In this document: positions 1-27,918 of the stretch, piece after piece
Numbering within the stretch: the first letter of the stretch is position 1
Layout: each line of letters opens with the position of its first letter
From: a virus
Virus record (IMG/VR): IMGVR_UViG_3300014838_000066
Span: 1-27,918 of that record
Strand: one strand, 5' to 3'
DNA: 27,918 bases
Position numbers and translations under genes: made by a program
Notes under the pieces: generated by a model
Seen by the model: only the letters and a program-made list of their open reading frames with translations
The model's database searches: none
What the model was told of the DNA's origin: nothing

Positions 1-26
1 CGAAAAGAAATAAAAAAGTTATACCC

Positions 27-55
27 TCGACAGATACTGAAAAATAACCTATAAT
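27..55 (+). promoter_or_regulatory. sigma70-like promoter P1
   Basis: A TCGACA -35 box (27-32) is followed after 17 bases by a perfect TATAAT -10 box (50-55), which predicts a start of transcription near 62, about 24 bases before the deformylase start codon. The -35 differs from TTGACA at one base. It would drive the first operon (deformylase, small protein, NinG-like nuclease). Confidence 0.65.
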
Positions 56-85
56 GAAATCAATCCCTGAGTTGCTCTGAACGAT

Positions 86-550
86 ATGAAAATAGTAAAT
101 CCCCACAGAGTTTTATCGCTTCCCGTTGAATCCTTTGGCCAAATAAAGAACGAAGTTGATGAAGTTTTGGGTATAGTAAATAGTAAGTTTGATGGATTAC
201 ATACAAATTGTTTCGGACTCCATGCCGCGCAAATATCAAATCGCCCTTATAATTATTTTGTACTTTCAGACACGGGAAAGAAATATTTTTCGGCGCGAGT
301 CATAATAAATCCGAAGATAATCGAGAGAGATAAGTCCACAAAATATCAAGTGAAAGAGGGGTGTATGAGCTATCCATTCCGCCCATATACAAAATTGACA
401 AGATATGGAACGATAATGGCGGAATATCAAACGAAGTCGCTCATCGGCAATTCATTAAAAACACATAAAAAAGAATTGAGCGGATTAGCCGCCGAGATAT
501 TTCAACACGAAACCGACCACGCGAAAGGAATATATATTTATGATAAGTAG
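86..550 (+). CDS. def: Peptide deformylase (phage-encoded)
   Basis: Peptide deformylase removes the N-terminal formyl group from nascent proteins in the cytoplasm using a metal-centred hydrolysis. All three family motifs are readable: motif I as GLHAAQI (residues 44-50, usual form GLAAPQ), motif II EGCMS (91-95) with the metal-binding Cys93, and motif III HETDH (141-145) with the two metal-binding His and the catalytic Glu. The length of 154 residues is slightly short compared with bacterial enzymes (about 165-190) and typical of viral versions. The His replacing an Ala in motif I is a deviation. It is the first gene after promoter P1, with no Shine-Dalgarno motif upstream. Function is well supported by the motifs; activity is inferred. 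Confidence 0.88.
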   Translation: MKIVNPHRVLSLPVESFGQIKNEVDEVLGIVNSKFDGLHTNCFGLHAAQISNRPYNYFVLSDTGKKYFSARVIINPKIIERDKSTKYQVKEGCMSYPFRPYTKLTRYGTIMAEYQTKSLIGNSLKTHKKELSGLAAEIFQHETDHAKGIYIYDK

Positions 551-722
551 CCTCGAAGAAATGAAAACCAAGAAACTCATAGAAGCAAAAAAGTTTGACG
601 ATAAAGTAATTTTTATCCGTGCTTACTCTCTTATTTTCAAAGACTCCGAAGGTCAGGTAATCTACACCTTCAAGACGAAGAAAAAAGCGGACGAGTTTTT
701 GAAAGTTTTGACGAAGAAATGA
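540..722 (+). CDS. Small hypothetical protein (60 aa)
   Basis: Not recognised. It is a 60-residue, Lys-rich protein with a predicted beta-strand core (VIFIRAYSLIF, QVIYTFK) and a C-terminal helix. Its ATG overlaps the end of the deformylase gene by 11 bases and its stop overlaps the next start (ATGA), so it is likely translated by coupling within the first operon. An internal ATG at 561 would give a shorter protein without a large overlap. Confidence 0.6.
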   Translation: MISSLEEMKTKKLIEAKKFDDKVIFIRAYSLIFKDSEGQVIYTFKTKKKADEFLKVLTKK

Positions 723-1132
723 AGGGGGAACACAAGTACGGCAATAAGAAAGGAAAGAAGCAAAAAACGACGGCAAAACTCAAAAAGGAACTATGGGAGA
801 TTTTCCGCCATTGGATATATATACGCGACAATTTTACTTGTTTCACCTGTGGCAAAACGAACCTATCAGGCGTGAATTGCCAAGCGGGTCATTTTATAAA
901 AGCATCAGTCTGTGGGATCGAGTTAAACTTCCATATAGACAATATCCATACGCAATGTAGTTACTGTAATTTATTCCTCGACGGCAACCAATATATATAC
1001 GGAATAAAACTCGGCAAGAAAATAGTAAAGGAATTGAATGATATAAAACTCGCCACGAAAGGAAAGAAATGGAGTCGCGAAGAATACCTAGAGAAGATTG
1101 CTTATTATAAGGAACTCTTGACACAATCCTAG
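719..1132 (+). CDS. ninG: NinG/Rap-like recombination endonuclease
   Basis: Resembles lambda NinG (Rap), a structure-specific nuclease that acts on Holliday junctions and D-loops in phage recombination. A Cys pair at residues 41 and 44 (CFTC), the AGH signature (56-58), the DNIHTQCSYCN block with a second Cys pair (80, 83) and the following LDGN (88-91) all match the order in that family, which has an HNH-type zinc site. The N-terminus is very basic, suited to DNA binding. At 137 residues it is shorter than lambda NinG (about 200), lacking the longer N-terminal part. It overlaps the preceding gene by 4 bases and closes the first operon. Confidence 0.85.
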   Translation: MKGEHKYGNKKGKKQKTTAKLKKELWEIFRHWIYIRDNFTCFTCGKTNLSGVNCQAGHFIKASVCGIELNFHIDNIHTQCSYCNLFLDGNQYIYGIKLGKKIVKELNDIKLATKGKKWSREEYLEKIAYYKELLTQS

Positions 1133-1157
1133 AAAATACGCTTTCCCCAACTGCTTG

Positions 1158-1186
1158 TTGCAAGAGTGGGGCGATTGTGCTAGTAT
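1158..1186 (+). promoter_or_regulatory. Extended -10 promoter P2 for RNA-A
   Basis: TTGCAA (1158-1163), a 17-base spacer and TAGTAT (1181-1186) preceded by TGC (extended -10) form a good sigma70-type promoter. The predicted start of transcription is 1193-1194, exactly where the long terminal stem of the RNA below begins. Confidence 0.65.
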
Positions 1187-1192
1187 AGAGAT

Positions 1193-1411
1193 AGGTTCAT
1201 TGAAAGCTGGTGGCACAGGTAGAAATATCCGCGCTATCGGAAGGGATAGCAATTCCTAAAAGAAGCAAAGACGTTATCGTAGTTAGGTACGGAACGTAGA
1301 TGTCATCCTATAGAGCATCTTTTATCTGTAACTCTCATGGAATAAAAGCCCGACGCAATAGGTTCACCGTTGCAAAGGTGAAATCCAAAGCCATCAGCTC
1401 TCAGTGAATCG
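1193..1411 (+). ncRNA. Structured RNA-A (leader or free ncRNA) with closed 5'-3' stem
   Basis: This stretch has no supported ORF. Bases 1194-1214 pair with 1390-1410 over 21 positions: 20 pairs including three G-U, and one A-C mismatch (1204/1400). Further helices can be read by eye: 1215-1224 with 1320-1329 (10 pairs), hairpin 1233-1238/1245-1250 with a GGAAGG loop whose GGAA can pair with TTCC at 1253-1256, CCTAA 1255-1259 with TTAGG 1283-1287, and hairpin 1363-1368/1377-1382. No U-run terminator follows, so the RNA may remain as the 5' leader of the YopX operon mRNA or be processed. It shares overall design and the 9-mer CGTAGTTAG (1278-1286) with RNA-B. The class is not recognised; folding was not computed. 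Confidence 0.6.
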
Positions 1412-1433
1412 AGAATAATTAACTAATAAAACC

Positions 1434-1886
1434 ATGAGAAAGATAATGTTTCGCGCGTGGTATAAACGAAAGAAATATATGGTTACGACAAGCTCTGTAG
1501 CTTGTGATTTATCTAAGTGGGGATATAGCGATGATTATATTCTTATGCAATTTACGGGAATGCTCGACCAATCTGGCAAAGAGATTTACGAAGGAGATAT
1601 TGTAAAAATAGCCAACATAAAAGTTTGGTCAGAAGATTTTATAAAACCAATGAAAGGGACGAGTGGTGTAGTGAAATGGATAAACGAGGGAGGGGAATAT
1701 TGGATGGATTTAATTTGGGATAAAAACAAAAAAGAAGCATCGAGGGAATTTTTGAGGCTTGTGGGGGATGAATGGAATCAGGAAATGGACGAAATTGAAT
1801 CAAATAATTTACTTGTTATCGGTAATATTTACGCGAATCCTGAGTTAGTCGCCGAGCAAAAAACAAAAAAGAAAACAAAGAAATGA
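1434..1886 (+). CDS. YopX family phage protein
   Basis: Matches the YopX family, common in phages of many bacteria and of unknown function. Its usual signatures are visible: an N-terminal FRAWY block (residues 6-10), the core LMQFTGMLDQSGKEIYEGDIV (starting near residue 37, with the EGDIV turn), a beta-rich middle, and the C-terminal VIGNIYANPEL signature. The length of 150 is normal. It is the first gene behind RNA-A; the start codon lies 23 bases after the RNA's terminal stem in a leader reading AACTAATAAAACC, with no Shine-Dalgarno motif. The C-terminus ends in a Lys-rich tail. Confidence 0.85.
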   Translation: MRKIMFRAWYKRKKYMVTTSSVACDLSKWGYSDDYILMQFTGMLDQSGKEIYEGDIVKIANIKVWSEDFIKPMKGTSGVVKWINEGGEYWMDLIWDKNKKEASREFLRLVGDEWNQEMDEIESNNLLVIGNIYANPELVAEQKTKKKTKK

Positions 1887-2182
1887 TGAAAGGAAACGAG
1901 AGCGATTGTATTTGTGCCAAGACGAACGGAAAACATACAAGGCGATGCGATGCTTATCGGTTAAGAGAATTTGGATTAAAAGCCGCTGCGATAAAAATCG
2001 AGCAAGACGAATTTATTGAGGACTCGGAAAGGTTTTTGATATGGATGCACGCCCGCGTGGGTTATGAAAAACTTCCAATGAAAACCTATATGGACGGCGA
2101 ACCTTATTTTTCATCTGAAGGCGCAGAAATGAGTTTGAGAGAATTTTTGCGGCGGGAAAAAGAATTAACAGAAAAGCTATGA
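1883..2182 (+). CDS. Hypothetical protein with N-terminal Cys motif
   Basis: Not recognised. A 99-residue protein with three closely spaced Cys (residues 9, 11 and 22) in a CIC...RCD pattern near the N-terminus, which could bind a metal, followed by a mixed helical region with an aromatic-rich centre. Its start overlaps the YopX stop (ATGA) and its own stop overlaps the next start, so it is part of a coupled operon. A second ATG directly follows the first; either could be used. Confidence 0.6.
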   Translation: MMKGNESDCICAKTNGKHTRRCDAYRLREFGLKAAAIKIEQDEFIEDSERFLIWMHARVGYEKLPMKTYMDGEPYFSSEGAEMSLREFLRREKELTEKL

Positions 2183-2499
2183 CTTCCCTCCGTTCCACCC
2201 TCCTATCCCTCATCCTTTCAAAAGGCATTCTCTCTTACGGCGAAATGTGCGAATACGTGAATGAACAAGAATACAAGATCGCCACCGCCGAACGTCGCCT
2301 AAGAGGACTTTGCGCCCCGATAAGTGAAAAAGGTTTACCACAAACTCCTCTCATTCGCCCCGTAATGAAAATAGGAAAAAGGAGAGGAGGGGAATATATC
2401 GCCGCGTGGGAAAAAATACCGGAAAACGAAAAAGTCGAAACAAGAGAAATCCGAGGCTTCGTAACTATAAACGGGGAAAGAATACAAATATTCAAATGA
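2179..2499 (+). CDS. Hypothetical protein, possible winged-helix fold
   Basis: Family not recognised. The 106-residue chain begins with helical segments (LLSLILSKGILSYGEM, then an arginine-rich helix TAERRLRGL) followed by a beta-hairpin-like part (GKRRGGEYIAAW), an arrangement seen in winged-helix DNA-binding domains; a second beta segment (ETREIRGFVTINGERIQIF) ends the protein. A DNA-binding role is inference only. It is coupled to its neighbours by 4-base overlaps at both ends, directly upstream of the adenine methyltransferase. Confidence 0.6.
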   Translation: MTSLRSTLLSLILSKGILSYGEMCEYVNEQEYKIATAERRLRGLCAPISEKGLPQTPLIRPVMKIGKRRGGEYIAAWEKIPENEKVETREIRGFVTINGERIQIFK

Positions 2500-3059
2500 A
2501 AAAGTATCAGATAATCTATGCCGATCCGCCGTGGAGTTATCAAAATGGAGGTGTTCCACAAGCCGGAGTAAATGCACAATATCCGACAATGACGCTCGCT
2601 GATATAAAAGCGTTGCCGGTAGGAGATATAGCCGATAATCCCTCTGTTCTTCTTTTGTGGGCGACATTTCCACAATTAGCGGAGGCATTGGAAGTTATCA
2701 AGGCGTGGGGCTTTGAGTATAAGACACTCGGCTTTTCGTGGCTTAAAACCAACAAAGACGGCTCGCCATTTTTTGGAGTGGGATACTATGCGAAATCGAA
2801 CCAAGAGGTGTGCTTGCTCGGCGTAAAAGGCAAAGCCCATTCACTCGTAAAGAGCAATTCTGTTTCATCGGTTCTTATCACGGGAAGAACGAAGCATAGC
2901 GAAAAACCAGAAATCGCTCGCACAAAAATCGTTGAACTGTTTGGCAATCTTCCCCGCATAGAACTTTTCGCCCGCCAAAAAACAGAAGGGTGGGATGTAT
3001 GGGGAAACGAATGTAAAAGTGATATAGAATTAACCTCTAAAAGAAAAGAAAAAAACTAA
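2496..3059 (+). CDS. MT-A70-type adenine-N6 DNA methyltransferase
   Basis: Transfers a methyl group from S-adenosylmethionine to adenine N6, here most likely in phage DNA. The catalytic motif DPPW is at residues 10-13 (preceded by IIYA). The conserved C-terminal signature RTKHSEKP (131-138), the PRIELFAR strand and the GWDVWGNE end are typical of phage and bacterial MT-A70 proteins. The length of 187 is normal. The start at 2496 is chosen because it overlaps the upstream stop (ATGA) and places DPPW at the usual distance; an upstream ATG at 2406 would add 30 low-complexity basic residues inside the previous gene. No matching restriction enzyme is nearby, so protection against host restriction is a plausible role (inference). 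Confidence 0.88.
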   Translation: MKKYQIIYADPPWSYQNGGVPQAGVNAQYPTMTLADIKALPVGDIADNPSVLLLWATFPQLAEALEVIKAWGFEYKTLGFSWLKTNKDGSPFFGVGYYAKSNQEVCLLGVKGKAHSLVKSNSVSSVLITGRTKHSEKPEIARTKIVELFGNLPRIELFARQKTEGWDVWGNECKSDIELTSKRKEKN

Positions 3060-3060
3060 C

Positions 3061-3231
3061 ATGGACTTCTTTGGAATAGAAAAAGCATTGCGCTTTCAGG
3101 AAGAAATGAGAAATTGGCGGCAGAAAACCGATAAACATTTCTATGAAGCTTTTAAGAAATCGAATGAAGAAAACGAAGCGTGGATAAATGAAATCTTAAA
3201 AAGAAATAAAAAAAGATCACTAACGCATTAA
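3061..3231 (+). CDS. Small hypothetical protein (56 aa)
   Basis: An ATG one base after the methyltransferase stop opens a 56-codon frame beginning MDFFGIEKAL and ending RSLTH. It is highly charged and predicted to be one long amphipathic helix (FQEEMRNWRQKTDKHFYEAF). The leader AAAAAACTAAC before the ATG matches that of other genes here. Function unknown. It fills the gap between two methyltransferase genes. Confidence 0.55.
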   Translation: MDFFGIEKALRFQEEMRNWRQKTDKHFYEAFKKSNEENEAWINEILKRNKKRSLTH

Positions 3232-3243
3232 CAAAAACCATTG

Positions 3244-3909
3244 ATGAAGATTCTTAATTTATATGCAAATATCGGAGGCAATCGGAAGTTGTGGGGCAAT
3301 CAACACGAAATCACGGCGATTGAACTTAACCCTAAGGTCGCAGAAATATATAAAGACTTTTGGCCTAACGATACGGTTATTGTCGCAGATGCACACCAAT
3401 ACTTATTAGACCATTACAAAGAGTTTGATTTTATTTGGTCATCGCCTCCATGTCCTACCCATTCGAAGGTTGGTAGATTGCGAGCGTTCAATGAACATAA
3501 CAAATCTACGGGTCAGTATTCACCGGCGAAATATCCCGATGTGGCTTTGTATCAAGAGATATTACTTTTGGAAGGCTATTTTAAGGGGAATTGGTGCGTA
3601 GAGAACGTAGTGGCTTGGTATAAACCTTTAATACCTCCTACGCAATTAGGCGGTCATTGGTTGTGGTCGAACTTTGGTATTTCAGATAGGAAATTTGATA
3701 TAAGGCAAATTAACACCAAAGGCAAAAACGATGCACAAATTAGATCAAAGAAATTGGGTTTTGATTTATCGAAATATACTGGCATTGATAAACGATTGGC
3801 ATTAAGGGATTGCACCGAACCAGAATTAGGCAAACATATTCTCGATTGCGCCATGAACTCCCCATCACTTTTCGCCGCCCCAAAAGAAAAACAAAAAGGT
3901 CTATTCTAA
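3244..3909 (+). CDS. C5-cytosine DNA methyltransferase-like protein
   Basis: Resembles the small DNA cytosine-5 methyltransferases encoded by phages. Motif I for S-adenosylmethionine is LNLYANIGG (residues 4-12), an acidic residue follows in AIELNP (25-30), motif IV carries the catalytic Cys in SSPPCPTHS (66-74, Cys70), and motif VI is the ENV triplet (120-122). The 221 residues are short compared with most C5 enzymes (300-400), so the target-recognition region must be minimal or supplied differently. The ATG at 3244 is preferred over the TTG at 3241. It follows the MT-A70 gene, giving two base-modifying enzymes in one operon. Confidence 0.8.
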   Translation: MKILNLYANIGGNRKLWGNQHEITAIELNPKVAEIYKDFWPNDTVIVADAHQYLLDHYKEFDFIWSSPPCPTHSKVGRLRAFNEHNKSTGQYSPAKYPDVALYQEILLLEGYFKGNWCVENVVAWYKPLIPPTQLGGHWLWSNFGISDRKFDIRQINTKGKNDAQIRSKKLGFDLSKYTGIDKRLALRDCTEPELGKHILDCAMNSPSLFAAPKEKQKGLF

Positions 3910-3946
3910 GCCATCGCAGGAAAAAGAATTGAAATCTATAAATAAC

Positions 3947-5275
3947 ATGAATGAAATAAACTTAGGCTCGATAAAATTACCAATAAACGCCGCGACTAAG
4001 AGCTTTGCAATCCTTGCAAAACGTGGAGCTGGGAAGACCTATCTCGGCGGAGTAATGGCAGAAGAGTTCTTTAAGAATAATATACCTTTTGTTGTATTTG
4101 ACCCTATTGATGTGTGGTGGGGGCTTCGATTTGATAAAAATGGTAAGGATAAGGGTTTGCCCGTGGTTGTTTTTGGGCTTGAACATGCTGATATTCTATT
4201 AGACAGGGATATGGGGCCGGAAATTGCGCGCGCTATCGTAAAAGAAAATGTATCATGTGTCATATCAACATTTGGAATGCCGAAGGTTGGGGCAAGGCAC
4301 TTAATCGCGGAATTCGCGGAAACGCTTTTGAACATCAACAACACTCCCCGCCATGTGTTCATCGAGGAGGCGCATGAGTACGTCCCCCAGAGGGTCGTAG
4401 GGGGCATGAGTACGGTATTCTCCCGCGTGGAATCTCTTGTTACTATGGGAAGGAATCGTGGTATCGGAGTAACAATGCTCAACCAGCGTGCGGCGACACT
4501 TAACAAGGATGTGCTTACCCAGATTGATACACTTCTTGCCCTCCGCTCATTAGGCCCACAGGACAGGAAGGCACTCGCTGAATGGGTGGAAGCGCATGGT
4601 ACGGAAGATAATAAAAAGTTCGATGACTTTATTAAAGCACTTCCCTCCATTCCGACAGGGGAAGGGTATATCTGGTCGCCAGAATTCCTTGGCGTGTTTG
4701 ACAAGTTCAAGATCAGGAAGCGCGAAACACTCCACCCTGACCGAGAAAAGATAGGCAAAGACTTTGAGATGCCGGAACTCACACAGACTGATGTGCAGTC
4801 ATTCATCTCAAAGTTTTCCAGTTCGCATTCTTCCACGGCACAAAAGGTAAAAGGACAGAGCAAGCAAATACCTCAAATAATTCAACCTATTGTCGAGAAC
4901 GAAACACTTATTCAAGTTCGTAATCAATACGAATCGCAACTAATTCAAAAAGATGGCGAGATCCACCGATTAAATGCCATCATAGAAAACATCAGGGGAT
5001 TGGTAGGCGGCACGCCACAACAAACGACCTATCTTCCTCTTTCGAACGATGTGGTGAGTATGTGGAAGAATAAATTAGGGCCATCATCTTTAGCGACACG
5101 CATCCTTAATTTTCTAGTAGAAAATAATCATCGTGCGTTTTCAAGGGAACAGATTGCACTTGCGCTTGGAGTTTCGGCGAAAGGAGGATATATCAACAAC
5201 GAATGGGGAAGATTGATGCGTACGAGTACGGTGGTAAAGGATGGCTCAATGTATAAATTAAATCCTAATCTTTAG
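3947..5275 (+). CDS. HerA-like (DUF87/FtsK-HerA class) ATPase
   Basis: A hexameric-type P-loop ATPase of the HerA class. Walker A is AKRGAGKT (residues 24-31), Walker B is HVFIEEAHE (136-144) with the acidic pair, and the GRNRGIGVTMLNQ block (168-180) followed by TQIDTLLALR matches the sensor and arginine-finger region of HerA proteins. A short coiled segment precedes a C-terminal winged-helix-like domain (about 370-440). Cellular HerA works with NurA in DNA end processing; no NurA is nearby, so the partner is unknown. ATG at 3947 (leader AAATAAC) is preferred over a TTG at 3929, which adds six residues. Confidence 0.8.
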   Translation: MNEINLGSIKLPINAATKSFAILAKRGAGKTYLGGVMAEEFFKNNIPFVVFDPIDVWWGLRFDKNGKDKGLPVVVFGLEHADILLDRDMGPEIARAIVKENVSCVISTFGMPKVGARHLIAEFAETLLNINNTPRHVFIEEAHEYVPQRVVGGMSTVFSRVESLVTMGRNRGIGVTMLNQRAATLNKDVLTQIDTLLALRSLGPQDRKALAEWVEAHGTEDNKKFDDFIKALPSIPTGEGYIWSPEFLGVFDKFKIRKRETLHPDREKIGKDFEMPELTQTDVQSFISKFSSSHSSTAQKVKGQSKQIPQIIQPIVENETLIQVRNQYESQLIQKDGEIHRLNAIIENIRGLVGGTPQQTTYLPLSNDVVSMWKNKLGPSSLATRILNFLVENNHRAFSREQIALALGVSAKGGYINNEWGRLMRTSTVVKDGSMYKLNPNL

Positions 5276-5336
5276 TCGCACCGAAAAAAAGAGAAAAAAG
5301 TAACCCAAGAAAAAAACTAACCAATAACCAACTACT

Positions 5337-5498
5337 ATGAGATTGACCGTAGAAGAGAAACAAATCCTCTCCGCCGCCGCCACGATCAGGGCAACGCGGA
5401 TGTGGGCAAAGAGAAGCAAGAAGGATAGGGTAGCCCACGCAAAGATGATGAACCAAGCAAGTCAAAACGCAAGAAACGCCAAAAAGGTAGATAAATAG
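5337..5498 (+). CDS. Small basic hypothetical protein (53 aa)
   Basis: A 53-codon frame starting MRLTVEEKQI and ending KKVDK. It is strongly basic and Ala-rich and predicted to be helical throughout, so nucleic-acid binding is possible but unproven. The leader AACCAATAACCAACTACT has the A/C-rich character of other starts here. It is the last gene before promoter P3 and RNA-B. Confidence 0.55.
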   Translation: MRLTVEEKQILSAAATIRATRMWAKRSKKDRVAHAKMMNQASQNARNAKKVDK

Positions 5499-5525
5499 GG
5501 GTTAACTAGGCTGTGCAAAACTCGC

Positions 5526-5553
5526 TTGACACAAGCCACAGGAGGCGTATACT
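5526..5553 (+). promoter_or_regulatory. Consensus sigma70 promoter P3 for RNA-B
   Basis: A perfect TTGACA (5526-5531), a 16-base spacer and TATACT (5548-5553). The predicted start of transcription is about 5560, which is the first base of the long terminal stem of RNA-B. Confidence 0.72.
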
Positions 5554-5559
5554 GATTAC

Positions 5560-5708
5560 AGATGGTTGATTGATGGGAGTGGGGGAATGTACTTAACCCA
5601 TTCAAGGTGCGGAGTAAAATACAGACGGTAGGCGAACGTAGTTAGCAGATGGGCTAAATCGTAAAACCTTACTTCAACTCCTTGACCAGTCCCACCAGTC
5701 AATCATCT
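5560..5708 (+). ncRNA. Structured RNA-B, same architecture as RNA-A
   Basis: This stretch has no supported ORF. Bases 5560-5578 pair with 5690-5708 over 19 positions with one A-C mismatch (5573/5695) and two G-U pairs. Inside, 5593-5602 can pair with 5648-5657 (one A-C mismatch), and AAGGT at 5604-5608 within that loop can pair with ACCTT at 5666-5670 outside it, which would form an H-type pseudoknot. A competing hairpin is TTAGC 5642-5646 with GCTAA 5653-5657. The segment AGACG...CGTAGTTAG (5624-5645) recurs in RNA-A. No U-run terminator follows; the next ATG is 33 bases downstream. Class not recognised; folding not computed. Confidence 0.6.
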
Positions 5709-5740
5709 AAAAGGTCGAAACAAACAAATTAACCAAAACT

Positions 5741-5983
5741 ATGGAAAACCTAGAACATTCAATCCTCGTGGCGCACCAGCATACTATCGCACGGAATTAT
5801 ATCCGCCGGATAGCGAACCTCACGAAGTTGCAACGCTTTGAGGAATTGGAGGAAACCTTGATAAAGTTCGCGGGCATAGCAACCCTTTGGGGCATACAGA
5901 AAGAGAATATCCAAAACGCCGCGTCAAAGGATGGGTCGGCGGCGCAAAGAGAAAAACCAATAAAATTAACAATAAAAGTATGA
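5741..5983 (+). CDS. Hypothetical helical protein (80 aa)
   Basis: Not recognised. An 80-residue, mostly helical protein (an N-terminal HSILVAHQHTIARNYIRRI helix, then KLQRFEELEETLIKFAG). It is the first gene after RNA-B, with leader AAATTAACCAAAACT and no Shine-Dalgarno motif. Its stop overlaps the next start codon by 4 bases. Confidence 0.6.
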   Translation: MENLEHSILVAHQHTIARNYIRRIANLTKLQRFEELEETLIKFAGIATLWGIQKENIQNAASKDGSAAQREKPIKLTIKV

Positions 5984-6111
5984 CAAAATTCGAGCAAGCA
6001 GTAGAAGATGTAATGTTGCTATCGGTGGAGGAAGCCGAGTTAATCGCGGCAGAAGAAAAAGAGCAAAGGTGGGCAGACAGCCATGAGGAGATGGAATACG
6101 AATTAAACTAA
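5980..6111 (+). CDS. Small acidic hypothetical protein (43 aa)
   Basis: Starts at the ATG that overlaps the preceding stop (ATGA) and encodes 43 residues, MTKFEQAVED to MEYELN. It is acidic and predicted helical. A longer in-frame start at 5887 would run 97 bases into the previous gene and add a basic, low-quality segment, so the shorter form is preferred. Function unknown. Confidence 0.5.
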   Translation: MTKFEQAVEDVMLLSVEEAELIAAEEKEQRWADSHEEMEYELN

Positions 6112-6154
6112 GGCGGACATCATTCTGGCGGTTATGTCGTCCGACTTTGCCGCC
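6112..6154 (+). other. Intercistronic hairpin element
   Basis: The 71-base gap before the pentapeptide gene begins with a GC-rich palindromic stretch. GGCGG 6112-6116 can pair with CCGCC 6150-6154, and inside it either CGGAC 6114-6118 with GTCCG 6139-6143 or GACAT 6116-6120 with ATGTC 6134-6138; these alternatives exclude each other. There is no U-run, so it is not a standard terminator. Confidence 0.35.
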
Positions 6155-6182
6155 GGAATAATCAATAAAATAACAAAAATCT

Positions 6183-6563
6183 ATGAGCAAAATAACCAAA
6201 GAGGACGTATTAAATAACATCGAGGAAGTCAAAAAGTATATCCAAGAAGCCGAGCAGAAGACCAAAGAAAAAAATAAGGTAGTCATTGAGATTAAGAACC
6301 GCTTTACGGGAGAAGTGAAGTTTGCGAGCGAGAAATCAACCATTAAGGAAGCGATACAGGATAATAAGGCAAACCTTTCCGGGGCAGACCTTCGCAAGGC
6401 AAACCTTTACGAGGCAAACCTTTACGGGGCAAACCTTTCCGGGGCAGACCTTCGCAAGGCAGAGTTACAAAATGCCAAGTTCTACGGCAAGGGTGGCGCG
6501 ACAAAAATAAAAAAGAGCCAAGTCGATGACTTCTTCAAAGCACTTGGGATAATCGTTGAATAA
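6183..6563 (+). CDS. Pentapeptide-repeat protein
   Basis: An N-terminal helical region (residues 1-60, Lys/Glu-rich) precedes about eight A(N/D)LXX units: ANLSG, ADLRK, ANLYE, ANLYG, ANLSG, ADLRK, AELQN, AKFYG (about 64-103). Such units build a right-handed quadrilateral beta-helix; some family members mimic DNA and inhibit gyrase, but most have no known role. With only eight units the helix would have two turns, fewer than in gyrase-inhibiting members. The C-terminal tail is helical (SQVDDFFKALGIIV). Leader ATAACAAAAATCT, no Shine-Dalgarno motif. Confidence 0.8.
   Translation: MSKITKEDVLNNIEEVKKYIQEAEQKTKEKNKVVIEIKNRFTGEVKFASEKSTIKEAIQDNKANLSGADLRKANLYEANLYGANLSGADLRKAELQNAKFYGKGGATKIKKSQVDDFFKALGIIVE
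6368..6461 (+). repeat. 34-base direct repeat inside the pentapeptide gene
   Basis: Bases 6368-6401 and 6428-6461 are identical over 34 positions at a 60-base offset, each encoding ANLSGADLRK. The DNA identity, not only protein similarity, suggests recent duplication or gene conversion that changes the number of repeat units. Confidence 0.75.
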
Positions 6564-6567
6564 AACT

Positions 6568-6795
6568 ATGAACAATAAACCTTTCAGTTTCACCGACAAA
6601 GATGCAGTTACCAAGTTCTTTGGCGACTTGAACGAGTTGGTGTACGGGATTAACCCCTACGAGAAAAAAGCGGCGTTCGAGCCAGCGATAAGCGACGAGG
6701 AAGACGAGAAAGAGAAAGAACCGTTGCCGGAAGACGACGAGATAGATGCGATGTATGCGGCGAGTGAAAGTCAAAATTATCGGGACTCACACTAA
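6568..6795 (+). CDS. Acidic hypothetical protein (75 aa)
   Basis: Not recognised. MNNKPFSFTD opens a short folded-looking segment (VTKFFGDLNELVYGI), followed by a very acidic stretch (DEEDEKEKEPLPEDDE). ATG at 6568 has the leader GAATAAAACT; an in-frame TTG at 6556 is less likely. The final A of its stop is the first base of the next gene. Confidence 0.55.
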   Translation: MNNKPFSFTDKDAVTKFFGDLNELVYGINPYEKKAAFEPAISDEEDEKEKEPLPEDDEIDAMYAASESQNYRDSH

Positions 6796-7181
6796 TGAAT
6801 AACTACAAATTCTTAGACGCAAAAGGCGAGCATATGCACACCCTCGATAACCGTCCACTTTATGGCACATCGAGCATTGTGGGCATCATCAGCAAACCGC
6901 TTACGTGGTGGGCGGCAGAATTGGCGGCGGTGGAGTGCCTAGAGGCGGGCGAGAAAATCCCCACGATCCGCGAGGAATACCTTGCGGCGGTGGCGAGCGA
7001 TGACAAGAAAAAGGCGATAGACGCACTTCAAAAGAAATATCCTATCTTCAAGGCGGCAAGGTTCGCCCACTTCACGAGCAAGAACAAGAAAGCGGAGGCA
7101 GGGACGGACCTTCATCTCGAATTATCCAATTATATTATTGCTTGCATAAGGGATAATAATGGTGTACCATTAGAGGTATGA
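6795..7181 (+). CDS. PD-(D/E)XK (RecB/Cas4-like) nuclease, N-terminal half
   Basis: The N-terminal half of a phage PD-(D/E)XK nuclease. It has the typical beginning (SSIVGIISKPLTWWAAELA, near residues 26-44) and the helix AGTDLHLELSNYI (about 101-113), equivalent to the AGTxxHxxxExY helix that precedes the catalytic core in RecB-like phage nucleases. The frame stops at NNGVPLEV just where the core should continue. The core (DFKSS motif) is found in 7708-8127, after an HNH gene. The last 60 bases are clearly richer in A+T than the rest of the gene. The two halves probably associate or the protein is inactive (inference). Confidence 0.7.
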   Translation: MNNYKFLDAKGEHMHTLDNRPLYGTSSIVGIISKPLTWWAAELAAVECLEAGEKIPTIREEYLAAVASDDKKKAIDALQKKYPIFKAARFAHFTSKNKKAEAGTDLHLELSNYIIACIRDNNGVPLEV

Positions 7182-7711
7182 GAAAAGATAGTTTAGGACG
7201 AAAAATACCCAAAAGAACTAAAGAATGGCGAAGCAATATTTCCAAAGCATTGGATAAAAAGTTTGTGGCACAATGTTTGTTATGTTCAAAAAAGTTTATG
7301 TGCCACAGATACAGAAATGGAGAAGTAAAGTATTGTTCAAGAAAATGTACGGGTATAGCGATTAGGGGACGAGAAAAGAAAGCGACGCAAAAAAAGAGGG
7401 TAAGGTATTCGGGAATACATATGTGGATAAGACGTTACCTTCCGGCAGAGAAATGTTCCGAATGTGGAGCAACGGGGAAATTGCATAGGGCTAACATAAG
7501 CAAGAAGTATCTGCGGAATATAAGTGACTGGAAGGTTCTCTGTGTCCGTTGCCATTCTGAGTTTGACGGAAATGCCAAAATACTCAGAGCAGATATTGAA
7601 AGAATAATTGGTCTACGGAAGGCTGGCATGACATTCAATCAAATCGCAGATGATTATGGAGTTACGAGAAAAGCGATAAGCAAAAGATATTATCAAGCAA
7701 TAAAAAAATGA
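7178..7711 (+). CDS. HNH homing endonuclease inserted in the nuclease gene
   Basis: A free-standing HNH endonuclease of 177 residues. An N-terminal zinc-finger-like part has Cys at 33, 36, 53 and 57. The HNH core has CSEC (93-96), the LHRANI segment (102-107) and CVRCH (122-126). A C-terminal helix-turn-helix (about 141-172, GMTFNQIADDYGVTRKAISKRYY) should bind the target. The gene overlaps the upstream half-gene by ATGA (preceded by GAGGT) and the downstream half-gene by ATGA. Each of the three is in a different reading frame, which excludes an intein, and there is no room for a group I intron core. Base composition is more A+T-rich than the flanking nuclease. Confidence 0.85.
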   Translation: MRKDSLGRKIPKRTKEWRSNISKALDKKFVAQCLLCSKKFMCHRYRNGEVKYCSRKCTGIAIRGREKKATQKKRVRYSGIHMWIRRYLPAEKCSECGATGKLHRANISKKYLRNISDWKVLCVRCHSEFDGNAKILRADIERIIGLRKAGMTFNQIADDYGVTRKAISKRYYQAIKK

Positions 7712-8127
7712 AATACGAAACAGATATTCCGCAAGTAAAATTATTCGCAAACTGGGCGACCGAAAACATAGAAAAGTTCCTCATCTCCGAAGGGCATTGC
7801 TACTCCGAGGCATTATGGGTTGGTGGCATTACCGATTGTATGGCAGAGATGAAGAACGGCGAAGTGTGGATAATTGACTTCAAATCATCGCCCGTTGCTT
7901 ACGACTCGCAATTCGTGCAGGTGGCTGGATACGACCTAGAGCAAGCGGAGAATGGCATCTTTGACGCGGACGGGAAAAATATGCTCGCGCCGCAAGAGAT
8001 AAAAAAATACGCTATCGTTCCCTTCGGTGCAAAAGAATTCAAGGTCGAAATAAAAGAAGCGACGAATGAGTTTAGGGAAGGGTTCAAAAGTGCGGCGTGC
8101 TTATATAAACTATTAAACAAAAACTAA
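7708..8127 (+). CDS. PD-(D/E)XK nuclease, C-terminal catalytic half
   Basis: Carries the catalytic core missing from 6795-7181: Glu34 (CYSEALWVGG), Asp43 (GGITD), the DxK motif in WIIDFKSS (Asp57, Lys59) and QVAGY (71-75), in the order expected for RecB/Cas4-like phage exonucleases. The start MKYETDIPQVKLF joins smoothly to the end of the N-terminal half, as if the HNH gene had been dropped between two codons. Translation would be coupled to the HNH gene through the ATGA overlap. Together with the next gene it probably forms a recombination or end-resection pair. Confidence 0.75.
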   Translation: MKYETDIPQVKLFANWATENIEKFLISEGHCYSEALWVGGITDCMAEMKNGEVWIIDFKSSPVAYDSQFVQVAGYDLEQAENGIFDADGKNMLAPQEIKKYAIVPFGAKEFKVEIKEATNEFREGFKSAACLYKLLNKN

Positions 8128-8128
8128 A

Positions 8129-8431
8129 ATGGGATATAACGAAGTAGAATCGGGCGCGCGTTGGATGCCGGAAACGGTCGGTGATAAGTTGGAAGGAGTC
8201 TTGGAAAGCCGTGAAACCAAGCCAGGGAAAAACGGTGAGGACTATACGTTGTTCTTCATCATCGAAGAAGGCACAGGCGAGAAACGCTCCGTATCAGGCG
8301 CAGTGCTTGAGAGCAAGTTGAGCGGCGTACCCGATGGCGCAAAGCTTCTCTTGACCTACAAAGGCAAGCCAAAGGGAACGTACAAGGACTATTCGGTTGG
8401 AGTATGGGAAGACGAAAAACCTAATCTCTAA
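8129..8431 (+). CDS. Probable OB-fold single-stranded-DNA-binding protein
   Basis: A 100-residue, beta-rich protein (DKLEGVLESRET, DYTLFFIIEEG, KRSVSGAVLESKL, AKLLLTYKGK, YKDYSVGVW). The pattern of five alternating strands, a short loop and a conserved end suggests the OB fold. Similar small proteins follow RecB-like nucleases in other phages. Binding to single-stranded DNA is inferred from fold and position, not from a specific motif. Leader AAAACTAAA. Confidence 0.5.
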   Translation: MGYNEVESGARWMPETVGDKLEGVLESRETKPGKNGEDYTLFFIIEEGTGEKRSVSGAVLESKLSGVPDGAKLLLTYKGKPKGTYKDYSVGVWEDEKPNL

Positions 8432-8433
8432 CT

Positions 8434-8763
8434 ATGGAAAATCGCCCCATTCAAGAAATAATCGACGATGCGGGAAAACTGCTACACGACAAAAAGATGT
8501 CGAGCGCAGATGAGTGGGGCGATCTTGGTACGGAGGTGCGGCTCATTATTTATAAAAAGACCATCGAGGTTTTGTCTTTAGAAATCGCCGCGAGCCAGAA
8601 AAAGGTAGAATTACGGGCTAAACTAAGTAGTGCGGTAGATGCCGAGAACGAGTGGAAAACTACAGATGAATATAAAAAATGGCAGGAAGTAGTTGTAGAT
8701 TTAGATAGATTCGATAAAGTGGAAAGGTCTTTCCGTAACCAAGCAACATTAAGAAAAAACTAA
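8434..8763 (+). CDS. Hypothetical helical protein (109 aa)
   Basis: Not recognised. It is almost entirely helical with heptad-like charged segments (IEVLSLEIAASQKKVELRAKLSSAVDAENEW), so a coiled coil is likely. No enzyme motif is seen. It starts two bases after the preceding stop, within the recombination and small-protein cluster. Confidence 0.6.
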   Translation: MENRPIQEIIDDAGKLLHDKKMSSADEWGDLGTEVRLIIYKKTIEVLSLEIAASQKKVELRAKLSSAVDAENEWKTTDEYKKWQEVVVDLDRFDKVERSFRNQATLRKN

Positions 8764-8764
8764 A

Positions 8765-8980
8765 ATGGCATATCACAGCGTAGCACCAAAGGCAGACGAA
8801 GTTTTTAACGAGAAGACGATTTATATATGTCAGCAAATGGGCTGCGGGGAAGACATCTCGGAGTTTCCCGCCGCTCCAAAGAACCCCGCCCCCAAATATT
8901 GCAAAAAATGCCAAAACAAAACTGTGCGCGAGGAAATCCAAAAGAGTTGGGACGAAATAATCGCACAGAAAAACAAATAA
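8765..8980 (+). CDS. Small zinc-ribbon-like protein
   Basis: A 71-residue protein with four Cys in a CQQMGC ... CKKC arrangement, spaced as a zinc ribbon with an irregular first knuckle, followed by a charged C-terminal helix. The role is unknown; small zinc proteins of this type are common in phage early regions. Leader AAAAACTAAA, no Shine-Dalgarno motif. Confidence 0.55.
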   Translation: MAYHSVAPKADEVFNEKTIYICQQMGCGEDISEFPAAPKNPAPKYCKKCQNKTVREEIQKSWDEIIAQKNK

Positions 8981-8981
8981 C

Positions 8982-9182
8982 ATGACATCAGAAAAAGAAC
9001 TCCACATAGAAAAGGTTAGAAGTTTCGTGAAGGGACTTGTGCCGGAAGAAAGAGTATATCCCAAAAGCGCAGACGAGGACGAAAACTTCTCAAGAAGCTA
9101 TATGACATCAGGTTGGAACGCCGCCCGCGAAGAAATGCTAAAAAATATAGAAACTAACGCTAATTGGGATTCAATTCTATGA
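8982..9182 (+). CDS. Hypothetical protein with GWNAAxEE motif
   Basis: A 66-residue, charged protein. Its C-terminal segment YMTSGWNAAREEMLKNIE closely resembles YMDGWNAAVEEIKKNLE at the end of the protein encoded at 9978-10436, which suggests a shared short helical module. Function unknown. Its stop overlaps the next start (ATGA). Confidence 0.55.
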   Translation: MTSEKELHIEKVRSFVKGLVPEERVYPKSADEDENFSRSYMTSGWNAAREEMLKNIETNANWDSIL

Positions 9183-9346
9183 ACATTTTATCAATCGCAA
9201 ACATACTGGAAGGCATCTTTAACATTTTCTTCGGGGTTTTTATAGCTACAATCGAATATAAGCGTAAGGGAAATTGGTTCTGGTTTGCTATATTTGCCAC
9301 CGCCGGAGGGATAACTCAAATACTCATAGGCATTTACGCCCGCTAA
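9179..9346 (+). CDS. Small membrane protein with two transmembrane helices
   Basis: Fifty-five residues with two hydrophobic segments (ILSIANILEGIFNIFFGVFIATI and FWFAIFATAGGITQILIGIY) separated by the charged turn EYKRKGN. The size and topology fit small phage membrane proteins, including class II-like holins, but there is no endolysin nearby, so a lysis role is speculative. ATG at 9179 overlaps the preceding stop. Confidence 0.55.
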   Translation: MNILSIANILEGIFNIFFGVFIATIEYKRKGNWFWFAIFATAGGITQILIGIYAR

Positions 9347-9371
9347 AAAAAACAAAAAAGAATCATAACCC

Positions 9372-9560
9372 ATGAAAAAGAACACTAAAGGAGTGGGGAA
9401 GGTAAAAACGTGTAGACATGTTATAGGAAATAGTGGCCGCTGTATTTATTGCAACAGTACCGCGCCGAAGTACGATACGAGCAAGGAAGAGCCAAGTTTG
9501 CGCGGGAAAAAAGTAAAAGTAGAACTGGACGGAAAAACGTACACGGCGACGATCGACTAA
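9372..9560 (+). CDS. Small Cys-rich protein (62 aa)
   Basis: Contains the pattern CRHVIGNSGRCIYCN (residues 14-28), a compact C-x-H ... C-x-x-C knuckle that could bind zinc, followed by a beta-like tail (KKVKVELDGKTYTATID). Basic overall. Function unknown. Leader AATCATAACCC. Confidence 0.55.
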   Translation: MKKNTKGVGKVKTCRHVIGNSGRCIYCNSTAPKYDTSKEEPSLRGKKVKVELDGKTYTATID

Positions 9561-9577
9561 ATAATAACTAAGAACCT

Positions 9578-9820
9578 ATGAAATATAAAAAGAAGCCAGT
9601 TGAAGTAGAAGCCATACAATATAACAAATTTCTTCCAAGAATAGCGATTGAGGGAGTGTGCTATTCGGCGCACGATGGTATTCAGGGCGCACCTCATATC
9701 CATACTCTTGAAGGGCAGATGGAAATATCGCACGGCGATTGGATAATCACGGGCGTAAAAGGAGAACGCTATCCCTGCAAGCCAGACATATTTGAGATGA
9801 CCTATGAAAAAGTTGACTAG
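9578..9820 (+). CDS. Conserved phage protein (KKPVEVEAIQ / GDWIITGVKGE type)
   Basis: This short protein type is widespread in phages of many hosts. The N-terminal KKPVEVEAIQY, the middle TLEGQMEISHGDWIITGVKGE and the end YPCKPDIFEMTYE are its recognisable blocks. The fold is probably a small beta-barrel. No biochemical role is known to me. Length (80) is at the low end, as the central part is reduced. Leader ATAACTAAGAACCT. Confidence 0.7.
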   Translation: MKYKKKPVEVEAIQYNKFLPRIAIEGVCYSAHDGIQGAPHIHTLEGQMEISHGDWIITGVKGERYPCKPDIFEMTYEKVD

Positions 9821-9873
9821 TCGCCCCAAAAGGATCAAAAAAGGTCTAACCAACATTAACGAATAACCCTCCC

Positions 9874-9966
9874 ATGGACAACACTGAAAAAATAACAATA
9901 ATATATTTTATCTTGGTTGGTATCGTTATTCTGGTAACGACATTATTATATTGGGCTAAACATTAA
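9874..9966 (+). CDS. Single-span membrane mini-protein (30 aa)
   Basis: A 30-codon frame (MDNTEKITII ... YWAKH) that consists of a short polar N-terminus, one hydrophobic helix (YFILVGIVILVTTLLYW) and a basic tail. The leader before its ATG (CATTAACGAATAACCC) is nearly repeated before the next gene (CATTAACGAATAACATT), which supports it being real. Role unknown. Confidence 0.5.
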   Translation: MDNTEKITIIYFILVGIVILVTTLLYWAKH

Positions 9967-9977
9967 CGAATAACATT

Positions 9978-10436
9978 ATGACCAACCAAACCAAGCGCGC
10001 CATTGGAACATTCGCTCCCGCCCCGATGAAAACAGAAAGCTGGGAGAAGGAGTTTGATGAGGCGATGCGATTATTTGCATACAAGTATTCAAGCGAACTA
10101 ATTGAGAACGCATACGGAGTGTCAAAAACATTTCTTGACGAACAATTCAAAAAGCTATTTTCTTCCCTTCTCACTAAGGAGAGAGCTGCGGCGGAAAAAG
10201 AATGTTCGCTCGACCATACGCGGGAAGAATGGATAGAAGCAAAGATTGCCGCCGCCGAAGCATCTATGCTCGCAAAAGCATTGAGTGTCGTGCCGGAGAA
10301 AAGAGAAAGTGATTTTACTGCGATAGATGAACTACTTGAACGTTATATGGATGGTTGGAACGCCGCCGTGGAAGAAATAAAGAAAAACCTCGAAGCCCTT
10401 GATAGCCTCGCGCCGAAAAAGGAGAAAGAGGGGTAA
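9978..10436 (+). CDS. Hypothetical helical protein (152 aa)
   Basis: Not recognised. Mostly helical and highly charged, with a possible coiled coil (KERAAAEKECSLDHTREEWIEAKIAAAEA is in the middle third). The C-terminal RYMDGWNAAVEEIKKNLE block is shared with the 66-residue protein at 8982-9182. It is the last gene before the chaperonin cluster. Confidence 0.6.
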   Translation: MTNQTKRAIGTFAPAPMKTESWEKEFDEAMRLFAYKYSSELIENAYGVSKTFLDEQFKKLFSSLLTKERAAAEKECSLDHTREEWIEAKIAAAEASMLAKALSVVPEKRESDFTAIDELLERYMDGWNAAVEEIKKNLEALDSLAPKKEKEG

Positions 10437-10444
10437 AAGAGGGC

Positions 10445-10472
10445 TTGCAAAAATAACCAAAATAGATAATAA
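10445..10472 (+). promoter_or_regulatory. Weak candidate promoter for the chaperonin cluster
   Basis: TTGCAA (10445-10450), a 16-base spacer and TAATAA (10467-10472). The predicted +1 would be at or next to the ATG at 10481. Boxes are poor matches and the region is A+T-rich, so chance is possible. Confidence 0.3.
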
Positions 10473-10480
10473 TTATACCA

Positions 10481-10732
10481 ATGAGATTGCACAACAATTT
10501 CCTCCAAATTGCACCCATAGAGCATCGGACACTCCTTCCCGGAGAGTCCACGACCTATAACGAGATAGGAATAGTGCTGGCAAAAGATGAGACCATCGCT
10601 GACATAGAGATAGGGCAGAAAGTGCGGTTTGATCGCTTTCTTGCTTATAAGTTCCCTCGCGAGGGAGATGATAATGAGTTCGACTGGTTCGTGAAAATGA
10701 GCGAAGTAATATCCAGCGAAAATGTTGGATAG
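10481..10732 (+). CDS. GroES-like co-chaperonin
   Basis: An 83-residue protein with a GroES-like order of strands: a start resembling the roof and first strands (NNFLQIAPIEHRTLLPG), the strand pair IGIVLAK...IEIGQKVRFDRF (GroES has GxVLAVG...VKVGDxVLF), and the ending EFDWFVKMSEVIS (GroES: EEYLIMxESDILA). GroES is about 95 residues; the part equivalent to the mobile loop is short and lacks the usual GGIVL triplet. Its place 0.2 kb before a GroEL gene supports the assignment. Its role would be capping the phage chaperonin (inference). Confidence 0.6.
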   Translation: MRLHNNFLQIAPIEHRTLLPGESTTYNEIGIVLAKDETIADIEIGQKVRFDRFLAYKFPREGDDNEFDWFVKMSEVISSENVG

Positions 10733-10946
10733 ACGTTATGGAAAATCACGATGCTCAAAAGGAAACTATTTACACAAGTTTCGAGAGGTCGAGCGGAACG
10801 AGTATGGAGTCCTTGAACGGTGCGAGCGGTGCGGGCTAAGAAAGCATTTTCCACAAGATATTTCAAGCAGTAAATACCTAGAGTTTCACATCCGAGAAGT
10901 CCTACAAACAAACGACCAAATTTATTACCATGAGTACACGCGATAA
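10722..10946 (+). CDS. Small zinc-finger-like protein between groES and groEL
   Basis: A 74-residue protein with a CERCGLRKHFP knuckle in the middle and an upstream Cys11/His18 that could complete a zinc site. It overlaps the GroES-like gene by 11 bases and groEL by 17 bases, an unusual insertion into a pair that is normally adjacent. Its function is unknown. Overlap on both sides lowers certainty, but the gene would otherwise leave a 200-base gap. Confidence 0.5.
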   Translation: MLDRRYGKSRCSKGNYLHKFREVERNEYGVLERCERCGLRKHFPQDISSSKYLEFHIREVLQTNDQIYYHEYTR

Positions 10947-12528
10947 TCTCTATACGAGCGAACAGGCAAGAGAGAAGTTAATGAGCGGCATTAAACGTGC
11001 CAGTGAAGCTATTGCTATAACTATGGGTACTTCTGGTAGCAATAGTATCATTGAGGATATGCGTAATCCACAGTATTTTGTAAGTAATGACGGCGCATCA
11101 ATTTTGGAACGCATAAGGTTCGCTGACCCTATTGAGGAGTTAGGAAGAAAGATACTTTTTGAGGCTGTGGGCAGAAGTAATCGCGCGAATGGCGACGGAA
11201 GTTCTACGGCAACACTTTTGACTGCTTCTATCCTAGAGGAAGGTATGAAGCATATCGGAGAAGTCGCTCCGATGGAAATAAAAAAGAGCCTTGAAGACTG
11301 TATCCCCCTTATCGAAGAATCTCTTAAATCCCAGCGCAAAGAATTGGTGGATAAGGACGGCAATATCGACTTCAAATTACTTGAACAGACTGCTACTATC
11401 AGCGCAGAATCGGAGGAAATCGGAAAGACGATAGCTGAGATTTACAAGCATATTGGTAAAGACGGCATTATTAACTGGGAGGCGTCAAAAGATACCAAAG
11501 ACAGTTATTCCATCGGCACGGGCATCAAAATCGACGGAGCGACCTACGCTTCACGCTATATGTGCGACCAACTTCCGAACGGAGAGTATACCTATCAGGC
11601 AACCATAGAAAATCCTTTGGTTCTCCTAGCCTTCAGCAAGATAACCTCACAAGGAGAAATGGAAAAACTGGTCGGGGAATTACAGGTCCATGACGTAAAG
11701 GACTTGGTTATCTTCTGCAATGAGATGGACGCGCCGATTCTGAACAGTTTTATCCTCGCCCGCGCCCCGCAGACGCTCGGAATTAGATTTTTGGTCATCA
11801 AGATGCCTACGGTATTCAACGATTTATGGTGGGAGGACTTGGAGAAAGCATCAGGTGGAAGAATCATTAGCCCCTCATCGGGTATCAAGATGCGCGATAC
11901 CAAGATGGAGTTTTTGGGTCATTTTGGAAAGATAACCGTGAATCGTGAGGGAACGTTCATTGATGGCATACAAGATTTGACGACCCATTTGCTTGGACTC
12001 AAAGTGGACGGATCGGACGAAGCATTGGCTCGCGCGGCGAGATTAAACACAAAAACGGCTATTTATTTCGTGGGAGGACACAGCGAAAGCTCATTGGCGT
12101 ATAGAAGGCTTAAAATTGAGGACAGCATTAATTCTGCATATAGCGCATTGCACAATGGAATTGTTGCGGGAGGCGGATTAGCTCTAAAAAACGCCCGAAC
12201 GTGGGATGGCGAAACTGTAGGACAAGAGATATTAGATTATGCATTATTAACACCAATTATGCAGATTATGAGAAATGCTGGTATTGAGCATGACGTACTT
12301 TCGCAAGGGAGCGAAGAGGGATGGGACACGAGAACTAAAAAATTAGTTAATATGTTTGATGCTGGTATCGTCGATAGCTACGATGTTGTTCTCGGCGCAG
12401 TGAAGTCAGCAATCGGTGTTGCCGCAGGAGTTTTGACCGCCGGAAGTGTCGTCTTGTTGCCCCGGCAAGAGAATGACATAACCGACCAGATAGCCCAAAA
12501 AGTAGCAGGAATGATGCAACCACAATGA
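10930..12528 (+). CDS. groEL: Divergent phage chaperonin GroEL (Cpn60, group I-like)
   Basis: A 532-residue chaperonin subunit. Equatorial ATP-binding motifs are present: NDGASI (53-58, Asp54), GDGSSTAT (88-95, GroEL form GDGTTTAT), KIED (395-398, with the hydrolysis Asp at 398) and GIVAGGGLAL (410-419). The TLGPKGRN loop is changed to TMGTSGSN (31-38). The apical domain (about 190-350) is strongly divergent, and the segment before the second intermediate part is shorter than in E. coli GroEL. The C-terminus ends in AGMMQPQ rather than a GGM repeat. It likely folds a phage protein such as the capsid protein (inference). Its stop overlaps the next gene by 4 bases. Confidence 0.9.
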   Translation: MSTRDNLYTSEQAREKLMSGIKRASEAIAITMGTSGSNSIIEDMRNPQYFVSNDGASILERIRFADPIEELGRKILFEAVGRSNRANGDGSSTATLLTASILEEGMKHIGEVAPMEIKKSLEDCIPLIEESLKSQRKELVDKDGNIDFKLLEQTATISAESEEIGKTIAEIYKHIGKDGIINWEASKDTKDSYSIGTGIKIDGATYASRYMCDQLPNGEYTYQATIENPLVLLAFSKITSQGEMEKLVGELQVHDVKDLVIFCNEMDAPILNSFILARAPQTLGIRFLVIKMPTVFNDLWWEDLEKASGGRIISPSSGIKMRDTKMEFLGHFGKITVNREGTFIDGIQDLTTHLLGLKVDGSDEALARAARLNTKTAIYFVGGHSESSLAYRRLKIEDSINSAYSALHNGIVAGGGLALKNARTWDGETVGQEILDYALLTPIMQIMRNAGIEHDVLSQGSEEGWDTRTKKLVNMFDAGIVDSYDVVLGAVKSAIGVAAGVLTAGSVVLLPRQENDITDQIAQKVAGMMQPQ

Positions 12529-12737
12529 CCTACAACCCCCCTCCAAAACAAGAATGGTTCATTTTCCGACGATGCGAAAATCGAGGCTGTAAACGCTGGG
12601 GCTTCAAGTGGCAGGTAAAAAGAAAACCAATGTGGATAAACAAACTAAACGATTACATTGGAATAAATACAGGGCCGAAAATATGTGGTCGATGTAGGCG
12701 ACTCATTGATAACGCGGTAAATGAAAGAAACAAATGA
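12525..12737 (+). CDS. Small zinc-ribbon-like protein (70 aa)
   Basis: Four Cys in CENRGC ... CGRC order (about residues 17-22 and 54-57), with a basic, aromatic middle part. This matches a zinc ribbon and suggests nucleic-acid binding, but no family is recognised. Coupled to groEL through an ATGA overlap. Confidence 0.55.
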   Translation: MTYNPPPKQEWFIFRRCENRGCKRWGFKWQVKRKPMWINKLNDYIGINTGPKICGRCRRLIDNAVNERNK

Positions 12738-13015
12738 AGAAGAAAGTAGATATATCGTTCGCTATGATGAAGGGGAAGGTAGAACCGCTAGCGGCGAAGA
12801 TTCTATTTCCTTTTTATACGGGACAATCGTTATTTAATAAGGCGATATTAAATAAGATTCCTAGACGCGCCAATCTTATTTTCACTGGAATTAAAGGAAG
12901 AAATGGTAAAATGGAATATGTATTCGATGGGGTGGATATGAGATGTTGGTGTGATGATTGTCAAAACGAAGGAGTTTCTTCACCAACCGCCCAAAAAACT
13001 AAAAAAGAAACATGA
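12734..13015 (+). CDS. Hypothetical protein with CWCDDC motif (93 aa)
   Basis: Not recognised. The N-terminal two thirds are mixed alpha/beta (AKILFPFYTGQSLFNKAIL, ANLIFTGIKG); near the C-terminus a CWCDDC cluster could bind metal or form disulphides. Coupled to both neighbours by 4-base overlaps (ATGA). Confidence 0.55.
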   Translation: MKKKVDISFAMMKGKVEPLAAKILFPFYTGQSLFNKAILNKIPRRANLIFTGIKGRNGKMEYVFDGVDMRCWCDDCQNEGVSSPTAQKTKKET

Positions 13016-13254
13016 ATAACCTTAACCCAGAAGACCTCACCCCGGCGGAAGAAATAAAAAAGGCAGAAGATCAACAAGGAAAACTTAGTTACTCGGACGC
13101 AGAGTTCAACCCTGAAAAGAACGATAAAGTCATCAGCATAATGAAACAGATGGACGGGAATTGGAAGGCGTTTGGTCAGAAGAATGGAAAGATATTGGTG
13201 ATACGAGGCGTTAAACCTGAAGATGTGTTGGTGGAGTTCTTGACCCATGAGTAG
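13012..13254 (+). CDS. Hypothetical protein (80 aa)
   Basis: Not recognised. The N-terminal half is acidic and polar; the C-terminal half looks like a small alpha/beta domain (WKAFGQKNGKILVIRGVKPEDVLVEFL). Overlaps the next gene by 8 bases. Confidence 0.55.
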   Translation: MNNLNPEDLTPAEEIKKAEDQQGKLSYSDAEFNPEKNDKVISIMKQMDGNWKAFGQKNGKILVIRGVKPEDVLVEFLTHE

Positions 13255-13414
13255 AAATATAGTCCTAAAATATCAATATCAGTGCGGGAAAAGGAAGTAT
13301 GTGTCTAAAAGAGATGCGGTAACAGCGAGAAATTGGTTAAGAGATGAGCGAGGCGAGGTGCTTAATGTGTATCCATGTCCAAAGTGCAAAGGGTGGCATT
13401 TGACTCATAAGTAG
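13247..13414 (+). CDS. Small zinc-knuckle protein with CPKCKGWHLT motif (55 aa)
   Basis: A 55-codon frame, MSRNIVLKYQ to HLTHK. A Cys at 13 (YQCGKRKY) and the pair PCPKCKGWHLT (43-53) match a small phage and bacterial protein type with the pattern Y-x-C-x-x-C-x-x-WHLT, in which the first residues come from a strand with a CGK turn. Zinc binding is likely; the role is unknown. The late promoter P4 begins inside its last codons. Confidence 0.65.
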   Translation: MSRNIVLKYQYQCGKRKYVSKRDAVTARNWLRDERGEVLNVYPCPKCKGWHLTHK

Positions 13415-13428
13415 ATAAGCCCTATAAT
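13400..13428 (+). promoter_or_regulatory. Consensus sigma70 promoter P4 for the packaging/structural operon
   Basis: TTGACT (13400-13405), a 17-base spacer and perfect TATAAT (13423-13428). The -35 box lies in the last codons of the preceding gene. The predicted +1 (about 13435) is next to the A of the terS ATG (13436), so the terS transcript would be leaderless or have a 1-base leader. Confidence 0.72.
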
Positions 13429-13435
13429 ATGGGTA

Positions 13436-13987
13436 ATGGCGGCGACAATAAAGCAAAAGCAGGTTTTCAAAAAAGCACTAAAAGGCACTCCAATAAGTAA
13501 AGCGATGGTTGAGGTAGGATATTCAGAGAAATCGAATGTCGCTACGCTCACTAGAACTCAAGGATGGCAGGATTTGGTTAATAGGCATATATCCGACGAG
13601 AAGTTAGCGAAGGCACATGGAGAGCTTTTAGATCAAACGGAAGTCAATTATTTTGTGTTTCCGTCTAAGATGGAAGATGATGAGATAATTGAACACGTTA
13701 GACAAGCTGGGTTTGAAACGATTGTCGTTAGGAAGTCTATGCAAGGTAAATTAGCTTTTTATTCGATAATCAATGTGCAAGCTAGAAAATCGGCACTTGA
13801 TATGGGTTATAAGCTAAAAGATAGGTATGCCGCGGAAAAGCATATGAACATGAATGTCGAGGTCGAGGCATTACCAGTAATTAAAGCACTTACTGAACGA
13901 TTGAATGCAATATACAGCGGAGATGGTGTCCCAGGCGATGGAATTGAGTCCGGCATTGTGGGCGATAAAGCACAAGATAAAGAATGA
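13436..13987 (+). CDS. terS: Terminase small subunit
   Basis: Recognises phage DNA and delivers it to the large terminase for packaging. The N-terminal helix-turn-helix (QKQVFKKALKGTPISKAMVEVGYS, near residues 7-30) is the usual DNA-binding part of such proteins, and the C-terminal segment SALDMGYKLKDRYAAEKH is commonly seen in Terminase_2-like small subunits. The length of 183 is typical. It lies directly upstream of and overlaps the large subunit. ATG at 13436 is chosen; an ATG at 13429 is in another frame. Confidence 0.8.
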   Translation: MAATIKQKQVFKKALKGTPISKAMVEVGYSEKSNVATLTRTQGWQDLVNRHISDEKLAKAHGELLDQTEVNYFVFPSKMEDDEIIEHVRQAGFETIVVRKSMQGKLAFYSIINVQARKSALDMGYKLKDRYAAEKHMNMNVEVEALPVIKALTERLNAIYSGDGVPGDGIESGIVGDKAQDKE

Positions 13988-15539
13988 AGTAGGTTTCCCA
14001 ATAGAGTTTCAAAAGCGACGGTTTTTGTTTGATATTTATAACGACCTTAGTCCTTTCCAAGTTCTCTTGAAACCGCCGCAGATTGGGGCTACGGTAATGA
14101 ACGCCCTCAAGAGCTTCTGGGTGGCAAAGAAATTACGGCGACAGATAATTTATACCCTACCAACCATCTCGGACGTTCAAGACATGGTCGGTGGTTCATT
14201 CAATCGTATCATCGCCCAGAATCCTATCTTGATGGAGTGGGTAAAAGACCACGATACCGTAGAGCAAAAGTCAGTAGGCAATTCAATTATTTTCTATCGC
14301 GGAACATTCACGGCAAAGCAGGCTATGATGATTCCATCAGGTCTGAACATCCACGATGAGGTCGATGCGTCGAATATGGAAGTCATCACGCAATATGAAA
14401 ACAGACTACAAGCACAGGAGGACGGAGGGTGGAGGTGGTACTTCAGCCATCCCAGCCTCGCTGGACACGGAGTCGATGTCTACTGGGAACAAAGCGATAA
14501 AAAAGAGTGGTTTATCACGTGCGAGGTATGTCATACAGAACAAATACTTACCTGGCCAGATAGCATTAAGGATGAAGTTTATATTTGCAAAAACTGTGGG
14601 CGAGCGCTCTCGGATACTGCAAGAATATGTGGAGTATGGAAAGCTACATCGCAAGGTGATTTTTCTGGCTATCACATCTCCCAGCTCATGCTCTACAACA
14701 AGAGCGCGAAAGACATCATCAAAGCGTTCAACGACCCGCAAAAAGACAAACAATACTTCTACAACTATGTCTTAGGGCTTCCCTTCATCGGCTCGGAGGA
14801 TAGGATAGAACCGAAAACCGTGCTGATGAACTGCGTGGACGAGGTGAATGATTACTACAAGAAGGACGACCGAGTCATCATCGGGTGCGATACGGGGCAT
14901 GGGATACACTATGTGCTAAGAAACCAGCAAGGAGTCTTCTTGTACGGGCATGAAACGGAGATAACGGCTAGTAAAGACCCCTACGACAAGATAGCGAAGT
15001 TCTTAGAGACCTTCGAGAAATCGGTGGCTATCTTCGACCAAGGAGGAGATTTAATCGGCGTGCGTAAGCTCCAAGCCAAATATCCCGGCAGGGTCTTTTT
15101 AGTCTTCTATCGCAAGGATAGGAAGTCGAACGATTACGTTGAGTGGGGCGTTGATGATGAGTTCGGCACGGTGAGAGTCGATAGGAATAGGCAGATGACC
15201 ATTATGGTCGAGCAGATGAGAGATATTGGCAGGTATCGGCTGAACGGCACAAAGGATGAATGGGCGGAGTTCGCCTCACACTTCGGCTTCTTATATCGTG
15301 AGGAGATTATTACTGACGCAAAGCCCGGCAAAGACGATAGGAGTTTGTTGGGGGCTGAGTATGTCTGGAAGAGAAACGGCCCCGACCATTTTTGTCATGC
15401 CCTACTCTATAGCGACATCGGTATGCAACGCTTCAACCATGAGAAAGCCGTTGTCTTCGGCGCGAAGGATGTCTTTGAGGGAATACGAAAAGCCCAAATC
15501 GTGTCAGATGGGGGCGTACAACTATTGTGGCCGAAATGA
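13905..15539 (+). CDS. terL: Terminase large subunit
   Basis: The motor and nuclease of DNA packaging. The Walker A position reads KPPQIGAT (residues 56-63), where the usual GK(S/T) is replaced by GAT; Walker B is NIHDEVD (148-154). A zinc ribbon CEVC ... CKNC (206-209, 228-231) sits between the ATPase and nuclease parts, as in GpA-like terminases. The nuclease starts at IIGCDTGHG (Asp329) with later acidic residues in AIFDQGGD and a DHFCHALLYS end. The start is uncertain: ATG at 13905 gives an 83-base overlap with terS, ATGs at 13923 and 13938 give shorter overlaps and the last begins MELSPALWA, typical for this family. Confidence 0.88.
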   Translation: MQYTAEMVSQAMELSPALWAIKHKIKNEVGFPIEFQKRRFLFDIYNDLSPFQVLLKPPQIGATVMNALKSFWVAKKLRRQIIYTLPTISDVQDMVGGSFNRIIAQNPILMEWVKDHDTVEQKSVGNSIIFYRGTFTAKQAMMIPSGLNIHDEVDASNMEVITQYENRLQAQEDGGWRWYFSHPSLAGHGVDVYWEQSDKKEWFITCEVCHTEQILTWPDSIKDEVYICKNCGRALSDTARICGVWKATSQGDFSGYHISQLMLYNKSAKDIIKAFNDPQKDKQYFYNYVLGLPFIGSEDRIEPKTVLMNCVDEVNDYYKKDDRVIIGCDTGHGIHYVLRNQQGVFLYGHETEITASKDPYDKIAKFLETFEKSVAIFDQGGDLIGVRKLQAKYPGRVFLVFYRKDRKSNDYVEWGVDDEFGTVRVDRNRQMTIMVEQMRDIGRYRLNGTKDEWAEFASHFGFLYREEIITDAKPGKDDRSLLGAEYVWKRNGPDHFCHALLYSDIGMQRFNHEKAVVFGAKDVFEGIRKAQIVSDGGVQLLWPK

Positions 15540-15808
15540 ACCGAGAAGAACGCAACGCTTACAACCGCAGGAAGCAAAAAGAGTACCGTGATTTGAAACG
15601 CGGCGCACCTCCCCATCACAAGCCGACGTTCGTAAAATATACCATCACGGCGAGAGTCTTAAATATCCACGTTCCTACGGAGGAGATACTCCGGCAGGCG
15701 GGACATTGTAGTTATTGCGGGATGCTCCTAGAATCTGAGTATCATCAGAAGCATCCGTTGGTAGGTTGTCAAGTGGCGGCGAGGAATGATAACTACGGGA
15801 AGAATTAG
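15536..15808 (+). CDS. Hypothetical protein with a CxxC zinc knuckle (90 aa)
   Basis: The basic N-terminus (MNREERNAYNRRKQKEYRDLKRG) looks like a nucleic-acid-binding helix; the C-terminal part has CSYCGMLLESEYHQKHPLVGC, a CxxC plus His/Cys arrangement of a degenerate zinc finger. No HNH triad is complete. It starts within the terL stop (ATGA). The stop TAG is the first part of the TAGTACACGA element. Confidence 0.6.
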   Translation: MNREERNAYNRRKQKEYRDLKRGAPPHHKPTFVKYTITARVLNIHVPTEEILRQAGHCSYCGMLLESEYHQKHPLVGCQVAARNDNYGKN

Positions 15809-15846
15809 TACACGAAATATAACGTATTGAGTTTGTGGGATAATGT
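15806..15846 (+). promoter_or_regulatory. Late promoter candidate L1 (TAGTACACGA element)
   Basis: TAGTACACGA (15806-15815, its TAG is the stop of the preceding gene) followed by GATAAT (15839-15844, spacing 23) or TAATGT (15841-15846). The latter lies 6 bases from the portal ATG at 15853, so the mRNA would start at the start codon. No TTGACA-like -35 is present at the normal distance. Confidence 0.45.
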
Positions 15847-15852
15847 GGTCAT

Positions 15853-17853
15853 ATGTCTGACCCATTCCAAGACAATATCGACGGCGTTACCCAACTCATC
15901 ACCTCGGATACCAATAAACTTCGCACGAAGGGCAATTTAGATGTCGAAGGCAAGGTAGGCGAGGAGCTGGATGTTCTCGACCTCCCGATGTCGGACACGA
16001 AGCTCTTGAAACTCCGCGATGAGTGGGAGAACCAATATGCCCCCTATGAAAGCAAAGTAGCCATTCCTATCCGTGCGAGAAACCTCAAAAGCTATCTCGG
16101 TAGGAACGCGTTAGGCGAAGTACCGGGCGATGACGAGATTGTAGCAGCTAACCTCCAGTTCGAGTCCGAGGAGACATTCTTACCTGCGGCTACGGCACAA
16201 GACCCAGCTCCCTTCTGTTTCGCCGCAAACGACCAGCAAGGGAACAAACTGGCAGATACCGTGCAGACGATGCTCCAGTTCCACGTTCAACAGTTAAATC
16301 TAAGGCGGAAGATAGCCGTTATGGTACGCCAGTGGTCAATCAATCATCTTGGAGTCCTGAAGCCGGGCTGGAACAAAGACATCAAAGACGTTGCTATTGA
16401 AAACCGCAGGATACAAGATTTCATCTTTGACCCCGAGGGCTTTGTTGATGTGTACGGAGATTTCAGTTCGTGGCTTGGTGAGAGGATCTACGTTACGGCG
16501 GAGAAGCTGACCGAACTGTTCCCCAAAAAGACCGCCGATATAATACTCGAAGTGGACGGGAAAATGGGAACCCGTGTCTGTTGTACGGAGTGGTGGAATG
16601 ATGACTATTGTTTTACGACGTTCGAGCATCTCGTTTTAGACAAGCACAAGAACGAGTATTTTAACTATGAGGATGAGGAACAAGAGCCAGATCCGCTGAC
16701 GGGGCAGACACCTCCTCCAAAACGGAATCACTTTGCCTTACCGAAGAAGCCGTATATCTTCTTGAGTGTTTTCAGCTTACAAGAGAGACCCCACGACATT
16801 ACGGGGTTAATCGAGCAAAGTATCCCCGACCAGCGGAGACTGACCAAGAGAGCCGACCAAATAGACAACAACGTCAGTCAGGCGAACAATGGACTGATAT
16901 TCAGCGAGGATAATTTCAATCAAGAGACAGCAAAACAAGGATATGACGCTTTGACCAAGAAAGGCTATGGTGGCGTTTTGGCACCTTCGAGTGAAAAGGG
17001 ACAGGGTGCGACAGGAGCCATCGTGCGCCTTGACGCTCCTAATTTCCCAGAGGCTGCCTTCAACGAGGTGGAAATGTTGGAGAACCATATTCGTAGTCGC
17101 TGGGGTACGCAGGGCATCTCAAGCCAGCCCGCGAAACCCGACGAAACCGCTCGTGGTATGACTTTGAACCAGCAGAGAGATACTTCACGCATCGGCGGTG
17201 GCATTGGAGATGTCATCGAGCAGTCCGTAGCGAAGCCAGCGTGTGATTGGCTGGTTCAGTTGTATCACGTCTTCTACGATGAAAAACACTTTGGAGCTGT
17301 CTTAGGTTCAGGCGCGGCGACGCAGTACGTCGAACTTCAGGCTCAAGACATCGACCAGCAGTTAATCGTCGGCATCACGGCGAACTCGATGCAACCGAAA
17401 GACCAAATAAGCGAAGGGAATCAGGCGATGACCTTAGCTCAAGGTGGATTTATCGGCCCAAAGACCTTATTAGAGACGCTTAATTTCCCCGACCCTGATG
17501 ACGCAGCATCGGACGGTGCGTTCTGGACGTACAGCCAAAAGACGGATGGCGGAATGGCTTACATCAGTTTGAATTTCCCAGAACTCGGTCAGAAGCTCCA
17601 ACAGATGCAAGCCCAACAGCAGCAGGCTGCCCAACAGCAACAGCAAGCCCAAGCTCAACAGGAAGCACAAGGAGTTCAACAGCAGCAGGCTCAACAGGGT
17701 CAAGCCGCCCAGCAACAAATGGCACAAAAAGAGTCGGCGCATCAACAGAAGATGCAGCACGAGGAACAAGACCACGCCCAAAAGTTAGCCCAGTCAAAAG
17801 AAATGGCGAGTGCAGCGTTAGCGGCGAAGACAAAAGGAACGGAGGCTAAGTAG
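15853..17853 (+). CDS. Portal protein (P22-like, Gln-rich C-terminus)
   Basis: Forms the dodecameric ring through which DNA enters the capsid. The 666-residue length, the alpha/beta core with the DFIFDPEGFVDVYGDFSSW segment, the long clip/stem region with IEQSIPDQRRLTKRADQIDNN and the basic SRIGGG loop fit the P22-type portal family. Residues of about 575-640 are extremely Gln/Ala-rich, predicted as a long helix that in P22 forms the barrel reaching into the head. It follows the terminases, as usual. The start has no Shine-Dalgarno motif and is near a TAGTACACGA element. Confidence 0.85.
   Translation: MSDPFQDNIDGVTQLITSDTNKLRTKGNLDVEGKVGEELDVLDLPMSDTKLLKLRDEWENQYAPYESKVAIPIRARNLKSYLGRNALGEVPGDDEIVAANLQFESEETFLPAATAQDPAPFCFAANDQQGNKLADTVQTMLQFHVQQLNLRRKIAVMVRQWSINHLGVLKPGWNKDIKDVAIENRRIQDFIFDPEGFVDVYGDFSSWLGERIYVTAEKLTELFPKKTADIILEVDGKMGTRVCCTEWWNDDYCFTTFEHLVLDKHKNEYFNYEDEEQEPDPLTGQTPPPKRNHFALPKKPYIFLSVFSLQERPHDITGLIEQSIPDQRRLTKRADQIDNNVSQANNGLIFSEDNFNQETAKQGYDALTKKGYGGVLAPSSEKGQGATGAIVRLDAPNFPEAAFNEVEMLENHIRSRWGTQGISSQPAKPDETARGMTLNQQRDTSRIGGGIGDVIEQSVAKPACDWLVQLYHVFYDEKHFGAVLGSGAATQYVELQAQDIDQQLIVGITANSMQPKDQISEGNQAMTLAQGGFIGPKTLLETLNFPDPDDAASDGAFWTYSQKTDGGMAYISLNFPELGQKLQQMQAQQQQAAQQQQQAQAQQEAQGVQQQQAQQGQAAQQQMAQKESAHQQKMQHEEQDHAQKLAQSKEMASAALAAKTKGTEAK
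17585..17790 (+). repeat. Low-complexity CAA/CAG-rich tract in the portal gene
   Basis: Irregular CAA/CAG/GCC codon runs encode the Gln/Ala-rich C-terminal helix of the portal protein. The tract is not a perfect tandem repeat, but could vary in length between relatives. Confidence 0.7.
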
Positions 17854-17889
17854 TACACGAAATATAAACTAAACAAATTATTATAAAAT
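17851..17889 (+). promoter_or_regulatory. Late promoter candidate L2 (TAGTACACGA element)
   Basis: TAGTACACGA (17851-17860; TAG is the portal stop) followed by overlapping TATAAA (17882-17887, spacing 21) and TAAAAT (17884-17889, spacing 23). TAAAAT lies 6 bases before the ATG at 17896, predicting a leaderless mRNA. Confidence 0.45.
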
Positions 17890-17895
17890 ACTGAT

Positions 17896-18120
17896 ATGAC
17901 TAACGAAGAAGAAAATCAATACGCCGCAGGAATAATGTCGGGCGGCAACATGAGAAAAATGGGAAACAAGAAGAAATCTTCCCCCGCCCGCTCAAAGGCG
18001 TTAGAGAAGAAGAAAGATATTAACGAAAGACCCGCTGGCTATTGGGAAAATCACGAAACCGATTATCAAAGAAAGCGTCGTCAATCTAGTGAGATGAAAA
18101 AGAACGGCAAAACTTCCTAA
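17896..18120 (+). CDS. Small basic protein with SPARSKALEKKK motif
   Basis: A 74-residue, Lys/Arg-rich, probably disordered protein. The segment SSPARSKALEKKK (about residues 28-40) is nearly repeated in the protein at 18534 (STPVRTKALEKKK). The position directly after the portal and before membrane-anchored proteins suggests a structural or assembly role, but no family is recognised. Confidence 0.6.
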   Translation: MTNEEENQYAAGIMSGGNMRKMGNKKKSSPARSKALEKKKDINERPAGYWENHETDYQRKRRQSSEMKKNGKTS

Positions 18121-18121
18121 C

Positions 18122-18532
18122 ATGACAACCCTCAATAAAATTTTCGCAGGTATCGTTGGACTCGCTATTCTCCTTGGCGTGGGAATCTATGCGTATAACT
18201 CTTTCCATGTTGTCCCCCAGAATCTCGGCGGAGTTTACGGCACTCCAGCGTTCAATGACTACACGGACGCCACGCTTGCAACGACTACCTTAGCGAATTA
18301 CGCTGGCATCTTGCACGTGATTGACGTAACAACTCCTATCGCAAACTCGGTCATCACGGTTTACGACGCAGCTTCCACTTCCACGGCAACCACGGTAGTA
18401 GCAAAGATAACCGTACCCTCAACCGCAACGAACCCGTTTGAATTGACGTTCGATAATATCTTCAAGAGTGGTCTGACAGTCGTACAGACGGGAGCGAGTT
18501 CAACTATTACGGCGGAGTACCAGCAAAACTAA
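18122..18532 (+). CDS. Membrane-anchored or secreted beta-rich protein
   Basis: An N-terminal hydrophobic helix (IFAGIVGLAILLGVGIYAY, about residues 7-25) follows a short positively charged start, as in a signal anchor or uncleaved signal peptide. The rest (about 110 residues) is Thr/Ala-rich and beta-stranded (SVITVYDAASTSTATTVVAKITVPS), similar to small beta-sandwich domains. The codon use matches virion proteins of this window. It could be a virion protein embedded in or crossing a membrane; no family is recognised. It starts just after the preceding stop (leader CTAAC). Confidence 0.6.
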   Translation: MTTLNKIFAGIVGLAILLGVGIYAYNSFHVVPQNLGGVYGTPAFNDYTDATLATTTLANYAGILHVIDVTTPIANSVITVYDAASTSTATTVVAKITVPSTATNPFELTFDNIFKSGLTVVQTGASSTITAEYQQN

Positions 18533-18533
18533 C

Positions 18534-18791
18534 ATGGCAAACAAAGCGATGTGGGATTGGATGGATAAACAGGAAGGGCGCAAGGAGGGTGATTCAACTC
18601 GTGCGTTAGATAAAGAAAAAAAGCGACAAGGATATAAGTCTACGCCTGTTAGGACAAAAGCATTGGAGAAGAAAAAAGAAGGCACGCACAAACATTCGTG
18701 GGATACTGCCCCCGGTATGGACGAAAAGATATGCAAGGGGTGTAATATCCATTCTCCAAAAGATAGTCAGAGCAAACATTATATAGCGTAA
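18534..18791 (+). CDS. Small basic protein with KALEKKK motif and zinc knuckle
   Basis: Eighty-five residues, basic. It shares the motif R(S/T)KALEKKK with the 17896 gene; the C-terminal part has HKHSWD ... CKGCNIHS, a possible Cys/His metal site. Leader CTAAC. Function unknown. Confidence 0.55.
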   Translation: MANKAMWDWMDKQEGRKEGDSTRALDKEKKRQGYKSTPVRTKALEKKKEGTHKHSWDTAPGMDEKICKGCNIHSPKDSQSKHYIA

Positions 18792-18795
18792 TAAT

Positions 18796-18855
18796 ATGAC
18801 AAACGGAAAGGTCGGAAAATACACGACAAAAAAACAAATTAGACAAACAAACTAA
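18796..18855 (+). CDS. Possible 19-residue peptide
   Basis: ATG four bases after the preceding stop opens a 19-codon frame (MTNGKVGKYT to IRQTN), basic. It contains a TACACGA sequence by coincidence or as a decayed late element; the spacing to the next start (52 bases) does not match the four good elements. Reality as a gene is uncertain. Confidence 0.25.
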   Translation: MTNGKVGKYTTKKQIRQTN

Positions 18856-18871
18856 ATCATAAAACAAAATT

Positions 18872-19240
18872 ATGGCAACCATGAATGTACCGGTACATCA
18901 GTACCACCCAGAGTTCTACTCTGGAGCGAAAGTCAGACAGTCAGAATTAACATTCGAGTATAACGCAGTGACAGCGAACACGACGCTTGTGGTGAATACC
19001 ATCGGCAATGTGGGAAACTGTCACGCGCTTATAGAGAATACATCAGGTTCAAATACTATCACACTTCCGACGGCAGTAGGTTGCGTGGGGTATCAGTTCG
19101 TCATTAAAAACACAGGTACGGGAACGGTAACTCTTGCGACGACATCAGGCCAGACGATCGACGGCGCAAGTACGCAGACCATCAGCCAGTACACGGCTTT
19201 AACTCCGGTGTCGAACGGAACAAATTGGATTCTTATCTAA
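18872..19240 (+). CDS. Beta-rich virion-type protein (GQTIDG / DGTNW-like repeat fold)
   Basis: A 122-residue protein with the pattern TITLPTAVGCVGYQFVIKNTG-TGTVTLATTSGQTIDG ... NGTNWILI. This block resembles a domain found in phage fibres and head-decoration proteins, in which strands of a beta-solenoid or sandwich alternate with conserved Gly turns. A virion surface role is likely but not certain. Unlike its two neighbours it has no transmembrane helix. Leader AAAACAAAATT. Confidence 0.6.
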   Translation: MATMNVPVHQYHPEFYSGAKVRQSELTFEYNAVTANTTLVVNTIGNVGNCHALIENTSGSNTITLPTAVGCVGYQFVIKNTGTGTVTLATTSGQTIDGASTQTISQYTALTPVSNGTNWILI

Positions 19241-19241
19241 C

Positions 19242-19757
19242 ATGAATAAAACATCAATTTCAGCATTGGTAGTAGCAGTGATAGCAGTGGCAATCGCAGG
19301 ATTTGCCGTTGCTTCACCTGTTCAGCAGAAGTTAGGGTCGTATACGCCTTCTCAACAGTCGGCGGGCGGATTCATCCATTCACTCGCTACCTCAACGGTG
19401 ATAGCGACGACTGATTTGTGTTCTAACGCAAATACGCAGTGGCTTGGAACTTCGGCATTGGCAACGGGAACACTCCCTGCGGCAACCTCGACCTATGCGG
19501 CATGCGGAGGACTTGCAAATCTCGGCGCATCGGTTTCGGGGAATATCATCAACGATTCAACGAATACCGTTGCATATTCTCCGGGTACAGGAGATGTGTT
19601 CAAGTGCGAAACGATTGGAGCGGGAACTTCGACGGTGCAGGGAACATGCACGGCAAGCACTTTAACCATCCTCGCAAGCTCGACGGTGAACTATCAGGTA
19701 TTCTTCGATACTTCATCCTCGTCGTTGGTATTCTTGGTAGGTAATAACTACAAATAA
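19242..19757 (+). CDS. Signal-anchor beta-rich protein
   Basis: 171 residues. An N-terminal helix (ISALVVAVIAVAIAGFAVA, about residues 5-23) ends in ASPVQQK, compatible with a signal peptidase I site after Ala, so the protein could be exported or anchored. The remaining Thr/Ser/Ala-rich part has strands (STYAACGGLANLGASVSGNII, TVNYQVFFDTSSSSLVFLVG) and four Cys that may form disulphides. Same arrangement as the 18122 protein. Together these suggest exported or membrane-associated phage proteins; no family is recognised. Confidence 0.6.
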   Translation: MNKTSISALVVAVIAVAIAGFAVASPVQQKLGSYTPSQQSAGGFIHSLATSTVIATTDLCSNANTQWLGTSALATGTLPAATSTYAACGGLANLGASVSGNIINDSTNTVAYSPGTGDVFKCETIGAGTSTVQGTCTASTLTILASSTVNYQVFFDTSSSSLVFLVGNNYK

Positions 19758-19759
19758 CC

Positions 19760-19957
19760 ATGAGTAAAAAAGAAGCAAAATCGGAAGCATTGGAAAAGCG
19801 GCTTATCAACAACATCGGCTATTGCCCAGAGTGCAAGAAAAAGCACCCGAAAGGGAAGCATGATAAGGAAAGCAAAAGTGAAGAATATCAGGAAAGCAGG
19901 AAGGAAAGCGAAAAGAAAATGAATAAGCGGGAAGAGAACGGCGATCAAGAAGATTAA
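19760..19957 (+). CDS. Small charged protein with CPECKKKH motif (65 aa)
   Basis: The N-terminal KSEALEKRL resembles the KALEKKK motif of the genes at 17896 and 18534. Next comes GYCPECKKKH, a half zinc finger, then a long charged, probably disordered Lys/Glu tail. Function unknown. Confidence 0.55.
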   Translation: MSKKEAKSEALEKRLINNIGYCPECKKKHPKGKHDKESKSEEYQESRKESEKKMNKREENGDQED

Positions 19958-19968
19958 CTAATAAAACT

Positions 19969-20097
19969 ATGAGCAAAATCGAACTTAAAATAGACGACGT
20001 GGTGGTGTTCTCGAACGAAGTTGAGCCAGTTCCGGCTGAACCCGTGGTAGAACCTGTTGCGCCCGTAGAGGAAACACCAGTAGAACCGACAGCGTAG
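19969..20097 (+). CDS. Pro/Glu/Val-rich mini-protein (42 aa)
   Basis: A 42-codon frame starting MSKIELKIDD and containing a PVPAEPVVEPVAPVEETPVEP-type extended segment (about residues 20-40). Such Pro-Glu segments form stiff, extended chains. The leader AACTAATAAAACT matches other genes, which supports its reality. Function unknown; it lies before the scaffold gene. Confidence 0.5.
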   Translation: MSKIELKIDDVVVFSNEVEPVPAEPVVEPVAPVEETPVEPTA

Positions 20098-20193
20098 CAG
20101 TATGACGCGATAAGGGCAACGTCGTAAAAGAACTAAGTCCTGTAATATAAACTCCCTGCGAAGGGTAAAGTAACATCCTGAAAAGGAAAAAAC
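20098..20193 (+). other. Structured leader before the scaffold gene
   Basis: A 96-base gap with hairpins GACG 20104-20107 / CGTC 20120-20123 and CCCT-GCGA-AGGG (20154-20165, GNRA-type loop), then AAGGA just before the scaffold ATG, one of the few Shine-Dalgarno-like motifs here. A weak -10 (TGTAATAT, TAATAT 20143-20148) has no matching -35. It may be a processed mRNA leader or weak promoter. Confidence 0.35.
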
Positions 20194-20916
20194 ATGTCAG
20201 AATTAACAGATTTTTTGAAAGAAGCAGGAGGCGAGTCCATCTTGAATAAACCCCTTGTAACGGACGAGGCACCTGAAAAGGAAACCCCCGACGAGGAAAT
20301 CAAAAAGAATCGGTACACCCGAAGGCGGGAAGCGGAAGCTCAGAGATTACGAGATGAAAATATCCAACTCAATGAGCGGGTGAAGGTCTTGAGCGAAGTA
20401 GGGAAGTTTAGGGAAGAAGTAGGCGATGATCCGTTAAAAAAGATTGAAGCCATCTTTGGAACTGATACCCCCGAAAAACTAGCGGCGACGAATCTATTGA
20501 AGGAAGCTATCAGCGGAATGTCCGACAGGGCAAAAGCCGAAGCACTCCAAGAGATTGATTCTCGCGGCGAACAGGAATCTGAAGCCCAGAAGGAAGCTGA
20601 CGATGAAGTTGATGAGTTTCTTGAAACAGCAGAGGACGAAGGACTTGATATTGATGACGACAACACCCGCAAAGGACTGATAACGCTCATGGAGCGTATG
20701 TCCTCCAAATATAATGATGGGAACGTCAAAGAGTTCGCAGACCCCGAAGCGGTTATCGAGACTTATAAGGAGCTTCAGAAGCGTCAGGGTTCGAGCAAAG
20801 CCAAAGACTTGGCATCTCGTTCAATGACGCGCGGCGGAGAGTCCCAACCTTCCCAGCTTGAACAGAGTTCCGTGGAACGATTCATGGCAGAGCATGGACT
20901 CAATAGAAGGTGGTAA
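20194..20916 (+). CDS. Capsid scaffolding protein (probable)
   Basis: A 240-residue, strongly acidic and helical protein directly upstream of the major capsid gene. The N-terminal half has coiled-coil-forming segments (RRREAEAQRLRDENIQLNERVKVL) and the middle is acidic (ADDEVDEFLETAEDEGLDIDDDN). The C-terminus ends in a short basic helix (VERFMAEHGLNRRW), the typical capsid-binding end of scaffold proteins. No protease is visible. The assignment rests on position and composition. An AAGGA motif lies seven bases before its start. Confidence 0.7.
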   Translation: MSELTDFLKEAGGESILNKPLVTDEAPEKETPDEEIKKNRYTRRREAEAQRLRDENIQLNERVKVLSEVGKFREEVGDDPLKKIEAIFGTDTPEKLAATNLLKEAISGMSDRAKAEALQEIDSRGEQESEAQKEADDEVDEFLETAEDEGLDIDDDNTRKGLITLMERMSSKYNDGNVKEFADPEAVIETYKELQKRQGSSKAKDLASRSMTRGGESQPSQLEQSSVERFMAEHGLNRRW

Positions 20917-20939
20917 AATAAATTAACAATACAAAAAAT

Positions 20940-21983
20940 ATGGCAGGAGGTACAGCACCAAATGTCACCCTACAGACGGTAACGAATCAGTACTTAGCTC
21001 CTAAGTGGTACGATGGAGTTTTAAGGGATAACTACCTTTTTGGGCGACTCATGGAGAAGACGCAGAAGTGGAACGGTTCGCAGGAACTTATTCCGTTGAA
21101 ATACCAGAAGGGCCTCGGCTCGGTGGCGTTCAATGGTTATGACTTGCTTCCGATTTCCCAGCAGCCCGTATCAGTGAACATGACTTTTTATGCTTCGTTC
21201 ATTGCGACTAACGTCTCTTTGGCAGGCACGGATTTGTCCATCAACGACACGGATATGCAGACCATCAACTTGATGGAGCAGACAATGAAGTCTCGCGCAC
21301 AGGACGGTTCCGACGATGTCGGCAACTTCCTTCAGGGCGATGGCACTTCATTCGGCGGCAAAGCCCCGAACGGCTTGGCAAACACGGTGGACAACGGAAC
21401 GGTTGCTTCGACGTATGGCGGTCTTACCCGTGCAACGTATAATGCGTTGAACGCGTATGAGACGGCGGCGACGAACTCGGCAATCTCCCTGTTGCAGCTT
21501 CGGACGACCTGGAACAACATCTCGGACGGTGGCGTCATTCCTGATTTTATCGGGGCAGACTACGCCTCATGGTCATATGTTGAACAGCTCCAGACCCCGT
21601 TCCAGAGGAACAACATGGACTTTGCGCCGAAAGATCGCGTGGTCTCGCAGGCTTCGGGTTATTCCGAGCTTCGCTGGGACGGCATGATTATCTCGCGCGA
21701 CAAAAAGTTCCCCACGGGCTATCTCTACATGCTCAATCTTGAGTACCTGGAGTGGCACGGTTTGAAGTGGTGGAAGGGTGAGAAGGTCAGCGCAAGCGGA
21801 AAGAATATCGAAGGTAACGTGTATCAGGAGAAACTTTATACCCCAACCGTGTTCACATGGACGGGTATGGTCGAAGCGTACAACCAGGGGACTATTAACG
21901 GATTCATGATTGTTGGCGGAAATCTTATCTGCCCACTTCCGTTCCGTCAGGGTCTCATCACGAATATAACCGGCGCTGCGTAA
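20940..21983 (+). CDS. Major capsid protein (HK97 fold)
   Basis: The 347-residue main shell protein. The start (TLQTVTNQYLAPKWYDGVLRDNYLFGRLM) is the typical N-terminal arm of phage capsid proteins in this size class. The middle carries the ISLLQLRTTWNNISDGGVIPDFIGADYASW block, similar to the spine-helix and P-domain region in related capsid proteins, and the end (NGFMIVGGNLICPLPFRQGLI) looks like the A-domain strand region. No long cleaved N-terminal delta domain is present, consistent with the separate scaffold upstream. Codon use is G+C-richer than in early genes. Confidence 0.8.
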   Translation: MAGGTAPNVTLQTVTNQYLAPKWYDGVLRDNYLFGRLMEKTQKWNGSQELIPLKYQKGLGSVAFNGYDLLPISQQPVSVNMTFYASFIATNVSLAGTDLSINDTDMQTINLMEQTMKSRAQDGSDDVGNFLQGDGTSFGGKAPNGLANTVDNGTVASTYGGLTRATYNALNAYETAATNSAISLLQLRTTWNNISDGGVIPDFIGADYASWSYVEQLQTPFQRNNMDFAPKDRVVSQASGYSELRWDGMIISRDKKFPTGYLYMLNLEYLEWHGLKWWKGEKVSASGKNIEGNVYQEKLYTPTVFTWTGMVEAYNQGTINGFMIVGGNLICPLPFRQGLITNITGAA

Positions 21984-22008
21984 AATAAACTAATAAAACA
22001 CAAAAAAT

Positions 22009-22788
22009 ATGAGTCAAATTACACAGCGTGGTGCGACAGGTCCATTCGGACTTGTTTCAAATGGTGCGTTTCAGACTTCGACGGATACTGCCTTGCAGAC
22101 CCTTTTGGGTACTCGCTGGGATACTGCGGATGGTCGTGAAGTTTCACTCGGCTTGCCATCGTCAGCAACGACGGTCGCTCCGGGTTACTTCTATCAGAAC
22201 GCAGCCTTGATTGCGAACCATCAGGGTCTTACCGTAACGGCGTATACCGCTTACGGAACGACGGGTGGTGTGGCAAATTCTGCTAGCACTCCGGCGACGG
22301 TCACGGTAACTCTTGGCGGCACGGCGGCAACATTGAACCAGTATCAGGGTGGATTCTTGGTAGTCCAGTCTTCTACGGGTATCGGTCAGACGCTTCGCAT
22401 CCAGAGCCATCCGGCACAGACGGTAACGAATGGCTCTTTGGTCGTAACTTTGGAGGATGCTCCGAATCTGGCTCTTACGACCTCATCGGTTGTGAACCTT
22501 ATCCCATGCCCGGGCTCTAACGTGGTTATCAGCCCAGCAGCGGCATCGCTCACGAACACCGAGTTTGGTGTTGGCTTGTACGCGATTCCGGCATCGAGCT
22601 ACGGCTTCTTCGTTACTCGTGGCAACACGGGGATGATAGCGGTCGCGGCAGGCGTGGCGGCAGGTTCATCCCTCTCAGTTGGCGCGGCAGGCGCAGCGGT
22701 TATCCTTTCGGCAGGACTTCCTGTCTTGGGTCATAACGGCGCGGCTCTTGCGGCTTCCTCGGCGAACATCGCATACGTCAACTTGTAG
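22009..22788 (+). CDS. Probable capsid decoration/minor head protein
   Basis: A 259-residue Ala/Gly/Thr/Val-rich, beta-stranded protein directly after the capsid gene, a position often held by head-decoration or stabilising proteins. No family signature is recognised. Very few charged residues and regular short strands (TPATVTVTLGG, GSLVVTLEDAP) fit a surface protein. Leader AACTAATAAAACACAAAAAAT, which shares AACTAATAAAAC with two other starts. Confidence 0.6.
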   Translation: MSQITQRGATGPFGLVSNGAFQTSTDTALQTLLGTRWDTADGREVSLGLPSSATTVAPGYFYQNAALIANHQGLTVTAYTAYGTTGGVANSASTPATVTVTLGGTAATLNQYQGGFLVVQSSTGIGQTLRIQSHPAQTVTNGSLVVTLEDAPNLALTTSSVVNLIPCPGSNVVISPAAASLTNTEFGVGLYAIPASSYGFFVTRGNTGMIAVAAGVAAGSSLSVGAAGAAVILSAGLPVLGHNGAALAASSANIAYVNL

Positions 22789-22799
22789 TCAGTCGGTCA

Positions 22800-22839
22800 G
22801 GGGGTGGCAATCGAACCACCCCCATAGCCCCGTAAGGGG
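22800..22839 (+). other. Tandem GC-rich hairpins after the decoration gene
   Basis: Hairpin 1: GGGGGTGG 22800-22807 pairs with CCACCCCC 22816-22823 (8 pairs, 8-base loop). Hairpin 2: CCCC 22828-22831, loop GTAA, GGGG 22836-22839. No U-run follows (TAAAAACTAAC), so it is not a classical intrinsic terminator; it may be an mRNA-stabilising or partial-termination element that sets a high capsid-to-tail protein ratio (inference). Confidence 0.6.
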
Positions 22840-22861
22840 TAAAAACTAACCTGTAAAGGAA

Positions 22862-23407
22862 ATGGAAATAAAAAAAGACCCTATGGAGCGGGTCAAGATG
22901 CTCCCAGAGAACTTCGACGGTATCGTTCGGTTCACGAATTGGTCAGATGAGGACTTCGTCGGTCGGTATAACTCGAAAGACTATGAGTTCAAAGCCAACT
23001 CGACTTGTCCGTTGTTCAATGTCGATCTAACGGGTCCGACCGGAGAAGCAAAGATGGCTTCGCCTTTGGAACTCCTAAACATCGTCAAGAAGTTCGCTTT
23101 AGACCTTGCTATCAGGGAATGGGGCAAGAGCCAGTGGACGAAAGACAACCTAAAGCGTGAACGGAACGCGGATGGTACGCCGAGGTTTCAGGGGATGCAG
23201 GGCGCGGCAACGTACTCAATAGACCAGTTGGCTCCCTTGATTCAGAAAGGGCTGTATGTCTATCCTGAATCAAAGCCACACGTCTCCGAGGTACAGCGTC
23301 CCAAACTTGAAGACAAATTAAGCAAGAATGAAAAAGGCAAAAGGAGCAGCGGTGTGGTTGAAGACGGTGCTTCTATGGCTGCGCTTGCCGCATCATTCGA
23401 TAAATAA
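22862..23407 (+). CDS. Hypothetical virion-associated protein (181 aa)
   Basis: Not recognised. It contains an N-terminal beta segment with FDGIVRFTNWSDEDFVGRYNSKDYEFKAN (near 18-46), a helical middle (LELLNIVKKFALDLAIREWGK) and a basic, probably flexible C-terminus. Proteins of this type sit between capsid and tail genes in related phages, but no function is known to me. An AAAGGA motif precedes the start. Confidence 0.6.
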   Translation: MEIKKDPMERVKMLPENFDGIVRFTNWSDEDFVGRYNSKDYEFKANSTCPLFNVDLTGPTGEAKMASPLELLNIVKKFALDLAIREWGKSQWTKDNLKRERNADGTPRFQGMQGAATYSIDQLAPLIQKGLYVYPESKPHVSEVQRPKLEDKLSKNEKGKRSSGVVEDGASMAALAASFDK

Positions 23408-24130
23408 ATGTCTGTAAAACTCCTCCAAAAAAGTGAATTAGACGCACTTAAATCCAAAGCGCAGGGGCGCGAGATTTCGGAAGGAGTTAAAATTGCGACA
23501 CGGGTTGATGGGCTTCGTGAGTTATGGTCAAAGACCGAACAGGATTTTGAACACTACAAGACATCAACCCTCGCCGCGATACAGGAGGAAATAGTCAATT
23601 TGAGCAATAAAAAGGAACAGTTATCGGGAGAATTAAAGCAGATGCAGTCAAAATATGACGCTCTGATGCCCGATATTGCAACCAAACGAACCGAGTTGGC
23701 GCAATTTGAGAAATCTTTAACCTCATGGGATAAGAAACTCGAAAAACGAGAAGAAGAATCGCTCTTGGCAGAAATTGATGTCGCAGAAGCGTTAAAAAAG
23801 GCAAACGATGCCAAAGAAAGAGCGGAAAACGACGAACGTATCAGTGCAAATCTTTTGAAACAGGCGAACGAGAAGAAAGAATTGGCTGAAAAAGCCCTTA
23901 TCTCGGCGCGGAATATAGAATCAACCGCCGAAAAAGAGAAAAAAGAGATTGAGCAATCTTTATTACTACGGGAAATGTCTATCAAAGCACAGGAACAAGA
24001 ACTTTTAACTAATCAGATGAATCTTGCGTCGGACAGAAAAGTGTTGGCGATAGAAAAGATACGAGTAAATGATATGCGTCAGACGGTACAAAGGTCTCTC
24101 GATAGGTTGAAGGCGGGACGACTTGCATAA
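23408..24130 (+). CDS. Long coiled-coil protein (240 aa)
   Basis: From about residue 50 to 230 it is almost one continuous coiled coil, with heptads rich in Leu/Ala/Ile and many Glu/Lys (KKEQLSGELKQMQSKYDALM, EVAEALKKAND-type segments). The short N-terminal part may be the attachment region. The protein may be an internal virion or tail-related rod or an assembly factor. Its final stop base is the first base of the next ATG. No family is recognised. Confidence 0.65.
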   Translation: MSVKLLQKSELDALKSKAQGREISEGVKIATRVDGLRELWSKTEQDFEHYKTSTLAAIQEEIVNLSNKKEQLSGELKQMQSKYDALMPDIATKRTELAQFEKSLTSWDKKLEKREEESLLAEIDVAEALKKANDAKERAENDERISANLLKQANEKKELAEKALISARNIESTAEKEKKEIEQSLLLREMSIKAQEQELLTNQMNLASDRKVLAIEKIRVNDMRQTVQRSLDRLKAGRLA

Positions 24131-26073
24131 TGGCATATAAAATCGACCAAACTTCAGGAGATATTATTATCGGAGGATTCGACCAAGGAATTGGAGACTC
24201 TCCTTATTCTGGGCTGACTGATATGCGCAGCGTTGACCCTACGGGGCTTCCCGGCGAGGCTTCAGTTTCTTATGCGACTGCACCGATTTTCAAAAATCCA
24301 CAACTTATCAACAACACAACAGGAAGTCTTGTTACTACTTCAACGGGTGAGTTTCTTGCGCCAGAAAATCTTAAAATAGAAACTGGACAATATATTATTA
24401 TTAACAATTTGGGTGGCGCAGTAGGTTCGGGATTAGCGACTGGTGTCACTTATAGACCTCTTTATGTCACGGGAGCTGGTTCAGGAACTTTAGTGTGGCA
24501 ACTTTATACTCTGGCTAGTGTTCTTGTGACGGTTACGACTGCAAGCACTTCTGCGGTAACATTTTCAACTCTTAATCCTTCACAACCAAACTATATGGTT
24601 TTCGATGGTTTATATCATTGGATGTTGGATAACAATGGATATTTATGGAGCGACATTGTGACTACTACGGGACAAGGTTTTACTCCAGCAACCAATTCGT
24701 GGACGTGGACACAGAATAACGTAACTTCAGCTCATGGAAATGGTCTTGCGACATTAAGGACTCCGAACACAGGCGGAACGGGAGATACGTGGATATTTAT
24801 TTTTAGAGATAATACGATTGATTATGGGCCAATTACCAGTGGTTATCCTACGTGGGTCAATGGTTGGAATCCTAATACGGGAACAGCAAACAATGGGACA
24901 GTTATTCAGAATACGATTTATCATCAAGCGATGGTTGCCCCTGATGGGAATTTGTATTTTGTGAATAGTTCGGCAGGTGCAAAACTAACGGGAAGTATTG
25001 GAAAGTTACAAATCAACTTTGGCAACGCGAGTTTCACTGCTTTTGTGCCTTCGACTGGTCCTTCGGTTTCTAATTATTCTTATACTGATTACCCACTAAT
25101 TCCTAAGTTCGATTTTGCGAAATGTCTTGCGCCTTCGGGAATGAACATTCTCATAGGAGGGGAACAAAATTATATCTATAATTGGGATACATTCAGTACG
25201 GTGGTTGGAGGATATATTTATCTCGCGGAAAAAAATACCGTGGCAATGGTCACGGCAAACCAGAATACCTATGCTTTTACGGGTAATCGAGGAAATATCT
25301 ATATCACCAATGGTTCACAAGCTGATGTTTGGAAGAAGTTTCCCGATCACCTTACGGGTTCTGTTTATCCCATTTATACATTCTATGGAGCTACGTATCA
25401 GAAAGGAAGATTATACTTTGGTGTTTCTGCTACTGCACAGACAGGATATGGATATTTACCAATAGGAGGAGTTTGGTGCGTTGATTTAGCTACGGGAGCG
25501 TTTAGATGTTCTAATCAACTTTCCTATGGAACCTATAATGGTTATGCGACCTGTTTTCTTCAGGGTGATGTAACGACAAATACCCCTCCGGGTTCTGGGT
25601 TATATATAGGATGGTCTGATGGAACGGGAAATCTGTTTGGTGTTGATTCTGGAATATCAACTCCTTATACGAACGGTGCTTCTTTTATTGTTTCTGATTT
25701 GATTCCCGTGGGTACTTCGCTCAACCCTGCGACTTCCTTACAAATAGAATTCAAATTAGCGATGCCTTTGGTTTCTGGTGAAACAGTACAACTTCTCATG
25801 GCATCATCGTTATATGATTATGTCAATAATTCGTTCACTAACGTTGGTACAATAACAGGGACTAATAGCCCTTATACGACTCCTGATGGCACAAATCCTC
25901 CTATTCTATCAGGCAATCTTCCTGTTACTATCCAACGTCAACAGTGGCTTTTAGTTAAAGCGATTCTAACTAGTACCACCATAAATCCATCCTTTAATAG
26001 GATAACTGAACTTCGCGTAATTGGTGGAACAGTAAAAGATAATGTGGCGACCGCGCCTTATGGAATAAAATGA
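24130..26073 (+). CDS. Large beta-rich tail/nozzle-type structural protein
   Basis: A 647-residue protein composed of repeated short strands with conserved aromatic and Gly turns (YHWMLDNNGYLW, DGNLYFVNSS, QNTYAFTGNRGNIYITNG, GLYIGWSDGTGNLFGVD), the pattern of beta-propeller blades. The N-terminus (IIGGFDQGIGDSPYSGLTDMRSVD) resembles the beginning of tail-nozzle or DNA-stabilising proteins of short-tailed phages (P22 gp10 / T7 gp12 roles). The rest matches this idea but is not proof. It has lower G+C content than the capsid genes. Confidence 0.5.
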   Translation: MAYKIDQTSGDIIIGGFDQGIGDSPYSGLTDMRSVDPTGLPGEASVSYATAPIFKNPQLINNTTGSLVTTSTGEFLAPENLKIETGQYIIINNLGGAVGSGLATGVTYRPLYVTGAGSGTLVWQLYTLASVLVTVTTASTSAVTFSTLNPSQPNYMVFDGLYHWMLDNNGYLWSDIVTTTGQGFTPATNSWTWTQNNVTSAHGNGLATLRTPNTGGTGDTWIFIFRDNTIDYGPITSGYPTWVNGWNPNTGTANNGTVIQNTIYHQAMVAPDGNLYFVNSSAGAKLTGSIGKLQINFGNASFTAFVPSTGPSVSNYSYTDYPLIPKFDFAKCLAPSGMNILIGGEQNYIYNWDTFSTVVGGYIYLAEKNTVAMVTANQNTYAFTGNRGNIYITNGSQADVWKKFPDHLTGSVYPIYTFYGATYQKGRLYFGVSATAQTGYGYLPIGGVWCVDLATGAFRCSNQLSYGTYNGYATCFLQGDVTTNTPPGSGLYIGWSDGTGNLFGVDSGISTPYTNGASFIVSDLIPVGTSLNPATSLQIEFKLAMPLVSGETVQLLMASSLYDYVNNSFTNVGTITGTNSPYTTPDGTNPPILSGNLPVTIQRQQWLLVKAILTSTTINPSFNRITELRVIGGTVKDNVATAPYGIK

Positions 26074-26345
26074 TAACTCCTGAAATCCAACAGTTTGTAA
26101 ATAATGCGATTAAATCAGCACAGAAAAATGCTCGATATGATACTACTAACGCTAGTTTTCATACCCATAATGGGATTGATTCTCCTATTCTTCCTAATCA
26201 AATCTTATCGGGAAGTGGTGCGCCTACTATAAAAGCCGCAAAGAGTACCCTATATGTCAATACCACTGCCACTACTACTACGACAAGACTTTATATCAAT
26301 ACCGATGGCGGTTCAACGTGGGCTTATTTCACCGCAAGCGCATAG
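26070..26345 (+). CDS. Small tail-appendage-type protein
   Basis: 91 residues. The FHTHNGIDSP block (about 30-39) and the GSGAPTIKAAKSTLYVN ... TRLYINTDGGSTWAYF ending are common in small phage fibre or base proteins, where the latter forms a compact beta domain at the fibre tip or connector. It overlaps the upstream stop (ATGA). Its own stop TAG is the start of a TAGTACACGA element. Confidence 0.6.
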   Translation: MITPEIQQFVNNAIKSAQKNARYDTTNASFHTHNGIDSPILPNQILSGSGAPTIKAAKSTLYVNTTATTTTTRLYINTDGGSTWAYFTASA

Positions 26346-26380
26346 TACACGAAAAACTTTCAATCTAAACGAATTATAAT
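26343..26380 (+). promoter_or_regulatory. Late promoter candidate L3 (TAGTACACGA element)
   Basis: TAGTACACGA (26343-26352; TAG is the stop of the upstream gene), 22 bases, then perfect TATAAT (26375-26380), 6 bases, then ATG (26387). No TTGACA-like -35 is present 17 bases upstream. The predicted mRNA starts at the A of the ATG. Confidence 0.6.
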
Positions 26381-26386
26381 TCGATT

Positions 26387-27739
26387 ATGGCACTTTCCCT
26401 CACAAAAATGGTTTCGCAATTTGCGACGCTTTCGCAAAATAACACAACGGCGAACAAGACGCTTGCTGGTCAGTTGTTGAACCAAGAGCATCGTTATCTT
26501 CTCCTTCGCTATTTCGACAACGAGCGTTCCTTCACCATGACGACAGTAGGCCCGCAGGTACTCACGATAACCGCAACACCCGTCGTGGGAGTAACAGGAA
26601 ACCAGACTGCGACGCTTGAAGCGACGTGGCCGTATCCGTCGTGCCAGCAACTCGTCGTTTTTGGAGACTCCGAGCAAAGGACAGTCTTCTTTACGCAAAA
26701 TTCGACGAACATCTATTGGCAATCCTCGCTTCAGGGACAGCAGTTTTTAACAACCAATGTCATCGCCGTCGGAGCGACTTCAGCTACTTTAGTCAGCCCG
26801 TGGACGACGGCTTCTCAAAGTTCTACCGCTTCATTTTCCGACGGGTCTACGAAGACAATTACGTTCACGCAGAACTCCGCTACCATCAGCTGGATAGGAG
26901 GACTAGTAGAACAGGTACAGGCTTTTGTCTACGTTATTCCGACGAATACTTCCATTTCTTGCGTCGGGGTGCAGTCGTATCGTATGCCAGCGAATATCTC
27001 GAAGTTAAAAACTTCCTCAATAACGATAGGACAGTTGGTTTACATCGCCTATCCGATTAACTCGATTCAGGAGTGGGTCAAACTGAACGCTCTGCCTTAC
27101 ACGGCATCCTATCCTGCGTACTTCTTCCTTTATAACGACGAGCTGAAGTTCTGGCCTATCCCGTCTGCAACAGGAGAGATTATCTCGCTTTACGCCCAGA
27201 TAAATACACCCGACCTAACCTATGAAGATTATGTTTCTACCTCTGTAGCTCCTAACGGTACGGTAAGTGCTTCGGTTGGGTCAAACATCATCACGGGAAG
27301 CGGAACAACCTTCAGTAGCGTAGGAACATTCCCGTTAAATACCGACCTTACGTTTAATAATATCTTCATCTCTCTTACTCCTCCCGGCGGTGATGGATTG
27401 AACTATCAAGTGCAAAGCGTCCAAAGCGATACCTCATTGACACTTTTCAAGCCCATTGTCTATGCTCCTGCGACTTCGAGCGTTTACTTCTCAATGGGTC
27501 AATATCCCCTCCTAGACCCCAATTTCCACGACGCTATCGTCTACGGAGCTTTGCGGACGTATTTCTCAAGCATCGCAAAAGACACGGACAAGGCGGGATA
27601 TTTCGGTGGTCTGTATCAGGAGCGTCTACAAAGGATGGAGTTTTATCTTTCAAGCAAGCAGGTCAATGTGGATCTTGGCTCGTCTCCCCGTCAGAGCAAT
27701 CCGAACCTTTACCTACAAAGCAATTCATCAAGCTTATAG
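26387..27739 (+). CDS. Head-to-tail adaptor-like protein with duplicated beta domain
   Basis: 450 residues. The N-terminal helices (TKMVSQFATLSQN, GQLLNQEHRYLLLRYFDNE) and the C-terminal part (YQYPLLDPNFHDAIVYGALRTYFSSI and GLYQERLQRMEFY are the clear helical blocks) resemble connector/adaptor proteins of short-tailed phages (P22 gp4 / T7 gp11 roles). About 100 residues in the middle are inserted as two similar beta units (about 75-115 and 135-175; FFTQNSTNIYW versus FTQNSATISWI). The part PAYFFLYNDELKFWPIP is also typical for adaptor proteins. Role inferred from these blocks and position. Confidence 0.6.
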   Translation: MALSLTKMVSQFATLSQNNTTANKTLAGQLLNQEHRYLLLRYFDNERSFTMTTVGPQVLTITATPVVGVTGNQTATLEATWPYPSCQQLVVFGDSEQRTVFFTQNSTNIYWQSSLQGQQFLTTNVIAVGATSATLVSPWTTASQSSTASFSDGSTKTITFTQNSATISWIGGLVEQVQAFVYVIPTNTSISCVGVQSYRMPANISKLKTSSITIGQLVYIAYPINSIQEWVKLNALPYTASYPAYFFLYNDELKFWPIPSATGEIISLYAQINTPDLTYEDYVSTSVAPNGTVSASVGSNIITGSGTTFSSVGTFPLNTDLTFNNIFISLTPPGGDGLNYQVQSVQSDTSLTLFKPIVYAPATSSVYFSMGQYPLLDPNFHDAIVYGALRTYFSSIAKDTDKAGYFGGLYQERLQRMEFYLSSKQVNVDLGSSPRQSNPNLYLQSNSSSL

Positions 27740-27774
27740 TACACGATTTATCTAACCCTAAAAAGAATTATAAT
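27737..27774 (+). promoter_or_regulatory. Late promoter candidate L4 (TAGTACACGA element)
   Basis: TAGTACACGA (27737-27746; TAG is the adaptor gene stop), 22 bases, TATAAT (27769-27774), 6 bases, ATG (27781). Geometry is identical to L3, with the intervening sequence mostly different except for GAATTATAATT. Confidence 0.6.
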
Positions 27775-27780
27775 TAACCT

Positions 27781-27918
27781 ATGGCACAATCTTCAGGAAA
27801 TCTCGTAAATAGCGCAAGCCAATCACTTCAAGGCACTCAAACCCCTATTGACTCTCCGCTTTTGAATGGAATAAATGCGGCGGGTGGTTGGGGCAAAGCG
27901 TTAGGTGGCCTAATGCAA
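27781..27918 (+). CDS. Partial CDS, Ser/Gly-rich virion protein start
   Basis: An ATG with 46 codons to the window edge (MAQSSGNLVN ... GKALGGLMQ), no stop. The composition (Ser, Gly, Asn, Gln) resembles the beginning of a virion or injected protein in a short-tailed phage, but the fragment is too short to assign. Its own TAGTACACGA/TATAAT element lies directly before it. Confidence 0.5.
   Translation, partial: MAQSSGNLVNSASQSLQGTQTPIDSPLLNGINAAGGWGKALGGLMQ

Follow-up and report, generated by a model that had tools for sequence, protein, structure and literature searches.

Two operons in the window (the whole stretch analysed here, a virus record of 27,918 nt, or 27.9 kb) appear to open with a long structured RNA, and the question is what such RNAs do at the head of a phage transcript. 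The original prediction described both, RNA-A and RNA-B on the + strand, as RNAs closed by long 5'/3' stems, and this description was confirmed by fold energies and by a stem scan against shuffled sequence. RNA-A folded at −72.1 kcal/mol (shuffles −48.5 ± 4.2; z = −5.70) and RNA-B at −52.8 kcal/mol (shuffles −35.9 ± 3.9; z = −4.32), with 0 of 200 shuffles as good in either case, as expected if both fold better than shuffled sequence. Across 60 dinucleotide shuffles of the window, stems scoring at least 41 were expected at 0.07 per shuffled window, both strands together; the real + strand carries exactly two (1194–1410 and 5560–5708), both intergenic.

Neither RNA could be placed in a named class, as had been anticipated: against Rfam 15, RNA-A gave no match even at E = 10, and RNA-B gave chance-level matches only, none above the gathering threshold. 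DNA-level searches of named phages found no sequence similarity to either RNA, and a tRNA search of the window found none. Genome matches came solely from contigs in MAGs, one of them assigned to Ca. Jorgensenbacteria. The phage also encodes a peptide deformylase (86–550; Pfam E = 2.9e−19) and a Cpn60/TCP-1 chaperonin homologue (10930–12528; Pfam E = 4e−30), the latter with homologues in many related contigs. The parts of the two loci, read from the sequence and from base-pair tables, are as follows.

1158–1186, +: RNA-A promoter, TTGCAA (1158–1163), 17-nt spacer, TAGTAT (1181–1186), extended TGn; 8/12 hexamer match
1194–1214, +: RNA-A 5' arm of the terminal helix
1195–1200, +: RNA-A wobble motif, G1195.U1409 and U1200.G1404 (base pairing and helix alignment)
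1204, +: RNA-A mid-helix mismatch A1204.C1400 (pair 11)
1204, +: RNA-A predicted 5' processing point, by analogy with T5 RNAIV; putative mature RNA ~1204–1401
1215–1389, +: RNA-A interior, 175 nt; z = −1.66
1390–1410, +: RNA-A 3' arm
1411–1433, +: A-rich leader before a YopX-family gene (1434–1886)
5526–5553, +: RNA-B promoter, TTGACA-16-TATACT; 11/12 consensus match
5560–5582, +: RNA-B 5' arm of the terminal helix
5565–5570, +: RNA-B wobble motif, G5565.U5703 and U5570.G5698 (base pairing and helix alignment)
5573, +: RNA-B mid-helix mismatch A5573.C5695 (pair 14)
5573, +: RNA-B predicted 5' processing point, by analogy with T5 RNAIV; putative mature RNA ~5573–5696
5583–5685, +: RNA-B interior, 103 nt; z = −0.29
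5686–5708, +: RNA-B 3' arm
5708–5725, +: conserved motif CTAAAAGGYCGAAAMAAA, directly 3' of the RNA-B helix, common to L035 and L097
5741–5983, +: first gene 3' of RNA-B; a homologue (43% identity) follows the L097 RNA

Several details of the predicted architecture needed adjustment. The sigma70-type promoter proposed for RNA-B stands, and that of RNA-A is weaker than claimed, lying below the threshold of the promoter scanner and being weak by consensus, with an extended −10. Predicted starts (~1192–1194 and ~5560) place both stems at the beginning of their transcripts, an arrangement that does not extend to several of the relatives described below, in which a leader of ~10–25 nt, often boxA-like, lies 5' of the stem; the opening bases of the RNA-A 5' arm, GTTCATTGAAA, are boxA-like too, with one mismatch. 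No terminator-like site adjoins either RNA, in agreement with the prediction. The RNA-A stem comprises 21 positions (1194–1214 with 1390–1410), its sole mismatch being the A.C; that of RNA-B comprises 23 (5560–5582 with 5686–5708) and has a G.G at pair 20 in addition to its A.C. Once the stem was removed, interior z values were weak, which makes the multibranched core a model rather than a finding. As for the shared segment AGACG..CGTAGTTAG, CGTAGTTAG occurs exactly only at the two RNAs in the window and is absent in the relatives checked; the resemblance may be due to chance.

A-rich leaders precede many window genes, with no obvious Shine-Dalgarno sequence, and a near-identical A-rich stretch (~ATTAACTAATAAAACYATGAG) is found before two different genes (1408–1438 and 19944–19973). 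A 183-aa ORF that precedes the large terminase gene has its ATG 7 nt past the end of another strong promoter (13400–13436, TTGACT-17-TATAAT), and its transcript is possibly leaderless.

The stems had been described as unrelated in sequence, and this did not survive alignment: placed in register, GGUUCAUUGA of RNA-A and GGUUGAUUGA of RNA-B are one helix with a C-G/G-C swap. The shared pattern, 5'-GG-N4-UU-3' opposite 5'-AG-N4-UC-3', places four variable Watson-Crick pairs between a G.U and a U.G, and lies in the outer half of both helices. Both RNAs combine this motif with a terminal helix of 17–24 positions around ~100–220 nt, outside genes, and with an A.C mismatch further in, at pair 11 in RNA-A and pair 14 in RNA-B.

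Relatives were gathered by terminase, NinG and HerA ATPase searches, which returned related and unrelated viral contigs, several of them fragments; missing parts of several contigs were added, and contigs were scanned for long 5'/3' stems outside genes. The same plan was found in L035, L097, L018, L038, L100, L054, L056, L108 and L046. The arm pattern of RNA-B and L035 further led to a tandem pair of RNAs in L158, which comes from a phage whose terminase is different; this pair and the L018_2 member were located with patterns derived from other members. L097 appears to be orthologous to the RNA-B locus, since the ORF that follows is homologous to window ORF 5741 and CTAAAAGGYCGAAA comes after the helix; L035 has the same downstream motif as both. 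Outside the window, CTAAAAGGYCGAAAMAAA was found only in L035, L097 and one unrelated contig (L235). Searches via ORF 5741 yielded only L097, terminase relatives of the L158 phage held no more of the RNAs, and HerA ATPase relatives showed no synteny. In 380 genomes from the phylum of the Jorgensenbacteria MAG, the arm pattern gave nine matches, 0 with an extended helix, and a gene-content search for a dedicated partner protein found none specific to RNA carriers. L036 (4774–4962, −) and L038 (4928–5107, −) contain a second homologous pair of structured leaders, closed by long stems whose sequence differs (..GGGCTG/CGGCTCTGGC..); each leader runs up to the start codon and has a T-run hairpin before it.

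An alignment of 16 helices gave a covariation score of 0.900, compared with 0.205 after shuffling, as well as 76 double changes versus 22, 92.9% paired cells and changes on both sides at 12 of 14 pairs; sliding the register dropped covariation to ~0.2 or below. This upholds the proposal of selection on RNA structure. Apart from the fixed motif, the helices are nearly unconstrained in sequence. The wobble pairs G.U and U.G are both present in 13 of the 16, the remainder having C-G at the U.G position; the L018 and L054 helices bear GUUGGUU/AGCCAAU. In a list of 27 non-coding helices, compiled without using the wobble feature and including the two arm-pattern-derived L158 RNAs, a U.G followed a G.U at offset 5 in twelve cases and at any other offset in at most one, against a flat distribution of offsets in 61 coding-region helices. 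Shuffling wobble positions within 17 helices (20,000 trials) gave 1.1 on average and at most 6, versus 13 observed. Because a G.U pair becomes A.C on the opposite strand, its conservation indicates an RNA structure on the stated strand rather than a DNA palindrome, and rules out a DNA inverted repeat or transposon ends. The mid-helix mismatch recurs at pairs 11–15, mostly with C on the 3' side and most often as A.C; it is missing from three of the 16 aligned helices (L054, L018_5 and L038_2) and also from L038_3, and in L100 it lies at pair 3. We are confident that these RNAs form a real family, one that is scattered patchily among phages, measures ~100–220 nt and is defined by its terminal helix rather than its interior.

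The contexts of the members bear on what the family does. In L018, a non-coding operon (4372–5165) runs from a promoter through several closed-stem RNAs to a tRNA-Met and a terminator-like site; the tRNA-Met (CAT; 5038–5135), whose 5' leader and 3' trailer lengthen the acceptor stem to 18 positions, ends the RNA array. Three units stand in tandem in L038 and two in L158, and a tRNA lies 53 nt upstream of the L054 RNA. Members are thus not always leaders: tandem units lie away from the transcription start, and the tRNA and terminator-like site come last in the L018 array. On the same grounds, none of the three leader-type roles originally offered (antiterminator, protective 5' leader, ligand-sensing leader) holds as a general explanation. 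In statistics computed after the pattern had been noticed, two elements recurred 5' of the first helix: a boxA-like GTTCTTTGAAA, allowing up to two mismatches, in 6 of 13 loci versus 1.3% of random windows, and a DnaA-box-like TTATCCACA (0–1 mismatch, within 110 nt) in 7 of 13 (L035, L018, L100, L108, L038, L056 and L089) versus 1.5%. Among genomes of the class to which the Jorgensenbacteria MAG belongs, a few 16S leaders have similar elements, a likeness in sequence that is compatible with a link but not proof of one.

The boxA-like elements near the start, together with the position of both window RNAs at predicted transcription starts heading operons, are what an antiterminator of the HK022 put or nut/boxA type would display, in which a leader at the head of an early operon binds RNA polymerase or Nus factors and permits read-through. 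We nevertheless regard this as unlikely for the family, given that several members can share one transcript away from its start, that the L018 array itself ends at a terminator-like site, and that the conserved feature is an outer helix rather than a hairpin pair. A put-like antiterminator is possible for RNA-A and RNA-B themselves, and would leave the tandem and tRNA-linked members unexplained. Equally at odds with the L018 units, which precede other RNAs rather than genes, is a 5' protective structure or processing stem that stabilises only the downstream mRNA around an interior without a role. Such a role would fit a helix at the transcript start followed by an A-rich leader and a gene, and an RNA-B interior no more stable than its shuffles; over 17 members, however, interiors of 69–175 nt have a mean z of −1.55, and we consider it quite improbable. 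We give hardly any credence to riboswitch-like, ligand-sensing leaders: location before operons and the downstream gene shared by the RNA-B and L097 RNAs are in their favour, against which stand the tandem and tRNA-linked units, interiors with no common element visible, and no expression platform or terminator.

The fourth role originally offered, a processed small RNA, is the one supported by the family contexts and by a likeness to stable RNAs of phage T5, with the processing step itself inferred from that likeness. When 48 kb of T5 were scanned for closed stems (span 85–200), the top two were exactly annotated stable RNAs III and IV. By the record annotation, both RNAs end within the stem, RNAIII being trimmed by 8 and 6 nt (2-nt 3' overhang) and RNAIV by 13 and 12 nt (1-nt), and the first base of RNAIV is the A of the A.C mismatch (pair 14). 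The window RNAs accordingly resemble annotated stable RNAs, and their mismatch becomes a plausible cut site. RNAIV-like sequence occurs in 404 phage records; the five diverged T5-like phages compared keep the G.U-bearing outer half and have a mismatch at pair 14 or 15, its letters varying.

On balance we favour the view that the family members are small stable RNAs, released from early transcripts when a double-strand-specific endonuclease of the RNase III type cuts at the mismatch in mid-stem. The terminal helix, about two turns long, would serve as a processing handle: the enzyme would read the outer half and cut at the mismatch, freeing a stable RNA that keeps a short helix at its ends (~1204–1401 and ~5573–5696 in the window) and separating it from its neighbours, be they another such RNA, a tRNA or a downstream mRNA with an A-rich leader. 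The assignment to RNase III is suggested by geometry: a 12-bp half-site suffices for single-strand cutting by the E. coli enzyme (PMC8708148), close to the 10–14 pairs found outside the mismatch in most members. The boxA-like element that some transcripts carry near their start, in common with rRNA operons, may help against Rho on untranslated RNA.

An alternative with a protein partner is suggested by L089, which carries a unit with a G.U and an A.C at +8 and, beyond it, closed-stem RNAs whose stems are of another, Y-like type. Positions 2678–4808 take in a cluster of closed-stem RNAs, one of which has a T-arm before a D-arm and a match to YrlA below the gathering threshold (36.6 bits, E = 2.6e−6), and a Ro60 (TROVE) gene after them; we read this as a phage Y RNA-Ro60 cassette. 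By extension, the helix of the whole family might bind a Ro60-type protein and carry variable effector modules. This is very unlikely, as TROVE was found in 1 of 43 records searched, the Y-type stems of L089 are patterned differently, and the window RNAs have no Y RNA match. More speculatively, a single factor of wide distribution, from host or phage, could recognise the G.U–four pairs–U.G helix. Phage RNAs that are otherwise unrelated, possibly including T5 RNAIV, would then belong to one system for processing or RNP formation whose effector modules are interchangeable, the phage equivalent of Y RNAs; we advance this tentatively. To our knowledge, phage stable RNAs beside tRNAs are annotated without function in T4 and T5 and are mostly unannotated elsewhere. 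With a defined helix signature, such RNAs can be found by computation in any phage, and processing sites predicted to the nucleotide.

Several known systems are comparable. The HK022 put RNA consists of two short hairpins; the family is alike in that a structured RNA opens an early phage transcript, and differs in its long terminal helix, variable interior and frequent tandem arrangement. The T4 RNAs rnaC and rnaD are likewise small stable RNAs adjoining tRNAs, but were rejected as members since they have neither a 20-bp terminal helix nor the wobble motif. Y RNA and YrlA with Ro60 share the principle of paired ends forming a helix that carries a variable module, and adjoin related RNAs in L089; their stem pattern is different, and membership of the window RNAs was dismissed because they have no match to the YrlA covariance model (RF02553) and the window record has no TROVE gene. 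rRNA operons pair boxA with a leader-trailer helix of >17 bp that is cut by RNase III (PMC10250234), and resemble the family in the boxA-like element near the start, the long 5'/3' helix and a transcript with tRNAs; here, however, the RNAs are small, there is no rRNA, and boxA is a sequence resemblance only. Like T5 RNAIII and RNAIV, which have a terminal helix of 20–22 positions and measure ~100 nt, the window RNAs have a ~20-position terminal helix, in their case around roughly 100–200 nt. RNAIII is without both the wobble motif and a mismatch. In RNAIV, a G.U close to the outer end is followed five pairs later by C-G, with no U.G, and the one A.C mismatch lies at +11 from the G.U rather than +8/+9. 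Both are labelled in the AY543070 record 'stable RNA with unknown functions'. They sit among tRNA genes, as the window RNAs do not, but the relatives in L018 and L054 have tRNAs.

Follow-up and report, generated by a model that had tools for sequence, protein, structure and literature searches.

The question raised by the present locus is whether a 217-base segment between a NinG-family gene (its upstream neighbour) and a YopX-family gene is more than an ordinary untranslated leader, and if so, whether its core or its closing helix matters. The window, i.e., the whole stretch of 27,918 nucleotides that was analysed (27.9 kb, record G000 of the set used here), belongs to an uncultivated phage for which no close isolate was found by terminase or HerA, while a genome search for the host returned only a distant Woesearchaeota-labelled MAG contig. 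Elsewhere, the window harbours a peptide deformylase gene (86-550), a pentapeptide-repeat-like protein recognised by eye (6183-6563) and a GroEL-type chaperonin gene (10930-12528), a GroEL-type chaperonin being present in many related contigs. Further, AGTACACGA occurs four times on the + strand (15807, 17852, 26344 and 27738) against an expectation of 0.08. All four copies coincide with a stop codon and precede a late gene, and the sequence is a candidate late promoter or regulatory element.

The terminal helix and its setting

The segment, termed RNA-A, is defined by the following features:

1158..1186, + strand: sigma70-type promoter, TTGCAA - 17 nt - TAGTAT (from the sequence and promoter-plus-stem scans)
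1194..1214, + strand: 5' arm of the RNA-A terminal helix, GGUUCAUUGAAAGCUGGUGGC, opening with the recurrent signature GGUU[C/G]NUU
1390..1410, + strand: 3' arm of the RNA-A terminal helix, GCCAUCAGCUCUCAGUGAAUC
1434..1886, + strand: YopX-family gene downstream of RNA-A (Pfam PF09643, E 5.9e-16)

The preliminary description of this DNA had placed a terminal helix with one mismatch at 1194-1214/1390-1410, and the helix is indeed there: 20 of its 21 positions are paired, with three G·U wobbles (pairs 2, 7 and 17) and a single A·C mismatch (pair 11). Pairing between the flanks of one unit thus extends beyond 17 bp, and similarly so in other units described below. For the 217-mer, the folding energy is -70.7 kcal/mol, shuffled sequences giving -47.8 +/- 4.4 (z -5.3; equalled by 0 of 200 shuffles), and its terminal stem has the top score among the long stems of the window. 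Of 200 Markov-resampled windows, 6 contain an equally good stem, so that the stem taken alone corresponds to p = 0.03 or thereabouts; it is regarded as beyond chance because it occupies an intergenic site directly 3' of a promoter and recurs in other phages. The helix is meaningful, and RNA-A is rightly set apart from an ordinary unstructured leader.

Between the end of the -10 box and the helix lie 7 nt, and another 23 nt, including an A-rich stretch, separate the helix from the start codon (ATG) of the YopX-family gene. A scan of 1390-1434 revealed no terminator-like site, i.e., no intrinsic terminator of the kind that an independent sRNA would carry. DnaA-box-like sequences (TTATCCACA/CTATCCCCA) are seen at 1141-1150 of the window as well as before several promoters in related records (L053, L055, L063, L067, L072 and L170), lying a few to ~40 nt 5' of the -35 boxes of the leaders.

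The interior of RNA-A

Inside the terminal helix, the following elements are found:

1215..1224, + strand: 5' strand of the second helix (P2), pairing with 1320-1329 in the MFE structure, two pairs being G·U; weak alone
1320..1329, + strand: 3' strand of P2, pairing with 1215-1224 in the MFE structure
1233..1250, + strand: local 6-bp hairpin (1233-1238/1245-1250) with loop GGAAGG; z -1.3
1333..1340, + strand: core segment UCUCAUGG, a perfect complement of CCAUGAGA (1432-1439), which covers the start codon of the YopX-family gene
1363..1382, + strand: 6-bp hairpin UUCACC/GGUGAA; z -2.8 for 1355-1388

Of the internal helices described earlier, the 10-pair helix was recovered as P2 and the independent 6-pair hairpin as 1363-1368/1377-1382 with an 8-nt loop. 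The proposed partnership of GGAA (1239-1242) and TTCC (1253-1256) fared less well: both sequences are in place, but their pairing would create an H-type pseudoknot in which connecting loops of 0, 2 and 2 nt would have to span a 6-bp stem; on geometric grounds this is sterically implausible while the hairpin stays closed and would need it to open. Devoid of the terminal stem, RNA-A (1215-1389) reaches only z -1.8 against shuffles, and its inner part (1225-1319) z -1.9; the core does not stand out clearly against shuffled sequence, and a special core is not supported. Furthermore, none of the units found has a core sequence conserved with RNA-A, no k-mers are common to the cores of the bracketed units beyond chance, and a candidate motif shared by the cores of RNA-A and RNA-B, the second unit of the window (CGTAGTTAG), was rejected for the same reason. 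What survives of the claim that RNA-A is no ordinary leader is hence its long terminal helix, and not the compact multi-helix core.

A coding payload was likewise rejected. The best forward frame of RNA-A has a codon-usage score of -0.04, where in-frame genes of the phage score 0.09 +/- 0.06 (5th percentile -0.01) and other frames -0.09 +/- 0.09; the small ORFs carry no coding signal and gave no match in a PHROG search. Rfam 15 yielded no match in the window at the gathering threshold and nothing relevant in 1100-1500 at E values up to 10, while blastn detected no RNA-A orthologues in named phages or among all loci compared.

Bracketed units in the window and in related phages

The window holds a second unit of the same design:

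5526..5553, + strand: RNA-B promoter, TTGACA - 16 nt - TATACT (from a scan)
5560..5708, + strand: RNA-B, stem-bracketed unit of 149 nt with arms 5560-5582/5686-5708; z -4.6

RNA-B has the second-best long stem of the window and repeats the layout of RNA-A, with a promoter, a 6-nt gap, the unit and, 32 nt later, an ORF (5741). Relatives were sought among the numerous contigs of uncultivated phages obtained by terminase searches, most of the sequence of ~34 records being scanned. In about seven phage records, units bearing a common arm signature were found, the 5' arm opening with GGU[U/G][C/G]NUU. Those outside the window are:

L053/L042 unit, 1331-1448: non-coding payload (L042)
L063 unit, 19423-19568: non-coding payload
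L067 unit, 18814-18939: non-coding payload
L156 unit 1, 5391-5730: 85-aa ORF (5437-5694)
L156 unit 2, 5733-5946: non-coding payload
L073 unit, 5692-6196: two ORFs (5734-6163)
L170 unit, 7749-7918 (reverse-strand coordinates): 170 nt, non-coding, found by arm sequence alone

The non-coding units (RNA-A, RNA-B, L042, L063, L067, L170 and L156 unit 2) span 118-217 nt, and the largest payload-bearing unit 505 nt. In L156, two bracketed units stand in tandem before an operon, an arrangement that recalls rRNA operons; like stems thus enclose different payloads (L156, L073), the L156 units presumably sharing a transcript. In L073, L170 and L063, the unit does not start right at a promoter. Across offsets, long stems (score >= 40) at +1 number 7 against 0-4 elsewhere, a modest excess. 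A tRNA suspected inside a further bracket, that of L152, was supported by neither ARAGORN nor Rfam, and L152 was therefore excluded from the pair counts.

Nine stems (RNA-A, RNA-B, L042, L063, L067, both L156 units, L170 and L073) were aligned from the stem base. The succession reads G-C, G·U (7/9), U-A, U-A, C-G or G-C, a variable pair, U·G (8/9), U-A and again a variable pair, most stems being mismatched somewhere near pairs 10-13. Paired cells amount to 92.4% and 10 of 16 pairs are changed on both sides, figures that are inflated as most members were found as stems; the covariation score of 0.67 versus 0.19 in shuffles is partly circular for the same reason, the stems having mostly been chosen as stems. 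The signature occurs in 7 of 48 non-coding long stems (six sites, one of them on both strands) and in 0 of 62 others, with 0.42 expected from shuffled arms, the motif being drawn from the same data; upon removal of RNA-A, RNA-B and one strand copy of L073, four remain against 0.42 expected. Less circular than these pair statistics are the similarity of the 5' arms and the L170 unit, in which the arm was found first and the complement after. Exact matches to the RNA-A/L073 5' arm were present at 32 viral loci, among them a single new non-coding locus, L170. Its arm match has a 21-position downstream complement (score 46), the others scoring <=32 except for the already known L073/G001 unit. The L170 unit, on the reverse strand, lies inside an element with a tyrosine integrase-like ORF and a tRNA at its edge, and carries the same arm, GGUUCUUUGAAAGCUGGA.

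RNA-B and L042 have a common stem base (TGGTTGATT/AGTCAATCA); on either side of it the two stems differ by paired changes, and an A·C mismatch is conserved between them. In a pattern scan of viral contigs for RNA-B, L042 was the only genuine match; seven others were rejected as unrelated sequence, mostly folding poorly. At the promoter that matches the position of RNA-B in three relatives (G013, G009 and G018), there are just 4-5 bp hairpins, 7-9 nt past the -10 box. Since relatives have short +1 hairpins and the units enclose varied payloads, the recurring part is the structured 5' end and the payload is replaceable; short +1 hairpins as such show no enrichment over other downstream offsets. 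Such hairpins at the RNA-B-equivalent operon start are also seen in L055 (-, 2700-3300), L072 (-, 1600-2700) and L069 (+, ~3050), with loops such as AAATAGTCGAA, AAGGAGGTCGAA and ATTAGTCGC. A GTCGAA/GTCTAAC-like motif recurs in leaders, and GGTCGAA is present 3' of the RNA-B stem as well.

Apart from these units, other long-stem RNAs were encountered. Homologous 114-nt promoter-led units occur in L070 (-, 10114-10227) and L071 (-, 13139-13252; both in reverse-strand coordinates), with 75% identity over 126 bases, stem differences that are paired changes, and no arm signature; in L070, further long hairpins come after the unit. L025 has adjacent long-stem RNAs at 4823-4918 and 4920-5035, with tRNA-Met (5052-5123) coming directly after them. 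In L060 (-, within 15400-16600), a unit of ~740 nt with arms CCTCTCCTCTCGCGGA/TCCGCGAGAGGGGAGGGG surrounds an HNH endonuclease-like ORF and is possibly a mobile RNA element. In Rfam searches of the loci of related units only tRNAs matched, and viral contigs yielded no relative of either the YopX-family protein encoded after RNA-A or the ORF after RNA-B.

Probable processing or protection of an operon message

The stem, rather than closing a fold around a special core, probably signals processing or protection where a phage operon message begins. In its specific form, held tentatively, RNA-A may well be the 5'-terminal, cis-acting leader unit of a YopX-led operon transcript, with a leader-trailer-type stem that serves as an RNase III-type substrate and/or a 5'-end clamp. 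As judged from the promoter, transcription would start at or beside base 1194, and the first 21 nt would pair with 1390-1410, burying the 5' end of the message in the stem. This stem would enclose ~175 nt of RNA with little conservation and leave an A-rich stretch before the start codon. Most likely it would be cut by a double-strand RNase of the RNase III type and/or clamp the 5' end, and either event would free or shield the leader unit while fixing where the downstream message begins and how stable it is, much like the action of leader-trailer helices on pre-rRNA. This reading is favoured because the stem lies 7 nt past the -10 box and shortly before a start codon without a terminator between, because RNA-B has the same layout and the signature recurs around different payloads, and because the L156 units stand in tandem and RNA-A lacks a coding signal.

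T7-type RNase III sites lie between early genes as local hairpins; they too are stems that define message ends within polycistronic phage transcripts, whereas the units described here have long-range stems enclosing a unit. The ornate ncRNAs GOLLD and ROOL are phage-borne and non-coding like RNA-A, but are much larger and have conserved cores, while RNA-A has no Rfam match. The nearest known structures are the leader-trailer helices of pre-rRNA, which exceed 17 bp and are cleaved by RNase III (PMC10250234). Like the present stems, the pre-16S and pre-23S helices comprise ~20 bp formed from the flanks of an RNA unit inside a longer transcript, allow tandem units and are variable in sequence. 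Unlike them, the phage stems bracket short RNAs or small ORFs, their cleavage is putative, and those of RNA-A and RNA-B start at or near the first base of the transcript.

Among the alternatives, a put- or boxA-like processive antitermination leader is unlikely. The nascent RNA, folded at the 5' end of the transcript, would here modify the polymerase in the manner of HK022 putRNA, or the arm (GGUUC(A/U)UUGAAA) would bind Nus factors, and the operon would be read through. The 5' arm may resemble Gram-positive rRNA boxA/spacer sequences, a likeness taken as a lead only, since a literature search found no confirming text; the boxA-like arm is itself paired in these units. Units placed right after promoters at operon starts do recall HK022 putL, and putL and putR are, like RNA-A, structured phage RNAs in a cis position directly 3' of an operon promoter (PMC9378689). 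Nevertheless, HK022 put, located downstream of an early promoter, is compact (~70 nt, two stem-loops, no long bracketing stem; PMC9378689), while RNA-A measures 217 nt with a long-range terminal stem and stems of this type bracket up to 505 nt including ORFs, a comparison of anatomy. The need for antitermination at this site is, moreover, hypothetical.

It is also unlikely that RNA-A is an independent trans-acting sRNA, transcribed from its own promoter, given a 3' end by processing at the terminal stem and acting through its core on host or phage RNA or protein. A promoter of its own and a closed terminal helix are typical of stable ncRNAs, the fold is very stable and one phage carries two units; against this, no terminator follows RNA-A, its core is barely more structured than shuffles and shares motifs with other units no more than by chance, and relatives have a 4-5 bp hairpin where RNA-B would be.

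A translational switch, in which 1333-1340 would pair with the start region (1432-1439), either by a pseudoknot spanning the terminal stem or within another fold, is improbable. The perfect 8-nt complementarity gives a duplex of -16.4 kcal/mol against -9.4 +/- 2.1 for shuffled cores, matched by 0.6% of them (p ~0.006), but complementarity of this type to the start region is absent from RNA-B, L042 and L156 unit 2, and nested folding favours the terminal stem by ~15 kcal/mol; the complementarity is best treated as a pointer to translational control peculiar to RNA-A. A DNA-level element, i.e., a MITE-like insertion with terminal inverted repeats in place of an RNA structure, is very improbable: long inverted repeats do flank varied payloads, ORF-bearing units included, but the arm differences of RNA-A and RNA-B are mostly G·U-compatible on the transcribed strand (albeit the strand that the search favoured) and the units are in register with promoters and start codons.

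Returning to the leader-trailer-type stem, a broader proposal is conceivable, if doubtful: that the rRNA-like bracket (GGUU[C/G]NUU.../...AAUC, with recurrent wobbles in pairs 2 and 7 and mismatched at the centre) is a modular excision and stabilisation cassette, used at operon starts and around small genes, which borrows the pre-rRNA processing and antitermination machinery of the host. Should the reading prove wrong, RNA-A would still offer a clearly delimited 5' leader structure open to testing, in a group of phages for which no close isolate was found. If it is right, the arm signature provides a route to more such units by sequence, and these phages would have taken over the layout of the rRNA operon, with paired ends for each unit and units in tandem, for their own messages.

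Follow-up and report, generated by a model that had tools for sequence, protein, structure and literature searches.

An open reading frame for an HNH-type endonuclease stands between two partial nuclease frames in the genome of a virus of bacteria, and the locus raises the question of whether these parts are one gene that the endonuclease gene has split, how such a split arose, and whether the two products could still act together. The window referred to below is the whole stretch analysed, the 27,918 bases of virus record IMGVR_UViG_3300014838_000066 (positions 1-27,918), and the numbers L002 to L031 designate viral contigs carrying homologues. The reading that we favour, with a probability of about 80%, is that a homing endonuclease has split a phage gene for a RecB/MGME1-type exonuclease, whose predicted halves most likely assemble non-covalently into a working enzyme.

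Layout of the locus

The features of the locus, with the evidence that defines them, are the following.

6795-7181, + strand: N-terminal half-gene (N half) of a PD-(D/E)XK nuclease, 128 amino acids; 72% identity to residues 1-125 of L002; profile positions 1-123
7101-7115, + strand: GTDLH, motif Ia with the conserved histidine H107; histidine in every homologue of alignment A5
7116-7178, + strand: putative left co-converted flank, L007-like and A+T-rich; from amino-acid identity, permutation test and low third-position GC
7178-7711, + strand: HNH-type endonuclease frame, 177 amino acids, with an N-terminal Cys-rich domain and a C-terminal helix-turn-helix
7688-7707, + strand: A-rich start region of the C half, within the 3' end of the HNH frame; from the A fraction
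7708-8127, + strand: C-terminal half-gene (C half), 139 amino acids; 62% identity to residues 136-265 of L002; PHROG 298
7714-7740, + strand: putative right co-converted flank, L007-like; from codon sharing and the end of the permutation segment (amino-acid level), and may reach further at the nucleotide level
8129-8431, + strand: small uninterrupted gene of the same operon, directly 3' of the nuclease; no family match

The three frames are joined at both junctions by 4-base ATGA overlaps that combine a stop codon with the next start codon, and the HNH frame fills the 530-base insert from junction to junction. The coordinates of the frames and both junctions agree with the original prediction, which had been made from this sequence alone. 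Overlaps of the same kind also occur between ordinary genes of the window, for example at 1883, 2179 and 12525, and because they are common elsewhere we consider them the normal operon style of this phage and not a feature special to the split. Misassembly or chance is ruled out by a separate contig, L007, which has the identical three-gene layout with the same two ATGA junctions.

The exclusion of an intein and the absence of an intron core, both part of that prediction, hold as well. An intein is ruled out by the differing frames of the neighbours and by the stop and new start codons at both junctions. A group I or II intron containing the HNH frame is contradicted by the lack of room outside the frame and by the comparison with Rfam, in which no intron family matched positions 6900-8000, either at the gathering threshold or at a relaxed E of 5. 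These observations also bear on the idea that the pieces are rejoined in RNA or during translation, by an unrecognised intron around the HNH frame or by ribosomes that bypass the insert. Introns often host HNH genes, and T4 gene 60 is a case of bypassing over a 50-base gap; however, the frame spans the insert from one junction to the other, no Rfam intron was matched at either threshold, the insert of ~530 bases is longer than the T4 bypass by a factor of about ten, and in three phages each half is delimited by stop and start codons of its own, which makes rejoining extremely improbable. What we propose instead is that the variable linker of the exonuclease was invaded by a gene for an HNH homing-type endonuclease that came with neither intron nor intein, and that one operon would now give rise to three proteins: the N half, the endonuclease and the C half.

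One gene in relatives and the placement of the predicted active site

A search with the N half yielded five viral contigs (L002-L006) in which a single open frame runs through, and these uninterrupted homologues rule out subunits that were always separate. Two profile scans of viral contigs yielded ~30 contigs with an unbroken frame, a number that includes near-duplicates and one frame ended by the contig edge, against three that are split (the window, L007 and L031); the scans favour neither broken nor whole genes, because the scan patterns sit in the N-terminal part. When compared with a profile of whole genes only, the halves of the window cover positions 1-123 and 114-261, with a small overlap within the gap-rich linker, those of L007 cover 1-123 and 121-261, and those of L031 cover 4-116 and 116-260. 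The halves tile the profile, and the gene has therefore been split without evident loss or duplication. The claim that they join without loss is thereby upheld: the parts correspond to one uninterrupted gene in relatives, with no real overlap between their alignments.

The empty site was also found in relatives, including L002, a related phage whose nuclease gene is whole. The terminase of the window is 73% identical to that of L002 and 72% identical to that of the split L007, so that phages equally close to the window carry either an intact or a split allele. The linker that holds the split point differs strongly in length among members of the family (alignment A5). In the confident predicted model of L002 (pLDDT 87, pTM 0.80) the split point corresponds to a loop between two helices, at residues 120-134, where a break in the chain should be tolerated. 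Among annotated phages, no relatives of the N half or of the HNH frame were found, and the C half gave only weak partial matches to exonucleases of Synechococcus phages; in bacterial genomes, scanned with a profile from a four-row alignment, none of 111 pattern matches was confirmed as a relative.

The solved structure nearest to the L002 model is human MGME1 (Z 16, rmsd 3.6 A over 184 residues), followed by Cas4 (Z 12) and Dna2 (Z 11), and then by AddAB and RecE; the structures compared included PDB 5zyt, 7mi4 and 5eax (MGME1 and RecB/Cas4-like exonucleases). The C half matches the PHROG 298 exonuclease (E 2.3e-9), and intact homologues match across both parts of this family (L002, E 1.9e-15; L006, 8e-24), whose matched intact members are, unlike the protein of the window, single proteins. 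The modelled fold and these matches place the protein among the RecB/MGME1-type PD-(D/E)XK nucleases, with a predicted exonuclease activity. The uninterrupted homologue has the same fold as MGME1 and the same order of motifs (Ia His, E, D, DxK, QxxxY), and sequence identity to MGME1 and the RecB/Cas4-like exonucleases is only about 10-15%. All of these are single chains, whereas in the window the motif Ia histidine lies on a separate polypeptide.

The motifs were defined as in PMC6237815 (Ia, His; I, Glu; II, Asp; III, DxK; IV, QhXXY) and read from alignment A5. The motif Ia histidine, kept in every homologue of that alignment, is H107 of the N half (7113-7115), while the C half carries E28, D43, D57, K59, Q71 and Y75 (E, D, DxK and QxxxY), and the spacing of the motifs is similar to that in MGME1. 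In the human enzyme, a metal is bound by His180 (motif Ia), Asp238 and Asp251, and Glu223, Lys253 and Gln271 take part in the active site (PMC6237815). The view that the N half ends before the catalytic core is therefore correct for the E, D, DxK and QxxxY motifs, which lie in the C half, but not for the motif Ia histidine, which lies in the N half. The predicted active site would be divided between two polypeptides, and neither half alone would have the full metal site. Because the metal-binding histidine is on the N half and the remaining motifs are on the C half, we infer that the two most likely assemble with each other.

Recurrence of the insert and origin of the flanks

The HNH protein of L007 is 60% identical to that of the window, and in L031 a longer HNH gene interrupts the same linker. 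Trees were built for each half with the flanks removed, by a quick method that gave modest support values; in these trees the window groups with the intact L002, L007 with the intact L017/L018, and L031 with the intact L010. A clade of the window and L007 is rejected on the N half (p-AU 1.1e-7) and is borderline on the C half (0.056). Since each split allele has a different intact sister, the trees indicate that HNH genes have invaded the linker repeatedly or horizontally. That the gene was split once, long ago, and that most lineages then lost the insert is very unlikely by comparison: parsimony counts do not separate gain from loss and the N-terminal domain is common to all three inserts, but this history would require precise rejoining many times, the flanks move together with the insert, and an intact sister stands beside every split allele.

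The HNH frame of the window matches the PHROG 1271 HNH endonuclease (E 1.7e-7), has no match to the Pfam HNH families, and reaches an E of 1e-4 with HTH_7, just below the cut-off. Given the lack of a Pfam HNH match and an AlphaFold model that is too poor for use (pLDDT 49), its assignment to the HNH class rests on PHROG 1271, on its relatives and on its motifs; the L031 insert passes Pfam HNH and HNH_5. The first 58 residues of the L031 insert share 47-53% identity with the start of the inserts in the window and L007, but the L031 nuclease domain shares 48% identity with a free HNH gene that precedes the split gene in L007, which suggests an exchange of domains between neighbouring endonuclease genes. 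The inserts look modular, and their first domain may set the site. Further copies of the HNH gene or of its N-terminal domain were found only in L007 and L031, apart from distant HNH genes. The free HNH gene of L007 (2944-3390) is located about 195 bases upstream of the split nuclease, and in L003 a gene with a homing-endonuclease-associated repeat (3897-4724) is located upstream of the intact nuclease.

The flanks of the insert differ in their affinities from the rest of the halves. Outside the neighbourhood of the insert, the N half of the window is 78% identical to L002 and 36% identical to L007, and in its last 23 codons (7110-7178) these values reverse to 41% and 83%, respectively, the most extreme reversal among 276 pairs. 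On the right side, 11 of the first 15 codons of the C half (73%) are common with L007 and 6 of 15 (40%) with L002, and the L007-like tract extends over ~9-15 codons. A three-sequence permutation test delimits an L007-like segment from 7116 to 7740 around the insert (p<=5e-5, which is the floor of 20,000 shuffles), and two control sequences gave 0.11-0.37. The third-position GC, 0.53-0.87 before the last 23 codons of the N half, is 0.27 and then 0.11 within them. The A+T-rich 3' end of the first half, from which a trace of co-conversion had originally been suspected, is thus real, and the suspicion is borne out by the mosaic test, on both sides of the insert. Such a two-sided mosaic matches what co-conversion predicts: the endonuclease would spread by cutting alleles without the insert, and repair would then copy the gene together with short flanks.

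At the DNA level, the flank is 87% alike between the window and L007, against roughly 62% for the HNH genes, and given this higher likeness of the flank, a constraint on the DNA may add to co-conversion. The same excess of likeness could be taken to mean that a constraint on DNA or RNA, such as a hairpin with a regulatory role or a sequence bound by the HNH protein, acts in place of co-conversion. By eye, both flanks are able to form a hairpin-like inverted repeat; however, the folding of the flanks before the HNH start is not significantly better than that of shuffled sequence (z -1.2 and +0.6), and the change from L002-like to L007-like is seen in the amino-acid sequence itself. We consider this explanation unlikely, and co-conversion is preferred. 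Exact matches to a 17-base sequence of the flank were found in 23 viral stretches; of these, only the contig of L007 belongs to the nuclease gene studied here. A short A+T-rich inverted repeat precedes the HNH start at 7134-7162 in the window and at about 3957-3985 in L007.

State of the halves, expression and known systems

In all three phages (the window, L007 and L031), both halves are open and full length, and all active-site residues are kept. Differences in the half-genes are mostly silent (pN 0.20-0.36, pS 0.71-0.94), in values that include divergence from before the split. The end branches of the N half, compared between split forms and intact sisters, are 0.19 vs 0.09 and 0.36 vs 0.09, which could mean somewhat relaxed selection, and those of the C half are 0.37 vs 0.36 and 0.22 vs 0.37. 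The longer N-half branches would also be expected if the insertion had destroyed the exonuclease and left the halves as remnants, with the endonuclease alone being of importance, and an exonuclease of this kind is dispensable to many phages. Against this stand the open, full-length halves with every active-site residue kept in three phages, the changes mainly at silent sites, and the C-half branch lengths, which match those of intact sisters, so that we find such a loss of function quite unlikely. The evidence favours functional halves, although it does not prove them, because part of the divergence predates the split.

Most starts in the window have no Shine-Dalgarno site and are preceded by an A-rich stretch, a pattern also seen in Bacteroidota and the phages that infect them. 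With an A fraction of 0.67 in the 15 bases upstream, the start of the C half is typical of the window genome, and it fits this pattern because the HNH frame ends in an A-rich stretch. The HNH start, with an A fraction of 0.27, is off the pattern and may rely on termination at the stop of the N half. The insert thus appears to supply the stop that ends the N half and an ordinary start region from which the C half is translated, while the endonuclease itself would be weakly expressed. The description of the half-genes as coupled is accurate as regards the ATGA overlaps, but the C half has an ordinary A-rich start of its own and need not depend on translational coupling.

The likeness to the split nrdA gene of Aeromonas phage Aeh1, suggested in the original prediction, is supported by the one-gene relatives, the intron-free insert, the empty site and the co-conversion. 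In Aeh1, nrdA is split by mobE and a working enzyme is formed from two polypeptides, and working split enzymes have been reviewed as precedents (PMC2988022). In both systems an intron-free HNH-type endonuclease gene lies inside an enzyme gene whose product is two polypeptides, and a start-stop overlap like the ATGA junctions of the window has been reported for the related T4 nrdA/mobE junction (PMC2988022). The host gene is a ribonucleotide reductase there and an exonuclease in the window; unlike Aeh1 nrdA, the exonuclease linker has been hit in at least three phages; and assembly and activity have been shown for Aeh1 nrdA, whereas the system of the window is known from its sequence. The T4 topoisomerase large subunit/mobA and Aeromonas phage 25 gene 43/seg43 cases likewise have a homing endonuclease gene between parts of a replication-enzyme gene, but with other host genes and other endonuclease families, and the insertion order is uncertain in phage 25 (PMC2988022). 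In the literature searched, no RecB-type exonuclease interrupted by an HNH gene was described, and the closest case, Lelliottia phage phD2B, concerns a terminase gene.

The locus adds the exonuclease, as a new host gene, to the genes of the Aeh1 nrdA kind that homing endonucleases have split, and it stands out by its recurrence at a single linker, the apparently swapped nuclease domain and the divided metal site. Descriptions of enzyme genes fragmented by homing endonucleases are few, and those reviewed come from T4-like phages; the present one is a separate case from environmental phages with small genomes, in which three lineages each have an intact sister for comparison. It represents a natural experiment in which a one-chain enzyme becomes a two-chain enzyme, and it offers a ready-made split point for a RecB/MGME1-type nuclease. 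As a tentative broader picture, the linker could be a standing target for a modular family of HNH elements, which would convert a recombination exonuclease made as one chain into an enzyme that works only as two parts, with its metal site divided between them. The signals for stop and start, by which both parts stay expressed, would come with these elements, and the elements would retain their N-terminal domain but exchange the cutting domain with free HNH genes nearby; the exonuclease may itself join in the repair that copies them.

Small proteins with an acidic tail ending in PDDIPF or PEEIPF are encoded beside or near the nuclease in L003 (6034-6459) and L007 (4974-5432); they resemble single-strand DNA-binding protein and have no Pfam match. 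Just upstream of the split gene, the window encodes a pentapeptide-repeat protein with near-identical DNA repeats (6183-6563), and another repeat protein is encoded in L007 (5771-6643). Elsewhere, the window encodes a peptide deformylase (86-550) and a GroEL-type chaperonin (10930-12528), both phage-encoded, as well as a C5-cytosine methylase (3241-3909) that matches its profile only at positions 1-87 of 324 and whose gene may be truncated or frameshifted.

Follow-up and report, generated by a model that had tools for sequence, protein, structure and literature searches.

Putative leaderless late promoters with a phage-specific upstream box in a phage of likely Patescibacteria hosts

Four genes in the virion region of the virus record analysed here, a 27.9-kb stretch taken in its entirety (hereafter the window), are preceded by exact copies of the 10-mer TAGTACACGA, each of which places the heptamer TACACGA upstream of a TATAAT-like hexamer and a start codon. 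Judged from the sequence, the geometry of the four sites is that of leaderless promoters without a -35 box. In related phages the box likewise recurs at a fixed distance from the -10, which is the mark of an activator-dependent late promoter. Quite probably, the sites are late promoters read by a host polymerase of the sigma-70 type with the help of an activator specific to the phage, which would sit at about -46 to -35.

The phage and its likely host

Besides GroEL and terminase, the window encodes a portal, a major head and a tail fibre-like protein, among others (Table 1). A megablast search of the window against phages returned no match, and relatives of about 41–43 kb were found. The two ends of one of these, G009, join in one open frame; G009 is therefore probably complete and the window probably about 15 kb short. 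Relatives of the terminase large subunit (TerL) occur in genome bins of Parcubacteria (40%) and Nealsonbacteria (45%) and in one Woesearchaeota bin (35%), and the host likely belongs to the ultra-small Patescibacteria. A conserved block at 10481–12528 comprises a GroES-like gene, a small zinc-motif protein and GroEL, with GroEL present in all 12 genomes compared and the GroES-like gene in 11.

Table 1. Coordinates of the box promoters and of associated genes in the window.
Feature	Position	Strand	Remark
Small zinc-motif protein, flanked by groES-like and groEL	10722..10946	+	alternative activator candidate
Canonical promoter TTGACT-N17-TATAAT	13400..13428	+	7 nt before ATG 13436 (terS position)
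Terminase large subunit	13905..15539	+	phrog_675, E 1e-79; no late box before it
Candidate late activator, a small basic protein of 90 aa with a zinc motif	15536..15808	+	stop abuts box 1
Box 1, TAG + TACACGA	15806..15815	+	stop of 15536-15808 gene; before portal; same place in relatives
-10-like GATAAT, promoter 1	15839..15844	+	ATG 15853 after 8 nt
Portal protein gene	15853..17853	+	phrog_156 portal, E 7e-7
Box 2, TAG + TACACGA	17851..17860	+	stop of portal gene
-10-like TAAAAT, promoter 2	17884..17889	+	ATG 17896
Box 3, TAG + TACACGA	26343..26352	+	stop of 26070-26345 gene; before tail-type gene
-10 TATAAT, promoter 3	26375..26380	+	ATG 26387
Tail fibre-like gene	26387..27739	+	phrog_1980, weak, E 1.6e-4
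Box 4, TAG + TACACGA	27737..27746	+	stop of 26387-27739 gene
-10 TATAAT, promoter 4	27769..27774	+	ATG 27781; gene cut at window end

Four box promoters in the window

All four copies of TAGTACACGA lie on the plus strand; dinucleotide shuffles lead one to expect 0.01, and not a single shuffle contained four. It is the sole 10-mer with at least four copies in the window once A-rich words and a coding tandem repeat are set aside; the latter (GGCAAACCTT) occupies 6360–6460 of the 6183–6563 gene and is among the 10-mers with four copies. The first-pass annotation had described the four copies, and its account holds for their positions as well as for their restriction to the front of virion-region genes, the early half of the window containing none. 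Each copy consists of the in-frame TAG stop of the preceding open reading frame followed by TACACGA, which begins 44, 42, 41 and 41 bases before the next ATG, as claimed. The annotated -10-like box some 22 bases further on was recovered with gaps of 23, 23, 22 and 22; the hexamers match TATAAT at 5–6 of six positions, are perfect at the third and fourth sites, and end 8, 6, 6 and 6 bases 5' of the ATG. A TTGACA-like -35 at the normal spacing of 16–18 bp reaches at best 2–3 of six matches at the four sites, in agreement with the proposed absence of a normal -35.

The heptamer alone has two further plus-strand copies (8483 and 18820) and none on the minus strand. The former lies within a coding gene; the latter was considered as a promoter and not counted, standing 52 bases before an ATG and lacking a convincing -10. 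The exact 10-mer is confined to the four sites; with two mismatches allowed it is at chance level in the window. The claim therefore rests on the exact copies and on the relatives.

The leaderless appearance of the four promoters had escaped the first-pass annotation. It recalls leaderless TA-led genes, for which TATAAT about 12 bp before the ATG is the published signature (PMC3160421); unlike at the sites described here, no upstream box common to late genes is described in the part of that source drawn upon. Promoters of the canonical type share the same leaderless spacing, namely that at the terS position of the window (Table 1), the terS promoters of G009 and G005 (TTGACG-17-TATAAT-6-ATG) and the groES promoters of G009 and G001 (TTGACA-18). 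Thus, host-type promoters are seen in front of the packaging genes, box promoters in front of those for the virion. Furthermore, sites of the form TATAAT-N5-8-ATG number 120 against 34 in the control in one Nealsonbacteria genome and 40 against 31 in a Parcubacteria genome, counts which make leaderless starts plausible in hosts of this kind.

Conservation and variation of the box in relatives

The motif search in relatives proposed by the first-pass annotation revealed a clade in which the box occupies the same place before the portal gene, the post-portal gene, the tail gene and a later tail-region gene, at -41 to -49 from the ATG of orthologous promoters. The post-portal gene is thus preceded in G009, G005, G006, L022 and L018, and the tail-gene ortholog in G009, G002 and G003. 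In nearly all of the relatives' listed sites the -10 hexamer ends 6–8 nt before the ATG. The proposal of late promoters of the TATAAT type, with the box at about -41 to -35, is supported. The variant TACACGA is found in the window, L005, L008, L022, L010, L015, G010, G005 and L085, TACACAC in G009 and G001, TACACGC in G002 and L013, and TCCACGC in G006 and L018, while AATACACGC is the main variant in G003. Across phages, the gap between box and -10 extends from 22 to 28, a range of 6 bp.

The comparison is based on 35 sites curated by us, among which the -10 of G006:299 was set and G003:17396 was added by hand; core positions are conserved by construction, as the site search used T[AC]CAC, and the shuffle test within genomes is independent of that core. 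Of 29 pairs of sites sharing a genome, 93% have the same 8-base box (15% after shuffling), and the gap differs by 0.5 bp on average (2.2 after shuffling), neither value being reached in any of 20,000 shuffles. Between phages, by contrast, the box of portal promoters matches in only four of 28 pairs. Box and gap are therefore nearly uniform within a genome and not across orthologous promoters, which is the trace of a co-evolving trans-acting reader. When 8-mers were sought automatically in all upstream regions under relaxed criteria, the box barely stood out from A-rich noise, and the strict pattern, applied to all of IMG/VR, yielded six contigs not otherwise found as relatives, about the number that we estimate for chance.

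The stop codon, originally regarded as part of the element, is not conserved. Within the window the word always includes it, as an RNA-level or translation element beside the stop (readthrough or a start-associated sequence) would have it, but among relatives the box may come after any of TAG, TAA and TGA, fall within the preceding gene or stand beyond it, and a stop is often lacking, of another kind or 3' of the box. The TAG overlap is therefore attributed to compact packing, and a readthrough or stop-codon element was rejected. The box lies 41–49 bases from the ATG, a leaderless start would leave it untranscribed from its own promoter, and an RNA-level role is highly improbable.

Stoperators are asymmetric sites that occur in one orientation at gene junctions. 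The box shares all three properties and might accordingly be thought of as a repressor operator silencing late genes, as in mycobacteriophage L5. Within each phage, however, its distance to the -10 and the ATG is fixed and a -35 is absent, which fits activation, and neither a repressor nor an integrase appeared among the early proteins scanned, which were part of the set; silencing by such sites is considered very unlikely. The likeness extends to the SAS/ESAS elements of mycobacteriophages, which together with stoperators constitute short oriented junction repeats with phage-specific variants (PMC3203893). In contrast to the box, those repeats serve in repression or, as proposed, in translation, and show no constant spacing to a -10.

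Two promoter architectures are apparent among the relatives. A -35 is missing from phages with a gap of 22–25, whose -10 is mostly strong (weaker in G006), whereas in phages with a gap of 26–28 the box often lies a few bases 5' of a -35-like hexamer that is itself 16–17 bp from the -10. Such hexamers are ATGACA in G002, TAGACA in G005 and TTAACA at one of two sites in L085, and G003 has no clear -35; within this second set, G002, G003, L013 and L018 have a weak -10, L085 and one of the G005 sites a strong one. The pattern suggests that a box-bound protein and a -35 contact may partly substitute for each other.

The portal boxes of the T[AC]CAC type number 17, and a TerL tree with 72 rows places 15 of them in a single fork of 19 members, whose support is mixed (83/99). 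The remaining two, TCCACA words carried by one close pair, are probably due to chance. One member of the fork, L084, carries neither the box nor the protein encoded at 15536–15808. In a neighbouring group, TACAC gives way to GTGAAA or GTGAAC, exactly at -48 from the ATG (before the portal in L027, L028, L101 and L136, before two genes in L032), as if a different reader had taken over.

The reader of the box

The first-pass annotation had left open whether an activator or an alternative sigma factor reads the box; the former is likely, and a phage sigma is disfavoured. An alternative sigma of phage or host origin, with TACACGA as its -35 element, would account for the missing normal -35 and for the rough coincidence of the box with that position. 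Yet the -10 is still TATAAT-like, and a gap of 22–28 across phages, varying by 6 bp, is wide for one sigma. The suggested search for a phage-encoded sigma-like gene gave no region 4 over the cut-off in 14 records, while control genomes did give matches; a divergent sigma could still escape this cut-off. The promoter form was likewise at control level in 286 Patescibacteria genomes (three hits against three in the control), and reading by an alternative sigma is, on these grounds, unlikely. Two weak helix-turn-helix (HTH) matches, at 7178–7711 of the window and in G009 (the latter read by eye), were examined and set aside as HNH-type nucleases with an HTH.

A host DNA-binding protein, rather than one of the phage, could also read the box, its variants mirroring different hosts. 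The phage gene for an activator is a candidate only, and the variants could follow host differences; against this stand the control-level occurrence of the promoter form in Patescibacteria genomes and the fact that the box tracks a phage gene, so that we give a host reader little credence.

For a phage-specific activator, the gene was predicted to lie outside the window. The best candidate is instead inside it, directly before the first promoter: the protein encoded at 15536–15808 has a basic N-terminal stretch and a CxxC...H...C arrangement. Its family sits before the portal in 22 of 76 loci, comprising all 15 with a convincing portal box, two (L033 and L014) with boxes elsewhere and five neighbours, and is thus present in 17 of 17 box phages with a mapped portal. 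Two of the five neighbours (L016 and L093) show, by eye, the similar word GACACC at the place of the box. The other 54 loci yielded no protein of this type; a convincing box is missing from all of them, and two have the chance-like TCCACA. Marginal members of the family in L021 and L085 carry the box, and the member in L017/G005 lacks the zinc part. After removal of the TerL component, partial Mantel tests linked the protein to the box (r 0.30, p 0.03) and to the gap (r 0.23, p 0.016), weak values obtained after other proteins had been tested, an earlier screen of 13 proteins in eight genomes being exploratory. Co-occurrence of protein and box is confounded by shared descent and adjacency; because of these and the several tests, the case for the candidate as late activator is suggestive.

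The 15536–15808 protein matched no known family, and a Pfam scan of the members of its family gave no Ogr/Delta match. The zinc proteins at 10722 and 12525 were rejected as activators, being present in all 12 genomes, including those without the box; neither gave a useful fold match or a Mantel signal. It may tentatively be proposed, though we hold it to be rather doubtful, that the 15536 family constitutes new phage late activators and that box and gap were re-set together several times among the relatives, between -35-assisted (gap 26–28) and -35-less (gap 22–25) leaderless promoters.

In the proposed mechanism, the terS-terL region would be read from its canonical promoter, and terminase and the zinc-motif protein would be made first. 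The candidate protein would then fire the four promoters, of the portal, tail and other virion-region genes. There, a phage-specific DNA-binding activator would bind TACACGA, which at about -44 to -35 stands in for the -35 contact, and recruit host RNA polymerase carrying its main sigma-70-type factor, the latter presumably reading the TATAAT-like -10. The spacing suggests that transcription starts at or beside the A of the ATG and yields leaderless mRNAs.

Relation to known phage activators

The Ogr/Delta proteins of P2 and P4 are small zinc-binding phage proteins that activate several late promoters from dyad sites near -55 (Ogr). A small zinc-motif phage protein, here a candidate, and several late promoters are common to both systems, whereas the present box is asymmetric and nearer the promoter and the candidate has no match among known families. 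Class II activators such as lambda cII and Mu C bind in or beside a weak or absent -35 region. The box likewise lies at the -35 region where no good -35 exists, but it is an asymmetric site of 7–8 bases, and no homologous protein was recognised in the families scanned. At T4 middle promoters, the MotA phage box replaces the -35 and the sigma-70 -10 is kept, a phage activator acting with host polymerase. The MotA box lies nearer -30, unlike the present box at about -46 to -35, which moreover precedes late genes with putatively leaderless starts. The replacement of the -35 by a phage box with retention of a sigma-70 -10 is shared with the MotA/AsiA system (outlined in PMC6070864).

An activator-dependent phage late promoter is of a known kind, while the box, its position, the leaderless form and the candidate protein look new. 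A literature search yielded no prior description, and in the literature searched there was no paper on gene regulation in Patescibacteria phages. The late promoter defined here comes in natural variants of box and spacing, so that the specificity of the activator and the trade-off between activator box and -35 can be read from sequence. In uncultured phages, the box may also serve as a key when searching for late genes and for the activator.

Other elements in the window and its relatives

A non-coding stretch at 1190–1432 has a very stable predicted fold (z -5.2) with paired ends, no Rfam match and nothing similar in the fetched relatives. A second structured non-coding stretch, at 5556–5740 (z -3.8), lies directly behind a TTGACA-16-TATACT promoter and has no Rfam match either. 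G009 encodes an RNA ligase-like protein (Pfam RLIG1; L071 3750–4319, minus strand). The leader of the scaffold-like gene at 20194 contains, at 20150–20193, two small hairpins with GNRA-like loops (CCCTGCGAAGGG and TCCTGAAAAGGA), which are kept in nine phages and in which five of eight predicted pairs exhibit pair-preserving changes on both sides.
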